A stretch of DNA of 64,000 nt from Shimia sp. Alg240-R146 (GTDB lineage: Bacteria > Pseudomonadota > Alphaproteobacteria > Rhodobacterales > Rhodobacteraceae): the NCBI RefSeq assembly GCF_947331465.1, contig NZ_CAMZOK010000002.1, positions 1 to 64,000 of the forward strand, read 5' to 3'. Positions 1 to 64,000 of this stretch are shown here, in pieces (within the stretch, counting starts at the first letter, position 1; each line of letters starts with the position of its first letter). Below the pieces are notes generated by a model. The model saw only the letters and a list, made by a program, of their open reading frames with translations. It did not search any database and was not told the origin of the DNA. The position numbers and the translations under genes were made by a program.

Positions 1-40
1 TGCATCTTAAGGTGTGGGAGAGTAGGTCATCGCCAGACCT
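1..40 (+). rRNA. rrf: 5S rRNA, 3' end only
   Basis: The first 40 bases match the conserved 3' part of a bacterial 5S rRNA, including the run GTGGGAGAGTAGGTCATCGC and an ending in CCAGACCT. The rest of the gene lies left of the window. A tRNA-fMet follows about 90 bases downstream, the normal end of rrn operons in Rhodobacteraceae, and this supports the call. Confidence 0.85.
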
Positions 41-127
41 AGTAAACGACCTCGTAAACGTATCTCTCAACGATGTTGTTTGCCTCTATCACAGATGATG
101 GAGTTTGCGGTCAGTATGATCGCGTGT

Positions 128-204
<77 letters not shown>

Positions 205-219
205 TTACTGTCGAACAAC

Positions 220-249
220 AAGCCGCCTCCGGGTGGCTTTGTTTGTTTT
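220..249 (+). terminator. rho-independent terminator of the rrn/tRNA-fMet operon
   Basis: Stem AAGCCGCC (220-227) pairs with GGTGGCTT (232-239), with one G-U pair and a 4-base loop, and is followed by a T-rich tract to 249. It lies 15 bases after the tRNA CCA. A similar hairpin sits at the same place in the third recombinase scar (about 59910-59930). Confidence 0.75.
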
Positions 250-526
250 GGGACACCCCCAGGCTCAGCAATCCTGCCAGTTCTCCAACCAATTCAATGT
301 CCAAAGCACCAGCATCGTTGGGCATAAGGCGAATGCTCTCGAGCAAAGAGCGGATGATCGTCGTGGCCTCTGCCTTGGTGGCTGGATCGTTCAGCGCTGA
401 CTTGAGATTTGCGACCTTATCTCGATAAACATCGGACAGGTTAGGATGTAGCATGACGGGCGCAGAAGGCTCCGCATTGGCGAGGTCGGCTTCTAGTTCA
501 TGTTTGCGGGACTCCAGCGTGTCCAT

Positions 527-744
527 CTTCTACATCGTGGATCGCCTAAAATATGTTGCTGATGAGCTGGCCATCGCGTTTCGGCGACGCAAAAGTCGAC
601 AAGATTTCAAGGCGTCAGGATGACAAAACGGTATTGCGGGTTCCCGCAAGTTCCCTGCGGGTATCGCAGCTCCCAAATTGACCTGCACAGTTTATGACCA
701 CCAGGGAATAGCGCTTTGGTCACAGTAATTTAAGACGAGATATC
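527..744. promoter_or_regulatory. leader region of the dgoA operon
   Basis: This 218-base stretch without a gene separates the recombinase scar from dgoA. It holds the palindrome at 634-649, annotated separately, followed by the related pattern CCCTGCGGG at 653-661. I could not assign convincing -35 and -10 boxes. Confidence 0.5.
634..649. promoter_or_regulatory. palindromic operator, site 1 (dgoA operon)
   Basis: TTGCGGGTTCCCGCAA has 7-base arms around a TT spacer. Its 14-base core TGCGGGTTCCCGCA recurs exactly at 4413-4426 and 6235-6248, each time in the upstream region of a transcription unit of the same sugar-acid module. It lies about 95 bases upstream of the dgoA start. The likely binder is the LuxR-type response regulator encoded in this operon (3662-4393), but that is inference. 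Confidence 0.65.
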
Positions 745-1353
745 ATGATACGGAATGTCATCGCAATCCTAAGAGGGGTGAAGCCGGATGAAGTCGAGGC
801 GATCGGCGAGGTCATTTTGGCTGAAGGTATCTCGATACTTGAGGTTCCGTTGAATTCGCCTGATCCGTTGCTGTCTGTCTCGAAGCTCGCAGCTGCCTTT
901 GGCGCTGACGCGAAAATCGGGGCGGGAACTGTGTTGACGCGCGATGATGTTACGGCAGTAGCGGATGCGGGTGGTAAAATAATCGTGTCGCCGGATTGTA
1001 ATCCTGACGTGATTGAAGCGACGAAAAGCAACAGCATGGAATCTTATCCGGGCGTTGCGACGCCATCCGAATGTTTTACCGCACTGCGTCATGGCGCAGA
1101 CGGCCTTAAACTTTTTCCGTCCTCTCTGTTGGGTGTTGATGGGTTTAAAGCGGTTTCGGCGGTCTTGCCGTCGGGCACGGATTGTTATGCGGTCGGCGGG
1201 GTAAATGCTGAAAACTTTGCCGATTGGCTTGGCGCTGGAGTAGCCGGTTTTGGGATCGGAACGGCGATCTACAAAGCCGGAGACAGCGCCGAAAGTGTGA
1301 GAGCAAAGGCGCGCACCATTGTGCAAGCCTTTGATAGGGCTATGGAAATATGA
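745..1353 (+). CDS. dgoA: 2-dehydro-3-deoxy-6-phosphogalactonate aldolase
   Basis: A class I aldolase of the KDPG/KDPGal family, 202 residues, the usual length. It splits 2-keto-3-deoxy-6-phosphogalactonate (or -gluconate) into pyruvate and glyceraldehyde-3-phosphate in the cytoplasm. Family features in order are ILRG near the start, LEVPLNSP with Glu33, GAGTVL (59-64), the SPDCNPDVI strand, PGVATPSE (102-109), and the Schiff-base lysine K122 in LKLFPS. The C-terminal AVGGVN phosphate-binding loop is present. The kinase that would make its substrate follows 43 bases downstream, so DgoA is a better call than Eda. The gene opens an operon with dgoK and a two-component pair. Confidence 0.88.
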   Translation: MIRNVIAILRGVKPDEVEAIGEVILAEGISILEVPLNSPDPLLSVSKLAAAFGADAKIGAGTVLTRDDVTAVADAGGKIIVSPDCNPDVIEATKSNSMESYPGVATPSECFTALRHGADGLKLFPSSLLGVDGFKAVSAVLPSGTDCYAVGGVNAENFADWLGAGVAGFGIGTAIYKAGDSAESVRAKARTIVQAFDRAMEI

Positions 1354-1396
1354 GAGCGCGGCCTCGGTACTAGCTTAGTCATACGCAGGAGTAAAA

Positions 1397-2311
1397 ATGG
1401 AAATTCAATGGGTGGCCCTTGATTGGGGAACGACTAATCTTAGCGCTTATGCAGTTGGCGCGGACGGCATGATTGTGGATCAAGTTCATAACGACATGGG
1501 CATGTCTCAGCTGACTTCCAATGAATTCGAGTCGACCTTGGTGGACGTGATCGGTCACTGGCTTCATGCGGATCGGGTAGCGCCGGTATTGGCCTGCGGC
1601 ATGGTCGGCGCACATGAGGGCTGGCGTGACGCGGGATATTCCGACGCGCCGTGTTTGCCGGTTGATCGAAATACAACCGTTTGTGTTCCAACAAGTGATC
1701 CGCGTTTGTCTGTCCGCATCGTTCCGGGGGTCTGTCAGCGTCAACCTGAGGATGTGATGCGAGGCGAGGAAACGCAGATTGCTGGATATCTTGCCAAAAA
1801 CCCGAATTTCGATGGCGTCTTTTGTTTGCCGGGAACCCATTCAAAATGGGCGCGGGTTGCGAATGGGGAAATTCGCAATTTCACGACATTCATGACCGGT
1901 GAATTGTTTAGCTTGCTGACAAAACATTCGGTTTTGCGCCTTAGCACGGCAAGTTCCGGGTGGGACGATGATGCGTTTCTTGCGGGGATCAAAGCGGCAA
2001 TGTCAAACCCTGACAGGTTGACGGCCCAACTATTCACCTCCCGTCCAAGAACGCTGCTGAACGGCACACCGAATGAGGTGCTTAAGGCGCATCTTTCGGG
2101 GCTTTTGATTGGCACTGAAATTGCTGCGCTGCGTGAAATGTGGCGCGCAGACGATGTCGTCATCATCGGAGATCAAGAAAACGCGCGGCTATATAAGACT
2201 GCTCTAGGCGCATTCGATATCAGGTCGACGGTTTATAATGGTGCTCAGGCCATTATTGACGGCTTGCGCCCATTGGCCAAAAATTTTGTGCAAGAGCCGG
2301 AACCCGTTTAA
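1397..2311 (+). CDS. dgoK: 2-dehydro-3-deoxygalactonokinase
   Basis: A kinase of the DgoK family, 304 residues, phosphorylating 2-keto-3-deoxygalactonate with ATP ahead of the DgoA aldolase. The N-terminal phosphate-binding motif DWGTTNLSAY (9-18) and the central LPGTHSKWARV motif are typical. The ribosome binding site CAGGAG lies 7 bases before the ATG. It sits between dgoA (43-base gap) and a histidine kinase (33-base gap), all on one strand. No galactonate dehydratase (DgoD) or galactose dehydrogenase is found nearby, so the upstream steps must be encoded elsewhere or the true substrate differs. Confidence 0.88.
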   Translation: MEIQWVALDWGTTNLSAYAVGADGMIVDQVHNDMGMSQLTSNEFESTLVDVIGHWLHADRVAPVLACGMVGAHEGWRDAGYSDAPCLPVDRNTTVCVPTSDPRLSVRIVPGVCQRQPEDVMRGEETQIAGYLAKNPNFDGVFCLPGTHSKWARVANGEIRNFTTFMTGELFSLLTKHSVLRLSTASSGWDDDAFLAGIKAAMSNPDRLTAQLFTSRPRTLLNGTPNEVLKAHLSGLLIGTEIAALREMWRADDVVIIGDQENARLYKTALGAFDIRSTVYNGAQAIIDGLRPLAKNFVQEPEPV

Positions 2312-2344
2312 GGCCCAGGTCCGGCAGGAAAGTAAGAGGTTACG

Positions 2345-3640
2345 TTGATAAAAAAGTCGGAGTGTGATCAACTGAATACGTCTGGCGAGGGGGGGCACGC
2401 TCATATGCCAAATGCGGCGGAAGCTTTGGATTGCTACCTTTCGATTGCACAGGCGATTGCCGGCCCAACAGATTACGAACTGGTACTTGAGAATTTTGCA
2501 AATCGCCTGCGTGCGTTGATTGCACACGACCACCTCGACATCGTGCTTTTGCATCCGAAGGGGACCCAGATCTGTTACGAAGCCCGCATGCACACGTCGT
2601 GGAGCCATACACAAAAACTCGCAACACCGACTGAAGAAAGTCCGATCCGTGATGTGTTACGCGGCGATGTGGCGCATATTCTCACCGACGATGCATGGAC
2701 GGATCCGGTTTTTCATTTCGAAGGTTCAGATAGCAAACCGATCTTTGAAGCCGACCTGAGAAGTCGCATCGTTGTGCCATTGCGTGTGCAAGGCGAATTG
2801 ATAGGCTCGCTTGCGATTTCGAGCCACAAAAAGAACTTTTATAGTGAAGACCTAATAGTGCTCGCGCAGGGGGCTGCAGATCTCGTGGCCGCCTATCTGT
2901 TTGCATTGGAGCGCGGCAAGGAGGCGAAAGATTCTGCAGTTGCAGAACTTGAGGCGACAGGGCGCGAGCGCACATTGCGTATCGGCGCATTACGGCTGAC
3001 CGAGGGTATGGAGCGCGAACGTCAGCGGCTGGGAATGGACCTTCACGACCAGACACTGGCCGATCTCTCCCGCATACGTCGTCGTATGTCGCGGGTTGAG
3101 GGGGGGCCGAAAGCCGCTATGGACGAAATCGCGGCTATTCTGAATGAATTGGACCACTGTCTGGACGAGGTCCGCGGTATCGTAGAGGATATGAAGCCCG
3201 GTGTGCTGCAACTTTTCGGGTTTTCCGAGGCCGTAGAAGCGCATTTGCAGCGATGCCTCAAGAACATGAAGCGTCGGATCGAGATGCATGTTGAAGATAC
3301 CTCCAATGGTAAGATGGACGACTTAGAAGACACTGTGCGCACTGCTGTTTACCGTATTGTCCAAGAGGCAGTTAACAATGCGCTGAAGCACGGAGAGTGC
3401 AGCCGGATTGACGTGCGGATTGCGCAATCAAACTCTAATTTGACAGTGACGATTGACGACAATGGTACGGGTATTCAGGACACTGATTTGCAGTCAAGAA
3501 GCGGCATAAGCAACATCAAGACCCGAACGGATCTCATTTCTGCTCAGGTGTTTTTCGAACGTTTGGATGGCGCTGCTGGAACACGCGTTATGATTGTGGT
3601 CCCGATGGATACAGAAAATGTCGAATGTGACTTTGCGTAA
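2345..3640 (+). CDS. GAF-domain sensor histidine kinase, NarL/DegS type
   Basis: A cytoplasmic sensor kinase of about 431 residues. There is no signal peptide or membrane segment, so it should sense an internal cue. A GAF-like domain covers about residues 45-185, followed by a HisKA_3 dimerisation helix with the phospho-acceptor His234 in MDLHDQTLADLSRIRR. The HATPase domain has EAVNNALKHGE (341-351) and DDNGTGI (371-377). A TTG start with AGAGG upstream is given here. An in-frame ATG at 2405 preceded by GAGGGGGG is an equally plausible start. The next gene, 21 bases downstream, is its likely response regulator. Co-transcription with dgoA and dgoK suggests control of sugar-acid use. Confidence 0.85.
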   Translation: MIKKSECDQLNTSGEGGHAHMPNAAEALDCYLSIAQAIAGPTDYELVLENFANRLRALIAHDHLDIVLLHPKGTQICYEARMHTSWSHTQKLATPTEESPIRDVLRGDVAHILTDDAWTDPVFHFEGSDSKPIFEADLRSRIVVPLRVQGELIGSLAISSHKKNFYSEDLIVLAQGAADLVAAYLFALERGKEAKDSAVAELEATGRERTLRIGALRLTEGMERERQRLGMDLHDQTLADLSRIRRRMSRVEGGPKAAMDEIAAILNELDHCLDEVRGIVEDMKPGVLQLFGFSEAVEAHLQRCLKNMKRRIEMHVEDTSNGKMDDLEDTVRTAVYRIVQEAVNNALKHGECSRIDVRIAQSNSNLTVTIDDNGTGIQDTDLQSRSGISNIKTRTDLISAQVFFERLDGAAGTRVMIVVPMDTENVECDFA

Positions 3641-3661
3641 CCTTTTGAAGCGAGAAACTGC

Positions 3662-4393
3662 ATGCGACTATTGATTGCCGAAGACGACAAACTGCATCGT
3701 AGCTTTCTTGAGCGTTTGGTGCGACACACCTTCGATGGTTTAGAAGAATTGACGCTGACAAGCGACGGCGCTGGTGCCATCGAGGCATTCAGGTCTGGAA
3801 AATACGATTGCGTTCTTTTGGACCTGCAGATGCCCAAAATAACCGGTGTCGATGTTGCAAAAACCATCTGGGCCAAAGCACCCACAACCAAAATTCTGTT
3901 TTGGTCCAATTACACGGAAGAAGCTTATGTTCGCGGCATCACAAAGATTGTGCCAGACGCGGCGGTTTACGGCTATATTCTCAAATCGGCGCCTGACGAG
4001 CAGCTGAAACTCGCGCTTCAAGGCGTCTTTGTGGCTGAGCAATGCGTTATTGACCGAGAGGTGCGCGGCGTACAGCGAAGAGCAGATAACCGTTTATCGG
4101 GGTTGAGCGAACTGGAATTCGAAGCACTTGCGGACCTTTGTTTGGGCCTAACAGACAAAGCGATGGCAGCCCGGAGGAATGTGTCCTTACGCAGCGCACA
4201 GAGCAGATTGCAAAGCCTTTACCAGAAGCTCGGACTGGATAAGGACGACATTCCATCGGGCGAATGGGGCGCGAGTTTCAATTCGCGCACGCGGGCAATT
4301 TCTCTGGCGTTGACCCAGGGTATTTTGAATGCGGATGCGTTGCGCCGCGAAGAGGAAAAACTTCAAGCGTGGATGTCACGATCCTCGGCCTAA
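3662..4393 (+). CDS. response regulator with LuxR-type DNA-binding domain
   Basis: A 243-residue regulator. The N-terminal receiver has the acidic pocket AEDD (6-9), phospho-acceptor D54 in LLDLQMP, and the conserved Lys in the ILKSAP stretch. The C-terminal helix-turn-helix starts around LSELEFEAL and continues through KAMAARRNVSLRSAQSRLQ. It is longer than a standard NarL protein because of an insertion after the recognition helix region (DKDDIPSGEWGASFNSRTR). It is the last gene of the dgoA-dgoK-kinase-regulator operon and the likely partner of the preceding kinase. It is a candidate binder of the TGCGGGTTCCCGCA palindromes. Confidence 0.85.
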   Translation: MRLLIAEDDKLHRSFLERLVRHTFDGLEELTLTSDGAGAIEAFRSGKYDCVLLDLQMPKITGVDVAKTIWAKAPTTKILFWSNYTEEAYVRGITKIVPDAAVYGYILKSAPDEQLKLALQGVFVAEQCVIDREVRGVQRRADNRLSGLSELEFEALADLCLGLTDKAMAARRNVSLRSAQSRLQSLYQKLGLDKDDIPSGEWGASFNSRTRAISLALTQGILNADALRREEEKLQAWMSRSSA

Positions 4394-4412
4394 TTCACGC
4401 GCTCTGATGATC

Positions 4413-4426
4413 TGCGGGTTCCCGCA
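4413..4426. promoter_or_regulatory. palindromic operator, site 2 (tautomerase-lactonase operon)
   Basis: An exact TGCGGGTTCCCGCA, identical to the cores of sites 1 and 3, in the 145-base gap after the response regulator and 112 bases before the tautomerase start. Confidence 0.65.
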
Positions 4427-4538
4427 TATATGATGCGCGACCTGACGCATACGAGGGGCGGCATCTCTTCTAATCATCTTTCCAGATAACTGGCTGTTTT
4501 GGATTTGAACCGAAACTGGAAAGAATGGGAGAGGCGAG

Positions 4539-4748
4539 ATGCCGTTTGTGAATATTCGCATCGTGAAACAAGTTATAGAAAAGGATCCCGAGGGCATTAA
4601 GGCCAAGGTGCAGGCCGATGTCACGGCTTCGTTGGCAGAAGCCGCCGGAATTCCGGCCGAGAATGTTTGGGTTACCTTTGATGAAATCGATGAAACCGAT
4701 TGGTTCTCTGGTGGCGTTCGAGTCAAAGAGCTGAGGGCGAAATCATGA
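4539..4748 (+). CDS. tautomerase of the 4-oxalocrotonate tautomerase family
   Basis: A 69-residue protein of the 4-OT superfamily. The sequence begins Met-Pro, so removal of Met would expose the catalytic N-terminal proline. The pattern PFVNIRIV followed by a long helix and the VWVTFDEID strand fits the beta-alpha-beta fold. Such enzymes interconvert enol and keto acids or act on related small substrates. The gene overlaps the lactonase by ATGA, so the two are translationally coupled and may work on consecutive intermediates. The natural substrate cannot be read from the sequence. Confidence 0.75.
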   Translation: MPFVNIRIVKQVIEKDPEGIKAKVQADVTASLAEAAGIPAENVWVTFDEIDETDWFSGGVRVKELRAKS

Positions 4749-5635
4749 CCGTTGAAGTTCGTGCCGATGGTATGAATGACATTGTCGATGCCAACGCGAC
4801 CCTTGAAAAAGTAGCGGGCGGTTTCCTGTTCACTGAAGGTCCGATTTGGCATCCGGTGGAAAAACACCTGACCTTTTCCGACATCCCGGGCAACGAATTG
4901 TTTCGACTGGGCCCAGACGGCAAAGTTGTGTCTTTTCGCAAGCCAAGCAATATGGGCAATGGCAATACATATGATGCGCAGGGGCGTATGTTGACCTGTC
5001 AGCACGCGAGCAGTTCAGTCACACGGACCGAGGCGGACGGATCGATCACGGAGCTGGCCACACACTTTGACGGCAAAGAGCTGAACAGCCCGAATGATGT
5101 TGTGGTACGCAACGACGGGCTGATCTATTTCACCGACCCGACATATGGTCGACTGGACTATTTTGGCGTCGAGCGTGAACTTGAAATGGGTGCTCAGGGG
5201 GTCTATTGCGTGACGCCCGATGGCAAGACCATCACCCGTCTTGCCGATGATTTTGCACAGCCAAACGGCCTGTGTTTCTCGCTCGATCACAGCACGCTTT
5301 ATGTGAACGACACTGAGCATAAGCACATCCGGAAATTCGATATTGCCGAAGATGGATCTGCAACGGGTGGCGAAGTTTGGGTCGAGGTTACTGTGGGCGA
5401 AGGCGAAGGCCATCCCGACGGTATGAAGGTCGACAGCAAAGGCAATGTCTATTGCACGGGGCCCGGAGGGATTCATGTTATCACGCGGGCCGGTGAAACT
5501 TTGGGGGTGATCCGAACCGCAGAATTTACCGCCAACTTTGCATGGGGCGGCGTTGATTTGACTGATCTTTACGTGACCTCATCCACATCGCTGTACCGGA
5601 TTAACGTCAAAACACCAGGCCTCCCGCTGTTTTGA
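4745..5635 (+). CDS. SMP-30/gluconolactonase-family lactonase
   Basis: A six-bladed propeller lactonase of about 296 residues that opens sugar lactones to aldonic acids using a divalent metal. Recognisable features are FTEGPIWHP with the metal-binding Glu, the NSPNDVVV motif, and HPDGMKVDSKGNVY near the end. The start ATG at 4745 overlaps the tautomerase stop (ATGA). An in-frame ATG at 4700 is inside the tautomerase and lacks support. No signal peptide is visible, so it is cytoplasmic. Together with dgoK and dgoA it suggests that an aldonolactone is taken up or formed, hydrolysed, dehydrated by an enzyme not seen here, then phosphorylated and cleaved. Confidence 0.85.
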   Translation: MTVEVRADGMNDIVDANATLEKVAGGFLFTEGPIWHPVEKHLTFSDIPGNELFRLGPDGKVVSFRKPSNMGNGNTYDAQGRMLTCQHASSSVTRTEADGSITELATHFDGKELNSPNDVVVRNDGLIYFTDPTYGRLDYFGVERELEMGAQGVYCVTPDGKTITRLADDFAQPNGLCFSLDHSTLYVNDTEHKHIRKFDIAEDGSATGGEVWVEVTVGEGEGHPDGMKVDSKGNVYCTGPGGIHVITRAGETLGVIRTAEFTANFAWGGVDLTDLYVTSSTSLYRINVKTPGLPLF

Positions 5636-5639
5636 CGTC

Positions 5640-5672
5640 TTCTGGCCGAAGGCTTGATTTCTTCGGCCAGAA
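5640..5672 (+). terminator. strong hairpin after the lactonase gene
   Basis: TTCTGGCCGAAG (5640-5651) and CTTCGGCCAGAA (5661-5672) form a perfect 12-base stem with a 9-base loop, starting 5 bases after the lactonase stop. There is no T-tract, so it may stabilise the 3' end or act as a partial terminator before the OsmC gene. Confidence 0.55.
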
Positions 5673-5720
5673 CGATCCGGATCTCGCAACAACGAAGTTG
5701 TTTCACTACAGGAGAATACA

Positions 5721-6176
5721 ATGGCACATGTGATGCCCGACCTATTTAAGATTGATGTTTCCGGTCATGCGGTTACGCATGCGCGCACTGAAATGGTTGC
5801 GCGCGGCAAGGTGGTCACAACAGACGAACCACTAGAGCGTGGCGGAACTGATCTGTTTGCAACGCCGCTCGAAACGATGCTATCCGCCTTGCTTGGCTGT
5901 ACAAATGTCATCGCTAATTATGTCGCGGGTCTTCTCAAGATGGACGTGCGAAGCATGGAGTTTGATGTTTGTGGCCACTTTGACACCCGTGGGGTATTCG
6001 GTAAGGCAGAAATTGGCACGCCGTTTCCGGTGATTGAACTTAAGGTTGTTTTGGACACCGACGCAGATGACGTGCAGATCGCAAAGCTGGCGGATGTCGT
6101 TGGCGAGAAGTGCCCAGTGTCGGTTTTGCTGCGCAGAGCAGGCTGCGAAATTCAGGAAAGCTGGGTGCGAAAGTGA
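5721..6176 (+). CDS. OsmC-family protein
   Basis: A 151-residue OsmC/Ohr-like protein. The family core is visible: TPLETMLSALLGCTNVIANYVA carries the first conserved cysteine and GEKCPVSVLLRRAG the second. In characterised members these two cysteines reduce organic hydroperoxides. The OsmC branch is broad and some members have other or unknown roles. A clear ribosome site (CAGGAG) precedes the ATG. It stands alone between the lactonase hairpin and the TRAP operon, and its link to sugar-acid metabolism is unclear. Confidence 0.8.
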   Translation: MAHVMPDLFKIDVSGHAVTHARTEMVARGKVVTTDEPLERGGTDLFATPLETMLSALLGCTNVIANYVAGLLKMDVRSMEFDVCGHFDTRGVFGKAEIGTPFPVIELKVVLDTDADDVQIAKLADVVGEKCPVSVLLRRAGCEIQESWVRK

Positions 6177-6234
6177 CGGATGGCCAGCGTCACTAATCGG
6201 CTACGCGGATGTGCCCGTTCTCGGTGCGGGTTCC

Positions 6235-6248
6235 CGCAAAGTCATGGC
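6235..6248. promoter_or_regulatory. palindromic operator, site 3 (TRAP operon)
   Basis: The third exact TGCGGGTTCCCGCA, in the 241-base gap between the OsmC gene and dctP, about 170 bases before the dctP start. It ties the transporter to the dgo and lactonase operons. Confidence 0.65.
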
Positions 6249-6417
6249 GCGATCCCCCGTGCGGCCTCATTCAAAACAGCGTTAAACAGAGATTAAGCGA
6301 CGAAGCCAATCAGGCAGTTTCGGCAGTTAGGAAAATGTCGAAATGAAATTTGATCGCTGCTAAGGGAAACCGCTATGCGTTTGCAGCGGCGGTGAAGCAA
6401 AAGGGAGAGGAAAAAAC

Positions 6418-7431
6418 ATGAGTTTAGTTAAGACGATATGTGCGAGCGCGTTGGTTGCAGCATCACTGACACTGCCCACGCAGTCCGCAGCACAGGAAAT
6501 CGACCTAAAGTACCATGCATTTACGGGCAAAGGGCCATCAAATCTGGCGACCCGTTGGTTCATGGACGAAGTGGAAAAACGCTCTGAAGGTAAGGTGGAC
6601 TTTACCCGAATTTATGGCGGCACACTCGGCAAGCTTTCCGGTCAGCCAGAAAACATCAAAGTGGGCGCATTTGACTTGGGAGACTTCTCGCCTGTTTATA
6701 ACCCTGGCCTTTTTCCGCTGGCCAATGTGACGTCGCTTCCGTTCATGACGGATAACCCATTGGCGCACGTGCAAGCTGCACATGAGCTGTTCCAGACACC
6801 GGCTGTTGAAGCCGAGTTCACTGCGATGAACCAAAAGTACCTGTATCCAGGCCAGTGGGGCTCCATCCAGATGTTGTCGCATGACCCGATCCGCTCGATC
6901 GATGACCTGAAGTCTGCTAAAGTTCGCGCACATGGCGGCGCAGCTGAAATCCTGAAGGAACTCGGCGTTCAAGTTTATGGTATTCCATGGGGTGAGCTGC
7001 CAGCAGCCGCTGAACGTAAAGTTGTGACCGCTGCAATTATTGGCGCGCCAGCAGATGCTTTCGCCTTTGGGTTTGGTGAGATCTTCAGCTACTGGGATGA
7101 TGTAGACTGGTTCTACTTCCCGCTGCCGGTCTCGATTAACTTGGACACGTGGAACGCGCTTCCAGACGATGTGAAGGCTGTAATCAACGAAGTTCGCGAC
7201 GAAACCGTCGAGAAGGCGCGTACACTTTTGGAAGAAGCAGAAGTTGAAGCTGATGCCGCTCTCCACGAGCAGACCGAAGTTGTAAAACTCGACGCCGCCG
7301 AATGGCAGAAGATGATGGATGTGCGCAATGGCGCATGGCAGAATTGGGTGGATGCACGCGAAGCAGATGGTCTTCCAGGTCAAGCCGTTCTCGACGACTT
7401 CCTGAAGCTTCTCGAGAAGCACGGCGGCTAA
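6418..7431 (+). CDS. dctP: TRAP transporter solute-binding protein, DctP family
   Basis: A 337-residue periplasmic binding protein with an N-terminal signal peptide cleaved after about residue 26 (LPTQSAAQ). The DctP fold is recognisable from KVDFTRIYGGTLG, the FDLGDFSPVYNPGLFPLANV stretch, KVRAHGGA, and the C-terminal helix rich in Glu and Ala. It would capture an organic or sugar acid and deliver it to DctQM. The ribosome site GGGAGAGG lies 7 bases before the ATG. A strong hairpin separates it from dctQ, fitting higher expression of the binding protein. The neighbouring dgo and lactonase genes suggest a sugar acid or lactone as ligand. Confidence 0.88.
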   Translation: MSLVKTICASALVAASLTLPTQSAAQEIDLKYHAFTGKGPSNLATRWFMDEVEKRSEGKVDFTRIYGGTLGKLSGQPENIKVGAFDLGDFSPVYNPGLFPLANVTSLPFMTDNPLAHVQAAHELFQTPAVEAEFTAMNQKYLYPGQWGSIQMLSHDPIRSIDDLKSAKVRAHGGAAEILKELGVQVYGIPWGELPAAAERKVVTAAIIGAPADAFAFGFGEIFSYWDDVDWFYFPLPVSINLDTWNALPDDVKAVINEVRDETVEKARTLLEEAEVEADAALHEQTEVVKLDAAEWQKMMDVRNGAWQNWVDAREADGLPGQAVLDDFLKLLEKHGG

Positions 7432-7467
7432 TAATTCATCTGCAGGACGACATAAGTCTGATCACAA

Positions 7468-7509
7468 ATGCGCCGCCCGATCCAACCCAATAGGTTGCGG
7501 GCGGCGCAT
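7468..7509 (+). terminator. intercistronic hairpin between dctP and dctQ
   Basis: ATGCGCCGCCCG (7468-7479) pairs perfectly with CGGGCGGCGCAT (7498-7509). The loop can add an inner AACC/GGTT stem. No T-run follows. The position after the binding-protein gene suits an attenuator or mRNA-stabilising element. Confidence 0.65.
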
Positions 7510-7611
7510 CATTACCGAAGCACTCAAAAAGTGTTGATGCCGCGAGCTTTATGTAGGGTGCAAGACGCGCTGAATATACGAAGTTTAGCGGTTTGAGGGA
7601 GGGATGCCTTG

Positions 7612-8175
7612 ATGGCTATTTTTACACGCCGGCTCATAGGGGTACAAGAAAAGTTAGAGGAATTCGCCTGCTATGCTTCGGCTATGGCTGTCGCAATTAT
7701 GATGCTCCTAACCGTGGCTGAAGTCGGAGCGCGGGCGCTTTTTACCAAAAGTATGCCAGGCGCTTACGAATACGTCAGCCTGATGTTTGTCTACCTGATC
7801 TACTTGGGACTGGGGTATTCACAGAGACGCGACGCGCATATTACGGTGGGCATTCTATATGATTACCTGCCGCGCGGTGGCAGAAAGATCATTCAAGGTG
7901 TTTACCTCTTGGTTGCCTTTGTCTTCTTTGCAGTGCTGACCTGGACCACCGGTGTGTCAGCTTGGACCAACTTTGTCATGGGCGACACGGTACTTGGTAT
8001 TATTGAGGTCAAAACATGGTGGGCACGGGCGGGGATTCCAGTTGGGCTTGCCCTGTTCTCACTGAGATTCCTGATCCAATTTGGCCGCCTGATCACAGAT
8101 GATGTGTTGCCTGAAGAGGGCGCAATCAGAGAATTCCCGCCTCAAGACACCGATGAAGAAGAGATAAAACAATGA
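7612..8175 (+). CDS. dctQ: TRAP transporter small permease, DctQ family
   Basis: A 187-residue inner-membrane protein with four predicted membrane segments: the ones around MAVAIMMLLTVAEVGARALF, YVSLMFVYLIYLGLGYS, IIQGVYLLVAFVFFAVL and WARAGIPVGLALFSL. These match the DctQ subunit that joins the large permease of a TRAP transporter. The ATG at 7612 is preceded by GGGAGGG. A TTG directly before it is in frame but unlikely as a start. The stop overlaps the dctM start by ATGA. The C-terminal tail is acidic and cytoplasmic. Confidence 0.85.
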   Translation: MAIFTRRLIGVQEKLEEFACYASAMAVAIMMLLTVAEVGARALFTKSMPGAYEYVSLMFVYLIYLGLGYSQRRDAHITVGILYDYLPRGGRKIIQGVYLLVAFVFFAVLTWTTGVSAWTNFVMGDTVLGIIEVKTWWARAGIPVGLALFSLRFLIQFGRLITDDVLPEEGAIREFPPQDTDEEEIKQ

Positions 8176-9479
8176 TGGAATCGCTTCAATTGCCACTCGT
8201 GATCGGGATGGTTGGATTTTTGATGATCATGCGCGTACCGGTCGGGATTTCCCTTCTGTTTGCGGGTGCCACAGGATTTGCATTGATCCGCGGAGTGTCG
8301 ATCACTTTTGATGCACTCGGAGGTCGGTTCTTTGACATCGGGTCAGGTTACGCACTGAGCGCAATTCCTCTGTTCTTGCTGATGGGGCATGTCGCCTCCA
8401 AGGCCGGTATCACGCAGGACATTTATCGCGCCGCGCGGGCTTGGCTCGGTCACCTAAAAGGCAGCGTCGTGATTGCGACAACGGTTGCAGCCGTTGGTTT
8501 TGCGGCCTGTTCAGGTTCAACCACGTCATCGACGGCCGTATTTGGGCGCGTTGCGATCCCCGAAATGCTGCGTCTAAAGGTCAACCGAAAGCTGGCCGCA
8601 GGTTGTGTGGCCACCGTCGGCACGCTGGCAGGAATGATCCCGCCAAGTATCAACCTGATCGTCTATGGCATCATCGCGCGGGAATCCATTCCTAAGCTGC
8701 TGATTGCAGGGATTATTCCCGGATTGCTGACGGCGTTTGCTTACCTTGTCATGATCTACATCCGCGTCAGCCGTGATCCGGAGATGGCTCCGGCTCTTCC
8801 TAAGGCGAGTATTGCGGAGCGGGTCGAATCCCTAAAAGGCGTTTGGAGTTTTCTGACCCTCGGCGGCATCGTGATCGGCGGCATTTACGCCGGGATCATC
8901 ACGCCAACAGAGGCCGGTGCTATTGGAGCCATCGGGTCCTTTCTAATCGCTTTGGTCCGCAACAGGTTGTCTTTCGCGGTCTTAAAGGAAGTCTTTCTCG
9001 ACACGGCGCAAACGACATCAGTTATCTTCATCATTCTCGTTGGTGCTCTAATCTTCTCGTCTTACCTTGCGGTAAGTGGCGCGTCTGGGGCGGTGTCCGA
9101 GTATATCGTCGGCCTCGATATGTCGATGATGGGGATCGTTTGCATCTATGTGCTTTTACTGCTGGTTCTGGGCTGCATGGTGGACCCGGTTTCCGTGATG
9201 TTCTTGACGGTGCCGATTTTCGTGCCGCCGCTGATCGAACTTGGCGCGCATCCGATCTGGTTGGCGATTGTGATCGTCAAAACACTGGAGATCGGGTTGA
9301 TCACCCCGCCTGTCGGGCTGAATGCATTCGTGTTGAAAGGTGTCGCGCCGACTTTCTCTTTGAAAGAGATTTTTGGCGGCATCTGGTGGTTCCTACAGGT
9401 GGAGGTCATCACATTGATTATGATCATGTTCATCCCAGCTATCGCAACTTTTCTGCCGGAGCTAGCCTATGCAAAATGA
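8172..9479 (+). CDS. dctM: TRAP transporter large permease, DctM family
   Basis: The 435-residue large membrane subunit, of normal length, with many hydrophobic segments across its whole length. Typical DctM sequence is seen in FLLMGHVASKAG, AACSGSTTSSTAVFGRVAIPEM, GTLAGMIPPSINLIVYGI, ITPTEAGAIGAIGS and GLITPPVGLNAFVLKG. It moves the substrate inward with sodium, after delivery by DctP. It overlaps dctQ by ATGA and ends the operon. After it comes an 800-base stretch without genes. Confidence 0.9.
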   Translation: MMESLQLPLVIGMVGFLMIMRVPVGISLLFAGATGFALIRGVSITFDALGGRFFDIGSGYALSAIPLFLLMGHVASKAGITQDIYRAARAWLGHLKGSVVIATTVAAVGFAACSGSTTSSTAVFGRVAIPEMLRLKVNRKLAAGCVATVGTLAGMIPPSINLIVYGIIARESIPKLLIAGIIPGLLTAFAYLVMIYIRVSRDPEMAPALPKASIAERVESLKGVWSFLTLGGIVIGGIYAGIITPTEAGAIGAIGSFLIALVRNRLSFAVLKEVFLDTAQTTSVIFIILVGALIFSSYLAVSGASGAVSEYIVGLDMSMMGIVCIYVLLLLVLGCMVDPVSVMFLTVPIFVPPLIELGAHPIWLAIVIVKTLEIGLITPPVGLNAFVLKGVAPTFSLKEIFGGIWWFLQVEVITLIMIMFIPAIATFLPELAYAK

Positions 9480-10285
9480 TAGCGTTGTCGCGTGAAGAGT
9501 CATTTCAAAAGGGATCAACTTTTGTGGGGCGCATGTTCAACAAAGCCGAAGCCGGATGCGCCGCTACAATTTGAAAACCAGGCTCCAGCCCGCTGTTCCC
9601 TGCCGACTGCACGAAAGACGGCAGGTCAACCGGGACCGCTTCCTATTCCCGGGATTGAAGGTCCGCTTTGATGGGTTCTTGTGATCCTCGCTGCAGAGCG
9701 GCGAATTCACACCTCCCCGCCCGAGGTGTAGACCCGTCACGTCCGCTTTGGGCTGCGAGCCGCCGTTAGACGGGTTTAGCACCGAAGGCAGCTGTGCGCA
9801 GTTAGTCACCTTTGCAAAGTCGGGGCGCCAAGTGTGTCGGGTCGACAAGACCGGCCCAGAGCAGACCTTAAACGCGGCTCTCACATTTTGTGATTGCAGT
9901 CCACTTTTCGGATTCTCGATTGAGTGGCGGAGTGCGACAGCTTGATCGCCTGCACGGTTCGCGGCAGCAGTAGCCGATTGCGGCCTCTGGGTTGAAAGGC
10001 AGCTCAAACTGTTTTGACTTTTGACTTAAAGGTTTCGACACCGCCAAAAACAAATTTTCTCAAGGAAACGATTAACGCTGGGTGGGATATGGAAGTCCCT
10101 AAGGCTTAACTTTGTTGCTGCGGCGTACAGGCAAAGCGTCGGCACGGTCGGCGGTCCCTAGAAAATTTGGAGCGATATCAGCGCCATGGCCTCTGGCCGC
10201 ATTCATACAAAGAGGCATTTGTCACGCCTTTTACTCGGATATCCGGTCTGTTAGGGCAACGCACCCTTCTAACCCGAAAGAGCCG
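9480..10285. other. 800-base stretch without an intact gene
   Basis: No reading frame here resembles a known protein. Short frames exist on both strands but read as low-complexity, Arg/Ser/Pro-rich shadow sequence. The stretch resembles degenerate intergenic DNA and separates the sugar-acid module from the chemotaxis region, which would suit an old insertion or deletion boundary. Confidence 0.5.
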
Positions 10286-11038
10286 CTAGCCCGGAAAGAT
10301 CTTTCTGAAGTGGGCGTCGAAATCGTCCCATGTATAGACCGCGCTATTGCCAGCATAGCCTTCGTAGTAAGAGCTGCCGTTCGACGTGGGCAAACCGGCC
10401 CAGATCTTGGCAAGATTGAGCATAAAGTCCGCGCGCGGCATGTCGGTGGACAGAAAATCGCTGAATCCGGCTTCTTCCAACAGCTGGTGTGCCAGCTTGT
10501 CTTGCAGCTCAGGACTAAAGCGCTTGCTGTGCGGCACTTCCTGATGGCGGACGAGACGGCGCAAGGTGGCGGGGATAAGCTGATAGCGCCCGATCGCGTG
10601 GGGCTGTCCGGGGGTGTCTTCTATCCATTGATAGATTTCGGCTACCGTCATCTCGGTCGGCCGTTTCGTCGGCCTAACTCGAGCGCCGTGTTGCACGGCA
10701 TCATAGCCGGCCTTGCCCGCTTCGGCTCCCGCTATCAGCGTCATAAGTTGTTTGGCGGCCGACGGTAGGACCTGCACTGGCGCAAAGAGGGTGCCGTTGG
10801 CGCGGCCGCGGAAAAGGCTGGCGGCCCCAGGACGCAACGCCACCGCTCCGCGGCTGACCTCGACGCCGGAAGGCAGCACGCGAGCAGGTTGGTGCGGCAA
10901 AATGGGGGAGGAATCACTAAGGGAGGCGCGCTCCACAAAGAAACCGTTCTTGATTAGTGAGAGATTGTTGGCCTGCGCACCGGACGCCGCGAGGCAGAGT
11001 GTCAGAAGGCTGAAACGTAAGTATGTGGCGATTGGCAT
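10286..11038 (-). CDS. exported lysozyme-like (muramidase-fold) protein
   Basis: A 250-residue protein starting at the ATG at 11038, where a clear signal peptide begins (MPIATYLRFSLLTLCLAASG, cleaved after AQA). Longer upstream frames lack support. Residues from about LMTLIAGAEAGKAGYDAVQ through MTVAEIYQWI and HAIGRYQLIPATLRRLV match the pattern of phage-type lysozyme-like domains: an early Glu, then GRYQ followed by a helix. The acidic residue in IAGAEAGKAGYDA is the candidate catalytic Glu. It should act on periplasmic peptidoglycan. It lies downstream of the chemotaxis operon on the same strand after a 340-base gap, so a role in motility or cell-wall remodelling is possible but unproven. 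Confidence 0.65.
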   Translation of the reverse strand: MPIATYLRFSLLTLCLAASGAQANNLSLIKNGFFVERASLSDSSPILPHQPARVLPSGVEVSRGAVALRPGAASLFRGRANGTLFAPVQVLPSAAKQLMTLIAGAEAGKAGYDAVQHGARVRPTKRPTEMTVAEIYQWIEDTPGQPHAIGRYQLIPATLRRLVRHQEVPHSKRFSPELQDKLAHQLLEEAGFSDFLSTDMPRADFMLNLAKIWAGLPTSNGSSYYEGYAGNSAVYTWDDFDAHFRKIFPG

Positions 11039-11379
11039 TGGAATCGGATTCTTGCTAGCAGGGCGTTCAACCCGAATATGCGGAAATAGGTTTGACAAAC
11101 CGTTTACCCGCGAAGCCTGTCTTTTCTGTTCAGAAGCGATGCTGGGCCGATGAGCCGGAGCCGGACACAATCGGGGGCATTAGTGAAGGTCCCAGAGCAT
11201 TCAGCGCAGCCACCCCGCACCGGAGAGTTTCCCGCCTGATCGAGTACACTAAAATTTCCGTTCCTCTGAGTGCTGAATGAAAAATTTGCACCTGCAGCTA
11301 AGGTCTGCAATCCGCCCATTCTTGACAGATGCTGCTTATACGAGGCGAGGACCCGAACCAAAAGCCGCGAAAGTGTGTG
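11039..11379. other. intergenic region between cheD and the lysozyme-like gene
   Basis: A stretch of about 340 bases with no supported gene. It should contain the promoter for the leftward lysozyme-like gene, but I could not fix -35 and -10 boxes. Confidence 0.4.
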
Positions 11380-11949
11380 TCAGAACAGTTGAACGTCGCC
11401 GGAATGCTCTTCGCGTTGAACCGCGCGGCGGCGTTCGGAAGCACGGCTGGTTTCGTCCATAACAACGCTGGTCTCGTTCATAAAACGGCGCTGAATGCGG
11501 CCGCCGGAGGGCCAGAAGCGGATGTTGCGGCCGCGCTGTCCGCCAAGACAGCAATCCACCAAATTGAATCCCTCATTGCGGACAAACCACATTGCGAATT
11601 CGGCGTTTTTGGCGCCGATATCGATGCGGCTGTTGAACATCTTGGAGCCGCCGAGCAGCTTGACCTGAATCCGGTCACGGCTGGCACCGGACTGGATCAG
11701 ACCGTTCACCAACAACTCCATGGCGTGCACACCTTCCTGAACCGCACCGCGCGAATTGGGATCCGCTCCGGGCAAAAGGAAATGGTTCATGCCGCCGATG
11801 CCGGCTACTTCGTCCCACATGCAGGCAGCGACGCAGCTGCCGAGCATCGTGGTCAGAACAAGGTCCTGATCTGTCGAGACATGCACATCCCCTTGCAGCA
11901 GCGCCTGTGTGCGAAACCCCTTGAGGGCGTGGGAGTCGTTCTGGCTCAT
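11380..11949 (-). CDS. cheD: chemoreceptor glutamine deamidase CheD
   Basis: A 189-residue CheD. This cytoplasmic enzyme deamidates glutamines in the methylation helices of chemoreceptors, and in some species it binds CheC. The catalytic triad region is present: Cys39 in TMLGSCVAACMWD and His56 in GIGGMNHFLLP, with the conserved KLLGGSKMF further on. It is the last gene of the leftward chemotaxis operon, 93 bases after the receptor gene, which fits a role in maturing that receptor. The C-terminal 30 residues are Arg/Glu-rich and variable. Confidence 0.9.
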   Translation of the reverse strand: MSQNDSHALKGFRTQALLQGDVHVSTDQDLVLTTMLGSCVAACMWDEVAGIGGMNHFLLPGADPNSRGAVQEGVHAMELLVNGLIQSGASRDRIQVKLLGGSKMFNSRIDIGAKNAEFAMWFVRNEGFNLVDCCLGGQRGRNIRFWPSGGRIQRRFMNETSVVMDETSRASERRRAVQREEHSGDVQLF

Positions 11950-12042
11950 GGGGTCACACTCGTTTCAGCGGGGTGGAGTCTGCAGTACGGGTGCTTGCCT
12001 GTGCTGCAGAAAAGGGAGATCGGTGGCACGTTGCGGCCATCA

Positions 12043-14085
12043 TCAGAAGTCCGACCAGCTGTCGGCGTCGTAGGCGACTTGACTACGCGAATTGCGCGAG
12101 GCGAATTCGAGTGCTGGCTTGGCTTGGGTCTCTTCTTCAGGTGTTGCCTCGAAGAGATCAACTTCGCCAAGCGCAGGTGCGACGCCCAGTGTCTCGGGCT
12201 TATCAGTCGGGGTGAAGTCCGTGATCGCGGAGTCGGCTGTGAATTCGGTATCCTCAAAGCCATCAGCGTCGGGTGTGAACGCGGTGTCGTCCGAGACCCC
12301 TGTGTCGGCGGGGGCATCCGCGGCGAGGTCTTCGTCCCAGCTTTGGACTGCGGTTTTGACGTCGGCATCGCTTAGTGTGAAAGACGCCAGCGTTTGGGTC
12401 AAACGACCGGCCTCTTCGCTGAGGGTGCGGCTGGCGGCGGAGGATTCTTCGATCATGGCGGCATTGCGCTGTGTGACGCGGTCCAGTTCGGTCACGTTCT
12501 CCTTGATCTCGACCAGATTGTTGGCCTGATCGCGAGAGCCTGTGGCAATCTGGGACACCAGTTCAGAGGCGTGGTTGATGCCTTCGATGATCTCATGCAG
12601 AGCGCTGCCTGCTTCGTGGACAAGTCGGCTGCCGTTGGTCACCTGCTCACCGGAGCGGGTGATCAGTTCCTTGATTTCATTGGCGCTGGAGGAGGCACGT
12701 TGTGCAAGCGCGCGGACCTCGGAGGCCACAACCGCAAAGCCACGACCTGCTTCGCCTGCCCGGGCGGCTTCGACACCGGCATTGAGCGCCAGGAGGTTGG
12801 TCTGGAAGGCGATGTCGTCAATCACGCCGATGATGGCGCGGATCTGCTCGGAGGAGGCCTCGATATTTTTCATGGCATCGACGGTTTGATCGACCACGTT
12901 GCCCCCGGCCTGGGCCTGTTCACGGTTTTCCAGGATGCGCTTGTTGGCGTCTGCCGCGCGTTCGGCCGTGTTTTCAACCGAGTTGGACAATGTTTCGATG
13001 GCCGCCGCGGATTCTTCGAGGGTGACGGCCTGCGCTTCAGACCGTTTGGATTGGTCGATTACAACTTCCGCAATTTCTTCCGAACTGTTGCGCACACTTT
13101 CCGCAGTCGATGTTGCCGTGGTCAGAATTTGGCGCAGATTGGTGACGACCTGGTTGAAGTCATTGATGATCTCGGTTTGGTCTTTGTCTCCGCGGCCAAA
13201 TTGTGCGGCGTCAATCGTGCGGTCGACGCGGCCATCGGCCAGATCGGCCAGACCTGCTGCAAGCGCGCGGTACATCTCATTGCGTTCGGCGTCGGCTTTT
13301 TCACGTGCGCTTCGCTGGAGTTCCTCGTCGGCCAGGCGGTCACGGAACACAGTGAGACGCAGCGCCATTGCACCAACTTCGTCCCCGCGCTCGTGATTGG
13401 GGATTTCCGTGTCAAAGTCGTGGTTGGCGACTTTGTCCATTGCTTCGCTTATTGCCAGCATCGGCTTGATGGCCAAGCGCCCCACAAGCCAAAGCAACAG
13501 AACCATTGCCAAAGACCCGGCGATAAAGCTTGCAACCGCTGCCATTAATTGTTCGCGCAATGCGGTGGCAAAAAGTGGAGCCATATCCCAAGCGATTGCA
13601 ATTGAGCCGGGTGTTTGCACCCTCCCCAGACCAGCTAGGGCCGTCCCGTGCAGAGCGTATTCGGAGGTTCTCTCCAGCATGCTGGACCCGTCGTTTGCGA
13701 GCTTAGACTGGAAAGTTTTCAAAAGCGGTGTGAGGGAGGCCACTGATGCGCCATCCGCAAAAACCGTGACGAACTCTTCGTTGGAAGCGCCGTAAACGGA
13801 CACCGCTTGAATGTCGGGATACCGGGGAAGGCCGGCTGTCAGGGCGGCTTGGAGCGCGACGCTGTCACCGGCTGTAACCAGATCTGAGATTTGCCCGCCA
13901 ACCGCACGCGACATCAGTTCGGCGATTTCGGCCTGTGCATGTTTGAGGCTTTCGACGCGCTGCTTGTATTGACCAAGGAAACCGACAGCGACGGCAAATA
14001 CGACAATTGCCCCAACCAAGAAGGCGAGTTTTGTCTGGATTCCAAAATTGGAGAATCGGGCACGAGGAGTTTTGGAGTCGGACAT
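12043..14085 (-). CDS. mcp: methyl-accepting chemotaxis protein
   Basis: A 680-residue transmembrane chemoreceptor. A first membrane helix at about 18-38, a roughly 150-residue periplasmic sensor, a second helix at about 186-206, and a HAMP region follow. The signalling hairpin is classic (DDIAFQTNLLALNAGVEAAR, then GRGFAVVASEVRALAQR). After the methylation helices comes an unusually long, acidic tail of about 90 residues ending in SWSDF. This matches the xWxxF pentapeptide that tethers CheR/CheB in other bacteria. It sits between the PAS protein and cheD and is probably the receptor served by this operon. No ligand can be deduced. Confidence 0.92.
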   Translation of the reverse strand: MSDSKTPRARFSNFGIQTKLAFLVGAIVVFAVAVGFLGQYKQRVESLKHAQAEIAELMSRAVGGQISDLVTAGDSVALQAALTAGLPRYPDIQAVSVYGASNEEFVTVFADGASVASLTPLLKTFQSKLANDGSSMLERTSEYALHGTALAGLGRVQTPGSIAIAWDMAPLFATALREQLMAAVASFIAGSLAMVLLLWLVGRLAIKPMLAISEAMDKVANHDFDTEIPNHERGDEVGAMALRLTVFRDRLADEELQRSAREKADAERNEMYRALAAGLADLADGRVDRTIDAAQFGRGDKDQTEIINDFNQVVTNLRQILTTATSTAESVRNSSEEIAEVVIDQSKRSEAQAVTLEESAAAIETLSNSVENTAERAADANKRILENREQAQAGGNVVDQTVDAMKNIEASSEQIRAIIGVIDDIAFQTNLLALNAGVEAARAGEAGRGFAVVASEVRALAQRASSSANEIKELITRSGEQVTNGSRLVHEAGSALHEIIEGINHASELVSQIATGSRDQANNLVEIKENVTELDRVTQRNAAMIEESSAASRTLSEEAGRLTQTLASFTLSDADVKTAVQSWDEDLAADAPADTGVSDDTAFTPDADGFEDTEFTADSAITDFTPTDKPETLGVAPALGEVDLFEATPEEETQAKPALEFASRNSRSQVAYDADSWSDF

Positions 14086-14198
14086 TACGGTTTCCGTTCA
14101 GTATCAGAGGTCACATTGGCCGCGGCGTCATAGACGCCTGCAGGCCACTTGTGACAGGGGCTTATGAGCGTTGGGTTAAGCGGACAGGGCTTTTCCAG

Positions 14199-15398
14199 CT
14201 AGAAGGCGCTCATTTTCTGTTGGATTTGAGACGCCTTGGCGGAGAGCTCCGCGAGGCTTGTGTCGGTGTTGTCATGGAACGCCTGCAGGCGTTCGATGAT
14301 ACCGTCCAGACCACTGTCAACTTCGCGCATGCGGCCGCTTTCCACTTTGCAAAGCAGTTTGACCACGTCGAGCCCGTTGATGCGGCGGCGCAGGCTGCGG
14401 CAGATGTCGGGAATTGATTTTCCGGCCACAGAAATCTCGCGAATACGCTGTTCGCACACGGCTTCGAGGCGGGCGTGTTGATTAATCAGCACGTCGATTT
14501 GGCTGCCCTCGGTCGGGCTGTCGTTTTCATGCGCGATCGCTTCGCCCAGAAGTTGGGCAAACTGCTGGGCCGAGCGGCCGTGAGATAGCGCCTTAAACAT
14601 ATCGGCAAGGGCACCGGTATCTTCGCCATAAAGACGCCCCAAAAGCTCGTACATTTCCTGCGCCATGGCGTCGTAGTTCTGCGAGATGGTGCCAAGCGCG
14701 GCACCGGCGCCTTCAAGGCGGCCCGCCAGAATTCGCAAGTTCACTGGCTCGCCACGCACTCGTTTGAAGCCGGTCTCGATGTTTTTAGCCAACTTCTGCA
14801 TGTCAGTGACCAACCCAGTGATCTCATCCATCAGGGCGAATATGGCTTCGTTTTGTGGTGTGACGATGCCGCGGTTTTTGAATTCGCTGTCCAGCAGAAG
14901 CGCGCTGAAGGTTTCGATGTTGGGAATGCCTTTTTCCTGCAGCTGTGTCAGGAGCCAATTGGCGCTGTCCTCGGGGGACTTTCCGCCCGATTCCATCGCC
15001 AGCATTTCTTCGTACAGGCTTTTGGCAAGATCAAAGTATTTAGTTTCGGGATGGATACGGGCCGAAATATAGCCGTTCTCGGTCAGTGTGACGTTTGCCA
15101 ATACCCAATAGTAATTGTCATTGGCGGTGCGGTTTTTCACATAGGCACAGATCGGCTTGCCGGCTTTGAGTGTGTCCCACATGAGGTAGAACACGCCTTT
15201 GGGCATGTCGTCATGGCGCACGATTTTGTGGGGCGCGTTGAGCAACTGATCAGCCGAGTATTCCGCGATGTCGCAGAAATCGGACCCGGCAAATGTAATA
15301 ACGCCGCGCGGATCGGTGGCAGAGGTTAGGACTGCCTCGCGCGGAACAGACCGTTCTTCGGATCCACGGGCAGGAGTGATTTTGGAAATCGCGTTCAT
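14199..15398 (-). CDS. PAS-domain chemotaxis-associated protein
   Basis: A soluble protein of 399 residues from the ATG at 15398, which has GGAGAC upstream. An in-frame TTG at 15425 overlaps the previous gene. The N-terminal PAS domain resembles that of the Aer redox receptor (TDPRGVITFAGSDFCDIAEYS, then HDDMPKGVFYLMWDTLKAGK and YYWVLANVT). The remaining helical 270 residues have no HAMP region, no membrane segment and no recognisable MCP signalling hairpin. They are predicted to be coiled-coil-like. It may be a cytosolic redox or energy sensor that feeds the CheA/CheW complex in an unusual way. Its exact role is unknown. Confidence 0.65.
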   Translation of the reverse strand: MNAISKITPARGSEERSVPREAVLTSATDPRGVITFAGSDFCDIAEYSADQLLNAPHKIVRHDDMPKGVFYLMWDTLKAGKPICAYVKNRTANDNYYWVLANVTLTENGYISARIHPETKYFDLAKSLYEEMLAMESGGKSPEDSANWLLTQLQEKGIPNIETFSALLLDSEFKNRGIVTPQNEAIFALMDEITGLVTDMQKLAKNIETGFKRVRGEPVNLRILAGRLEGAGAALGTISQNYDAMAQEMYELLGRLYGEDTGALADMFKALSHGRSAQQFAQLLGEAIAHENDSPTEGSQIDVLINQHARLEAVCEQRIREISVAGKSIPDICRSLRRRINGLDVVKLLCKVESGRMREVDSGLDGIIERLQAFHDNTDTSLAELSAKASQIQQKMSAF

Positions 15399-15421
15399 GT
15401 CTGTCTCCAGAGTCAAATCGG

Positions 15422-15766
15422 TCAAAACAGGTTTACTTCGCCGGACACGTCGGGCGTGACAGACACGGCTGCAGCGTTGGTCATACGCGACTTCAGATAG
15501 TCCAGTTTAATGGTGTCGCTGAGATCGCGGGTGTCGAGTTCGGGGCCGGTGCCAATCATTGTTGCCATTTTCCGTAAAAGCACTGACACGTCGTCCAAGT
15601 GCTGAAAAAGAGCATCCACCCGTTGTAAATCACGGATTTTGGATTGGTCCGTATGCGTCAGGTCGAGTTGGCTGGTCAGAGCATCAAGCGCATGCGCAAC
15701 CGTGGCCATCTCAGAGACGTCCTCGGCGATGGTCACCAACAAATCGGAGGTGGATCTTATGGTCAT
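15422..15766 (-). CDS. small conserved-looking protein of the chemotaxis operon
   Basis: A 114-residue helical protein read from the ATG at 15766, 20 bases after the second cheY and just before the PAS gene. A longer open frame to 16045 only shadows cheY. I do not recognise a family. It is rich in acidic residues and leucines in a heptad-like pattern (TIAEDVSEMATVAHALDALT, later VDALFQHLDDVSVLLRKM), so a coiled-coil adaptor or phosphatase-like helper is conceivable. Its place inside the operon with tight spacing argues that it is a real gene working with the Che proteins. Confidence 0.6.
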   Translation of the reverse strand: MTIRSTSDLLVTIAEDVSEMATVAHALDALTSQLDLTHTDQSKIRDLQRVDALFQHLDDVSVLLRKMATMIGTGPELDTRDLSDTIKLDYLKSRMTNAAAVSVTPDVSGEVNLF

Positions 15767-15786
15767 TCTTCGTCCCCGGGCGTCGC

Positions 15787-16173
15787 TTAGAGCGCGCCCA
15801 CTACTTTTTCGATACAGGCTTTGAGTTGGGCGGTCTGGAACGGCTTCTTGATGAAGTTGTTCATACCAAGCTGAGCGCCCTGGTTGATGGTCGCCGGATC
15901 GGCACGGCCTGTAATCAGGATAAAGCCAGTGCGGGCGATGGGCTTGTGCGAGCGGATCGCGTGCAACAGCTGCAGCCCGTCCATTTCCGGCATGTTGTAA
16001 TCGGACAGCACCAGATGAACCGGTTTGGCTGCAAGGCTGCTCCATGCGGATTTGCCATTATTTTCAGTACGGTAGTTCACGACGCCGATTTCATCCAAGG
16101 CTTGGGTGATCAGGCCGCGGCTGGTGGACATGTCGTCAACGACCAGGACGTGAAGTTTGTCTTTCAGGCTCAT
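15787..16173 (-). CDS. cheY: CheY-type single-domain response regulator (second copy)
   Basis: A 128-residue receiver domain without an output domain. It has the acidic pair VVDD (11-14), phospho-acceptor D58 in LVLSDYNMPEMDG, the conserved Thr in ILITGRAD, and Lys in FIKKPFQ. It overlaps cheR by ATGA at its start. It is either the regulator that binds the flagellar switch or a phosphate sink, since alphaproteobacteria often use two CheY proteins this way. Sequence alone does not decide. Confidence 0.9.
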   Translation of the reverse strand: MSLKDKLHVLVVDDMSTSRGLITQALDEIGVVNYRTENNGKSAWSSLAAKPVHLVLSDYNMPEMDGLQLLHAIRSHKPIARTGFILITGRADPATINQGAQLGMNNFIKKPFQTAQLKACIEKVVGAL

Positions 16174-17078
16174 ACTGCGTTCCCCAATTTAGTGGATGTG
16201 CCGTTTTTGGCTGTTTTTTGGTGGGCAGGTGTCACTTGGAAGACGCCGCGACCCACAGTGTTAAAGCGTCGTGCATTGTCCGCATCGAGGCCTTCGGAGT
16301 GTCCGATATAAAGCAGGCCCTGCGTGCTCAGGTTCTCGGCGAACCGGCGCCAGAGCGTGCTTTGGGTGGGCACGTCGAAATAGATTGCCACATTGCGGCA
16401 GATGATCACGTCAAACGCGCCCGTGAAGGGCCAAGGGCCGTGCAGGTTCAACTGACGGAATGCGATCAGATCGCGGGCGGCCTGGTTGACCGACATTTGG
16501 TCAGACTCTCCTGAAACCGGCTGAAAGTACTTCTTCGCCTGATGATCGGGCAGCGTTTTGATGCCGGCACTGGAATAGATGCCGCGTTTGGCACGCGCGA
16601 GAATTTCCAAGTCGATGTCGGACGCCAGAATTTTCAAATCCAGCGTGGGCGCTTCGGGACACAAGTCCAAGATGTGGAACGCCAGCCCGTAGGGTTCCTC
16701 ACCGCTGGAGCAGCCAGCCGACCAGATCCGTACTCTCGCGCCGCGCTTCGCCGCATTCACCAATTTCGGCAGCGCCTCGCTTGCGAGATGATCGAAGTGA
16801 TGCTCCTCGCGGTTAAAACGCGTCATGTTGGTAGTGTAGGCGGTGACAAACTGCTTGGTTTCCTCGCCGGCGGTGCCGTCTTCGAGGCGTTTGCAATAAT
16901 CTGAAATCGAGGTCATCCCAGTGGCGCGCATGCGTTTGGCAAGGCGCGCCGCAACCATGGCACGTTTGTGCGGTTGCAGGTCGATTCCTGTCATTTCGCG
17001 AACAAGGCTGGCAATGCGGGCGAAATCCCCGTCACTGATAGTCCCGTCGTCCAGTGTGTGCCCTTTGGTTTGTGTCAT
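16170..17078 (-). CDS. cheR: chemotaxis methyltransferase CheR
   Basis: A 302-residue CheR that methylates receptor glutamates with S-adenosylmethionine. The N-terminal helical domain (FARIASLVREMTGIDLQPHK) is followed by the Rossmann-type catalytic domain with WSAGCSSGEEPYGLAF as the SAM-binding loop. Other markers are ILASDID, YFDVPTQ, and the GLLYIGHSE stretch. It overlaps both neighbours by ATGA, with cheW upstream and cheY downstream. There is no room for cheB between cheR and cheY. Confidence 0.93.
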   Translation of the reverse strand: MTQTKGHTLDDGTISDGDFARIASLVREMTGIDLQPHKRAMVAARLAKRMRATGMTSISDYCKRLEDGTAGEETKQFVTAYTTNMTRFNREEHHFDHLASEALPKLVNAAKRGARVRIWSAGCSSGEEPYGLAFHILDLCPEAPTLDLKILASDIDLEILARAKRGIYSSAGIKTLPDHQAKKYFQPVSGESDQMSVNQAARDLIAFRQLNLHGPWPFTGAFDVIICRNVAIYFDVPTQSTLWRRFAENLSTQGLLYIGHSEGLDADNARRFNTVGRGVFQVTPAHQKTAKNGTSTKLGNAV

Positions 17079-17545
17079 GCTGCGACCAAGTTGTCCTGTG
17101 GCATAATTTGGTGAACGTCGATGGCGCGCACGATCGTGTCGTCCATTGTGTAAACGCCCCGGATGAAGGCAGCGGTCCGCGCCGAAGAGACTTCGGGTGT
17201 GGGCTGCATGTCTGCTTGGTTCACGGTCAGAATGTTGCTGACTGCATCGACGAGGAAGCCGACGCTTTTCTTGTCGATATGGGCGATGATGATCACCGAG
17301 CGCGATTCCGGCACGGTTTTGCCGAGGCCCAGGCGCATGGACAGGTCCATCACCGGCAGCACAGCGCCGCGTAGGTTCATCATGCCCACAACATAGTCAG
17401 GTGCGTGGGGCAGGGTGGTGGTGCTGGTCCAGCCGCGAATTTCGAGAACATGACCGATGTTGAGGCAGAAGGCCTGCTCACCAATGGTAAAGGAAACGAT
17501 CTCGATGCGATCTTCGGTCTGTTCTTCGTTGGTTTGGTCAGACAT
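17075..17545 (-). CDS. cheW: chemotaxis coupling protein CheW
   Basis: A 156-residue CheW, the adaptor that links receptors to CheA. Family features are FTIGEQAFCLNIGHVLEIRG, YVVGMMNLRGAVLPVMDLSM and VGFLVDAVSNIL. It starts one base after the cheA stop and overlaps the cheR start. The length and sequence are ordinary for the family. Confidence 0.93.
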   Translation of the reverse strand: MSDQTNEEQTEDRIEIVSFTIGEQAFCLNIGHVLEIRGWTSTTTLPHAPDYVVGMMNLRGAVLPVMDLSMRLGLGKTVPESRSVIIIAHIDKKSVGFLVDAVSNILTVNQADMQPTPEVSSARTAAFIRGVYTMDDTIVRAIDVHQIMPQDNLVAA

Positions 17546-17546
17546 G

Positions 17547-19763
17547 TCAGGCTACCTCTGCGTGTTCTTGACCCTTGAGCAAGCTCAGCTGGCTCTTGCC
17601 TGCGGCAGGGATCATTTGGTCTGTGTCGACAATCAGGGCAATTTTACCGTTGCCGAGAATGGTGGCGGCGGCGATGCCGGGGATGGATTGATAGTTTTGT
17701 TCCAGCCCTTTGATCACGACCTCGCGTTGTTCGATAATGTTGTCCACGGCCAGCGCCGAACGACGGCCGCTTTCGCCTTCGATGAGCAAGAGCGCCTGAT
17801 TGTCCAGATCGGACAGCTGACGGCGGAAGCCGAGTGCTTCGCCCAGATCGACGATAGGAAGGATTTCACCACCCATCGACAGGCCGCGGTCGCCTTCGCA
17901 AAATTCATGTACGTTGGCCTGACCGGGCTGCAGGGTTTCGCGCAGGGCCACGGTGGGCACCACAAGCGATTCACCTTCGATAGTGACAAGCATGCCCTCC
18001 ATCACCGCCAGTGTCAGAGGCAGCGAGATGGTCATCAGCGTGCCTTTGCCCGGCTCGGATTGCAGGTTGATGCGACCCCCAAGGGCTTGAATTTCACTGC
18101 GCACCACGTCCAGACCAACACCACGACCCGACAGTTCGGAAATGGAGTCGGCGGTGGAAAAACCGGGGCGGAACAAAAGGTTGTCGATGTCGGAGTCGGT
18201 CAGGTCGTCCTCAGGACGCACAAGACCCTTGCTCTCCGCAATCTTGCGGACCTTTTCGCGATTGATGCCCGCGCCGTCGTCCGACAGAGAGATCACCACC
18301 CGACCGGAGCGGTGAGCCGCTTCGAGTTTGATCGTGCCCTGCGCCGGTTTGCCCGCCTTGATGCGGTCTTCGGCTGTTTCCAGACCGTGGTCGACCGAGT
18401 TGCGGATCATGTGGGTCAGCGGTTCGACCAAACGTTCGGTCACGGTCTTGTCGACCTCGGTGCTGTCCCCGATCATCAGGAGGCGCGCCTCTTTGCCGGC
18501 GGTGCGAGATGATTCCCGCACGATGCGTGACATGCGTTGGAACAGGCCGCGCACAGGTTGCGCGCGAATGGCCATAACGCTTTCCTGCAACACGCCGGAC
18601 AGGGTCTTGAGCTGGCCGATGGCCTCGCTCACAGAGCTGTTGGCGGAGACCGGCAGTTCGTTCATCGATTGGCGCAACATGGCTTCGCTGATCACCAGCT
18701 CCCCAACGAGGTTGATAAGACGGTCGACACGGTCCAGATCAACGCGGATCGTGCTGTTGCGCGGTTCAGACTTTTTTCCGGCGACAGGTTTCGCCTCCAC
18801 CACTTTTATGGCGGGTTTGGCTGCGGGTTCAGGAGTGGTCGGCGCCGTTACGTCGGCCGCTGTATCAGCCTCATCAGGCGCTGGCACCTCGTCGGTCAAG
18901 GTCGGGAGCTCGGGTAGATCAATGTCCGCAGCTTTTTCCACGACTGTGGTCGAGACTTCCAATACGCATTGGCTTTCGACAAATTCGAAGACTTCGCGGA
19001 TGTCGTCTTCTTGGACGCCGTCGTTCGGGATCAGCTGCAAGGTCCAGTTCAGGGCCGCGAGGGCGTCGCCGGCTTCGGCCAGAGTGAGAACGTTGCTGGT
19101 GTCGGCGGTAACGGTTACGTCGCCGAGATCCGCGAGGGCGCGGAACAGCAGCGCGGGGTCATGGCCGCGGGTGTAGAGGCCGGGGTCCGCGGAAAATTCA
19201 ATTGCGAAGGCGCTGACACCGTCGCTGCCCGGCAGGTCGTCAAGCGGGGCAGGGTCTGTGTCCAGGTCCAGTGACGGAGGCAGATCGAAGTCGGGTAGGG
19301 GGCCAAAATCGTTGTCCCCGCCAATGTCGAGCGTGAGCGGCATAAAGTCTGCGGAATCAACTTCGGCTTCCTCAGCTCCGCCATCTTCGGGCGGGGAGAC
19401 CTGTTTCAGGTCTGCGAGAATAGAGGCACCGGCGTCTTCAGCGATGTCGTTGTCGTCGCGCGCAGCGTCGACCAGATCGCTCAGGTGGTCAAACGAGGAG
19501 AACATCAGGGCGATAAGCCCCGGGTCGGCCTCAATTTTTTCAGACCGCAGGTCTTCGAGCACATTTTCAAAAGCATGCGCAAAGTTGATGAGCCGATCCA
19601 GCCCAAAGGCGCCACCGCCACCCTTAATCGAGTGGACCGAGCGGAACATTGCGTTGATCGTTTCGGCGTCGCCATTGCCGTTCTGGAGGTCGTCCAGACC
19701 TGTGGAGAGAACCTCCATCAGGTCGTCGCATTCCTCAAAGAACATATCACGGAGATCGGACAT
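17547..19763 (-). CDS. cheA: chemotaxis histidine kinase CheA
   Basis: A 738-residue CheA started at the ATG at 19763, which has AGGAGA 5 bases upstream. A TTG at 19784 is unlikely. Domains in order are an Hpt domain with phospho-acceptor His44 in SVHSIKGGGGAFG, an acidic region of about 180 residues with a ferredoxin-like P2-type segment, a Pro/Ala linker, and the dimerisation helices. The ATPase domain follows with HMIRNSVDHGLE and GRGVGLDVV, and a CheW-like regulatory domain closes the protein. It phosphorylates both CheY proteins in response to receptors. The order of genes around it (STAS, cheY, cheA, cheW, cheR, cheY) marks one operon. Confidence 0.94.
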   Translation of the reverse strand: MSDLRDMFFEECDDLMEVLSTGLDDLQNGNGDAETINAMFRSVHSIKGGGGAFGLDRLINFAHAFENVLEDLRSEKIEADPGLIALMFSSFDHLSDLVDAARDDNDIAEDAGASILADLKQVSPPEDGGAEEAEVDSADFMPLTLDIGGDNDFGPLPDFDLPPSLDLDTDPAPLDDLPGSDGVSAFAIEFSADPGLYTRGHDPALLFRALADLGDVTVTADTSNVLTLAEAGDALAALNWTLQLIPNDGVQEDDIREVFEFVESQCVLEVSTTVVEKAADIDLPELPTLTDEVPAPDEADTAADVTAPTTPEPAAKPAIKVVEAKPVAGKKSEPRNSTIRVDLDRVDRLINLVGELVISEAMLRQSMNELPVSANSSVSEAIGQLKTLSGVLQESVMAIRAQPVRGLFQRMSRIVRESSRTAGKEARLLMIGDSTEVDKTVTERLVEPLTHMIRNSVDHGLETAEDRIKAGKPAQGTIKLEAAHRSGRVVISLSDDGAGINREKVRKIAESKGLVRPEDDLTDSDIDNLLFRPGFSTADSISELSGRGVGLDVVRSEIQALGGRINLQSEPGKGTLMTISLPLTLAVMEGMLVTIEGESLVVPTVALRETLQPGQANVHEFCEGDRGLSMGGEILPIVDLGEALGFRRQLSDLDNQALLLIEGESGRRSALAVDNIIEQREVVIKGLEQNYQSIPGIAAATILGNGKIALIVDTDQMIPAAGKSQLSLLKGQEHAEVA

Positions 19764-19776
19764 CAAAGGTCTCCTT

Positions 19777-20139
19777 TCAGACAACCAGGCGGTTGATCAC
19801 CGCCACAAGTTTATCGGCATCAAAGGGTTTTACGATCCAACCCGTGGCACCGGCGTCACGTGCGCGTTGTTTCAGCGCGTCGCCGTTTTCAGTGGTCAGC
19901 ACGAGGATCGGCAAGGAGGCGTATTCCGGCTTTTCGCGGACCCCTTCGATCAGGCCAAACCCGTCAAGGCGCGGCATGTTGATATCGGTGATCACGAGGT
20001 CAGGTGCGGCATCTGGAAGGACTTCGAGGCCTTCGACCCCGTCCTCGGCCAGATCCACATCCATCCCTGCTTCGGTCAGGGCTGTTTCCAGCATCGCCCG
20101 CATGGTGCGGGAATCATCAATTGCCAAGATTTTTGTCAT
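19777..20139 (-). CDS. cheY: CheY-type single-domain response regulator (first copy)
   Basis: A 120-residue receiver with D8/D9 in AIDDSRTMR, phospho-acceptor D52 in VITDINMPRLDG, the Thr in LVLTTE, and Lys in WIVKPF. It lies between the STAS gene (ATGA overlap) and cheA. It is closer to canonical CheY than the second copy, so it is a good candidate for the main motor-binding regulator, but that is inference. Confidence 0.9.
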   Translation of the reverse strand: MTKILAIDDSRTMRAMLETALTEAGMDVDLAEDGVEGLEVLPDAAPDLVITDINMPRLDGFGLIEGVREKPEYASLPILVLTTENGDALKQRARDAGATGWIVKPFDADKLVAVINRLVV

Positions 20140-20441
20140 TCTGTTGTTCCCTCTTGGAAGAGTGCGGTCTGTTGCAGGCCCAGGCAGGACAGACCGGCAA
20201 CAAATTTTTCAGACATATTTTGAACGGCGAAAGGAATGTCCGCGTCAGTCCATTCGGCGTGGGCGGCCAAAAGGAGTTCAGCGCCGGCGCCGCCAAGGTG
20301 ATTGCAGCCCTGTGCGTTCAGGCTGACGGGTTGGCCGCGAAGCGCCTCGATCAGGGGACGCAAGGCCGCTGCGTGGGAATGGTCTAGGGTCTTTGGCAGA
20401 TCAATTTGACCTGCTGTCGTGGGTGGGTTTGGTGAGGACAT
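20136..20441 (-). CDS. STAS-domain protein heading the chemotaxis operon
   Basis: A 101-residue protein with the STAS fold (anti-sigma-antagonist type). The order of short strands and helices fits, with LPKTLDHSHAAALRPLIEAL and then NHLGGAGAELLLAAHAEW. The phospho-acceptor Ser of SpoIIAA-like proteins falls near the GGAGAE turn, where no Ser is seen, so classic kinase-dependent control is doubtful. It is the first gene of the operon and overlaps cheY by ATGA. STAS proteins in this position recur in roseobacterial chemotaxis loci as far as I recall. Confidence 0.75.
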   Translation of the reverse strand: MSSPNPPTTAGQIDLPKTLDHSHAAALRPLIEALRGQPVSLNAQGCNHLGGAGAELLLAAHAEWTDADIPFAVQNMSEKFVAGLSCLGLQQTALFQEGTTE

Positions 20442-20756
20442 GTTGGGTCACATTCACTTGCAAAATTCGAGCTTCTTTTTGGAACCTAGGCATTCTCCCT
20501 TAACACCGCGTTACCGATCACGCGGGATGGCAAGAGTTGGTCGCTTGCAATTGAAAATAATGAATAATTTAGGCGTGTATGCCGCGTGCGTTCCCCAGCG
20601 TGGAGTGGTGCTGGTTGCTGAGCGGCGGCGCAATTAGCTCACCTTTTTCCCGCGATGACGTAGGGGAAACTAACGGCGCGCGAATCTTTGACGCGCCCAG
20701 CTGTGAGGCTGTGTTGTTTGGGAAACGGCGCTAAGCCGGTGGCCTGACCAAGCCGC
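20442..20756. promoter_or_regulatory. upstream region of the chemotaxis operon
   Basis: A 315-base gene-free stretch between the leftward chemotaxis operon and the end of the FrnE-like gene. It must hold the chemotaxis promoter. The AT-rich part around 20555-20580 is the most likely promoter core, but I see no clear boxes. Confidence 0.45.
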
Positions 20757-21419
20757 TTAACTGGCGGGGACCTGGCGGGGTTGTGCGGCCATGTGGCGTA
20801 AGACCTGCGAGAAAACATCGACGCCCTGCGCACCGGATGTTGCCTGCTGCGCGTCAAATACCATTGTCGGCACACCGGAGACGCCGCGAGACGTCCAGAA
20901 GGTTTCTTTTTCGCGCACGGTTTCGGCAAAACGCCCGTCGGCCAGAACCGCCCGCGCTTCGCCTTTGTCCAAACCGATGTCGGCTGCGACCTCAATAAGA
21001 ATGTCGGAGTCGCTGACATCGCGTCCATCGGTGAAATACGCGTCAAAAAGCGCGAGTTTCAGATCCTGTGCCTTGCCGGTCTCGCTGGCCCAGTGGATCA
21101 GCTGGTGGGCGGCAAAGGTGTTGTAGATGCGGCTGTCGTCGGACCACGAGAAGGTGAAGCCGAGGTCTTCGCCCAAATCGGAAAGCCTTGTGCGGGCTTG
21201 TGCGGATTGCTCGGCTGAGGAGCCATATTTGCGCATGATATGGTCGCGGATATTTTCGCCTTCCGGCTCCATGTCTGGGTTCAACTCAAACGGATGCCAG
21301 AAAGTTTCAACCGCGATGCCGGTCGCCTCGGAAGCCTTGAGAAGCTGACGGTAGCCGATTATGCACCAAGGGCAGACGACGTCTGAGACAATGTCGACGC
21401 GGATGGGATCTTGGGACAT
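20757..21419 (-). CDS. DsbA-family oxidoreductase, FrnE type
   Basis: A 220-residue thioredoxin-fold protein from the ATG at 21419, preceded by AGGAG. The active-site motif CPWC lies near residue 18 in SDVVCPWCIIG. The rest follows the FrnE/2-hydroxychromene isomerase-like pattern: FELNPDM, the long helical insert, and GVSGVPTMVFD with the cis-Pro. There is no signal peptide, so it is cytoplasmic. FrnE proteins act as disulfide oxidoreductases or isomerases, and the substrate is unknown. Confidence 0.82.
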   Translation of the reverse strand: MSQDPIRVDIVSDVVCPWCIIGYRQLLKASEATGIAVETFWHPFELNPDMEPEGENIRDHIMRKYGSSAEQSAQARTRLSDLGEDLGFTFSWSDDSRIYNTFAAHQLIHWASETGKAQDLKLALFDAYFTDGRDVSDSDILIEVAADIGLDKGEARAVLADGRFAETVREKETFWTSRGVSGVPTMVFDAQQATSGAQGVDVFSQVLRHMAAQPRQVPAS

Positions 21420-21514
21420 GGGGCGGCTCCTGTGGCGCATGAGGTGCCAAGATGGGGTGTCCCGAGAGGGCACGCAAGTCACCGTTCCGCGAGGTCACAT
21501 GCAGCAGCATCCAT

Positions 21515-22444
21515 TTAGGGCAGAACGCCGAGCCACATCCAGACCGTGACCACAGAAAAGGCGGTGCCGATCAGCACAGTGGATGCCGCAACGCGCATCG
21601 CACGGCCATACATATTGGCAAAAAGATAGGCATTGATTCCGGGTGCCATGGAGGCGGTCACGATGGCGGAGCGCATGTTGTCCACCGAAATTTCGGACCA
21701 CGTGCCAAAGGCAAAGGTCAGGGCAGGGTGCAGGCCGAGAGACACAAAGCAGCAAAACAGAATTGTGCGCATATCGCCCTCGGGGCGATAGCGATAAAGC
21801 ACGCCGCCCATGCCAAAGAGCGCGGCAGGCAGCGCCGAGGAGGCCAGCAGATTCACGGCATGGGTGACGGGGTCGGGCACCGGAATGTTGCCGAGGTTCA
21901 CAATAAACCCAAGGCCGATGCCAAGGATCAGCGCATTGGAGAACATCGCCTTGAGCACAGTTGGTACGATTTTGGCTTTTGATGTGTGGCGCGCGCGCAT
22001 GACTTCCATCACGGCAATCCCAAGACCGTAGCAGAAAGGGGCGTGGATCGAGATGATGGCGTAGTTCCCTGTTAAGCTGTCGGCGCCGTAGGCACGCTCC
22101 ATGATTGCCAGACCAAGCAGCAGGGAATTGGAGAACAGGCACACGAAACCGATGGCCGTTGCGTCTTCCCAATCGCGGCCAAAGAAGACTTTGGCACCGA
22201 TCATGCCGGTGGCAAAACACAGGAAAGCTGCGGCGTAGTAGCTGCCCATCAGGGCGATGTTAAATTCCGCAGCGAGATCCAGATTCGAGATGGCGCGAAA
22301 CAGCAGGACAGGCACAGCAAAGTTGGTGGCGTAGCGCATCAACCCATCAACGTTGGATTGACTAAAGAAGCCGCGCCAAGCGGCGAGGTAGCCAAAGCCG
22401 ATGATCAGGAAGACCGGCAAGATCACAGAGATCAGGGTCTGCAT
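21515..22444 (-). CDS. AEC-family (auxin efflux carrier-like) transporter
   Basis: A 309-residue membrane protein with about ten hydrophobic segments in two halves, the organisation of the AEC family. The family signatures FAVPVLLFRAIS near the start and MAPGINAYLFANMYG in the second half are visible. Bacterial members export or import small carboxylates such as malate or malonate. No substrate can be named here. It stands alone on the minus strand between the FrnE-like and PhnP-like genes. Confidence 0.82.
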   Translation of the reverse strand: MQTLISVILPVFLIIGFGYLAAWRGFFSQSNVDGLMRYATNFAVPVLLFRAISNLDLAAEFNIALMGSYYAAAFLCFATGMIGAKVFFGRDWEDATAIGFVCLFSNSLLLGLAIMERAYGADSLTGNYAIISIHAPFCYGLGIAVMEVMRARHTSKAKIVPTVLKAMFSNALILGIGLGFIVNLGNIPVPDPVTHAVNLLASSALPAALFGMGGVLYRYRPEGDMRTILFCCFVSLGLHPALTFAFGTWSEISVDNMRSAIVTASMAPGINAYLFANMYGRAMRVAASTVLIGTAFSVVTVWMWLGVLP

Positions 22445-22474
22445 GGGGCTGTGCTTTCTGTGGGTCTCCGGCAG

Positions 22475-23281
22475 TCAGAGATCGTAGGTGATTTTCATCC
22501 CGTCAAAGGCAGGGGTGATGTGATCCGCAGTTTCGGCCTCTAGCGTGGCGTAGTCCAGATCGATGTGCATGTTTGTCAGCACAGCGCGTTCGGGTTTCGT
22601 GCGGTCGATCCAGTCCAGCGTTTTTTCAAGGTGTGCATGGGTCGGATGCGGCGTACGGCGCAGCGCGTCGACAATAAAACACTTCATGCCGTCAAGCTTG
22701 GGCCAGGCTTCGTCATAGATTTCGGCCACATCGGGCATATAGACCACATCGTTTATTCGAAACGCCAGCGCGTCGATGCTGCCGTGGTCCACACGGATGG
22801 GTGTAAATGTTATGTCGCCGCCCGGGCCGGAAATGGTGAAATCCTTGCTTTCGTCGATCGTCAGCATCTCCAGGATCGGCGGATAGGGGCTGTCTTTGGG
22901 CTGCACAAAGGCATAGCCGAAGCGGCTCATCAGATCGTTTTGGGTGGCCCCATCCGCCCAGATTGGAATACGCGCGCGCATGTTGAACACGATCATGCGA
23001 AGATCGTCGATGCCGTGGATATGGTCGGCGTGGTTGTGGGTGTAAACCACCGCATCAAGCCGGCCAGTGCCTTCGCCTAGAAGCTGGTCGCGCATGTCAG
23101 GTGAGGTGTCCACAAGCACAGTTGTGGTGCCTTCAGCGGTTTTACGCTCGATCAGCATTGAGCAGCGGCGGCGGCGGTTCTTTGGATTTTCAGGGTCGCA
23201 ATCGCCCCAATGGCCACCAAGACGCGGCACGCCACCGGAGCTGCCGCAGCCGAGGATGGTGAAGGTCAGCTTGGCGCTCAT
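22475..23281 (-). CDS. MBL-fold metal-dependent hydrolase, PhnP-like
   Basis: A 268-residue beta-lactamase-fold hydrolase. It carries the early GCGSSGGVPR loop and the metal-binding HNHADHIHGID motif (HxHxDH). The later strands contain VDHGS and further His/Asp ligands. PhnP-like enzymes hydrolyse cyclic phosphodiesters or related phosphoesters. It overlaps tatD by ATGA and ends the block holB-tatD-mbl. I recall this order as common in Rhodobacteraceae. The true substrate is unknown. Confidence 0.8.
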   Translation of the reverse strand: MSAKLTFTILGCGSSGGVPRLGGHWGDCDPENPKNRRRRCSMLIERKTAEGTTTVLVDTSPDMRDQLLGEGTGRLDAVVYTHNHADHIHGIDDLRMIVFNMRARIPIWADGATQNDLMSRFGYAFVQPKDSPYPPILEMLTIDESKDFTISGPGGDITFTPIRVDHGSIDALAFRINDVVYMPDVAEIYDEAWPKLDGMKCFIVDALRRTPHPTHAHLEKTLDWIDRTKPERAVLTNMHIDLDYATLEAETADHITPAFDGMKITYDL

Positions 23282-24084
23282 GCAGCGACTGCCGTCAATT
23301 TGGCTTTGGAAAACAGCCGGTCAAAGTTGGCCTGTGTCTGTGCCGCGAAATCGGCGTAGTCCATGCCAAATACGTCTGCCCCGACGCGGGCGGTTTTTTC
23401 GACATAAGACGGCTCATTTCGCTTGCCGCGATAGGGTGGGGGCGCAAGGTAGGGTGCGTCGGTTTCCACCAAAATGCGATCCACGGGCGCTGCTGCGAAA
23501 ATATCGCGCACTTCCTGACTGCGCGGGAAAGCGGCGATGCCGGACATCGACAGGTAGAAGCCGAGGTCGAGCATCTTGCGGGCCAGTTCCGGACCAGAAC
23601 TGTAGCAATGCATGACGCAGGAATAGGCGCCTTTGTTAAATTCATCCGTCAGGATTTCGGCCATGTCGTCATCGGCGTCACGGCTGTGGATGATCAGCGG
23701 CAGGCCGGTTTCTCTGGCAGCTTCGCAATGGATGCGCAGGGAGGTTTGTTGGATCTCCATGCTGTCGGCGGTGTAGTGATAATCCAGACCGGTTTCGCCA
23801 ATGCCCACAAACTTGGGATGCTGCGCCAGTGCAATCAGCTCGTCTACGGTGGCCAGAGGCTCCTCTGCGGCGCTCATCGGATGGGTGCCAGCGGCGTAGA
23901 AAACCGGCGCGTGAGCTTCAGCAATGGCGCGAACCGCAGGCTCGTTCTTCAGGCGTGTGCAAATCGTGACCATGCGGGTCACACCAACGTCGGCGGCGCG
24001 GGCGATGAAATCGTCCAGCTGGCCATCGAAATCGGGAAAATCGAGGTGGCAGTGGCTGTCTGTGATTTGCGGGTAGTCGGTCAT
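23278..24084 (-). CDS. tatD: TatD-family metal-dependent hydrolase (DNase)
   Basis: A 268-residue TatD protein. The start ATG at 24084 precedes TDYPQITDSHCHLDFPDF, the N-terminal metal-binding HxH motif. Later motifs are ETGLDYHY, plus IHSRDADDD and LVETDAPYLAP. These cover the metal ligands of TatD nucleases. TatD family enzymes are 3'-5' exonucleases or endonucleases in repair and RNA/DNA turnover. A longer upstream frame overlaps the holB end and lacks family similarity. It overlaps the MBL gene by ATGA. Confidence 0.9.
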   Translation of the reverse strand: MTDYPQITDSHCHLDFPDFDGQLDDFIARAADVGVTRMVTICTRLKNEPAVRAIAEAHAPVFYAAGTHPMSAAEEPLATVDELIALAQHPKFVGIGETGLDYHYTADSMEIQQTSLRIHCEAARETGLPLIIHSRDADDDMAEILTDEFNKGAYSCVMHCYSSGPELARKMLDLGFYLSMSGIAAFPRSQEVRDIFAAAPVDRILVETDAPYLAPPPYRGKRNEPSYVEKTARVGADVFGMDYADFAAQTQANFDRLFSKAKLTAVAA

Positions 24085-24103
24085 GGGCACCTCACGCAGC
24101 GTT

Positions 24104-25252
24104 TCAGGCGCTTGCGGTTTTCTGAATCTTGAAAACCGTATCAAGCACAAGCGCGGCAGGGTCAAGGTTGACCGCCTTGCCGTGACGCGTGCGGTCGGTG
24201 ATTTCCTGCGCGAGATTGGCCCAAGCGCGTGCTTTATGGGCATTTGGGGCGAGCCGCATCAAAAGGTCAGCCTCACCCGGCACGATCTCGGTTTCAGGGG
24301 CTTGGCCAAGCGCACCGGTGCGGGCAATGCGCGAGACAAAGACGTCGAGCAAGGTAAGCAGCAGGTCAAATTGCGCATCGGCCCCACGCGCGGCGGCGGC
24401 TTCGGCCAGTTTGAGGGCACGTTGGCGATCAAACTGCGGCATGGACGCAAAGAGCGCCGCCAGTTCTTGATACATGGCGAGGCCGCCCAATTGGGTGACG
24501 CGCATGGCCTCGCCTACGGAGCCGGCCGACAGCTCAGACAGTGCGGGCGTGTCGTCGGCGGCGTGACCAGCCTGTTCCATTGCAGCGTGCATGTCCTCGG
24601 GTGAGAGCGGGTTAAAACGCAGCTCGCGGCAGCGGGAACGGATGGTCGGCAAAAGCCGCGAGGGTTGGTGCGAAATCAGCAGCATCGTTGTGCGCTCGGG
24701 CGGCTCTTCCAACATCTTTAGAAGTGCGTTGGCGGCGTTGACGTTCATCTCATCTGCGCTGTCGACAATCACTACGCGGCGACCGCCATCAGCAGCGGAC
24801 ATGTGCAGAAAGGATGCCATCTCGCGGACTTCGTTGACGCGGATGTCAGCGGCGAACTTGCCGTCTTGGCGAGATTTCTCGCGGGCGCTGTCAGTGCTGC
24901 CGGCAAAGCCGCGACGGAGCAGGAAAAGGCCGGGTTCGGACAGGGCGAGAATGCGGTGGCAGACGGGATGGTCGGGGTCAACGGTAAGGCTGTCGTGCGG
25001 CTGTGGTTCTCCAAACAAGCCGCCGCCATTGTCAGCGGGTAAGGTCAGCAAAAAGCGGGCGATGCGCCATGCAAACGTGGCTTTGCCAACGCCCTGTGGG
25101 CCGGTCATTAACCACCCGTGATGCAGGCGACTGGAGTTTACAGCGGTGAGAAAGTCGTCCTCGGCTTTTGTTTGGCCATAGACGTGCTGAGTTTCGCGCG
25201 GGTGAGGTGCGCCCGGGACGCGGTCGGGTTCTGGCGTGGCGTCCTCGCTCAC
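24104..25252 (-). CDS. holB: DNA polymerase III delta' subunit
   Basis: A 382-residue clamp-loader subunit. The P-loop is GPQGVGKAT. A second clamp-loader-like segment (VVIVDSADEMNVNAANALLKM, then LISHQPSRLLPTIRSRCREL) includes the conserved SRC motif. A GTG start overlaps the tmk stop. It belongs to the replication machinery and is transcribed with tmk, a usual pair in alphaproteobacteria. This marks core chromosomal DNA, not an island. Confidence 0.92.
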   Translation of the reverse strand: MSEDATPEPDRVPGAPHPRETQHVYGQTKAEDDFLTAVNSSRLHHGWLMTGPQGVGKATFAWRIARFLLTLPADNGGGLFGEPQPHDSLTVDPDHPVCHRILALSEPGLFLLRRGFAGSTDSAREKSRQDGKFAADIRVNEVREMASFLHMSAADGGRRVVIVDSADEMNVNAANALLKMLEEPPERTTMLLISHQPSRLLPTIRSRCRELRFNPLSPEDMHAAMEQAGHAADDTPALSELSAGSVGEAMRVTQLGGLAMYQELAALFASMPQFDRQRALKLAEAAAARGADAQFDLLLTLLDVFVSRIARTGALGQAPETEIVPGEADLLMRLAPNAHKARAWANLAQEITDRTRHGKAVNLDPAALVLDTVFKIQKTASA

Positions 25253-25887
25253 GAGAGGTGCTCCGACACGCTGTCGCTGACACGTTGGGACACGTCTTGG
25301 GGTGTGCCTGTGCCGTTGATGACGCAGAAACGGTCGGCAAATTCACGGGACAAAGCAAGAAAGCCCGCGCGCATCTGGTCTTGCAGCGCTTGACCAAAGT
25401 CCTCGAACCGTTCCTCTGATGTCTGGCGGGATTTGGCGCGGGAAAGGCCCTCGGCGGGATCCATGTCGATCAGGATCGTAAGGTCTGGCTCCCGTCCTAT
25501 CATGAGGTCATGTAACTGATCCACGACGCCGCGCAGATCGCCGCGAGACAGACCCTGATACATGCGGGTGCTGTCAGCAAATCGGTCGCAGATCACGATC
25601 TTGCCAGCCGCCAAGGCGGGCAGAATTGTGCGTTCCAGATGGTCGCGACGCGCTGCGGTGAAGAGCAGGATTTCGGTTTCGGCGGACCAGCGGTCTGGAT
25701 CGCCCTCAAGCACCAAGGCGCGAATTTCTTCGGCACCGGTTGAGCCGCCGGGTTCGCGGGTCAGCACCACGTCATGGCCTTGCGTGCGCAGATGGTCGGC
25801 CAGCAGGCGGGCCTGCGTGGATTTTCCGGAGCCGTCGATGCCTTCAAATGTGATGAAAGTTCCGCCGGGGATTGTCTTGGCTGTCAC
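25249..25887 (-). CDS. tmk: thymidylate kinase
   Basis: A 212-residue dTMP kinase making dTDP for DNA synthesis. The P-loop FEGIDGSGKSTQ is near the start, followed by the DR-containing motif TREPGGS and CDRFADSTRMYQG. A GTG start overlaps the dacF stop, and its own stop overlaps the holB GTG start. The length and motifs are ordinary. Confidence 0.94.
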   Translation of the reverse strand: MTAKTIPGGTFITFEGIDGSGKSTQARLLADHLRTQGHDVVLTREPGGSTGAEEIRALVLEGDPDRWSAETEILLFTAARRDHLERTILPALAAGKIVICDRFADSTRMYQGLSRGDLRGVVDQLHDLMIGREPDLTILIDMDPAEGLSRAKSRQTSEERFEDFGQALQDQMRAGFLALSREFADRFCVINGTGTPQDVSQRVSDSVSEHLS

Positions 25888-27065
25888 TGCGTCGCCTCTG
25901 CTTGGGCGGAGCCGCCAATGCCGAATTGCGCGGCCAGCACGCTGGTTGCGGTGCTGATCCGTACGCCGAAACCGCCTTCGGGCACGTCGGCCTCGGCCAC
26001 AAGTGGGATGCGCATTTCAGGCAGATCTTCGGGTGTCAGGACCAGTTCCGCCAAGGGTGCACCTTTGGCGACGGGGGCTTGAATCGGGCCGTTGTAGATC
26101 ACTTCGCCTTTGACTTTGCCCTGCGCCAGAACCGGCAGCAGAACGGTGATGTCTTCTGCGGGCACCAGACCGATACGCGCAAATTTACCCATCCAGACGT
26201 TGGCCTCCGCAATGCGCTCCCCTTCGCGGGCGAGGGTGGTTTCAGAGAATTGGCGGAACGCCCAGCTGACCATTTGTTCGGCCACTTCGGCGCGGTCTTT
26301 TTCGCTTTCGAGGCCTGAGAACGCAAAAATCACACGGCGTTTGCCTTGCTTGGCGGACCCCACAAGGCCGAAACCGGCTTCTTGGGTGTGGCCGGTTTTG
26401 AGGCCGTCTGCGCCAATGTTGAGCCGCAACAACGGATTGCGATTGCGCACATTGGACGGCGCGCGTCCGTCAAAGGCAAATTCGGTTTCAGAAAACATCG
26501 GATAGAATTCGGGAAACTCGGTGATCAACAGGTTGGCCAGCAACGCCAGATCCCGCATCGACATTCGGTGTCCCGGGGCGGGCCAGCCGTTGGAGTTGGC
26601 GAAGGTCGAGTTTGTCATGCCCAACTGATGCGCGCGGCGTGTCATCAGGCGCGCAAAGCCGGATTCCGTGCCGTCCGGGCTGAGCGTTTCTGCGATCACC
26701 GCACAGGCATCATTGCCCGACAAAACGATGATACCTCGCAGCAGGTCTTCGACAGTCACGCGATCGGTGGTGTCCAGAAACATGGTGGAGCCGCCGTAGC
26801 TCATGGCGTGTTGCGACACTGGCAAGGCTTCTTGCATTGCCAGACGCCCGTCGCGCACGGCCTCAAACGCCATGTACAGCGTCATTAGTTTGGACATGGA
26901 CGCAGGTGGTAGTGCCTCATCGGCGTTTTTGGTTAGCAGTACGGTGCCGGTTGTCTGATCCATCACAAATGCCGCGCGGGCGCGCGTTTCAAATGCGTGC
27001 ACTTGGGCTGCGGTCAAAACAAGCGCCAGGCCAACGGCCATCAGTCGGGGCAGGAAAGGACGCAT
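25884..27065 (-). CDS. dacF: D-alanyl-D-alanine carboxypeptidase (PBP5/6 family)
   Basis: A 393-residue low-molecular-mass penicillin-binding protein with an N-terminal signal peptide cleaved after about residue 24 (VHA). Active-site motifs are SMSK (SxxK) near residue 56, SGN in IVLSGNDACA, and KTG in LKTGHTQEAG. It removes the terminal D-Ala of peptidoglycan stem peptides at the outer face of the inner membrane. The C-terminal domain resembles the PBP5 beta domain. Its stop overlaps the tmk start by GTGA. Confidence 0.9.
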   Translation of the reverse strand: MRPFLPRLMAVGLALVLTAAQVHAFETRARAAFVMDQTTGTVLLTKNADEALPPASMSKLMTLYMAFEAVRDGRLAMQEALPVSQHAMSYGGSTMFLDTTDRVTVEDLLRGIIVLSGNDACAVIAETLSPDGTESGFARLMTRRAHQLGMTNSTFANSNGWPAPGHRMSMRDLALLANLLITEFPEFYPMFSETEFAFDGRAPSNVRNRNPLLRLNIGADGLKTGHTQEAGFGLVGSAKQGKRRVIFAFSGLESEKDRAEVAEQMVSWAFRQFSETTLAREGERIAEANVWMGKFARIGLVPAEDITVLLPVLAQGKVKGEVIYNGPIQAPVAKGAPLAELVLTPEDLPEMRIPLVAEADVPEGGFGVRISTATSVLAAQFGIGGSAQAEATQ

Positions 27066-27091
27066 GCGGGTGGCTCCCTAAAGCAGTTTTG

Positions 27092-27997
27092 TCAGTTGGT
27101 CACAGCGTAGGCGTCGGTGAAGCCGGTGCCGTGCACGGTTTTGGTCATCGACTTGAGGTCAGCCCTGGTGGTGGCCGGACCCACAATGACGCGCCAGAAG
27201 GTTTTGGACCCTGAGGTGGTTTTCTTGATCAGCGGGGTAAGGCCGGCGGTTTTCATTTGCTTTGCCGCATTGTTGGCGTTGGCTTCCACCGAAAAAATAC
27301 CGATTTGCACATAAGGCTTGCTGAGCGAGCTTGAGGTGGGCTTGGGCGCGACCTCGGACTGGGCCGCAGGCGCAGGCGCCGGAGCCGGTGTTGCGGCTGG
27401 TGTCGCGCTGGCCTCGGCCGCGGCGATGGCTGCAGATGCCGCCGCAATCGGTTCAAGTGGTGTTTCTTCAACGTCAGCCACTTCGGCGGGCGCTTCGGTT
27501 TCACTCACCTCTGGTTCGGGGGCAACTTCTTCGCGACGCAGAGCGGTCATGTTCAGTTCAACTGGCTGCCCGGCAAGCAGGCCAAGCGCCTCTGCGGCGT
27601 CAGATGAGACTTGAATACGCGGGCCGGGAATTTCGCGTTCCCTGCGGAACAAGGCGCCGATAACGAATTTTCCATTCGCCTGATTGCGAATAATGACCCG
27701 TTCCGGAGAGGCCACATCCGGGTGTGCCGCCCAAACGCCGCCAAGCGATGGCCGACCGTCCCAAAGACCGGCTTCGGAAACCGCAAAGACCTCAGGGGCC
27801 TCGACGTCACGCTCGACAAGTTTTGTGGTGTTCGAACTGTTTGCCGTGCTGGGCTCGCTGGACGTCGTGTCCGGCCCTTTGCCAAAGCTGAAACCTTCGC
27901 CCTCTTCACAAGCGCTCAGGAGCAGGCTGAGTGCCAACATGGCCGTGCCTGTCTTCAACAACCGCCGTGCGCCGGTTTGTGGTGATTGATCCGCCAT
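27092..27997 (-). CDS. SPOR-domain lipoprotein
   Basis: A 301-residue lipoprotein from the ATG at 27997, which has GAGAGG upstream. The lipobox LSLLLSACEEG marks lipid attachment at the Cys near residue 30. An acidic, Pro/Ala-rich middle follows, and the C-terminal 75 residues form a SPOR domain (YVQIGIFSVEANANNAAKQM, then FWRVIVGPATTRADLKSMT). SPOR domains bind denuded peptidoglycan, often at the division site. The RlpA-like double-psi barrel signature is partly seen around VGALFRRERE. It lies 27 bases upstream of dacF, so the pair may be transcribed together. Confidence 0.82.
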   Translation of the reverse strand: MADQSPQTGARRLLKTGTAMLALSLLLSACEEGEGFSFGKGPDTTSSEPSTANSSNTTKLVERDVEAPEVFAVSEAGLWDGRPSLGGVWAAHPDVASPERVIIRNQANGKFVIGALFRREREIPGPRIQVSSDAAEALGLLAGQPVELNMTALRREEVAPEPEVSETEAPAEVADVEETPLEPIAAASAAIAAAEASATPAATPAPAPAPAAQSEVAPKPTSSSLSKPYVQIGIFSVEANANNAAKQMKTAGLTPLIKKTTSGSKTFWRVIVGPATTRADLKSMTKTVHGTGFTDAYAVTN

Positions 27998-28190
27998 GAA
28001 CTGCCTCTCGCCTGCAATCGATTTTTGCTTTTGCCATTGTTTTGGCGCGCGGGTGCGCCCCATCAACGAACATTTGCGCAGAGTGTAGCCCGATGCGCGC
28101 TTTATGGAAAGTGTGCGTGGCGGCGACGAGCGGAAAATTGAAGGAAAACGGGTTGCGTCTGATTTTACAGGCGATTAGGGATGTCGCGTC

Positions 28191-28280
28191 GGAGAAGTGG
28201 CAGAGTGGTCGAATGCACCGGTCTTGAAAACCGACGAGGGTTAACGCCCTCCGTGGGTTCGAATCCCACCTTCTCCGCCA
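28191..28280 (+). tRNA. tRNA-Ser (UGA)
   Basis: A 90-base tRNA with encoded CCA, the long variable arm typical of serine tRNAs, and anticodon TGA at 28225-28227. The acceptor stem GGAGAAG pairs with CTTCTCC. A terminator-like hairpin and a truncated integrase follow, so it also served as an integration site. Confidence 0.95.
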
Positions 28281-28306
28281 TCCTACATTTTTGTTTGATT
28301 TGAATG

Positions 28307-28328
28307 GGTCGCTTTGAGCGGCCTTTTT
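28307..28328 (+). terminator. rho-independent terminator after tRNA-Ser
   Basis: GGTCGCT and AGCGGCC pair with one G-U pair around a 3-base loop and are followed by five T residues. It lies 26 bases after the tRNA. Confidence 0.7.
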
Positions 28329-28429
28329 CATTTGTTTTCATATTTTTAGGGGTGTCTGAGCTTTCTGTTGGATTTCTTTCGATGATGCTCGTATCGTTTC
28401 CTTGGGTGGTATGAAATGTGGTATTCTGA

Positions 28430-29194
28430 ATGGCACTTTCTGGAAAGCTGACAAAGAAGTTGGTCGAGAACCTCGGTGCTGGGCGTCACGGGGATGGCAA
28501 TGGTCTCTATCTTGTTGTGGACCCGTCTGGCGCGCGGCGTTGGGTCGTGCGGGTGGTGGTGAAAGGGCAAAGGAACAAAAAGGGCGCACCGCTGAGGACG
28601 GACTTTGGTTTGGGTGGTGCAGATATTGTGACGCTCAATCAGGCGAGAGAACGCGCGCTTGAATATCGCCGCATGGCAAAGCAGGGGCTAAACCCACGCT
28701 TTAATGCCCGCCAAGAGGTGCCGACTTTTGAGGAGGTGGCGCAGCAGGTCCATATTGATCGCATGCCGACGTGGAAGAATGCCAAACATGGGGCACAGTG
28801 GATCAACACTCTGCGGGATTATGCCTTTCCCAAAATTGGCCGCATGCCCATCGACAGTATTGATCAACCGGAAGTGTTGATGTGCCTGTCACCGATATGG
28901 ACTGAAAAACACGAGACGGCTCGACGTTTATCGCAACGTATCAAGATCGTGCTGGATGTTGCTAAGTCAAAAGGGTTTCGATCTGGTGAGAACCCAGTGA
29001 CGGCCATCAAAGATGCTCAGGTGTTGCCCAAGGTAAAGGCAAAGCCCAAACACCATATGGCGATGCGCTGGCAGGGTGTGCCTGACTTCTATGCGGATCT
29101 CAAAACCAAGACTGCAATGTCCGCTAACGGCCCAAAGCTGCCATTCACAGAAATCGCCTGTGCTGCGGCGCGGCTTCACCGAAGAGGACCTTGA
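28430..29194 (+). pseudogene. tyrosine-type integrase, N-terminal remnant
   Basis: This frame of 254 codons encodes the arm-binding (DUF4102-like) domain and the core-binding domain of a P4-type integrase. Evidence includes LTKKLVENLGAG, GLYLVVDPSGARRWVVRV, the LNQARERALEYRR segment and FEEVAQQVHIDR. It stops just where the catalytic domain with the R...HxxR...Y residues should begin, so the enzyme cannot recombine. It starts 150 bases after tRNA-Ser, the normal spot for an integrase of an element inserted at that tRNA. The other end of the element is not visible. The leftover is fused tail-to-tail to the LysR gene. Confidence 0.8.
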
Positions 29195-29196
29195 GG

Positions 29197-30078
29197 TCAC
29201 CTTTGTTTCCGCAGGGATCGCAACTCTGTCGCGAGGAAGTCGACAAACCGTCTAACGCGGACCGTTTTTCTCAGGTCTGAGTGCAACAAAATCCATAGAG
29301 ATGGGCCTGGCGCGGTGGTTGTTCCGGGCATGCGACGCAAGTTTGGAAATACCGTTTCGAACAGAACCGGCATATGGGCCATGCCGAGGCCAAGTGTCAC
29401 CAAGCGCGTGCGCATGTAGCCGTCGGCGACTTCGTGGCGCGTGGTCGCATTTGGAAATGGCTCAGCCGACACTCCACCAAATGCGGCACCACTGGTTGGC
29501 AATCCAATCCATGTCAGGCCTTCGCCATCAAGACCGGCGTGCGGAACGACCCGTTCGAGATACTCCTGACTGGCATATACGCCCAGATCGAGTTGCAGGA
29601 CCTTTTGGGCAACAACGTCATCTGTCACATCACGGGCGGCCCGCAAAGATACATCGGTTTCATCGTTCAGGATCGACTCAACGTCCGAGGTCAAGCGGAG
29701 TTCGATGTCGATCTCCGGATACCGATCGCTGAAGCGCGTGATCATGGGGGCGACGATGTCGTAAGCCAAGGTGGGGGTCAGTGAGAAGCGGATTTTGCCG
29801 GTTTCGCTACGATCCAAGCCTTCGACATGCTTGCGGGCCGCGATGACCTCGCGTTCTGCAGCCTCAGCCTTTGGCAAGAGTGCCTCACCAAACTCGGTCA
29901 GCGTAAACCCACGTCTGGAGCGGTGGAACAGGCGCACGCCATAGCTTGCCTCAAGGGTCTGGATGTTGCGGTTGATTGTGCCGTAATTCGCGCCGATCAG
30001 CTGCGCGGCGGCCCGTAGGCTTCCTGCGCGCGCTACAGCAAGAAAGTGAGGTAGGAGTTCCCAGTCAAATGTTCTCAT
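29197..30078 (-). CDS. LysR-family transcriptional regulator
   Basis: A 293-residue LysR protein from the ATG at 30078. Two ATGs slightly upstream are possible. The N-terminal winged helix-turn-helix is in LPHFLAVARAGSLRAAAQLI and on through TINRNIQTLEASYGVRLFHR, followed by the effector domain. It reads away from the cytochrome b561 gene, 116 bases apart, so it probably controls that gene from the shared intergenic region. The inducer is unknown. Its 3' end lies 2 bases from the integrase remnant. Confidence 0.88.
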   Translation of the reverse strand: MRTFDWELLPHFLAVARAGSLRAAAQLIGANYGTINRNIQTLEASYGVRLFHRSRRGFTLTEFGEALLPKAEAAEREVIAARKHVEGLDRSETGKIRFSLTPTLAYDIVAPMITRFSDRYPEIDIELRLTSDVESILNDETDVSLRAARDVTDDVVAQKVLQLDLGVYASQEYLERVVPHAGLDGEGLTWIGLPTSGAAFGGVSAEPFPNATTRHEVADGYMRTRLVTLGLGMAHMPVLFETVFPNLRRMPGTTTAPGPSLWILLHSDLRKTVRVRRFVDFLATELRSLRKQR

Positions 30079-30194
30079 GTTTCTCTCATGTAACATGGTG
30101 TTCAATTTGTTTCATATCAGGTGTAGATGTGGCTTGATATAGAAAGCTCAAATGGCCCGTCGCGCTCGGGCGTGATCCCTTCAGGAGTTGAGAT

Positions 30195-30725
30195 ATGAAC
30201 CGCTACCATCCCGTTCTTGTTGGTCTACATTGGCTTGTTGCGGCCATGATCCTTGTCGCCTTGTTCATTGGCGGCCCGGGATTGGTTGCATTAGAAAACG
30301 ATGACCCGACCAAATTATTTGGACTGACAGGCCACATGATCTGGGGTCTAGTCATCGGAGCGTTCATGCTTGTTCGATTGACCATGCGGCTGCTCTCCAA
30401 CAATCCGCCCCCGGCGGATGCTGGAAAAGAAATGCTAAACTCAGGCGCGAAGGCGGCCCATCTCGGCCTCTATGTCCTTGTCCTTGCCATGGTCGCCAGC
30501 GGCATTGGCATCGCGATTTCGGCAGGCTTGTTTGAAATCGCCTTTGGTCAAACCGGCGCGCCTCTACCAGCTGATTTCGATGTTTTCCCGGCGCGGTTGG
30601 CGCATAGGGTCATCGCGACATTACTGATGATCCTGATTGCCATGCATGTCGCGGGTTGGGCCTATCACCAGTTCTATCTGCGTGACGGCCTGATCCGCCG
30701 GATGTGGTTCGGGAAACGTTTGTGA
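30195..30725 (+). CDS. cytochrome b561-family protein
   Basis: A 176-residue four-helix membrane protein. Hydrophobic helices and the expected heme-ligand histidines are seen in HPVLVGLHWLVAAM, LTGHMIWGLVIGAFML, HLGLYVLVLAMVASG and HRVIATLLMILIAMHVAGWA. Such proteins carry electrons between quinones and small soluble partners, and in E. coli CybB oxidises superoxide. The gene diverges from the LysR regulator and has a clear CAGGAG ribosome site. Confidence 0.85.
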   Translation: MNRYHPVLVGLHWLVAAMILVALFIGGPGLVALENDDPTKLFGLTGHMIWGLVIGAFMLVRLTMRLLSNNPPPADAGKEMLNSGAKAAHLGLYVLVLAMVASGIGIAISAGLFEIAFGQTGAPLPADFDVFPARLAHRVIATLLMILIAMHVAGWAYHQFYLRDGLIRRMWFGKRL

Positions 30726-30911
30726 CAGAAACTCCGGCTCACACCGGACGTTGAATGGAGTCTATTCGAATGGCTGCTCCCTCTGCAGACTGCCACCGTG
30801 GTCTCGGCGGGCGTAAAGGAACTGGCCGAACACAGGGAAACAAAATGCGACTTCTCGTGCGAGCCGCACAGAAGTGGCGATCAGAGTAACCTTTTTCATG
30901 CCCGCCCAGTT

Positions 30912-32186
30912 TTAGACGATACCACCGCCCGCTCCATCTGCTGTTGGCCGGCGAGCAGTCACGCTCGCGCGATATCCGGACGCACGAAAGGCCATCACCG
31001 GAGAAATTGCGCCGTCTGACAGCTGACGGGCCTTGGCCAGAATTGGCTCCACATCTGTTCGGAAAGCAGTGCGCAATGTTGCTGACGCCATGAGAGCATC
31101 ATTGTCGGACTGATATTCCGCCAAAGTTTCGCGATCAACGAGGCTGGCTTGAATATATGCACGTTGAATTTCCATTGCCGACACCATCAGGCTTTCAATC
31201 GGGTCGGTCACATTGTGAGACTGATCGATCATATGCGCCAAATCCAAACCCGGCGTGCCTTCGGCGTCGACCAGTTCGTTCCATACAAGGAAGAGGCGGT
31301 AGGGATCGATAGTTCCGCTGTCCAGATCATCGTCGCCATACTTGCTATCGTTGAAGTGAAAGCCGCCGAGTTTACCCGCATGGATCAGGCGGGAGACAAT
31401 CATCTCAATGTTCACGTTGGGCGCGTGATGGCCCAGATCGACAAGACACATCGCTTTGTCGCCAAGTTCCCGCGCAGTTAACAGCGAAGTGCCCCAATCC
31501 TGAACTACGGTTGAATAGAAGGCAGGTTCATAAATCTTGTGCTCTGAGAACAAGCGCCAGTCATCCGGCAGTCCGGCGTAGATATCTTTCATGGAGCTGA
31601 GGTAGCGCTCAAATTGTCGTCCCATGTGGGTTTGGCCTGGGAAGTTTGCACCATCCCCGATCCAGACCGTCAACGCCTTTGAGCCAATCTCATTCCCGAT
31701 CTCGATGCATTCCAAATTGTGCTCAACCGCTTGCGCGCGGGTGGCCGCATCGGTGTGCGTTATCGAGCCAAACTTATAGGAATGCGCCTGATCTGCCTGA
31801 TCCTGAAACGTGTTAGAATTCATCGCATCAAACGACAGGCCTTGTTGATCTGCTTTGGCGCGCAAATCGGCGGGGTCGGCCTTGTCCCACGGTATGTGTA
31901 GTGAGACAGACGGCGCCGCTTTTGTCAGCGCGTGGATAACACCGCAGTCGTCCAGTTTATCAAAGATGTTGGCGGGCTCACCGCCGCCGGGAAAGCGGGC
32001 AAAACGGGTGCCACCGGTGCCGGTGCCCCAGGAGGGAACAGCGACGCCAAAACCTTGCGCTTTGGTCACCAGTGCTTGAATGTCCACGCCCCGCCGATCC
32101 AGCTTTTCGCCAAGGCTGTCAAAGTCTTTGTCCAGATCACGCTCAAGTTTGGTGTTCTCGGCCTCGATCACTTTAAGATCAAACAT
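30912..32186 (-). CDS. rhaI: L-rhamnose isomerase
   Basis: A 424-residue sugar isomerase of the alphaproteobacterial/Pseudomonas RhaI type, converting L-rhamnose to L-rhamnulose with divalent metal. The start ATG at 32186 has GGGAGGA upstream. Family stretches are VAVPSWGTGTGGTRFARFPG, SLHIPWDK, AMNSNTFQDQ, IWIGDGANFPGQ with V for the first I, FSEHKIYEPAFYST, and HFNDSKYGDDD with metal-ligand acidic and His residues. It follows rhaD by 56 bases on the minus strand. The combination matches the rhaDI unit of rhizobial rhamnose loci. Confidence 0.9.
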   Translation of the reverse strand: MFDLKVIEAENTKLERDLDKDFDSLGEKLDRRGVDIQALVTKAQGFGVAVPSWGTGTGGTRFARFPGGGEPANIFDKLDDCGVIHALTKAAPSVSLHIPWDKADPADLRAKADQQGLSFDAMNSNTFQDQADQAHSYKFGSITHTDAATRAQAVEHNLECIEIGNEIGSKALTVWIGDGANFPGQTHMGRQFERYLSSMKDIYAGLPDDWRLFSEHKIYEPAFYSTVVQDWGTSLLTARELGDKAMCLVDLGHHAPNVNIEMIVSRLIHAGKLGGFHFNDSKYGDDDLDSGTIDPYRLFLVWNELVDAEGTPGLDLAHMIDQSHNVTDPIESLMVSAMEIQRAYIQASLVDRETLAEYQSDNDALMASATLRTAFRTDVEPILAKARQLSDGAISPVMAFRASGYRASVTARRPTADGAGGGIV

Positions 32187-32242
32187 AGTATCCTCCCGAA
32201 GGGTCTGCGCGCCTAATCCCCAAGGCGGCACAGACTGGTGTT

Positions 32243-34339
32243 TTAGCGTGTAAATGCCTGAACGTTGCCGGCGTCGACGTTGATGATGTTGCCAGTCGAC
32301 TTTGCCGATTTGTCGGACGCAAAGAAATAGGCGGCTTCTGCAATGTCTTCGGGCAGGACTGATCGTTTGAGCATGGAGCGGTTGCGATACATCTCCTCGA
32401 GGCCCTCTTTGTCGGTCCCATAAGTGTCGGCCCGTTGATCAAGCCATTCGCCTTCCCAGATTTTGGAACCGCGCAGCACGGCGTCGGGGTTCACAACATT
32501 CACGCGAATTCCAGCTTCGGCACCTTCAAGTGCGAGGCACCGCGCCAAATGGATCTCGCTTGCTTTGGCCGTGCAATAGGCTGATGCGTTGGGTGATGCC
32601 GCCAAGCCGTTTTTGGAGGCTACAAAAACGATTGAGCCGCCCATGTTCTGTACGCGCATAACCTTGAAGGCTTCGCGCGACACAAGGAAGTAACCCGTGG
32701 ACAGGATGTCCATGTTTTTGTTCCACAAATCGAGGGTTGTGTCCTCGACCGGAGCAGAAGATGCAATGCCGGCATTGGAGACCAGAATGTCCACGCCTCC
32801 AAATTCTACAGATGTATCGGCATAAGCTGCGGCGACGGCGTCCTCATCGGTAACGTTCATTACGACAGTGCGCACCACATCCGCGCCATATCGACTTGTC
32901 AGATTATCGTAAGTTGCCGCCAAGCTTTTTTCATTGATGTCCGCCAGCATCACGCAGGCACCTTCTGACAGATAGCGCTCCGCTGTGGCGGCACCGATAC
33001 CGCCAGCGCCGCCTGTGACAAGAGCAACCTGACCGGCAAGGCTTTTGGGTTTTGGCATACGTTGAAGTTTGGCCTCTTCAAGCAACCAGTATTCAATGTC
33101 GAACGCTTCCTGTTCGGGCAGGCCGCAATATTTAGAAACTGCTGCGGCGCCGCGCATCACATTGATCGCGTTGACGTAGAATTCGCCTGAGATTCGCGCC
33201 GTGGCACGGTCTTTGGCAAAGGTGATCATGCCGACACCGGGAATGAGATAGACCACGGCGTTTGGATCGCGCAGAGCGGGGCTGTCCTCATGTTTGCAAC
33301 GCTCGTAGTAGGCGGCATAGCCTTCGCGATAGGTGGCGATCTGCGCCTCCAAGCCCTTCAACACCGCGTCGATGTTGTTTTTGTCTGGATCAAAATTTAC
33401 CACCAGAGGGCAGATTTTTGTGCGCAGGAAATGGTCCGGACATGAGGTGCCCAAGGCCGCGAGTGCGGGCATATCTTTGGCATTCACGAATTCCAGAACG
33501 GTGTCTGAGTCGACGAAGTTGCCGACCATGGGCTGCTGACCGGACACAAATCCGCGAATAGCGGGCATAAGTTTGGCCGCAATGTCACGACGCTCCGTGG
33601 ACCCAAGGCTTTCGTGGATGGCCCCACCAAAGGCGGGCACGCCTGCTGTTTTGGCGTCAAAATAGGAGATGGCCTTGTTGATGATGTCCAACGTCAGCTC
33701 ATAACATGTTTTGGCGTCGTCATCCCATGTGAAGAGGCCGTGTGATTCCAGAACCACGCCTTTGGCGTCCGGGTTGTCGAGACAGAACTTCTCCAGCCAC
33801 AGGCCCAGCTCATAGCCCGGTTTTTTCCACGGCAGCCAACCAATGTCGTCGCCAAATATCTCTTGCGTCATGGCCTTGCTGTCTTCGGACGCGGCAATGG
33901 CGATGATTGCATCTGGGTGCATGTGGTCAACATGCGCTTTCGGAACATAGGCATGCAGTGGCGTGTCGATTGAGGCCGCGCGCGGGTTCAGGTTGAAAGT
34001 GCAGTGGGGGAGGTAGCCGACCATCTCATCTTCGAACGCAACGCCGCGATACTTGCCTTTCAGTGCGCGCAATTTGTCCATGTAGAGCGTCGAGAACCCG
34101 TCCATCTTAATGGAGCCGACGTCACCACCTGAGCCTTTGACCCACAGAACCTCGGCGTCATCGCCGGAAAGAGGATCAGCTTGGAACACTTTGGCGGAGG
34201 TGTTGCCGCCGCCATAATTGGTGACGCGCTTGTCAGACCCAAGCAAATTGGAGCGATACAGAAGTTTCTCAGGCTCGCTCATGCTGGCCGCCTTGGCCTC
34301 GTCCCATTGAGAAACAAGCCGGTTTGCTTCGGTTGTCAT
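32243..34339 (-). CDS. rhaD: bifunctional rhamnulose-1-phosphate aldolase / short-chain dehydrogenase
   Basis: A 698-residue fusion. The N-terminal part (about 1-400) is a class II aldolase with YGGGNTSAK and the zinc-binding HVDHMHPDAIIAI. It splits L-rhamnulose-1-phosphate to dihydroxyacetone phosphate and L-lactaldehyde. The C-terminal part (about 430-695) is an SDR with TGGAGGIGAATAE, DILVSNAGIA, and YCTAKASEI (YxxxK), which would oxidise lactaldehyde. The ATG at 34339 has AGGAG 7 bases upstream. It starts the leftward rhaDI operon, divergent from rhaR. This type of fusion is known in Rhizobium. Confidence 0.92.
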   Translation of the reverse strand: MTTEANRLVSQWDEAKAASMSEPEKLLYRSNLLGSDKRVTNYGGGNTSAKVFQADPLSGDDAEVLWVKGSGGDVGSIKMDGFSTLYMDKLRALKGKYRGVAFEDEMVGYLPHCTFNLNPRAASIDTPLHAYVPKAHVDHMHPDAIIAIAASEDSKAMTQEIFGDDIGWLPWKKPGYELGLWLEKFCLDNPDAKGVVLESHGLFTWDDDAKTCYELTLDIINKAISYFDAKTAGVPAFGGAIHESLGSTERRDIAAKLMPAIRGFVSGQQPMVGNFVDSDTVLEFVNAKDMPALAALGTSCPDHFLRTKICPLVVNFDPDKNNIDAVLKGLEAQIATYREGYAAYYERCKHEDSPALRDPNAVVYLIPGVGMITFAKDRATARISGEFYVNAINVMRGAAAVSKYCGLPEQEAFDIEYWLLEEAKLQRMPKPKSLAGQVALVTGGAGGIGAATAERYLSEGACVMLADINEKSLAATYDNLTSRYGADVVRTVVMNVTDEDAVAAAYADTSVEFGGVDILVSNAGIASSAPVEDTTLDLWNKNMDILSTGYFLVSREAFKVMRVQNMGGSIVFVASKNGLAASPNASAYCTAKASEIHLARCLALEGAEAGIRVNVVNPDAVLRGSKIWEGEWLDQRADTYGTDKEGLEEMYRNRSMLKRSVLPEDIAEAAYFFASDKSAKSTGNIINVDAGNVQAFTR

Positions 34340-34408
34340 TGTGATCTCCTCCCGATCCACAGATAGTTCAATCAGATTTGATCAGAGGTTGAGCGGGTTG
34401 CGACAGAA

Positions 34409-34481
34409 TGTCAATCACAAACAATCATAAATGATCAGATTTGAGTGTTAAATGAAGAAAAATGACAATTAGTGATTGACA
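34409..34481. promoter_or_regulatory. inverted repeat operator of the rha intergenic region
   Basis: TGTCAATCAC (34409-34418) is matched by its perfect inverse GTGATTGACA at 34472-34481, between the divergent rhaD and rhaR starts. Extra related half-sites, such as ATGATTG-like and ATCAGATTTGA copies, lie near them. Well-spaced DeoR-family operators look like this, so RhaR is the probable binder, controlling both arms. Confidence 0.6.
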
Positions 34482-34527
34482 ATGATTGGATGTCTGCGGC
34501 ATCGTCACTGTCAACGGGAGGAAAGTA

Positions 34528-35328
34528 ATGCACGAAAAGGAACGCAATAGGATCATACTGTCCGCAGTACAGGACCGTCCGGTGGTGACGGTTTTGGACC
34601 TGTGTAGTATGACTGGTGCGTCCGAGGCGACTATTCGCCGGGATATTTCCGCATTGCACGAAGCCAAGAAACTGCGCCGCGTTCGCGGCGGTGTTGAGGC
34701 ACTGCACCCAAATCAACTGCCCGGCCTCGCTGGCCGGCCATTTGCAGTCAACGAAGCAATCAACATCGCGCAAAAGCAAGCAATTGCACGCAAAGCAGTA
34801 GAGCTTTGTGAGGAGGGGGAGCCGATTATCATCAACGGCGGCACCACAACCTTTCAAATGGTGCACCCACTTGCGACACGCCGGTGTCAGGTTTTCACCA
34901 ACTCGTTTCCGATTGCTGAGCACCTTCTGAAGAACTCCAAAAATACAGTTCTGATGTCTGGTGGCGTGATCTATCGCGAGCAAAACATTGTGTTGTCGCC
35001 ATTTGACAACGATGTGACGCGTAACTTCTACGCGCGACGGATGTTTATGGGCGCGCAGGGTGTTGGCCCGCTGGGAGTGATGGAAGCGGATCCGTTGATC
35101 ATTCAGGCCGAGCAAAAACTGATTGGACAGGCCGACGAGCTGGTCCTGCTGGTCGATTCCGGGAAATTCGAAGAGCGTTCCAGCCTCGTGCTGTGCCCGC
35201 TCAAAGACATCGATGTTCTGATCACCGACGACGGGATCAGTGACCGCTCTGCCGCCATGGTGGAATCGGCGGACATCAAACTGATTGTGGTGCCGGTTGG
35301 CGCTTCGAAGGAGGAGGCGGTGTCGTAG
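34528..35328 (+). CDS. rhaR: DeoR-family transcriptional regulator of rhamnose genes
   Basis: A 266-residue DeoR-type repressor. The ATG at 34528 follows GGGAGGAAAG. An upstream ATG at 34486 is in frame but lacks a ribosome site. The N-terminal helix-turn-helix (VVTVLDLCSMTGASEATIRR) precedes the sugar-phosphate-binding domain with INGGTTTFQM, SGGVIYREQN and VDSGKFEERS. It probably senses a rhamnose metabolite and represses the rhaDI and rhaSTPQUK genes from the intergenic repeat. It is the first gene of the rightward operon, 55 bases before rhaS. Confidence 0.88.
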   Translation: MHEKERNRIILSAVQDRPVVTVLDLCSMTGASEATIRRDISALHEAKKLRRVRGGVEALHPNQLPGLAGRPFAVNEAINIAQKQAIARKAVELCEEGEPIIINGGTTTFQMVHPLATRRCQVFTNSFPIAEHLLKNSKNTVLMSGGVIYREQNIVLSPFDNDVTRNFYARRMFMGAQGVGPLGVMEADPLIIQAEQKLIGQADELVLLVDSGKFEERSSLVLCPLKDIDVLITDDGISDRSAAMVESADIKLIVVPVGASKEEAVS

Positions 35329-35383
35329 TACTCCGCGAGGGGACGGCGAGCCGTAAATTTAGGGGAACCAGGGAGGAAACCCA

Positions 35384-36373
35384 ATGAAATTTACCAAACT
35401 CATGACATCCGTGGCGGTAGCTGCGGGCTTGTTCGCCGGACCTGCGGCCGCAGACGACATGCGGATCGCGTTGGTTGTGAAAGCACTTGGCATCGGCTTC
35501 TTTGAAGCCGCCGCAGAGGGCGCAGAAGAAGCTGCCAAGGAAATCGGTGGTGTTGAAATCATCTACACTGGCCCAACGGACACCACCGCCGAAGGCCAGA
35601 TCGAGGTGATCAACTCGCTTATCGCTCAAAAAGTGGATGCCATTGCCGTGTCCGCCAATGACACTGACGCGCTTGTGCCGACCCTTAAGAAAGCAATGCA
35701 ACGCGGCATCACAGTTGTGTCTTGGGACTCTGGCGTGGCCGAAGATGGCCGTCAGGCGCATTTGAACCCATCATCCAATGCGTTGATCGGCAACATGATC
35801 ATCAAACTTGCCGCAGATCACCTGCCGGACGGTGGCGAAGTCGCAGTTCTGTCAGCAACCACCACGTCGACGAACCAGAATATCTGGATCGAAGAAATGA
35901 ACAAAGTGATGGGGAACTACGCTGGAATCGAAGTTGTTTCCACAGTGTATGGCGACGACCTTGCGGACAAGTCCTACCGTGAAGCAACTGGCCTGATGCA
36001 GTCCCACCCCGAATTGGACGCAATCATTGCGCCGACGTCTGTTGGTATCGTGGCCGCAGCGCAAGCTGTTGCGGATGCGGGGAAAATTGGCCAGGTCAAC
36101 GTGACAGGTCTGGGCCTGCCATCTGAAATGGCTGGTGCCATTGAAAGCGGTGCGTCCAAGTCCTTCGCGATCTGGAACCCAATTGATTTGGGCTATTCCG
36201 CGACCATGCTGGCGCATCAGTTGGCAACCGAAGCGGCCACGGCCGGGCCGGGCGCGGAAATCTCTATTGGCCGTATGGGCACGATCACGCTGGACGACAC
36301 AAATGCTGCGGCTATGGCCGACCCGTTTGTCTATGACTCCAGCAACATCGATGATTTCAAAGAAATCTTCTAA
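35384..36373 (+). CDS. rhaS: rhamnose ABC transporter substrate-binding protein
   Basis: A 329-residue periplasmic sugar-binding protein of the RbsB/LsrB family with a signal peptide cleaved after about residue 22 (AGPAAA). The two-lobe pattern shows in ALVVKALGIGFFEAAAEGAE, the DTTAEGQIEVI segment and IDAIAVSANDTDALVPTLKK-like text, and the SWDSG hinge region. The ribosome site GGGAGG precedes the ATG. A hairpin with a T tract follows the gene. It is named after the rhizobial rhaS binding protein, not the E. coli activator of the same name. Confidence 0.88.
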   Translation: MKFTKLMTSVAVAAGLFAGPAAADDMRIALVVKALGIGFFEAAAEGAEEAAKEIGGVEIIYTGPTDTTAEGQIEVINSLIAQKVDAIAVSANDTDALVPTLKKAMQRGITVVSWDSGVAEDGRQAHLNPSSNALIGNMIIKLAADHLPDGGEVAVLSATTTSTNQNIWIEEMNKVMGNYAGIEVVSTVYGDDLADKSYREATGLMQSHPELDAIIAPTSVGIVAAAQAVADAGKIGQVNVTGLGLPSEMAGAIESGASKSFAIWNPIDLGYSATMLAHQLATEAATAGPGAEISIGRMGTITLDDTNAAAMADPFVYDSSNIDDFKEIF

Positions 36374-36386
36374 TATCACTCCCGAG

Positions 36387-36421
36387 AAAAGGGGCGGCGT
36401 TCCATTTGCGTCGCCCTTTTT
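36387..36421 (+). terminator. partial terminator between rhaS and rhaT
   Basis: AAAAGGGGCGGCG pairs with CGTCGCCCTTTTT across a 9-base loop, with two G-U pairs, and the right arm ends in a T run. It comes 13 bases after the rhaS stop. It would lower transcription into rhaTPQ relative to the binding protein. Confidence 0.7.
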
Positions 36422-36468
36422 CAAACGAAGGATGTGCCCTTGGCGGGCCTTGCGGCGGGGATGCGCAA

Positions 36469-38013
36469 ATGACCTATCAGGCGAGCGAACAGAGTTCTGA
36501 TCCGGCAATCACTCCGGTTCTGTCTCTGGACAATATCACCAAAATTTTTCCAGGTGTGAAGGCGTTGGATGGCGTTGAACTACATCTATTCGCAGGCGAA
36601 GTGACTGCGCTGATTGGCGAAAACGGAGCCGGAAAGTCTACAGTTGTTAAAACGCTGACCGGTATCTATCAGCCCGATGGCGGCCGGATTATGCTCGATG
36701 GGCAGCCTGTGCAATTCCCAACCCCGCAGAATGCCGCAGATGCCGGGGTCACGGCCATTCATCAGGAAACCGTGCTTTTTGATGAACTGACCGTTGCGGA
36801 AAATGTTTATATCGGGCACGCGCCCAAAAACCGGTTTGGCCTGATCGACACCAAGGCGATGCATGCCAAAACCACAGAGATTCTAAATTCGATCGGCGCT
36901 CCGATTGATGCCGGCGTAAAACTCAAAGACTTGGGGATCGCATCGCGCCACTTGGTCGCCATCGCCCGCGCACTATCCGTTGAGGCGCGCGTGGTGATCA
37001 TGGATGAACCAACTGCCGCGCTGAGCCAAACCGAGATTGAGGAGCTCTATGAGCTGGTCGATACATTGAAGGCACAGGGCAAGGCGATCCTGTTCATTTC
37101 CCACAAGTTCGACGAGATATTCAGAATTGCCGATCGCTACACCGTGTTTCGGGACGGACAATTCGTAGGCGCGGGCAAAATGAGCGACGTCAAAGAGGCA
37201 GAGTTGGTCCAAATGATGGTCGGGCGAGCCGTCGACCAACTGTTTCCGAAACGCCACGCGGAGGTTGGTGATGAGGTTTTGAAAGTCGTTGGCTATAGCC
37301 ACCCAACAGAATTTGAAGACATAAACTTCACACTTCGTCGCGGCGAAATCCTTGGGTTCTACGGGCTTGTCGGCGCTGGCCGATCCGAGTTTATGCAATC
37401 GCTCATCGGCATCACTCGCCCATCTAAGGGCGCGGTGCGGATTGACGACAAGGTGCGTGTGATCCGCTCCCCTGCCGACGCCATCAAAGCCGGCATTGTC
37501 TATGTACCCGAAGATCGCGGCAAACAGGGTGCCATTCTGGACATGCCGATTTTTCAGAACGTAACCTTGCCTTCTTTGCACAAAACATCGCGAGATGGGT
37601 TCATCCGGTTGGCCGAAGAATTTGCGCTGGCGCGTGAGTATACAGAACGACTGGATCTACGGGCGGCGTCGTTGGACACAAACGTGGGCGCTCTATCCGG
37701 CGGGAACCAACAGAAAGTGGTGATTGCCAAATGGCTCGCGACCCAGCCGCGGGTGATCATCCTCGATGAGCCAACCAAAGGCATCGACATTGGTTCCAAG
37801 GCGGCGGTGCACGACTTTATGTCCGAACTGGCAGCACAGGGGCTGTCAGTAATTATGGTCAGCTCTGAAATCCCCGAAATTCTCGGTATGTCAGATCGGG
37901 TGATTGTCATGCGTGAAGGTCGCATGGCTGTCGAACTTCAAGGCGACGATCTAAGCCCTGAAACATTGGTGCGCCACGCCGTAGGCATTCAGGCACAAGG
38001 AGACGCAGCATGA
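36469..38013 (+). CDS. rhaT: rhamnose ABC transporter ATP-binding protein
   Basis: A 514-residue double ATPase typical of sugar ABC importers. Domain 1 has Walker A GENGAGKST and Walker B VVIMDEPTAALS. Domain 2 has a degenerate Walker A region (GLVGAGRSEF), the signature SGGNQQKVVIAKWL, and Walker B VIILDEPTKGID. The start is the ATG at 36469. A frame opening at 36406 lacks similarity. The stop overlaps rhaP by ATGA. It powers rhamnose uptake through RhaPQ. Confidence 0.93.
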   Translation: MTYQASEQSSDPAITPVLSLDNITKIFPGVKALDGVELHLFAGEVTALIGENGAGKSTVVKTLTGIYQPDGGRIMLDGQPVQFPTPQNAADAGVTAIHQETVLFDELTVAENVYIGHAPKNRFGLIDTKAMHAKTTEILNSIGAPIDAGVKLKDLGIASRHLVAIARALSVEARVVIMDEPTAALSQTEIEELYELVDTLKAQGKAILFISHKFDEIFRIADRYTVFRDGQFVGAGKMSDVKEAELVQMMVGRAVDQLFPKRHAEVGDEVLKVVGYSHPTEFEDINFTLRRGEILGFYGLVGAGRSEFMQSLIGITRPSKGAVRIDDKVRVIRSPADAIKAGIVYVPEDRGKQGAILDMPIFQNVTLPSLHKTSRDGFIRLAEEFALAREYTERLDLRAASLDTNVGALSGGNQQKVVIAKWLATQPRVIILDEPTKGIDIGSKAAVHDFMSELAAQGLSVIMVSSEIPEILGMSDRVIVMREGRMAVELQGDDLSPETLVRHAVGIQAQGDAA

Positions 38014-38987
38014 GCCATCTTAAGTCCCGTGAGGCAATCCTCTTTGGCGCCATTCTTTGTCTACTCTTTGTTGTGGCGACGCGGTTTCCCGCATTTGTCG
38101 CGCCCGGCAATCTTGTCGCTGTATTCACAGACACATCCCCCCTGATGATCCTTGCGATGGGCCAGATGGCGGTGATCCTGACCCGCTGTATCGATCTGTC
38201 GGTGGCAGCGAATTTGGCGCTAACAGGCATGGTTTGCGCAATGATCAACGTGGCGGCCCCCGATCTTCCCGTTGCGGTCATTCTGGCGGTCTCGCTGGCA
38301 ATGGGCGCGATGTTGGGGGCGATCAATGGCATCTTGGTTTGGAAACTCAGTATTCCCCCGATTGTGGTCACCCTTGGCACAATGACCATTTTTCGCGGCA
38401 TCATCTTCTTGCTGACCGAAGGCAAATGGATCAACGCGCATGAAATGAGCCCGCAGTTCACGGGGTTTCCGCGGGCGGACGTATTGGGCATGCCAGTCCT
38501 TGGGTGGATCGCGGTTCTGGTGTCTATTGTGATGCTTGTGGTCATGGCACGCACTACTTTGGGACGGTCCATATACGCCGTTGGCGGCAATCCTCATGCA
38601 GCAGTCTATACTGGCATCGACGTAGGTAAGACGCAATTCGCGGCTTTTGTGATCTCCGGCATGCTGGCGGGTTTGACAGGCTATCTTTGGGTGGCTCGAT
38701 ATTCCGTGGCCTATGTCGACATCGCGGGAGGATTTGAGCTTGATGTGGTGGCGGCCTGTGTGATTGGCGGCGTGTCCATTGCTGGCGGAGCCGGCACTGT
38801 CGTCGGAACGCTTCTGGGCGCACTGTTTCTTGGCGTTGTCAAAAACGCGCTGCCTGTGGTCGACATCTCGCCATTCTGGCAGCTCGCAATATCCGGCGCG
38901 GCGATCATCATTGCGGTCGCGTTCAACGCCCAATCCGGACGCTCCAAGGGGCGCGTCATTCTGAAATCTGCGGAGCATGCACAATGA
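38010..38987 (+). CDS. rhaP: rhamnose ABC transporter permease
   Basis: A 325-residue inner-membrane permease of the RbsC family with about ten hydrophobic segments. It has the family stretches LTRCIDLSVAAN and GTMTIFRG, with GGVSIAGGAGTVVGTLLGAL towards the C-terminal end. It overlaps rhaT and rhaQ by ATGA on both sides, so translation is coupled. Confidence 0.92.
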   Translation: MSHLKSREAILFGAILCLLFVVATRFPAFVAPGNLVAVFTDTSPLMILAMGQMAVILTRCIDLSVAANLALTGMVCAMINVAAPDLPVAVILAVSLAMGAMLGAINGILVWKLSIPPIVVTLGTMTIFRGIIFLLTEGKWINAHEMSPQFTGFPRADVLGMPVLGWIAVLVSIVMLVVMARTTLGRSIYAVGGNPHAAVYTGIDVGKTQFAAFVISGMLAGLTGYLWVARYSVAYVDIAGGFELDVVAACVIGGVSIAGGAGTVVGTLLGALFLGVVKNALPVVDISPFWQLAISGAAIIIAVAFNAQSGRSKGRVILKSAEHAQ

Positions 38988-39985
38988 GTTTGACCGATAC
39001 CGCCCCTCGCCGCATTCCAGACCGGCTGCGGTCCCCGTTGCAGGACAAGCTGGTCAGCTGGGAAAGCCTCTTGTTGGCGGTCGCAATTGCAATATTTATC
39101 GTGAACTCGCTGGCCTCGCCTTACTTCCTCAATGCGTGGAACTTGTCCGATGCCACCTTCAATTTCACGGAGAAAGCAATGATCGCCTTTGCGATGGCTT
39201 TGCTGATCATCTCCGGCGAAATTGACCTGTCAGTGGCGGCCATAATTGCCTTGGCTTCAACCGCCATGGGCGTCGCCATGGAAATGGGCGCTGGCACCCC
39301 AATGTTAGTCTTGGTCGGCCTCACCACGGGTGTGCTTTGCGGCGCGTTCAATGGTGCGCTTGTGACCAAACTGGGATTGCCGTCAATCGTCGTTACCATC
39401 GGTACCATGAGCCTGTTTCGAGGCATCAGTTACATTATCCTCGGGGATGGTGCGTTTCGTGGCTATCCCAGCTCATTTTCGTGGTTCGGGCAAGGCTATG
39501 TTTTCTGGGTGATCTCCGTTGAATTTGTCATCTTTGCTTTGTTGGCGGTGATCTTTGGTGTGGTTCTGCACAAAACCAACTTTGGCCGAATGGTATATGC
39601 CACAGGTAACAACGCCACCGGTGCGCTGTTTTCCGGCGTGCGCGTTGATCGCGTCAAGATGACCTTGTTTTTGCTGACGGGCTTGATGTCCGGCTTGGCG
39701 GCCATCTGTCTAACTTCGAGGCTCGGATCCACACGACCTTCGATTGCCTCGGGCATGGAGCTTGAGGTGGTCACCATGGTTGTCTTGGGCGGCGTCAATA
39801 TCCTTGGCGGCTCAGGCTCCATTCCCGGGGTGGTCATCGCCGCCTTTGTCATGGGGCTGGTGACGTTTGGCCTTGGTTTGCTCAATGTGCCTGGCATTGT
39901 GATGTCGATCTTCATTGGCCTCTTGCTCATCGGGGTCATTGCGCTGCCGAGACTCTGGACCATGTGGCGCAAGAATGCGGGTTGA
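38984..39985 (+). CDS. rhaQ: rhamnose ABC transporter second permease
   Basis: A 333-residue permease homologous to RhaP, with [27 protein letters not shown] and [20 protein letters not shown] as family markers. The two permeases form the heterodimeric channel of the rhamnose importer. It overlaps rhaP at its start, and its end lies 4 bases before the rhaU start. Confidence 0.92.
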
Positions 39986-39989
39986 TCTG

Positions 39990-40304
39990 ATGGAAAAGCA
40001 CGCTTTTTGTATGACGCTTCACCCCGGCAAGCTGGAAGAATACCGCAAACGTCACGATGAAATCTGGCCTGAACTTGTAGCGCTTCTGAAGGAAGCTGGC
40101 GTAGAGGACTACTCCATTCACTTTCATGCAGAAACCAGCCAGCTGTTTGGCGTATTGTGGCGACGCAACGACCACACGATGGACGCCTTGGCAGATCACC
40201 CGGTGATGAAGCGCTGGTGGGCGTATATGGCCGATCTTATGGACACACATCCGGACACCAGCCCCGTTGCGGTTGATCTCCAACAAGTGTTCCACATGCC
40301 ATGA
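39990..40304 (+). CDS. rhaU: L-rhamnose mutarotase
   Basis: A 104-residue protein matching the length of RhaM/RhaU mutarotases, which interconvert alpha and beta anomers of L-rhamnose. The start ATG at 39990 puts the family opening [20 protein letters not shown] at the N-terminus. Other markers are IWPEL, the catalytic-region His in HFHAE, and [11 protein letters not shown] with [16 protein letters not shown] at the end. An ATG at 39975 would overlap rhaQ by 11 bases and is less likely. It is translationally coupled to rhaK by ATGA. Confidence 0.9.
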
Positions 40305-41683
40305 CCACTTCGCGCAAGACCCCACGCCACATTGCCGTGCTCGATGTTGGCAAGACCAACGCAAAGCTCGCGTTGGTCGACAGCGCGACTATGACTGAGT
40401 TGGCCGTGGTGACCCGCCCCAACACAGTTCTTGCGGGCCCGCCTTATCCGCATTTTGATCTGGATGGACATTGGGCGTTCTTTCTTGAAAACCTTGCTGC
40501 GTTTCATACTCAACATGGAGTTGACGCGATTTCTGTGACCACGCATGGCGCCTCCGTTGTTCTACTGGAACAGGATGGCGCGCTGGCGTGTCCAATGTTG
40601 GATTATGAGTTTCTCGGCCCCGACGACTTGGCCGAAGCCTACGATCAACTGCGACCGAATTTCTCGGAAACCGGGTCACCTCGACTGCCCGGCGGCCTCA
40701 ATGTCGGAGCGCAGTTGCATTGGCTTTTTGACACCGACCCTACGCTTTTGGACCGCACCCAACACATCATCACCTACCCGCAATATTGGGGCTATCGGCT
40801 GACCGGAAAACTGGCCTGCGATGTGACATCCCTTGGATGCCACACTGATCTTTGGAACCCATGGGAAGGGAAGCCATCGTCTCTGGCCGCACGGATGGGC
40901 ATATCGCAGAAACTTGCTCCGGCACGGCAGTCCTCTGACATTCTGGGAGATTTGGACAAAACCGTCAGCCAGATTACGGGCCTTTCGCCTGATACACCGG
41001 TCGTTTGCGGTATTCATGACAGCAACGCCTCATTGGTTCCCTATCTCGATCACAGTTCCCAGTCGATCTCGGTTGTTTCAACGGGAACTTGGGTGGTGTG
41101 CATGACCTTGGGCGGTAACCAAGCACCGCAACAGGATGCCAAGCGAGACACTCTGATCAATGTGAATGCATTAGGTGAACCAGTGCCATCCGCCCGGTTC
41201 ATGGGCGGGCGCGAGTATGAAATCATACGGAACGGCTCAGACGCGATCCCCACGTATGAAGATCGCCAGCAAGTGATTAGGAAGAAGGTAATGTTGCTGC
41301 CGTCTGTGGTAACGGAAAGCGGACCATTTCCTGGGCAGAAGATGCAATGGACTGTCCCGCCCGATACGGATGGTCAACGCATCTACGCGCTCTCCCTTTA
41401 CCTTGCATTGATGACTGAGTGTTGCCTTGACCTAACTGGTGGCGGACGAAGGACCATTGTCGAAGGCCCATTTGCCAGAAACTCAGACTACTTGGGCATG
41501 CTCAATTCGCTCCGCGAGGGGCACGTTGAAGCGGCGTTATCACAGACCGGAACCAGTGTTGGCGCCGCAATGCTGATTGAAAAGCCGGCGAAATCTGGCA
41601 GTGACTTTGCAGCTGAAAAACCACGCGATCAGCACCTTTCCAGATACGCGCAGCAATGGTTCAGTATGGTAACGCAAGGGTGA
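40301..41683 (+). CDS. rhaK: rhamnulokinase, FGGY family
   Basis: A 460-residue carbohydrate kinase phosphorylating L-rhamnulose at C1. The N-terminal ATPase-fold motif is [13 protein letters not shown], later GIHDSNAS supplies the catalytic-Asp region, and STGTWVV follows, all typical of FGGY kinases. It resembles the alphaproteobacterial RhaK type more than enterobacterial RhaB. In Rhizobium leguminosarum RhaK is also needed for rhamnose transport. It ends the rhaRSTPQUK operon. Confidence 0.88.
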
Positions 41684-41825
41684 TAGGCAGCTTAAACACC
41701 TATGACTTTAGTGAATCTGGGTGACAGTATTCTGCAAAGCAGACTTCTGATCAATCTGCAGCGAATGCCCGGGTTCCGCCCATACTGGCGGATGGCCGGT
41801 GATTAAAATTCGGTGGCAACAAGCT

Positions 41826-42000
41826 CCCGCAACCATTGTTGTCGAACAGGCCAATTTCGGGTGCCATTGGTTTTTGAGCTGCCAAGTCACCAAACCTGCC
41901 AACTCTCCGTTATGATTGATATCGATGCGCCCGAGTTTTTCGGGGACAAGACGGATCGTTTCGGGGGCGGGCGGATAGCTTTGCCGGACGGACGAAGCCT
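41826..42000 (-). pseudogene. serine recombinase, C-terminal remnant (scar 2)
   Basis: Read leftward, the DNA encodes IRLVPEKLGRIDINHNGELA and then a tail ending in CSTTMVAG. This is homologous to scar 1 (IRLMPNDAGALDIELVGELA) and scar 3. Nothing of the catalytic domain is left. At its end lies CCCGCAACCATTGTTGT (41826-41842), a diverged copy of the tRNA-fMet 3' end. Together they look like the junction of an old insertion. Confidence 0.7.
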
Positions 42001-42170
42001 ATAACGATGCCCGGTCTAAAGGCCCATAGATCCAAGTCACGAAAACCGAACTGCGATCCCTGATCCAAGCCAAGGGGGCTGGAATAAGTGTTTCACGCTT
42101 TCACTCTTTGTTTCCTATATGTCCCGTGAACTCAGGAAGCTAAGTGATTGTTTTAATGTCTACATCATGT

Positions 42171-42225
42171 GATTTAGGTTCTGGCGCCCCGAGGCGTGGG
42201 GGAGCGAGTCCCTTCACCCGTACCA
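42171..42225 (+). pseudogene. 3' fragment of tRNA-Leu (UAG)
   Basis: GATTTAGGTTCTGGCGCC, then a variable-arm-like stretch, a degraded T-arm (GCGAGTCCC) and a final TACCA match the 3' half of a tRNA-Leu with anticodon TAG. The 5' half is missing. A duplicated tRNA 3' half with CCA is typical of the distal attachment site of an element integrated in a tRNA-Leu gene. It cannot fold into a functional tRNA. Confidence 0.7.
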
Positions 42226-42440
42226 TATTGCAATCAGAGCTGGAAAGAAACTGTAACACTTTGCATGGAAAAGTGGTTTTTGGGGTTCTATTGCCGGTTT
42301 TTCGGATGAGTACGAGAAGCTGTGAGAAAGCCAATCATGAACAATTCTATTGGTCGCCAAGCATCCTTTTTCCTATATGATATATGGGTTTACGAGAAGT
42401 CTCATCGCGAGTTCGAAAATTTGGTCGAATGCTCGACTGG

Positions 42441-43964
42441 TCACGCGGTGCCGACCGGCGTTTGGTCCGGGAGAATATCCGTTGGACGGCTCTCAATGTA
42501 GCCCTGCAAAAGCGCTCGGGTTTCTGCGGACTCTGGCGAATCAAACAGGTTCACCATTTCGTCTGGGTCCGCTTCAAGATCGTACATTTCGCCGGCTCCT
42601 GAAATCAGGTCCATCGTCAATTTATGGGTTCTAGTGCGCACAGTGCGCAACTCCAAAGCCACGCCAACACGCCCGGGCAATAGGCCCCATTCGTTGCGCG
42701 CAAAGTCGCGGGTTGCGTCCCCTTCAATAAGCGGCCGCAAGCTTTCGCCGTGCTGGGTTATTTGTGGGTCAGCAGAACCATAGTCAAAGAAGGTGGGACC
42801 CAAATCGAGGGTCGAGACGGGCTCATCTACAACTTTGCCAGCCGGGACACCGGGTCCTTTGACGATCATAGGGACTTTCAACAGCCCTTCGTAGTGCATG
42901 GGCCCCTTTAGGATCAGCCCATGATCCCCCATCCAGTCGCCGTGGTCAGAAATGTAGATGACGATGGTGTCTTCATCGAGCCCTTCCTCCATCAAAGTGT
43001 TCATGATCCGTCCGATCTGGTGGTCGATGAACGCGATCTGGCCATAGGTATTGGCGATAATCTCGCGCAGTTGCTCGTCGGTTTGGGGAGGAATCCGGCT
43101 ATACGCTTTGCGAATGTCGGCAAATTTCGGGTCCGCTGGCTCGCCCTCCATCGCGGCTTCATGCCACCAAGGTTTGCCCTCATATGACCGCGTTCGGTTC
43201 TCTGGTAGGTCGACCTCCGCAGGATCATGCAACCGCGACCACGGTTCGGGGCAATCAAAGGGGTGGTGTGGATCGGGAAAGCTGACCCATGTGCAGAATG
43301 GTTTTTCCGCGTCCCGTCCGTGCCGTAGCCACTCAATTGCACGGTCTGTCGTCCACGGAGTATTATGGTAGGCAACGGGGAGTTTGGAATGCCAGACCTG
43401 TGCGGCGCCCTTGGTGTCGCCTGCATTCTCCCACATCAGCTTGGTGCGCTCGTCCCCCTTACCGTCCATGTGATAAAAGCGTTCGTAGTGCTGGCCTGCG
43501 GGTGGTTTTTCGGGGGCCCACCAGTTGTGCCCAACCAACATGAGCTCAACATGATCAAAGCCCATGTAGGGGCCGAACCAATCCTCACTATAATTGGCGG
43601 ATGAGCGCAGGCATTCTGGTGAACCTGTGGGTTCATAGGTGTGATAGGTCGAGAAATGTGCCTTGCCAAAGTAGCTGGTTTGATAGCCCGCCGTCGCCAT
43701 GGAGCCCGCAAAGCCTTTTTCGCCAATCTCGGGTGGCAAATCGATCCCGTTGTCATGCACCCCATGCGTGCGGCAGAGCTGGCCGGTCAGGATCGACGCA
43801 CGTGCGGGCTGGCAGACAACCGAAGGGGTGATACAGGCATCAAAGACCGTTCCATCAGCCGCCATTTGGTCAAGGTGCGGTGTCTTGATGTTGCGCCCTT
43901 TGAACCCCATGAAATCGGCGCGATGCTGGTCGGATGATATGAGGAGGATGTTTGGTCTGCTCAA
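42441..43964 (-). CDS. type I sulfatase
   Basis: A 507-residue sulfatase of the alkaline-phosphatase superfamily. The N-terminal metal site is in ILLISSDQHRADFMG. The formylglycine motif C-x-P-x-R occurs as SVVCQPARASILTG, where the Cys is converted to formylglycine. Later metal ligands are in YISDHGDWMGDHG and KGPMHYEGL. It has no signal peptide, so it is cytoplasmic and acts on imported sulfate esters. It overlaps the tctA-like gene by ATGA, in an operon tctC-tctB-tctA-sulfatase. The substrate is unknown, but co-transcription with a carboxylate transporter suggests a sulfated, carboxyl-bearing small molecule. Confidence 0.87.
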   Translation of the reverse strand: MSRPNILLISSDQHRADFMGFKGRNIKTPHLDQMAADGTVFDACITPSVVCQPARASILTGQLCRTHGVHDNGIDLPPEIGEKGFAGSMATAGYQTSYFGKAHFSTYHTYEPTGSPECLRSSANYSEDWFGPYMGFDHVELMLVGHNWWAPEKPPAGQHYERFYHMDGKGDERTKLMWENAGDTKGAAQVWHSKLPVAYHNTPWTTDRAIEWLRHGRDAEKPFCTWVSFPDPHHPFDCPEPWSRLHDPAEVDLPENRTRSYEGKPWWHEAAMEGEPADPKFADIRKAYSRIPPQTDEQLREIIANTYGQIAFIDHQIGRIMNTLMEEGLDEDTIVIYISDHGDWMGDHGLILKGPMHYEGLLKVPMIVKGPGVPAGKVVDEPVSTLDLGPTFFDYGSADPQITQHGESLRPLIEGDATRDFARNEWGLLPGRVGVALELRTVRTRTHKLTMDLISGAGEMYDLEADPDEMVNLFDSPESAETRALLQGYIESRPTDILPDQTPVGTA

Positions 43965-45553
43965 GCTGCTGCTCCCTTGGATTTGCGTCCCGAGAAGATG
44001 ATGACCGCGACGGACATGAGGATGAAAATCAAAGCGATAGGGCTGTTGAATAAAAAGAATGGATCGTTGCCTGTGGCCGAATAGGCTTGTCGAGCAGTTT
44101 GCTCAAGGCTGCGCCCGAGAATGAAAGCAATCACAAAGGGCAGCGGAGAGATGGTCAGCACACGCATGATGTAGCCGAGGACGCCGAAACCAAGCGCGAA
44201 CCAGATCGCTTCGAGACGGGTTTCCTGCACATAGATCGCGGTGAGGGTCAGCAACAGGACGGCAGGGAGCAAAAGCGTTTTAGGGATGTTGATCATGAAC
44301 CCCATAGACCGCATGAACACGCCGCCGATTGTCCAGTTAATGACATTGGCGATGGTCATGCATGTGAAAATCCCGAATGCGATGACCAATTCGGGGTTCA
44401 CCACGTCGGGCGAAAAACGGAAGACGGCCGGGCCAGGGTTAAACCCGCCGATAGATTCAGCGGCAAGGATAAGGAATACGGCCGCTGCATTTCCCGGAAT
44501 GCCGAGAGACAACACCGGGATCAGGTTTGCGCCGGAGACCGCGCTATTTGCGGCCTCGGTCGCGGCGACGCCTTCGGGCGCACCATCTCCAAAATCCGGC
44601 GCATCATCGGATTTCGACTTCTGGTGCCTTGCTCGCCCGACCGTGTATCCGAGGGTCGCTGCCAGCGTTGACCCAACCCCAGGTAGTGCACCGATGCTTG
44701 TCCCAATTGCCGCGGAGCGGAAGATGGTCGGAAACAAGTTCTTGATGTCCGCCCAGTGAAGCTTTTGATCGCCGGTTTCGGCGGGCGCATGGACAGGTTT
44801 TGCACTTCCGGTGCTGCGCCAAATCTCTTCCAGCTCCTTGAAAACCGCCCCGACAATCAACACGCCGAGCACCGCGGTGGTGATCGGAAACCCACGCGAC
44901 AGGCCTTCTGCACCCATAGACATGCGCGGATAGAAGTCCTCGCCCGTGCCGACATAGACCGCCAAAAGCCCGAGGCCGATAGAGATCAGGCCTTTGCCGG
45001 CCGACCCGCCAATGACGGCCGCGATGAAGCTTAGTGAGAGGATCAGAAGCCCTGTCTTTTCCGGAAGATCCAAGTAGGCCTCAACTATGATTGCAAGGAA
45101 GGGCGCACAGACAAAAAGGACAATGTCGGAGAACGTGTCGCCAGACGCCGAGGAAAAATGCGCGATACGCAGAGCCTTTTTCGCCTGACCCTTCTGGGCC
45201 ATCGGATAGCCGTCCAGGGTGGTCATGAATGCATCAGGTGTGCCGGGGGTGTTGAACAAAATGGCGGGAACCGCACCGCCAATCGTGGCCCCCTTCATAA
45301 TGCCGATCAGGAAACCCATCACCGGCAGCAGAGCGTCGGGTGTGTATCCGAAAATCGAGATCAGGATGGGCAAGGAAATCGCCATCGCAAATGGCCCGGC
45401 GAGTCCCGGCGTTGCGCCGACAACAATCCCGAAGAGGAACCCGGCGAGAACCATCATGATCGTGACCGATACAGAAACCCCCAAAAAGCTAAAGGCTTCC
45501 GGACCCATAAAGACAGCCTGGATGCCAAGCCAGATGTAATCAAGAATGTCCAT
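43961..45553 (-). CDS. tctA: tripartite tricarboxylate transporter large permease, TctA family
   Basis: A 530-residue membrane protein with about 12 hydrophobic segments. TctA markers include GATPGLAGPFAMAISLP, GFLIGIMKGATIGGAVPAIL followed by FNTPGTPDA, and GIPGNAAAVFLILA. The start is the ATG at 45553, which overlaps the tctB stop. A TTG at 45556 is unlikely. With TctB and TctC it forms a secondary transporter using a binding protein. Confidence 0.92.
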   Translation of the reverse strand: MDILDYIWLGIQAVFMGPEAFSFLGVSVSVTIMMVLAGFLFGIVVGATPGLAGPFAMAISLPILISIFGYTPDALLPVMGFLIGIMKGATIGGAVPAILFNTPGTPDAFMTTLDGYPMAQKGQAKKALRIAHFSSASGDTFSDIVLFVCAPFLAIIVEAYLDLPEKTGLLILSLSFIAAVIGGSAGKGLISIGLGLLAVYVGTGEDFYPRMSMGAEGLSRGFPITTAVLGVLIVGAVFKELEEIWRSTGSAKPVHAPAETGDQKLHWADIKNLFPTIFRSAAIGTSIGALPGVGSTLAATLGYTVGRARHQKSKSDDAPDFGDGAPEGVAATEAANSAVSGANLIPVLSLGIPGNAAAVFLILAAESIGGFNPGPAVFRFSPDVVNPELVIAFGIFTCMTIANVINWTIGGVFMRSMGFMINIPKTLLLPAVLLLTLTAIYVQETRLEAIWFALGFGVLGYIMRVLTISPLPFVIAFILGRSLEQTARQAYSATGNDPFFLFNSPIALIFILMSVAVIIFSGRKSKGAAA

Positions 45554-46119
45554 CAAACGTCACCGTTGGGTGGGAGCAACAAGTCGTCGAAAGGTAGATC
45601 AAAAACGGCGATCAACACGACGACCGCGGCAATTCCTGTCAGCACGGCACGGCGGGACATCTTTCGCTCAACGATGGCGATAATCCCGCTGACCATGATC
45701 GTGCCGCCCATAACATAACCGATGTGCTTCCACACTGGCGTAGCGCGCAACAGGCGATACTCCAGCGGGTCTTCACGAAACAGGTTGGCGACTTCAACGG
45801 CGGCGGGCCCCGCAAACCGCATGATTGCAAAGCCGACACCAATCACCGCTACCACGCTGGCGACGAATTTGATCTTGCTTGGGCCCAAGGCCGGCTGATC
45901 TTCAGCATTGCGTTCGAAAACCAGTAACAATAGCCCGCCTAAAAGAACAAATCCTGCAGCGACGGTAGGAGCCAATGCGTCCCCGATGACGAATTTGCCT
46001 CGCGCGCGCTCGACGATCCCGGTTTTTGTGTCCAAGGGGATCCATATAAAGATCAGCACCAACGCGACCGCGACGCAAAATAGTCCGACGTAAAGGTTAG
46101 ATCGCGACTTCTCGGGCAC
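45553..46119 (-). CDS. tctB: tripartite tricarboxylate transporter small permease, TctB family
   Basis: A 188-residue membrane protein with four hydrophobic segments, as in TctB. I chose the GTG at 46119, since AGAGGA stands 7 bases before it. Another in-frame GTG at 46140 is possible. It lies between a hairpin following tctC and the tctA start, and overlaps tctA by one base. Confidence 0.8.
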   Translation of the reverse strand: MPEKSRSNLYVGLFCVAVALVLIFIWIPLDTKTGIVERARGKFVIGDALAPTVAAGFVLLGGLLLLVFERNAEDQPALGPSKIKFVASVVAVIGVGFAIMRFAGPAAVEVANLFREDPLEYRLLRATPVWKHIGYVMGGTIMVSGIIAIVERKMSRRAVLTGIAAVVVLIAVFDLPFDDLLLPPNGDV

Positions 46120-46141
46120 GTGAGATTCCTCTGAATGCACG

Positions 46142-46168
46142 ACGGGCGTCCCTTTTCAGGACGCCCGT
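46142..46168 (-). terminator. hairpin between tctC and tctB
   Basis: ACGGGCGTCC and GGACGCCCGT form a perfect 10-base stem around a 7-base loop, just after tctC in the direction of transcription. No T-run follows. It is the third binding-protein gene in this window followed by such a hairpin. Confidence 0.65.
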
Positions 46169-46180
46169 GCAACGTTGTTA

Positions 46181-47131
46181 TTACTGAGATGCTGCTTCGA
46201 TCAGGACCGGAGAGTCGTTGAAGTTGCGCATGACAACCTCGTCAAGGTCGGCCCCTTGCAAGTTCATAGACCCGCCGAAAGCTCGTTCGATAAGTGCGCC
46301 GACTTCGGTAGAGGGATCCGAAGTCACCTCGGAAATCGCGGCAGCAATTGCATTGCGGGCTTCATCGGGCATGCCATCTGGCCCAGCAAACATAAAGATT
46401 GCATCACCATCAAAATCGACGCCCAAGTCCTTTAGGAGCGGCGCATTAGGGTCTTGGTTCAATGGTTTTGACATCGCAGACGCAAGGATCGTCAGATCAC
46501 CTGCTGCAACACCTGGACCTTGAATGCCGGCCATGAAACCAACGTCCATATCTCCGGCTGTCACGCCGTTCAGCACGGCCCGCCCGCCCTGAACCGAAAT
46601 GATGTTGAAATCTACGCCCTGCGCTTTTCCTAGCAGATAGGCAAGCTCGCCCAAACGCTGGCTCATCACGCCAAAGCGAATGTCCTCGCCGGCTTTGCCA
46701 GCTTGGATCATTTCATCAAATGATCCCCAGCCCGTTCCAGCACCGGCGATAATTCCCATCTGCGCACTGGCTGTGGTGGTAATCGGGGTGAAGTCTTCAG
46801 GCGACAGTCCAACGTCGGCTGTATAAAGGTTGTAGCCCAGCGACTCCATGACAACCATGCCAATCACTGTGCCATCGTTGGCCTCGTCTTTCATTTCCAA
46901 CAAGAGGTTCACACCGCCCTTTCCAGTTACCTGTTCGGGAATGAATTCCCATCCTAACCGGTTCTCAAGTTCAGCGGCGATCAAGCGGGCCTGAGTATCG
47001 GCACCACCGCCTGCCGCAAAGGCAATCATCAGCTTGATTGGGCCAGGCGGCGTCCAATCCTGCGCTTGAACTGACACGGCAGATACCGCGATAGAGACGG
47101 CCGCAGCGGCGGCTACAAACAACTTTTTCAT
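46181..47131 (-). CDS. tctC: tripartite tricarboxylate transporter substrate-binding protein, TctC family
   Basis: A 316-residue periplasmic protein with a signal peptide cleaved after about residue 23 (VSVQA). The Bug/TctC fold shows in IKLMIAFAAGGGADTQARLI, then VTGKGGVNLL and DFTPITTTASAQMGII. It binds a carboxylated ligand for TctAB. Its promoter region holds three overlapping GTTG-n6-CAAC repeats shared with the divergent marR gene. It heads the tctC-tctB-tctA-sulfatase operon. Confidence 0.9.
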   Translation of the reverse strand: MKKLFVAAAAAVSIAVSAVSVQAQDWTPPGPIKLMIAFAAGGGADTQARLIAAELENRLGWEFIPEQVTGKGGVNLLLEMKDEANDGTVIGMVVMESLGYNLYTADVGLSPEDFTPITTTASAQMGIIAGAGTGWGSFDEMIQAGKAGEDIRFGVMSQRLGELAYLLGKAQGVDFNIISVQGGRAVLNGVTAGDMDVGFMAGIQGPGVAAGDLTILASAMSKPLNQDPNAPLLKDLGVDFDGDAIFMFAGPDGMPDEARNAIAAAISEVTSDPSTEVGALIERAFGGSMNLQGADLDEVVMRNFNDSPVLIEAASQ

Positions 47132-47171
47132 AGAATCCTCCCAGATTTCTCCTTTAGGAAGCCACAGGATA

Positions 47172-47217
47172 GTTGTCCCGTCAACAAATTAGTTGTCCGG
47201 TCAACTAACCGGTTGAC
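47172..47217. promoter_or_regulatory. cluster of three MarR-type inverted repeats
   Basis: Three overlapping palindromes lie between divergent tctC and marR: GTTGTCCCGTCAAC (47172-47185), TTAGTTGTCCGGTCAACTAA (47189-47208) and GTCAACTAACCGGTTGAC (47200-47217). All share GTTG-n6-CAAC or its inverse. Such a cluster would let the MarR protein control both directions. Confidence 0.65.
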
Positions 47218-47259
47218 GAGCGGTCAAGTTCCCATGATGGTTGAGTCCAGAGGTGGAAG

Positions 47260-47733
47260 ATGAACGACAAGACCCCACAAGACTTCAATCCCCAATTGAC
47301 GCAACTCAGCGGTTTCTTGACGTACCGCATTTCCCGTTTGCATCAAAAGCTCAACGCACAAGCCACCAAGATCCTTGCCGCAAAAGTTGGCGTTACGCTG
47401 AACCAGTGGCGCATGATTGCGTTCATTGGCGGCGCGGAGACCGTCACGGCATCCGAGTTGGTCCGATATACAGCGATGGACAAGGGCCTCGTCAGCCGCA
47501 ATGTCAAATCTCTTATACTGGAAGGGCTGGTTCGGTCGTCCGGGGATAGCAAGGACAGTCGGGTCCATCTGCTAAGCCTGACGCCTAAAGGCAAAGAAGT
47601 GTTCGATTTGGCCCTTCCTACGATGCGCAGACGCCAGCGGCAGCTGCAATCAAAGCTAAGCGACGATGATGTAAAGCATCTGCGCCAGATGCTGGAGGTT
47701 CTGGAAACAGCGGCCGAGGACGTGGACATCTGA
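47260..47733 (+). CDS. MarR-family regulator of the sulfatase/TTT genes
   Basis: A 157-residue winged-helix MarR protein. The DNA-binding region runs through VTASELVRYTAMDKGLVSRN and KSLILEGLVRSSGDSKDSRV, followed by a wing and a C-terminal dimer helix. It is divergent from tctC and shares three palindromes with it. Its stop overlaps the second sulfatase start (TGATG). It probably responds to the transported compound or its product. Confidence 0.87.
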   Translation: MNDKTPQDFNPQLTQLSGFLTYRISRLHQKLNAQATKILAAKVGVTLNQWRMIAFIGGAETVTASELVRYTAMDKGLVSRNVKSLILEGLVRSSGDSKDSRVHLLSLTPKGKEVFDLALPTMRRRQRQLQSKLSDDDVKHLRQMLEVLETAAEDVDI

Positions 47734-49151
47734 TGGCGTCAAATCTCTTGGTCATTCTGTCTGACGAACATCAGGCCCGCGCTATGGGCTGTGCCGGTCA
47801 TCCGTTTGTCAAAACACCGAATTTAGACGCATTGGCCGCCCGCGGCACACGATTCACTGATGCCTACACACCGTCCCCGATCTGCGTCCCAGCACGGGCG
47901 AGCTTCGCAACCGGGCAATACGCCCACCAAAATCGTCTTTGGGACAATGCGATGCCCTATCATGGGCAAGTTCCAGGTTGGGGACATTGCCTTCAAAAAG
48001 GGCGTATTCCTGTAGAGAGCATCGGCAAGCTGCACTACCGCAAAGTTGGTGACACCGCCGGTTTTGATCGAGAACATATCCCGATGCACGTCGCAGGCGG
48101 TGTCGGCATGGTGTGGGGCTCAATCAGGGCCGAGAGCGAACGTTTTACGCCAGCCCCCCGGATGTTGGGGGACTACATCGGGCCGGGCGACAGCAAATAC
48201 ACCGATTACGATCAGGCAGTGACCGACCGAACCGTGGATTGGCTGGCCGACCATGCGCAAGATGATCAACCATGGTGCCTTTACGTGGGGCTTGTCGCGC
48301 CGCACTTTCCGTTGGTCGTTCCGCAAGAGTTTTTTGACCTCTACCCACCAGACAGCCTGCCAGCGCCCAAGATGAACCCAAAGGACGGCTATGTGTGTCA
48401 CCCTTGGGTCGCGTTGCAGAATGCCCAGATGGACAGCGAATCGCGGTTTGAATCCGAAGCAGAGCGATGGGACGCTGTCGCGGCCTATTACGGGCTCGTC
48501 AGTTGGATGGACTACAACGTGGGGCGCATCATAGCTGCCCTTGAGAGCGCCGGTTTGTCGGATGACACCACGGTGATCTATTCCTCGGACCATGGCGACA
48601 ACGTCGGCACGCGCGGACTGTGGGGGAAGTCCAATCTATATCAGGAATCCGTTTCGGTGCCGTTGATTATGGCGGGACCTGAGCTTCCTGTCGGCACTTG
48701 TCACACACCGGTCAGCCTTCTGGACATTTCGGCCACGATCCCCGCTCATTTTGGGCTGGGGTTCGATTGCGAAGGGGAACCGCTGCCTGAAATAGCTGCC
48801 CGCGACGACGACCCCGATCGTGTTGTCTTTAGCGAATACCACGCACTTGGGGCGGTTTCGGCGGCCTACATGTTGCGCAAGGGGCGCTTCAAGCTGAACA
48901 CCTACATCGGGTTTGAATCGGAGATGTTTGATCTTGTCGCAGACCCGGAGGAGGCCACCAATATTGCCGCCGACCCGGATTACGCGGCGGTGATGGCCGA
49001 TCTCACTGCAGAACTGCACAAGATCATTGACCCCGAAGCGGTCAATGCCCTGGCCTTCGCGGATCAAGCCGCGATGATTGCAAGCTACGGCGGCAAAGAA
49101 GCCGCACTGAAACTTGGCGCACCGGGGGCAACACCCCCGCCTGAAACATGA
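47733..49151 (+). CDS. second type I sulfatase
   Basis: A 472-residue sulfatase with the formylglycine motif C-V-P-A-R in SPICVPARASFATGQ, the N-terminal LLVILSDEHQARAMG metal site, and SSDHGDNVGTRGLWGKSN further on. It differs clearly in sequence from the sulfatase at 42441-43964, so the two may act on different esters or positions. No signal peptide is seen, and a cytoplasmic site fits uptake of intact ligand by TctABC. It overlaps the following MBL gene by ATGA. Confidence 0.87.
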   Translation: MASNLLVILSDEHQARAMGCAGHPFVKTPNLDALAARGTRFTDAYTPSPICVPARASFATGQYAHQNRLWDNAMPYHGQVPGWGHCLQKGRIPVESIGKLHYRKVGDTAGFDREHIPMHVAGGVGMVWGSIRAESERFTPAPRMLGDYIGPGDSKYTDYDQAVTDRTVDWLADHAQDDQPWCLYVGLVAPHFPLVVPQEFFDLYPPDSLPAPKMNPKDGYVCHPWVALQNAQMDSESRFESEAERWDAVAAYYGLVSWMDYNVGRIIAALESAGLSDDTTVIYSSDHGDNVGTRGLWGKSNLYQESVSVPLIMAGPELPVGTCHTPVSLLDISATIPAHFGLGFDCEGEPLPEIAARDDDPDRVVFSEYHALGAVSAAYMLRKGRFKLNTYIGFESEMFDLVADPEEATNIAADPDYAAVMADLTAELHKIIDPEAVNALAFADQAAMIASYGGKEAALKLGAPGATPPPET

Positions 49152-49996
49152 AGCTCACTGTCCTCGGATCGGGTTCGCCAGAGGCCTACGTGCGCCGCGC
49201 ATCGTCCGGGTTCCTCTTGGAGATCGGCCAGAACCGCATCCTGTTCGATTGCGGCGGAGGCGTGTTTGACAACCTCATTCGATCCGGCCGACTTCCCCGT
49301 GATATCACCCATTTATTCTTCACTCATTACCACACTGACCACATGATGGATTATGCACGGCTCGTGCATGCTGCATGGGACGAAGGCGCCCCGCCCCTAA
49401 AGGTCTTTGGGCCCAAACCGCTTGCCGCAATCACTGAAGGGTATTTTGGACCAAACGGAGTGCTGAATAACGATCTGCGCGCACGCACGGAACTCCCACA
49501 AAGCCAGCAAGTCTGGGTCGCCCGCGGCGGCACCTTGCCCCGGCCATGGCCGGCACCGATCGTTACCGAAATCGAAGCAGGCTTCACCTATCAGGGTGAT
49601 GGTTGGGCACTGTCATCTGCGCAGGCCACTCACGCGGAACCGATCCTTGATTGCCTTGGATTCGCAGTGACATCAGCAGGCAAAAAGTTCGTTTATTCGG
49701 GCGATACGGGTATCAACGACGACATCACGGCCCTGAGCCGCGACGCGGACTTCCTTGTTCATTGGTGCTACCGCGGATCGGGCGAGCAATTGCATCCGGC
49801 GACACAGGCGTTCTGCCCTGATCCTGCTCAGGTCGCGGAAATGGCGCGAAGTGGTGGCGTCAAACGGCTCTATCTCAGTCACTTCCGCGTGCATATGGAC
49901 AGCGAGGAAGGGCACCAAAAAGCGCTGGAGGATTTGGCGGCACGATTTGGCGGCGACGCAGGAATCCTCGAAGACCTCGACGTCTTTTACATTTGA
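49148..49996 (+). CDS. MBL-fold metal-dependent hydrolase
   Basis: A 282-residue beta-lactamase-fold hydrolase of the RNase Z/ElaC-like branch. The opening LTVLGSGSPEAYVRRASSG and FFTHYHTDHMMDY (HxHxDH) are typical, with later His/Asp ligands in FVYSGDTG and YLSHFRVH. It is coupled to the second sulfatase by ATGA, so it probably acts on the desulfated product, for example an ester or lactone. It converges on the dehalogenase gene with only 5 bases between the stops. Confidence 0.82.
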   Translation: MKLTVLGSGSPEAYVRRASSGFLLEIGQNRILFDCGGGVFDNLIRSGRLPRDITHLFFTHYHTDHMMDYARLVHAAWDEGAPPLKVFGPKPLAAITEGYFGPNGVLNNDLRARTELPQSQQVWVARGGTLPRPWPAPIVTEIEAGFTYQGDGWALSSAQATHAEPILDCLGFAVTSAGKKFVYSGDTGINDDITALSRDADFLVHWCYRGSGEQLHPATQAFCPDPAQVAEMARSGGVKRLYLSHFRVHMDSEEGHQKALEDLAARFGGDAGILEDLDVFYI

Positions 49997-50001
49997 CGTT
50001 T

Positions 50002-53000
50002 CTAGAGGTCGATTTCGACAATCCCGCCCGGTTTTGCCGCTCGCGATTGACACAAGATCATTGCGTCTTGGCGCTGCGCATTCGACAGAACGAAATCGCG
50101 GTGTTCAACCTCGCCGGATTTCAATCCGCATTTGCAGACCCCACAGATCCCGTCGGAGCATTTCAGATCAATCGGATACCCGTTTTCGATCAATACATCG
50201 GCGGCCGATTTGTCGGCTGGTACCAATAAATCTCGACCGGATTTGGAGAGCCGCAGCGTGAAGTCGTGGTTTTCATACTCGGGCAGTTCGGGCACCGAGA
50301 AATACTCCAGATGCCGCGCCTCTTCGAGAAATCCCTGACGCTCAGCAGCTTCGATGACACCGTTCATGTAGCGGTCAGGTCCGCAGGTATAGACGTGCCA
50401 GCCGGGGCGATAGGTGGCCAGAATTCTATCCAGATCGGCCCGCGTGTTTTGATCCGAGAAATGGAATGTGACCTTGTCGGCCCACTCAAAACCCTTCAAA
50501 TCATTTATGAATCCTGCATCTACGGCTTTGGATGCCGAATAATGCAATTCAAAGTCGATGCCTTTTGCATGGCATTCATGGGCAAAGGCGATCATGGGCG
50601 TGACGCCGATCCCCCCGCCCATCAAGAAGTGCTTTGTGCCGTCTGAGGCCAGCGGAAAATGGTTGATCGGCTTTGAGACGAAGATCTTGCGACCTTCGGA
50701 GAAGATGCGGTGCAAAAGTTTGGACCCACCGCGACCTTCATCCTCGCGTAACACGCCAATCTGGTATTTGGTCCGATCCGCCGGATCCCCGCTAAGCGAG
50801 TATTGGCGGAAATATTCGGGGGCCACAACAATGTCCAAATGCGCGCCTGCGGTCCATTCGGGCAATGGTTCTCCGTCAAGCGACGAGAGTTCGTATTTGG
50901 TGACGCCGTCCGTCATTTTCTCGGCCTTTGTCACTTCGACACGGATTACGGGGGCAACACCGGGCGGGTTGACGCGGTGTTTGGTTGGCGCGGCGTCGCC
51001 CGCGTCCAGCCGTCGCTGGTATTCCTTGGCGGTGATCAACGCCTGATAAGCTTCGATCCCTTTTTCCCGGTCCATTGGAAATGGGAATGGCCAGGGCGGC
51101 GGGGCAAGATCGGCGGGATAAACGGCAAGTGTCTGGTCCGCATAGTCGAGTTTCAGGTCGGTTTGAAGTTGTCGGTAATTTGGCGGTTCTTTTTGCGTAT
51201 TGATCATCTCGCAAGAGCCGTCCGGCGCCCATTTCAGATCCCACCACCAGCGTTTTTTGGGATTGATCTGGCCGTGGCCAACGACATCGTCCAGTTTGGC
51301 GAGGATGCCCGCCATGGCGGGGACATTCATCGCCATCCAGCGCAAAGGTTTTTCGTGCTGTAGACCTTCGACATTCCATGGGCAGGTTTTCATACAGCGG
51401 CCACACATCGCACCGCCTTTTTGCGTAAGACGATAGGTCGTGCACTTCTGGCTGTCTGACTTCCAGATCTCGTAGCCATTGAACATCAATTTGGGCCCAG
51501 CCGTGATTGCGCCAGACGGACATTCGCGGGCGCATTTGTTGCAGGCTTCGCAAAAGGCCTGCATGCCGAAATCAATCGGTTTGTCGTGCGCTAAGGGCAT
51601 ATCCGTCGTGATCACGCCGGACTTGAGGCGCGGCCCAAGAAAAGGGTTCACGATGACCTCACCAATGCGGCTGACTTCGCCAAGGCCGGACAAGAGCAGA
51701 AGCGGCGGATGCACGACCTCGCTTTGCACATTTGTATGGACCTGGGCCTTATACCCAAGGTTGCGGATGTGTTTGGCAACGATCCCGCCGAGGAGCGAAA
51801 ACCGCAAATAGGCCCGCATCGATTGCACGACGGCGATCCAGTCGTCCCCCGATGACCCCTCGGTTGTGTCAAATCCCTGATCAATGATCATACTTATGGC
51901 ATTGGGGTGTTCGGGCGTGATTGGATCACCATCCGCATCGTGGGAATACCAGACCCATTCGGGACACCGCGAGATGCCGACGGCATCTGCCCCTAAGAAG
52001 TAAGCCACTGCCTTGATGCCATTCGCATTGGCCTGAGCCTCCAGCGCATCAGGGCTGATCGTCCCGGCATGGTCACCATCTTGCAGAATAAGAAATGCCC
52101 CAAGCGGTCGCCGCAACGCCTGCGCCAGTGGGGATTTCTGGGCGAAATATCCGCCGCGCGAAGCTTCCTGATTGGCTTTGCCCATATCTCCGAACTTTGA
52201 GCGCGCGAACATGTCTGCGCGTTTGGGCACGCGGGCGACGCGGTCTTCGTCAATATAGGTCGTCGGCTTGTCGACGCGCTTTAGGGCCTCGAATGGATGC
52301 GGGCCTTTTGCATAGGGGCGCTTCGCGAAAGGATCGAGCGTCAACGCGTTTTTCGCTGATCCGATCCCCAAGGACCAAGCAGCGCCTTTTGTCAGCGATG
52401 CAGGCTGGTCTGAAAGTGGCGCGAGAGGTTCGTCAGGCGTGATCTCGAAATCCGTTGTGACAACGGAGACCTGAAACCTGTCGCCGACAAATGGGTTAAC
52501 CAGATCACCGTTTTCAACCGAGGCCAGACCCGAGGCGACAGTCAGCCAGTTCAGATCAACTTCTGAAGCTGACCCACTGTGGGCCCGCGCGTCGAACCCC
52601 AAAACCCGCAGGTAATTTGCCACGACCACAGCGGTTTCCGAGGCACGCACAGAGGCGCGATGCGCCTGCGCATCTTGCATCCACACGAAGCCCGCCTCAT
52701 CGGGTTCCGGATCTCGGCCGAAAGGATAGAGGAGCACGATAGCGTAGCGATGCCCCTCCATCGAAGTTGGCGGCGCCTCCATGCTGTCTTTGAGGTCGGC
52801 CATCGTCGTTTCGATACCTGCCGCCAGCGATTTGACCTGCTTGGTCCGCAATTCTTCGGCAAGGAGGCCAATCCCTGGATTTCGGATCGGCTCAGCCAGA
52901 TGCGCCGACGGGTCCATGCGCGCAATGGCGACCATCGGCGCGTCCTGAAAATAGGCGAAAGACTTGATGTGGCGCGCGCGCTCAGTCGGGTCTTCTGGGC

Positions 53001-53229
53001 ATTTCGCCTTGGTCTTGCTGATAAACCCGTCTCGGATTGCATCCAGCATCGCCTGATATTCGCCGAGTGCGTTGACGAGCGAACTGGGGCGATCACTTTT
53101 GTCGTAATCGACGCGCTGCATCGGTGACACGTCATTAGTGATGCGCCCCGGCTGGCGCTTCATCCGCTCGAGCGGGAACGGACCCAAATGAAAGGCGCGC
53201 TTGCGGTTAGAAAAGATTGGGGCAGTCAT
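50002..53229 (-). CDS. rdhA: self-sufficient catabolic reductive dehalogenase fused to an NAD(P)H reductase
   Basis: A 1075-residue cytoplasmic protein that resembles BhbA and NpRdhA, the catabolic reductive dehalogenases. It would remove halogen from an aromatic ring with a corrinoid cofactor, using electrons from its own reductase. There is no Tat signal and no rdhB anchor nearby. Parts seen are two related cobalamin-fold halves (about 50-270 and 375-555), two 4Fe-4S motifs (C560/C563/C566/C570 and C596/C609/C612/C616), a flavin domain with RQYS (808-811), a nucleotide loop GGGIGVTP (871-878), and a plant-type 2Fe-2S domain (C1024, C1029, C1032, C1060). Y428 and K486 lie where the catalytic Tyr and Lys of NpRdhA are expected from memory. 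It follows the LigM-like gene by 21 bases. A corrinoid-dependent epoxyqueuosine-type reductase is less likely, given length and fusion. Confidence 0.85.
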   Translation of the reverse strand: MTAPIFSNRKRAFHLGPFPLERMKRQPGRITNDVSPMQRVDYDKSDRPSSLVNALGEYQAMLDAIRDGFISKTKAKCPEDPTERARHIKSFAYFQDAPMVAIARMDPSAHLAEPIRNPGIGLLAEELRTKQVKSLAAGIETTMADLKDSMEAPPTSMEGHRYAIVLLYPFGRDPEPDEAGFVWMQDAQAHRASVRASETAVVVANYLRVLGFDARAHSGSASEVDLNWLTVASGLASVENGDLVNPFVGDRFQVSVVTTDFEITPDEPLAPLSDQPASLTKGAAWSLGIGSAKNALTLDPFAKRPYAKGPHPFEALKRVDKPTTYIDEDRVARVPKRADMFARSKFGDMGKANQEASRGGYFAQKSPLAQALRRPLGAFLILQDGDHAGTISPDALEAQANANGIKAVAYFLGADAVGISRCPEWVWYSHDADGDPITPEHPNAISMIIDQGFDTTEGSSGDDWIAVVQSMRAYLRFSLLGGIVAKHIRNLGYKAQVHTNVQSEVVHPPLLLLSGLGEVSRIGEVIVNPFLGPRLKSGVITTDMPLAHDKPIDFGMQAFCEACNKCARECPSGAITAGPKLMFNGYEIWKSDSQKCTTYRLTQKGGAMCGRCMKTCPWNVEGLQHEKPLRWMAMNVPAMAGILAKLDDVVGHGQINPKKRWWWDLKWAPDGSCEMINTQKEPPNYRQLQTDLKLDYADQTLAVYPADLAPPPWPFPFPMDREKGIEAYQALITAKEYQRRLDAGDAAPTKHRVNPPGVAPVIRVEVTKAEKMTDGVTKYELSSLDGEPLPEWTAGAHLDIVVAPEYFRQYSLSGDPADRTKYQIGVLREDEGRGGSKLLHRIFSEGRKIFVSKPINHFPLASDGTKHFLMGGGIGVTPMIAFAHECHAKGIDFELHYSASKAVDAGFINDLKGFEWADKVTFHFSDQNTRADLDRILATYRPGWHVYTCGPDRYMNGVIEAAERQGFLEEARHLEYFSVPELPEYENHDFTLRLSKSGRDLLVPADKSAADVLIENGYPIDLKCSDGICGVCKCGLKSGEVEHRDFVLSNAQRQDAMILCQSRAAKPGGIVEIDL

Positions 53230-53250
53230 TTCCGGCGGGGCTCCATAGAT

Positions 53251-54594
53251 TCAATGGCGCTTAATCGGTTTTGAATCGACTATCACGCGAACTGCCTTTT
53301 GCACATGTCGCTCTACAGTTGGTTTGCCAGACCCACCGTTGGGTTCTCCCCAGATCAGTGTCAGCTCTTGCCCGTCGACAGCTAGGTCGGAGCGGATAGA
53401 CGCCAGCGAGATGCACGCACGATCCGCCTCGGAGTAGGCCGGATAATACGAAACACCGACGTCTTCATCGCCGAGCAGAATTCGATCGCTCGGGGCCACG
53501 GAGTAGTTACCAACCGGCAGTTCGATTTTCTTATGCCGGTCCCCGTCGGAAAATGCGCTCGCGTAGATGTCGACAACGTCCTGCTGGTTCCAAACCAATC
53601 GGACCTTCTTGCCTTTTGTTTCTGGCGCCATAGATTCAAGCGCGGCGCGCCCGATGAAGTCATGATCGAACTTGATCATGAAGCCATAACCCAGATCGTA
53701 AGGTGTTCGGTAAAAGTCCTCGACGTTGCCTGTTGCCAGCGAACCACCGATCGCTTGCCGTCCTTCGGCGCTGCCTGCAGGAAGCCATTCGCGATACGGT
53801 CGCATTTTTTCCCCCGTGTAGATCGCAGGAAGGATCGAGCCGACCCAACCTGAAACAGCGGCTGTCACCGGATATGTGCGCCCTCCGATCTGGGTTATGT
53901 CATATTCCTCGCCCGCCTTCAGGATAAGGTCGCGGACCTCATCGCCGACCTCAGATGGCCCCCAAAATTCATAACCGGGAAAGCCGGACATGCGGTGGTT
54001 TAGGGCCACAACCTCGTGCGGTCCAATGTTGAATCGGCCCATCTTAAAGAACGGTATATCGGGCAAAGCACCTCCGTTCAGTTCTGCCAAAAGCGCGTCC
54101 GCATTTGGGCCCTGAACTTGAAAGCGAAACCGCTTGCGATCCGTCAGGTTGGGAGACGGGCGATCGATCAGCTCAACTTCAACGTCATAATCACCGGTCT
54201 CCGCATGATATCGCACCCAATTTGCTGCCATCGGCTTACCCACGATGCTGACCGCGTTTTCTTCTTCGCAGAAAAGCACCGCGTCGCCGATGAACTGACC
54301 ATCGTAATTGCATACGACATATTGCTTGGCTTGCATGGGGCCAAACCCGGCGAAGGAGTTGATCCCCAGATCCGAAAGCAGGCGGAGGACATCAGGTCCG
54401 CGCAGGAAGACGTCCGTCATGTGATGCGACATATTCTGGAAGATCACGGACGTGCGCCACGCGATTTGTTCGTCCACCCAATTCGAAAACTCGGGCTTAA
54501 CTGGAAATTCGAACCGATGGACGGGCCCATCGTAGAGCATCGACCAAAGGTTGCCGTGCGCGTCGATCTTGTCCTGCAATGATTGCGTTGTCAT
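53251..54594 (-). CDS. THF-dependent O-demethylase-like aminomethyltransferase (LigM/GcvT family)
   Basis: A 447-residue GcvT-family protein close in length and pattern to LigM, which moves the methyl group of vanillate or 3-O-methylgallate to tetrahydrofolate. The ATG at 54594 has GGGAGGA upstream. Recognisable parts are FQNMSHHMTDVFLRGPDVLRLL, the folate-binding-type SGFPGYEFWGP segment, and the C-terminal barrel with DRILLGDEDVGVSYYPAYSE. It shares a strand and likely a transcript with rdhA. This suggests that the same compound carries a methoxy or similar methyl group. Substrates other than aryl methyl ethers, such as N- or S-methyl groups, cannot be excluded. Confidence 0.8.
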   Translation of the reverse strand: MTTQSLQDKIDAHGNLWSMLYDGPVHRFEFPVKPEFSNWVDEQIAWRTSVIFQNMSHHMTDVFLRGPDVLRLLSDLGINSFAGFGPMQAKQYVVCNYDGQFIGDAVLFCEEENAVSIVGKPMAANWVRYHAETGDYDVEVELIDRPSPNLTDRKRFRFQVQGPNADALLAELNGGALPDIPFFKMGRFNIGPHEVVALNHRMSGFPGYEFWGPSEVGDEVRDLILKAGEEYDITQIGGRTYPVTAAVSGWVGSILPAIYTGEKMRPYREWLPAGSAEGRQAIGGSLATGNVEDFYRTPYDLGYGFMIKFDHDFIGRAALESMAPETKGKKVRLVWNQQDVVDIYASAFSDGDRHKKIELPVGNYSVAPSDRILLGDEDVGVSYYPAYSEADRACISLASIRSDLAVDGQELTLIWGEPNGGSGKPTVERHVQKAVRVIVDSKPIKRH

Positions 54595-54648
54595 GGTGCG
54601 TCCTCCCTGAACCACGATCCAAGGCTACACTGGTCACCATGCTGGGTC

Positions 54649-54668
54649 TGTCATCTAAAAGTATGACA
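54649..54668. promoter_or_regulatory. inverted repeat upstream of the LigM-like gene
   Basis: TGTCATCTAAAAGTATGACA has perfect 6-base arms and an AT-rich 8-base spacer. It lies 55 bases before the LigM-like start and 23 bases after the LuxR-type gene stop. It is a candidate site for that regulator. Confidence 0.45.
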
Positions 54669-54690
54669 ATCGAAGCGTCGTTCGCAACCG

Positions 54691-55557
54691 CTAGGTGGCG
54701 TGTGGCGTTTGAATAAACAGAGCCATGAGTTCGCGAGCCGAGCCAACTTTTAGCTTGCGATAGGCTCGCTGCCGCAACGTTCGAATGGTGGCTTCTGAAA
54801 CATCCAACTGCAATGCCGACGCGGCGATCGATCGTCCGTCTAGAAGAAGATCACAAACCTCTGTTTCGCGCGGCGTCAGGCCAGCAAATCCCCCTACGTT
54901 GTTGTCCCTCAGCCGAGTGGCATTGGCCCCATCGTCGATCCCATGACGCGCGGTACCGACGATCTGATGCCTGAGCCCGATAAGGCCGTGGACGATGGGT
55001 AGAACCTTGCAGAGCGCTTCATATTCATTTTCATCGAGCAATCCATCTGCTGCGCTGCGCAAATAGAAGGACCGAAGCCCCGAGCGACCGTCTCTCGACG
55101 AAACGGCCACGCGTTCGAGCACACCGTTTCGTTTGTAGATTTCTTCGCGTTTGCTACCCGGCTTAGGGTGCCATCGGTCGATATGGACACCATCTGACCG
55201 CGCTTCCCGTATCTGCGAGATGATCCGGGATTGGGCGTCTTTTGAGCCAAGGATCAATGCGGCATCGCGTTGAAACCAGTAACTGGTGATGCGCCCAGAC
55301 CAAAACGACAATGCTGGGTTCGGACGGGACAAGTCTGCGATGTGGTAGGCCCCAAAATTTTCAATGCGAGCTATGCCCGAAAGAAATTGAAGAGCCGCGC
55401 TCCCAAATTCAACCTTTGGCGCGATCGCTATCAAACGCTGCAACCCGCTCAAATCCTCGTCCCAAGAAGCTGGAAACTCTTGCATGAGCACTTCAAGAGC
55501 AGTTTTTAAAAAGAAAAACAACCCCAAGGCCACTTCGTCCAGGGTCTCGATGCTCAA
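54691..55557 (-). CDS. LuxR-type transcriptional regulator
   Basis: A 288-residue protein with a C-terminal GerE/LuxR helix-turn-helix: GLTPRETEVCDLLLDGRSIA then LDVSEATIRTLRQRAYRKL. The N-terminal 200 residues resemble no domain I recognise with certainty and may be a GAF-like or other ligand-binding fold. The frame opens with TTG at 55557, and an ATG at 55485 would shorten it by 24 residues. It lies between the Rieske gene and the LigM-like gene on the same strand, so it probably regulates the demethylase-dehalogenase unit. Confidence 0.78.
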   Translation of the reverse strand: MSIETLDEVALGLFFFLKTALEVLMQEFPASWDEDLSGLQRLIAIAPKVEFGSAALQFLSGIARIENFGAYHIADLSRPNPALSFWSGRITSYWFQRDAALILGSKDAQSRIISQIREARSDGVHIDRWHPKPGSKREEIYKRNGVLERVAVSSRDGRSGLRSFYLRSAADGLLDENEYEALCKVLPIVHGLIGLRHQIVGTARHGIDDGANATRLRDNNVGGFAGLTPRETEVCDLLLDGRSIAASALQLDVSEATIRTLRQRAYRKLKVGSARELMALFIQTPHAT

Positions 55558-55815
55558 GACCTATCGCGCAAATAGTAAGGCACTAAATCTACGCGCGATG
55601 TCGACATTAATTGACTGCTTTGGGCCGCTTATTGTTGGGGCAGTACGGTCGAGCTAACAACGGAAAATTGCACGGACCTTCAAGATCAATGTAAGATTGC
55701 GAACGGCGGTTTCGGTCTAGGTAGCCTGAAACGGCTGACTAGGAACACCAGTGCAATCTCCGGTCGGCGGAACGGACTCCGCCGCACCCTCTATCTCCAA
55801 TTGCCGTTGGCAAAC

Positions 55816-56904
55816 CTATTCGCGTTGGAGCGACCGGCCCTCTGCCTTGAGTTTCCTATTAAGGATTTGTCGGACCTTGATGCCGGCCCCATCCGCCCCG
55901 AGTGTCACCTCTAGGAAACCCAATCCACGCGGATCGTTGGCGACGCTCTCCTGCAATTTTTCAAGCAGGTGTTTGTCTTCGTCAAACGCAGCCGTGACGC
56001 TGGCGCGAGTCTTTTCGGCCACCTCGTCGGTTAGCGACGGCACGTCAAACGCAGCCATCCAGAAGTAATGGGTCTTGCCGCGTTGCGCGGGCGTCACGAT
56101 GTGGCATCCGCGCACGATAAAGTCAGACCGTTTGCCCGCGTCGGGATTAGGATCATGAACATTCCAATCCGAAAACGAAATCGCCAGCGACGGCATCCGG
56201 CCCTTTTGAACACGCTTGATGGGTTTGTCCTCAGGGAGGCCCATACCTGCACAAAACAGTGGAGAGAGCGGCGCGAGGTCGAATTCCTGCTCGTAGCAGA
56301 TGGCTTCACCTTCCATGTATGTGTCGGGCGCGGTGATCCAATCGTCCTGCTTGAAGGTGTTCTTGTGCAGGAACGCGATGTGCGTGAGGTCCAGCACATT
56401 TTCGCGTATCAAAACCCAGTTGGCGGCAACCTCATAATACCCATGCACTGGCGTCCAGTCAGGATCAATCTGATAGCCGACTTCGGGCGGATCGCAGTCA
56501 ATGGCATCTTGGTCCCCCATCCAGATCCAGATGTAGGCCCCGGCCTCGCGCACGGCAAAGGACGGGATCTCGGCGGTTTTGGGTTTCATATGCTGGGTGG
56601 GGGCCTTTGTGCAGCGGCCAGCCGTGTTGAACTCCATCCCGTGGTAGGGACAGATTATCTTGTCATCGCGCACATGGCCTTCGGAGAGCGGTGCCCAACG
56701 ATGCGGGCAGCGATCATAAAGAGCTGCTGGCGTGCCATCTTCCAACCGATAGAGAACGACGGGAGTTTCCAGCAACCAACGTGCCAGCGGTTTGGTCGTG
56801 ACCTCGTCGCGGTGGGCAGCGACCCACCACATGTTGCGCGGGTAGTTGTCTTCCAGCATCCCGTTGGGGATCGTCTGACCGTTGGTCCGGCTTTCATGTT
56901 TCAT
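55816..56904 (-). CDS. Rieske non-heme iron oxygenase, VanA-like
   Basis: A 362-residue oxygenase large subunit. The Rieske 2Fe-2S ligands are C66/H68 and C85/H88 (CPHRWAPL then CPYHGM). The mononuclear iron triad candidates are D172/H175/H180 in DLTHIAFLH. It matches the vanillate O-demethylase/phthalate dioxygenase branch, which cuts methyl ethers oxidatively or hydroxylates rings. The ATG at 56904 follows GGGAGG and overlaps the panB stop. A separate VanB-type reductase is not visible nearby, so electrons may come from elsewhere, perhaps from the reductase half of RdhA. Confidence 0.87.
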   Translation of the reverse strand: MKHESRTNGQTIPNGMLEDNYPRNMWWVAAHRDEVTTKPLARWLLETPVVLYRLEDGTPAALYDRCPHRWAPLSEGHVRDDKIICPYHGMEFNTAGRCTKAPTQHMKPKTAEIPSFAVREAGAYIWIWMGDQDAIDCDPPEVGYQIDPDWTPVHGYYEVAANWVLIRENVLDLTHIAFLHKNTFKQDDWITAPDTYMEGEAICYEQEFDLAPLSPLFCAGMGLPEDKPIKRVQKGRMPSLAISFSDWNVHDPNPDAGKRSDFIVRGCHIVTPAQRGKTHYFWMAAFDVPSLTDEVAEKTRASVTAAFDEDKHLLEKLQESVANDPRGLGFLEVTLGADGAGIKVRQILNRKLKAEGRSLQRE

Positions 56905-57767
56905 GGTGCATCCTCCCTGTTCAAAAGCGCTGCAAAACGCTCGATCTCTTCGGGTTTCATTTGGTAAGAGTGTTCGGCGTCCGGAAAGCGCCCCGATCGC
57001 ACATCATCGGCATAGGCCGCGAAGGCCTCGGTCGCGTCTTGCGCGAGGTTGGCATAACGCTTGGCGAACTTGGGTTTGAACGTATCGAAAGCACCAAGCA
57101 AATCGTAGCCGTTAAGCAGCTGACAGGTGCCCGCCGCACCGGCCCCGATAGAAAAGGTGAAGATGTCCACTGCCGCATCCACGGCTTTGCCGACCTCAAA
57201 GGGCATCGCTTCGATCTCAAGTCCGATGGCACCAGCGGCTTCGATCGCGCGGGCATCGGCGACAATCTCCATCGCGGCCTCGGCTGTGCGGCCCTGCGTC
57301 TTGAAGCCACCCATCTGGTGGACTTTGTGCGGCAGAAGGCCAACGTGGCTCATCACCGGAACACCGGTGTCCGCGACGGCGCGGATAATATGGGCACCCT
57401 CGCGACCCAATTGCAGCTTGAGAGCGTCAGCCCCGCTTTCCTTCATCATCCGAACCGCGTTCGTGACCGCCAGTTCCGGCGTCGAGTAGGACCCATAGGG
57501 CATCGAGACGAGGCAGAGCGTATTCGGTGCCCCGCGCCGGACGGCCTGCGTGTGCATGATCATCTGTTCAACGGTCATTGCCAGCGTGTTCTCATGGCCA
57601 TGCAACGTCATGCCAAGGCTGTCACCGACACCGACGATATCAACGCCCGCGCGTTCGGCCCAAGTGGCTGTCAGCACTTCGCCAACGGCAACCATGACCA
57701 GCCGATCGCCCGCCGCCTTCTTTGCGGCCAGCTCTGGCAGTGTCAGTTTCTTGCGGGTTGAGGTCAT
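56901..57767 (-). CDS. panB: 3-methyl-2-oxobutanoate hydroxymethyltransferase paralogue
   Basis: A 288-residue PanB family enzyme. The metal- and substrate-binding motifs GVGDSLGMTLHGHENTLAMT and MPYGSYSTPE are present, as is MSHVGLLPH further on. PanB transfers a hydroxymethyl group from methylene-THF to ketoisovalerate in pantothenate synthesis. Placement in a demethylation cluster, with the stop overlapping the Rieske gene, suggests a second role: either consuming C1-THF or condensing a pathway keto acid. No panC is seen nearby, so a pantothenate role is not favoured. Confidence 0.82.
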   Translation of the reverse strand: MTSTRKKLTLPELAAKKAAGDRLVMVAVGEVLTATWAERAGVDIVGVGDSLGMTLHGHENTLAMTVEQMIMHTQAVRRGAPNTLCLVSMPYGSYSTPELAVTNAVRMMKESGADALKLQLGREGAHIIRAVADTGVPVMSHVGLLPHKVHQMGGFKTQGRTAEAAMEIVADARAIEAAGAIGLEIEAMPFEVGKAVDAAVDIFTFSIGAGAAGTCQLLNGYDLLGAFDTFKPKFAKRYANLAQDATEAFAAYADDVRSGRFPDAEHSYQMKPEEIERFAALLNREDAP

Positions 57768-57802
57768 TTGGGTCCTTTGCGACCATGGAATCGTCGCATT
57801 TG

Positions 57803-57820
57803 TTGTTCCATTTGGAACAA
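57803..57820. promoter_or_regulatory. 18-base palindrome in the panB/marR intergenic region
   Basis: TTGTTCCATTTGGAACAA has perfect 7-base arms and a 4-base spacer. It lies between the divergent panB (start 57767) and marR (start 57862) genes and is the probable operator of that MarR protein. Confidence 0.65.
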
Positions 57821-57861
57821 TATGCGCTACGATTTACGCAACTGGCAATGGGCAACAGATC

Positions 57862-58335
57862 ATGGACAGATCAAACGACACAGATTTGACGCGGATCTTC
57901 GACACGATCGAGTATCCGGAGGCGTATCGCGTCACCTATCTGGCCAATGCGATTGTTTTCCCGGCCTACGGCGAGATCAAACGGGACTTTGGCCTTGTGC
58001 GTGCCGAATACATTTTACTGGCCTGTTTGTCGCATTTCGATGTTCTGACGGCGCAGGAGGTCGCTCGCATCTCGCGGCGTCCGCGCAATACCATCAGCCG
58101 CGCAGTGCATCGGATGCTTAACGAAAGCTACCTCGAGCGCAGTCCTGATCCGGCAGACGGTCGGCAATCAAAGCTTAAGATCACGCCGAAGGGCCGCGCC
58201 CTACATGACGAAATCAGCGGCTATTTAAGTCGCAGGCAAGATGAGGTCTTGGCGGCTCTTAACGCCGAAGAACGCGCAACCCTTACGGCACTCCTGAAGA
58301 AAGCGGCCCTTCACACCGCAAAACTTGACGACTGA
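57862..58335 (+). CDS. MarR-family regulator of the demethylase genes
   Basis: A 157-residue MarR-type protein from the ATG at 57862. A much longer open frame upstream overlaps panB antisense and is not supported. The helix-turn-helix lies in LTAQEVARISRRPRNTISRA then VHRMLNESYLERSPDPADGR with the wing. It diverges from the panB-Rieske operon and precedes the DmdA-like gene by 12 bases, so it probably controls both units through the 57803-57820 palindrome. Confidence 0.87.
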   Translation: MDRSNDTDLTRIFDTIEYPEAYRVTYLANAIVFPAYGEIKRDFGLVRAEYILLACLSHFDVLTAQEVARISRRPRNTISRAVHRMLNESYLERSPDPADGRQSKLKITPKGRALHDEISGYLSRRQDEVLAALNAEERATLTALLKKAALHTAKLDD

Positions 58336-58347
58336 GGCACATAAAAG

Positions 58348-59451
58348 ATGGCTGAGATTGGACCCAACACCAGGTTGCGCGTATCGCCCTATTACGAGGC
58401 GACAATTGCGGAGGGCGTCACTGCCTTTTCTCCCTATAACAACATGCTCATGCCCGTCTCCTACGGGGATCCGGACCGGGAATATACCCGTTTGATGAAC
58501 GGTGTGTCGCAGTGGGATGTGAGTGTCGAGCGGCAAGTGGAAATCAAAGGCCCGGATGCCGCCCAATTGGTGCAACTCTTGTCCGTGCGGGACCTTTCCA
58601 AGATTGACGTCGGCAAAGGAAAATACATGCCGATGTGTGATCACCGCGGTGTTTTGATTAATGACCCCGTGGTGCTGAAACACGAAGACGGCATGTTTTG
58701 GCTGTCTATTGGTGACAACAACATCCTGATGTGGGCAAGGGCGATTGCTGCTGAACGCAGGCTAGATGTCGCGATTTGTGAACCGGACGTTTCCCCGATG
58801 GCAGTTCAGGGCCCCAAGGCAGAGGACGTTGTTGCCGCGGCCTTTGGTGATTGGGTGAGGGCGCTGAAATACTTCTGGTTCGCTCCAGCTGAGATCAACG
58901 GAATCCCCGTTATTATTCAACGCTCTGGCTATTCCAAACAGGGCGGGTTTGAAATTTACCTGCGGGACGGATCTCGCGGTGTCGAGCTTTGGAACATCAT
59001 CAAAGAGGTGGGGCAGACATGGGGCATCGGTCCTGGCAATCCCAGCCCGATTGAGCGGATCGAAAGCGGGCTTTTATCCTTTGGAGGTGATACCGATGAT
59101 CAGACTACCCCCTTTGAGGTTCGATTAGGCAAATACGTTGATCTGGACCTCGACGATGATGTGGTTGGCATTAAGGCGCTGCGGCGGATCAAAACGGACG
59201 GGATCAAACGCCAGCAGCTTGGGATCGTACTTGATGACGCTGATCGCCGCCCGGGACATGCGATCTGGCATGCCATCCAGCAGAATGGTCAGCCCATCGG
59301 GCACATGACTTGCGGGGCGTGGTCGCCGCGTGCGCAATCGATGATCGGCTTCGCTTTGGTAAACGTAGGCGCGGCAGTCGGAGACAAGGTCGATGTCATA
59401 CGCGGTGGGTTTCGTGACCCGGCAACGCTCTGCCAGCTGCCGTTCTTCTAG
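58348..59451 (+). CDS. DmdA-like GcvT-family demethylase
   Basis: A 367-residue GcvT-family protein resembling dimethylsulfoniopropionate demethylase DmdA over most of its length. Similar parts are SQWDVSVERQVEIKGPDA, DHRGVLINDPVVL, CEPDVSPMAVQGP, RSGYSKQGGFEIYL and PIERIESGLLSFGGD. DmdA moves a methyl group from DMSP to tetrahydrofolate. The neighbourhood (Rieske oxygenase, PanB, LigM-like protein) suggests another methylated substrate or a divergent DmdA clade. It follows marR by 12 bases. I do not assign the dmdA symbol, because the family has several clades with unknown substrates. Confidence 0.72.
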   Translation: MAEIGPNTRLRVSPYYEATIAEGVTAFSPYNNMLMPVSYGDPDREYTRLMNGVSQWDVSVERQVEIKGPDAAQLVQLLSVRDLSKIDVGKGKYMPMCDHRGVLINDPVVLKHEDGMFWLSIGDNNILMWARAIAAERRLDVAICEPDVSPMAVQGPKAEDVVAAAFGDWVRALKYFWFAPAEINGIPVIIQRSGYSKQGGFEIYLRDGSRGVELWNIIKEVGQTWGIGPGNPSPIERIESGLLSFGGDTDDQTTPFEVRLGKYVDLDLDDDVVGIKALRRIKTDGIKRQQLGIVLDDADRRPGHAIWHAIQQNGQPIGHMTCGAWSPRAQSMIGFALVNVGAAVGDKVDVIRGGFRDPATLCQLPFF

Positions 59452-59509
59452 TCGCCTTGTCTGCAAGGCATCCGCGACAAGGTAGTGAATGCCCGGCCAG
59501 TCCGTAGGC

Positions 59510-59663
59510 TGTGAGTTCGATTCCCGTCCGTATTTGCGATAGCAGCGAATGGCCGCAATGGGCTGAAACCAGTTGTTTTCTTAGACGCCGCCAGAAACCG
59601 GTTTGTCCCGCATTGTGTGAGTTCGATCTTCCCCAGATTTCGCACTCGCAGCGAATGGCAGGT
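59510..59663. repeat. two imperfect repeat units
   Basis: Two blocks about 109 bases apart share GTGAGTTCGAT, a variable middle, and CGCAGCGAATGGC-like ends. The first also includes GATTCCCGTCC, which looks like a tRNA T-arm. They may be remains of a further tRNA-linked insertion. I cannot name the source. Confidence 0.45.
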
Positions 59664-59884
59664 CTGACGGGCCGCACCGCGGCATCCGACATCCCGATCG
59701 AACGGCGGCTTCGGGCCGTTCGCCCCAATTCGCGTCAACCGGGCCAGGGTCGACTCCGTTCGCTAAGCGGACCTTGGATTTCAGAAAACTCATCGCCTCG
59801 AGTTGCGAGCACATCTGAAAGTGGATTGTGAAGGCGACTATGTAGAACAAGAGAAAAGAGGCCGTAAATATCGTTGGCATCGAG

Positions 59885-59903
59885 CCCCCGCAACCATTAC
59901 TGT
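59885..59903 (+). repeat. att-like direct repeat, copy 2
   Basis: Identical over 19 bases to 193-211 at the tRNA-fMet 3' end. Here the tRNA 5' part is missing, so this is not a tRNA gene but a duplicated 3' end next to the third recombinase tail. Confidence 0.7.
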
Positions 59904-60056
59904 AGAAGAACAAGCCACCTTCGGGTGTCTTTGTTCGTTCTGAGGCACTTTCAAACTCAACAAGCCTGCCAATTCGCCAACCAATTCGATGTCCAAAGGA
60001 TCAGCATCGTTGGGCACAATGCGAATGCGCTCTAGTAACGAGCGGATAATCGTCAT
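59885..60056 (-). pseudogene. serine recombinase, C-terminal remnant (scar 3)
   Basis: Read leftward from 60056, it encodes TIIRSLLERIRIVPNDADPL and continues as DIELVGELAGLLSLKVPQNE, nearly identical to scar 1 in that stretch. It then runs to CSSTVMVAG at the att copy. The catalytic part is lost. Its close similarity to scar 1 and the shared 19-base repeat suggest that both came from related elements using tRNA-fMet. Confidence 0.75.
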
Positions 60057-60356
60057 GGCCCCTTGGGCATTTTGATGAGGTTAGGTCGAAAGGCCGAGAC
60101 AAGAGGGGCGCCGTAGGTTGAGCGAAATGGGTCAACTAGCTACGGTAGGTGCCGAGGTTTGGTGCGCGCAACAGAGGCCGCGATTGCATCCCTGGCATTG
60201 GGGGCAGGTCACCAGCCCAAAATAGACAAAGCAAATTGCAAGTCCGCGCATTTCGTTCAGGCATCAAACATGCACCTTTAAGCCGCCAATCGATACAAAA
60301 TGCAACCAATAGAAATGCAACTGGCTTTTATTCGCAACGCAGAGAAGCGTCGCCTT

Positions 60357-61235
60357 CTATAGATCCGAAAAACCGTAAAAAGCCGCGGCGGTATCGCCCA
60401 ATACAGCTTTTTGCGCTGCAGCCGGAACCAACGATGTGATCGATTCCACCAAGGTGGCGTAGTCAGAGTACAGGCTATCGACCGGAAAATTTGACCCAAA
60501 CATGCACCGGTCAGGCCCGAATTGATCAAGGCATACTTCGACAATGGGACGTATGCTTTCGGTGGTCCAGTCATGGGCAAACATTCCAAAACCGGACAAT
60601 TTGCACACCACATTTGGCAGCGCGGACAAGCCCGAGAGTGCATCGGCCCATTGCCTCAATCCCTCTGGGCTTCTGTTATGCGGACTGCCTGCATGGCAAA
60701 GAGCGACTTGCGTGTCTGGCGCATTGGAAAGCACTGCAGCGGTTTTTGCCATCAATTCGGGTATCAATTGTAAATCAAACGACACTCCGCGATCGCCTGC
60801 CATTTGCAGCCCGCGCGCAAAAGAGGGGTCATCACGCAACATATTGGTGCCAGTCACTGCATCTTCTCCCGGCGCGCGGCCGACAATTTGGCGCACACCA
60901 CAAACCGTTGGCAGGGCTTGAAACGCGTCCAGTTTCGCCGAGAGGTCGGCTGCGGTGAGATCACAGAACACCACCTGCTTCATCGGCCAATGTGGATGTG
61001 CGTCTGCCACAGACTGCACCCATTCTGCTTCTGCCAACCCGTCTTCTGCACCAACTTGAATGTGCACAGATCCTTCAAAGCCTGCGGCCTTTGCATCGCA
61101 GCAAAATTCCTGGATCAAGAAGTCGCGTTGGATTGGGGCGGGATCACCAAAAAACCGCGTCTCGCCCTTGGCCATCAGCCACGGATAATGCACCGCTTTC
61201 AGATCCCACAGGTGGTGATGCGCATCAATTCTCAT
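60357..61235 (-). CDS. amidohydrolase 2 family, sugar-lactonase-like (COG3618)
   Basis: A 292-residue TIM-barrel hydrolase from the ATG at 61235. The opening MRIDAHHHLWDLKAVHYPWL is the signature of the L-fucono-/L-rhamnono-lactonase branch, with later metal or substrate His in FCDLTA and ALCHAGSPH. The conserved Asp region FGSNFPVDSLYSDYATLV ends it. It should open a sugar lactone. It overlaps the SnoaL-like gene by 11 bases and lies in a unit divergent from a sugar ABC transporter, which fits use of a deoxy-sugar or uronic-type sugar. Confidence 0.82.
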   Translation of the reverse strand: MRIDAHHHLWDLKAVHYPWLMAKGETRFFGDPAPIQRDFLIQEFCCDAKAAGFEGSVHIQVGAEDGLAEAEWVQSVADAHPHWPMKQVVFCDLTAADLSAKLDAFQALPTVCGVRQIVGRAPGEDAVTGTNMLRDDPSFARGLQMAGDRGVSFDLQLIPELMAKTAAVLSNAPDTQVALCHAGSPHNRSPEGLRQWADALSGLSALPNVVCKLSGFGMFAHDWTTESIRPIVEVCLDQFGPDRCMFGSNFPVDSLYSDYATLVESITSLVPAAAQKAVLGDTAAAFYGFSDL

Positions 61236-62235
61236 GGCCGGAAATTCCTGTTGTTCGCGCCAAAACATCGACACCTTGCTGGTTCCAAAAATGCAGTAGG
61301 TCGATGAAAATCCAGTTTTCTGCCAGCTTTTCCCCGTCGCGCCGATAGATGTCGATCACGCGAAACTCTCCGGTCTTGCCTGTCGCCGGCATGCCCATGA
61401 ACCCGCCAGAAGGGACGGCCGTGAAATTCGGCCAGCCAAAGAAGCCACCATAATGCCCTTCGGCCATGCGGCAGATGTGTTTTGTCTTGGAACGTTCGCT
61501 AAACCCTTCACGGAAGGGGCCGGAATGCTGTTTTGCATAGCGTTCAATTGTATAGGTCGCGCCGATGCCGCTTGGCCCCCACCAGATCATGTCATCATGC
61601 CACGTTTGGGCCAATTCATCCTCCAACGTCAGCCCGCTGTCCCATTGCCCAAGATCGGTGATCATCGCCTCAATCGCAGCCAGAGTTTTTTTACCCTCAG
61701 ACTCGGGCTGGGTTTCAAACAGCAAGCCGTCATGTGTCATCGGCCCCGGTTGCACCAATTGTGCGGCGGTTTGTTCGGGGAAGGGCGCAAGACCCGCTTG
61801 CATCATGAGGTGAGGAATGTCGAAATACATCGCGGTTTCGACAATCCTGTCGTCTTCAACGCGATGGAACGCGCAATAGCGCAGAAAGGCCATTTTGCCG
61901 GTGGGGCGTATCCCCAACCAAGGTTTGTCAAACAGCCCCATCAGATGCCCCATAGAGCACACCCAAGTGCCGCCCGGGTCATCGAACCGGTTCTCGGCGG
62001 CAAAGAAAATATCCATTCGGCGCTGCAGTCGCGTGAGGCTTTGGCGCAAGGGGGCCCAGAACTTTGCGGCAACCTCGTTTCCGCCCATAATCTCGTTGAA
62101 CGGGTGAAAGCCGCGCCAAGAGAGGTCGGCCGAACAGTGCTCGGCCATGACCGCGGCAAGCGATTCGGCGGGTGCGGCATCAAGATCCGCATAAAAATTA
62201 CGCACAATCTGCTTGGCGGCCTGCGGCGTTGTCAT
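61225..62235 (-). CDS. double SnoaL-like domain protein
   Basis: A 336-residue protein made of two related SnoaL/NTF2-like halves. The first half has NFYADLDAAPAESLAAVMAE and ends in IRPTGKMAFLRYCAFHRVED then FDIPHLMMQAG. The second half ends in MPATGKTGEFRVIDIYRRDG then WIFIDLLHFWNQQG. The shared TGK...F..I/H pattern shows an internal duplication. Related single-domain proteins are polyketide cyclases or small-molecule hydrolases/isomerases. Here it likely acts on the sugar lactone or its relative, next to the amidohydrolase. The function is inferred only from context. Confidence 0.72.
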   Translation of the reverse strand: MTTPQAAKQIVRNFYADLDAAPAESLAAVMAEHCSADLSWRGFHPFNEIMGGNEVAAKFWAPLRQSLTRLQRRMDIFFAAENRFDDPGGTWVCSMGHLMGLFDKPWLGIRPTGKMAFLRYCAFHRVEDDRIVETAMYFDIPHLMMQAGLAPFPEQTAAQLVQPGPMTHDGLLFETQPESEGKKTLAAIEAMITDLGQWDSGLTLEDELAQTWHDDMIWWGPSGIGATYTIERYAKQHSGPFREGFSERSKTKHICRMAEGHYGGFFGWPNFTAVPSGGFMGMPATGKTGEFRVIDIYRRDGEKLAENWIFIDLLHFWNQQGVDVLARTTGISGHEN

Positions 62236-62304
62236 CGGGTTTTACTCCTATTTTATTGGGCTTTTGATCCATAATCGAAAAGCCAGCGAGGGCGGTTTGG
62301 CATA

Positions 62305-62328
62305 TTTTTGCATACGTATGCAAAAATG
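62305..62328. promoter_or_regulatory. LacI-type operator, site 1
   Basis: A perfect 24-base palindrome centred on TGCATACGTATGCA with T-rich and A-rich flanks. It lies 70 bases upstream of the SnoaL-like start and 90 bases before the ABC gene start. LacI-family regulators bind such sites with a central CG step. Confidence 0.8.
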
Positions 62329-62360
62329 TCTTGCCAAAACTGCCCTCGCGTCACTACGAT

Positions 62361-62380
62361 TTTTGCAAACGTATGCAAAA
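62361..62380. promoter_or_regulatory. LacI-type operator, site 2
   Basis: TTTTGCAAACGTATGCAAAA is the same operator with one mismatch pair. Its centre is 54 bases from that of site 1, about five helical turns, so one tetramer could loop the DNA. No lacI-type gene is in the window. Confidence 0.8.
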
Positions 62381-62417
62381 CGCAATTCCCAGCATGTGGA
62401 ACGCGTCTTAGGGGGAC

Positions 62418-63473
62418 ATGATGGCCGAAATCCAGCTACGCAATGTTGGCAAGCGGTGGGGCAATTTTGTCGGGGTCGACAATTTTGATCTGACAATCGC
62501 GGATCGCGAATTCCTTGTGCTTCTCGGGCCTTCCGGCTGCGGCAAGACCACCACCATGCGCATGATCGCGGGGCTGGAAGACGCCACCGACGGCGAGATC
62601 CTGATCGACGGAAAAGTGGTCAATGATCTGGAGCCCAAGGATCGCGATGTGGCGATGGTGTTCCAAAGCTATGCGCTTTATCCGAACATGAACGTCTACG
62701 AAAATATCCGCTTTCCACTCAAAGTGCGGGGCATTGCCCCAGAAGAGCATGATGAGCGCGTCCGCCGCGCTTCGGCGATGGTCGAGCTCGACGAATTTCT
62801 GCACCGCAAACCTGCTGAACTGTCGGGAGGCCAGCGCCAGCGGGTCGCTTTGGCGCGCGCGATTGTGCGTGAACCCAATGTGTTTCTTATGGACGAGCCT
62901 CTGTCCAACCTCGACGCCAAGCTGCGCGTTTCGACCCGCGCACAGATCAAAAACCTGAGCCACGAATTGGCTGTCACTACGATCTACGTGACCCATGACC
63001 AGATCGAAGCCATGACGCTCGCAGACCGTGTGGTCGTGATGAAGCAGGGCATCGTGCAACAGGTCGGCAGCCCGACCGACATCTACGACATGCCCGCCAA
63101 CACCTTTGTGGCAAGCTTCATCGGCTCGCCTGCCATGAACTTGATGGAGGGTGAAATGTCCGGCGGCACCTTCCGCACCGAAAGCGTAGAAATTCCCGGT
63201 CTCTCTGCCCCCGACGGGCCATTGACCCTTGGGTTCCGCGCCGAGGACGCGTCAATCGCCGAAGCAGGCAATGGGCAAATCACCGCGCCCATCTACACGC
63301 TCGAGCTTTTGGGGGACGCCACGATGATCTCGATCCGTGTTGGCGGGGCGCTGGTCTCGGTCAAAGCCGACAAGTCATTCCGCGCCGAAATCGGAGACAT
63401 GGTCTCCTATTCGGTGCCAAACGAAATCTGCCACCTCTTTGAAGCTGAAAGCGGTGCGCGATTGGGAGGCTGA
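62418..63473 (+). CDS. sugar ABC transporter ATP-binding protein, UgpC/MalK type
   Basis: A 351-residue ATPase for a carbohydrate importer. Walker A is GPSGCGKTT, the signature is LSGGQRQRVALARA, and Walker B is VFLMDEPLSNLDAK, with a Q-loop and the switch His in VTHDQ. The C-terminal TOBE/MalK-type domain follows (GEMSGGTFRTESVEIPG onward). The start has TAGGGGGAC upstream, and an ATG one codon later is also possible. It is the first gene rightward from the LacI operators and precedes the binding-protein gene by 76 bases. Confidence 0.9.
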   Translation: MMAEIQLRNVGKRWGNFVGVDNFDLTIADREFLVLLGPSGCGKTTTMRMIAGLEDATDGEILIDGKVVNDLEPKDRDVAMVFQSYALYPNMNVYENIRFPLKVRGIAPEEHDERVRRASAMVELDEFLHRKPAELSGGQRQRVALARAIVREPNVFLMDEPLSNLDAKLRVSTRAQIKNLSHELAVTTIYVTHDQIEAMTLADRVVVMKQGIVQQVGSPTDIYDMPANTFVASFIGSPAMNLMEGEMSGGTFRTESVEIPGLSAPDGPLTLGFRAEDASIAEAGNGQITAPIYTLELLGDATMISIRVGGALVSVKADKSFRAEIGDMVSYSVPNEICHLFEAESGARLGG

Positions 63474-63549
63474 AGCCTCAACAACAGCCCAAAAGGGCAA
63501 ACGAACGGTCCGGACGTGCACGACGGACCGACAACAGGGAGAAACGCGA

Positions 63550-64000
63550 ATGAAACTCAAGACACTTCTTGCGGCCGGTGTGGTCGCCATGTCCTCGACA
63601 GCCGCATTTGCGGGCTGTGCGGTTGAAAACTCGGTGCCGCTAAAATCGCTTTCGGCGGGCTTTGAAGCTTGGAAAGCTGTGACTGACGCCATGGGCGAAT
63701 GCGGAAATTTCCAAGCCTCGCTTGATCAGGAATTCCGCGAAAAGCAGCCCGAGGCCTTTGCCGCGAAACCATCGCTGTACCAGATTGGCGGCGTTGCCAA
63801 CGCAACTATGATCCCGCTGCTGAACGCGGGCAGCATTCGTCCTTTGGACGACCTCGTTGCCAAGTACGGTCAAAACCTGACGCCAAACCAGCTGATCAAA
63901 GTGGATGGCAAAGTCATGGCGATTGCCATGATGGTGAACGCGCAGCACATGATGTATCGCTCTGACATTCTTGCAGACCTTGGCATTGCCGAACCCACAA
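63550..64000 (+). CDS. sugar ABC transporter substrate-binding protein (partial, runs off the window)
   Basis: The first 150 codons of a family 1 solute-binding protein. A signal peptide MKLKTLLAAGVVAMSSTAAF is followed by GCAVENSVPLKSLSAGFEAW and, later, a NQLIKVDGKVMAIAMMVNAQ stretch typical of this family. It continues beyond base 64000. It would capture the sugar used by the amidohydrolase and SnoaL-like enzymes. Confidence 0.85.
   Translation, partial: MKLKTLLAAGVVAMSSTAAFAGCAVENSVPLKSLSAGFEAWKAVTDAMGECGNFQASLDQEFREKQPEAFAAKPSLYQIGGVANATMIPLLNAGSIRPLDDLVAKYGQNLTPNQLIKVDGKVMAIAMMVNAQHMMYRSDILADLGIAEPT

Follow-up and report, generated by a model that had tools for sequence, protein, structure and literature searches.

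The stretch of DNA analysed here (the window, 64,000 nucleotides from Shimia sp. Alg240-R146) contains an uninterrupted frame of 1075 codons, the product of which (1075 amino acids, hereafter RdhA) is presented in Table 1 together with its neighbours. As proposed in the first-pass annotation, a dehalogenase part, two 4Fe-4S motifs, a reductase and a 2Fe-2S domain were all found in this single frame, which lies on the minus strand. Upstream of it, on the same strand, come in this order a LigM-like gene, which ends 21 bp before RdhA, and the genes of a LuxR-type regulator, a VanA-like Rieske oxygenase and a PanB-type protein. The small gene lying between TctA and TctC gave no Pfam family match. 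A scan for promoters and terminators revealed nothing above shuffles, so that co-transcription of the LigM-like gene and RdhA is suggested by strand and spacing only.

Table 1. Features of the RdhA locus, with positions in the window, strand and evidence.
Feature	Position	Strand	Evidence
RdhA-PDOR fusion, predicted self-sufficient catabolic reductive dehalogenase	50002..53229	-	ORF, domain, profile and structure matches
Vestigial non-catalytic corrinoid-domain copy of RdhA, residues 158-270	52420..52758	-	hhalign of alignment slices
Functional corrinoid domain of RdhA, residues 404-553, with S470, M471, Y474, K536	51571..52020	-	NpRdhA alignment
Two 4Fe-4S motifs of RdhA, residues 560-619, and R600	51373..51552	-	Fer4_7, Fer4_16
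Phthalate-dioxygenase-reductase-like module of RdhA (FMN, NAD(P)H, 2Fe-2S), residues 761-1066	50032..50949	-	2pia, 182.1 bits; Fer2
LigM/DesA-like tetrahydrofolate-dependent aryl O-demethylase, 454 aa	53251..54615	-	LigM/DesA NCBIfam, LigM structures
LuxR-type (GerE) regulator	54691..55557	-	PF00196
VanA-like Rieske oxygenase	55816..56904	-	PF19112, PF00355
PanB-type hydroxymethyltransferase, 4-nt overlap with Rieske gene	56901..57767	-	TIGR00222, above cut-off
GcvT/DmdA-like folate-dependent methyltransferase	58348..59451	+	PRK12486, 361.5 bits, below cut-off of 410
Sulfatase, C-x-P-x-R motif, convergent to RdhA	47733..49151	+	PF00884
Metallo-beta-lactamase-fold hydrolase, 4-nt overlap with sulfatase, convergent to RdhA	49148..49996	+	PF12706
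Tripartite tricarboxylate transporter: TctA, small gene, TctC	43961..47131	-	PF01970, PF03401

The identity of the window RdhA as a dehalogenase is well supported by sequence comparison. The RDH profile TIGR02486 scored 218.5 bits, above its curated threshold of 160.35, and the top match in a search of solved structures was NpRdhA, aligned in two blocks (residues 4-109 and 159-743 of the window protein). The C-terminal third best matched the reductase modules of self-sufficient P450s and the phthalate dioxygenase reductase 2pia; it bears an FMN-type RQYS motif at 808, GGGIG at 871 and CGPD at 949, followed by a Pfam Fer2 domain (residues 997-1064). An FMN/NAD(P)H/2Fe-2S reductase thus lies C-terminally within the same chain, which is the architecture of the Rdh-PDOR subfamily, in line with the earlier proposal of a self-sufficient dehalogenase fused to its reductase. 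The AlphaFold model (47 input sequences, mean pLDDT 79.1, pTM 0.70) is of low confidence in the 4Fe-4S and linker parts, which makes its domain packing unreliable; in a Foldseek search with this model, ranks 1-14 were NpRdhA chains (TM 0.87-0.89, by target length) and rank 15 was 2pia. Neither an RR pair nor a hydrophobic stretch was detected in residues 1-60, where a Tat signal was sought, and no rdhB-like gene adjoins rdhA, its immediate neighbours being the LigM-like and metallo-hydrolase genes. These two absences, already noticed in the first-pass annotation, led us to reject a respiratory RdhA.

The active site was examined in an alignment of 93 of the 98 RdhA loci that we gathered. These loci comprise the window, 12 loci from the genome collection, the second copy of the same genome, four plasmid records and 80 loci from family genomes, the latter taken, mostly from the top of the list, from 143 genomes with a full-length match, with some stretches ending at contig ends. 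Five loci without a called ORF of at least 950 aa (L099, L102, L109, L146 and L159) were excluded from the alignment. Residues F291, S422, M423, Y426, K488 and R552 of the NpRdhA active site are described as kept in JtRdhA (PMC10463259, part of text), and they align with F341, S470, M471, Y474, K536 and R600 of the window RdhA, which are identical in 93/93 sequences, among them the second copy of this genome. The catalytic pair is therefore Y474 and K536, and not Y428 and K486 as had been suggested: Y428 is a different residue, although it too is conserved in 93/93, and position 486 is a Lys in only 41 of the 93, the window among them. All eight Cys of the 4Fe-4S sites (C560/563/566/570 and C596/609/612/616) and the 2Fe-2S Cys (1024/1029/1032/1060) were likewise kept throughout the 93 sequences. 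Moreover, residues 158-270 matched the functional corrinoid domain with an hhalign probability of 99.4 (35% identity over 113 columns), versus 0.9 for a control slice, and this N-terminal copy has Ser and Gln at the positions matching Y474 and K536. A vestigial duplicated corrinoid domain devoid of the catalytic Tyr/Lys is given as a mark of catabolic RdhAs in the available part of PMC10463259. Six active-site residues, vestigial domain, two 4Fe-4S sites and the lack of both Tat signal and adjacent rdhB are thus combined in the window protein, as in catabolic RdhAs.

By analogy with characterised enzymes, the window RdhA is very probably a cytoplasmic enzyme of the BhbA/JtRdhA type, a catabolic reductive dehalogenase driven by NAD(P)H that removes Br or I ortho to the hydroxyl of phenols. 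It is a further member of an established, already characterised enzyme class. Its domains, active-site residues, cluster ligands and fold, as well as the strand run and recurrence of the locus, are direct results of the comparisons made here; for the window protein we infer cobamide loading, activity and halogen choice. Among the closest described counterparts, JtRdhA from Jhaorihella thermophila (WP_104007082) is likewise a marine Rdh-PDOR fusion, with no Tat signal, a duplicated corrinoid domain and the same catalytic residues, the comparison being drawn from its published description; it debrominates phenols with NADPH, also under air, and accepts many bromo- and iodophenols but did not act on any chlorinated compound that was assayed (PMC10463259, part of text). 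Unlike the window locus, no LigM partner is mentioned for JtRdhA in that part of the description. BhbA (Comamonas sp. 7D-2 plasmid pBHB, WP_015585978) is 47.6% identical to the window RdhA over its full length and directly adjoins a TctC-type gene, a Tct transporter being also present at the window locus; it differs in its other neighbours (carbon-nitrogen hydrolase and protocatechuate 4,5-dioxygenase genes) and occupies its own branch of the RdhA tree, apart from the window protein. The earlier citation of BhbA as a fused precedent was thus justified. By contrast, NpRdhA (Nitratireductor pacificus; 4ras, 6zxu), cited alongside it, shares the active site and belongs to a clade without a fused reductase, according to the available part of PMC10463259. 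A marine roseobacter debrominase, Ros_A3X954 from Roseobacter sp. MED193, also lacks a Tat signal (PMC13101508, part of text); judging by the motif positions published for it (283-345), it would be shorter than the window RdhA and would not be fused to a reductase.

From a mechanistic point of view, homology to JtRdhA suggests that hydride from NAD(P)H would be passed to FMN, and then as single electrons via the 2Fe-2S and the two 4Fe-4S clusters, with the cobamide as final acceptor; the latter would strip Br or I ortho to the phenolic hydroxyl, with Y474, positioned by K536 and R600, as the putative proton donor. The genome encodes CobT (cobalamin synthesis), PobA and PcaH, with scores above the cut-offs, and it is thus plausible that the cofactor is supplied and that the ring has a metabolic outlet.

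The presence of such an enzyme in a roseobacter had been regarded as rare and unusual, a view that the distribution of RdhA does not bear out. An essentially full-length match was found in at least 143 of the 394 sampled family genomes, with partial-only matches in five further ones among the matches listed (150 rows), and 22 of the 25 genomes of the genus, source genome included, carry a copy. Some match to the query exists in 306/394 family genomes; the weaker of these matches probably involve just the reductase part, a pattern seen in the search of the source genome itself. The legend of Fig. 1 in PMC10463259 likewise shows RdhAs from Ruegeria pomeroyi, Tropicibacter, Pseudovibrio and Jhaorihella. 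Eight plasmid records, that of BhbA included, carry relatives with a query coverage of 80% or more. The source genome has a second RdhA (G000:C2:547817-551017), a full-length fusion 63% identical to the window protein, which groups with a copy of a same-genus genome outside the window clade (11 members: window, L003-L010, L012 and L013; SH-aLRT 100), and which is preceded by an FAH-type gene, with no match to LigM in the stretch examined. In view of this frequency, of the two copies and of their separate clades, the window RdhA has the appearance of an accessory paralogue, the enzyme itself being common.

The adjoining LigM-like protein shows the fold of tetrahydrofolate-dependent aryl O-demethylases: it matched LigM structures with 420 bits, and its model (mean pLDDT 87.8) reached a TM of 0.91 to 5x1k. 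It is named LigM-like only, since it remained below the cut-offs of both named NCBIfam demethylase models (LigM, 470.9 bits for a cut-off of 580; DesA, 482.3 for 800). LigM of Sphingobium SYK-6 stands at 44% to it by structure alignment. Its Y248, invariant in 24/24 rows, aligns with what we take to be the catalytic Tyr247 of LigM, so that an aligned catalytic Tyr accompanies the fold; the positions of Tyr31 and Arg122 of LigM are occupied by F37 and Lys (K127), respectively. By description, as opposed to sequence, the protein may be likened to the Dmt dicamba demethylases, which carry out tetrahydrofolate-dependent demethylation of a chlorinated methoxybenzoate (PMC9404685, part of text).

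This proximity of an O-demethylase hints at the breakdown of methylated halogenated phenols. Gene order and recurrence suggest, tentatively and with somewhat less than even confidence, that the LigM-like enzyme acts first, on the same molecule as RdhA. Expressed together with RdhA, it would transfer the methoxy methyl group to tetrahydrofolate and free the phenolic hydroxyl; a candidate substrate would be a methoxylated halophenol such as a bromovanillate-like acid entering via the Tct transporter, its exact identity being a guess, and the halogen-free phenolic acid produced by the pair would be directed to the PobA/protocatechuate route of the genome. A LigM-like neighbour was found in three of the 98 loci: the window, L012 and L011. 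In L012, the LigM-like protein is 91% identical, with the same gene order on one strand and the same 21-bp gap to RdhA, and LuxR is separated from LigM by genes for transposase, integrase and acetyltransferase; in L011 it is 78% identical, accompanied by LuxR and TctC, and a transposase gene separates RdhA from the LuxR-LigM pair. We rejected the idea that the shared LigM would place the L011 RdhA in the window clade, as the tree puts it outside; the close LigM therefore accompanies two RdhA lineages. It is otherwise very rare in our samples: among the matches listed for the 394 family genomes, other LigM-like proteins were at most 48% identical, and among 25 genus genomes (E 1e-60) and 390 order genomes (E 1e-150), samples which overlap with each other and with the family sample, only the source genome gave a match at these limits. 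It should be noted that L011 and L012 were found via RdhA, so that their recurrence shows company, not exclusiveness.

On the other hand, the LigM-like and LuxR genes may have been assembled beside RdhA by insertion sequences and act on a different molecule, RdhA being a broad bromophenol detoxifier or scavenger. This reading is a credible one, falling a little short of an even chance. In line with it, the transposase and integrase genes of L011 and L012 suggest that mobile-element shuffling may have placed these genes, 95 of the 98 loci gave no LigM-like match in the stretch examined (some being cut by contig ends), and the substrate range of JtRdhA is broad. However, chance assembly accounts less readily for the tight one-strand arrangement common to the window and L012, or for so rare a LigM accompanying two separate RdhA lineages. 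We favour ortho-debromination of a bromophenol, perhaps following demethylation. In its widest form, which we regard as possible but would not put at even chances, this reading makes LuxR-LigM-RdhA a mobile two-enzyme module, in which a specialised tetrahydrofolate-dependent O-demethylase would unmask a methylated organobromine phenol for aerobic debromination; together with sulfatase-linked relatives, it would point to marine fused RdhAs tuned to methyl- and sulfate-capped algal bromophenols, and not to free ones.

Such relatives also offer another explanation, in which the locus serves sulfated halophenols, a sulfatase freeing the phenol for debromination by RdhA and LigM being secondary; we consider this rather unlikely. 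Sulfatase genes were indeed observed near RdhA in 9/98 loci, and in L010 a TRAP transporter, a sulfatase, an arylsulfotransferase-like gene and RdhA form a run on one strand. A sulfatase of the L010 type lies within 5.2 kb of RdhA in four of the 80 family-genome loci, against about 0.2 expected for scattered copies (8 kb), a rough model which assumes 1.2 copies per positive genome and concerns a sulfatase picked after it was seen beside RdhA. This type is nevertheless present in 185/394 family genomes, which, with four of 80 loci near RdhA, weakens the link as a general rule; in one of the four (L132) it lies on the opposite strand, and sulfatase-bearing loci are scattered over the RdhA tree, clustering no more than shuffles. 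The window sulfatase itself is convergent, does not belong to the RdhA run, and shares only 27-29% identity with the L010 type. Lastly, it is highly improbable that the window protein is a QueG-like or other class III cobalamin-group reductase and no dehalogenase: QueG belongs to the same cobalamin class (PMC10463259, part of text) and its profile TIGR00276 gave a weak match, but the 26.1 bits obtained compare with a cut-off of 200, the RDH profile is above its own, and none of the six NpRdhA active-site residues is missing, so that neither of the outcomes named beforehand as adverse, loss of the catalytic pair or a best match to QueG, was observed.

The more interesting point is the LigM context, which is not general among RdhA loci, the enzyme class itself being known. 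Our literature searches, mostly outside subscription literature, revealed no report of a dehalogenase and LigM/O-demethylase gene pairing among the matches listed (titles and abstract openings), and no publication joining either bromoanisole, demethylation, bacteria and bromophenol, or reductive dehalogenase, sulfatase and bromophenol. Papers on Desulfitobacterium carry both reductive dehalogenase and O-demethylase terms (PMC3306737 and PMC3727330, in part), and both activities in one organism are therefore already known, there in anaerobes. No established natural marine substrate of the RdhA family was found in the available part of PMC10463259. If the pairing is functional, it would point to O-methylated, perhaps sulfated, bromophenols as the natural substrate class, and this part of the marine organobromine cycle would be testable with two defined enzymes. 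With regard to the wider locus, G+C content is even across 38-64 kb (0.53-0.59), giving no sign of an island, and the LuxR gene or a relative adjoins RdhA in 11 of the 98 loci, window included; in eight of these, it is transcribed divergently from RdhA at a distance of 118-202 bp.

Another full-length RdhA-PDOR (reductive dehalogenase fused to its reductase), 63% identical to the window copy, was found elsewhere in the same genome, with an FAH-type gene located about 80 bp upstream. This second RdhA clusters with the L127 copy, from a genome of the same genus, which has an FAH-type neighbour too. At eight RdhA loci (L096, L101, L108, L109, L113, L117, L120, and L138), a relative of the window LuxR-type regulator is divergent from RdhA, at a spacing of 118–202 bp, and may possibly constitute the family's own regulator. 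At three other loci, RdhA lies in one strand run with a sulfatase; at L010 and L004 this run also includes an arylsulfotransferase-like gene and genes of a TRAP transporter, and at L004 a sulfotransferase as well.

Coordinates of the features described
Feature	Location
Sugar catabolic block	window 32243-41683
VanA-like Rieske oxygenase/PanB pair	window 55816-57767
Amidohydrolase	window 60357-61274
SnoaL-like protein	window 61225-62235
Second RdhA (L002, L015)	G000:C2:547817-551017
Sulfatase-bearing runs	L010:2753-11228; L004:1687-11216; L014:2-4279

Within the window, the genes for a VanA-like Rieske oxygenase and a PanB-type ketopantoate hydroxymethyltransferase overlap by 4 nt, an odd combination of a demethylating-type oxygenase and a methylene-THF enzyme. 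Among the scanned neighbours, none is a separate reductase gene. An amidohydrolase, matching a fucono-lactonase model with a score below the model cut-off, adjoins the gene of a protein in which two stretches match SnoaL-like domains. The sugar block comprises an aldolase-SDR fusion, a xylose-isomerase-like gene, a sugar ABC transporter, a mutarotase-like ORF, and an FGGY kinase, and looks like one for L-rhamnose use.
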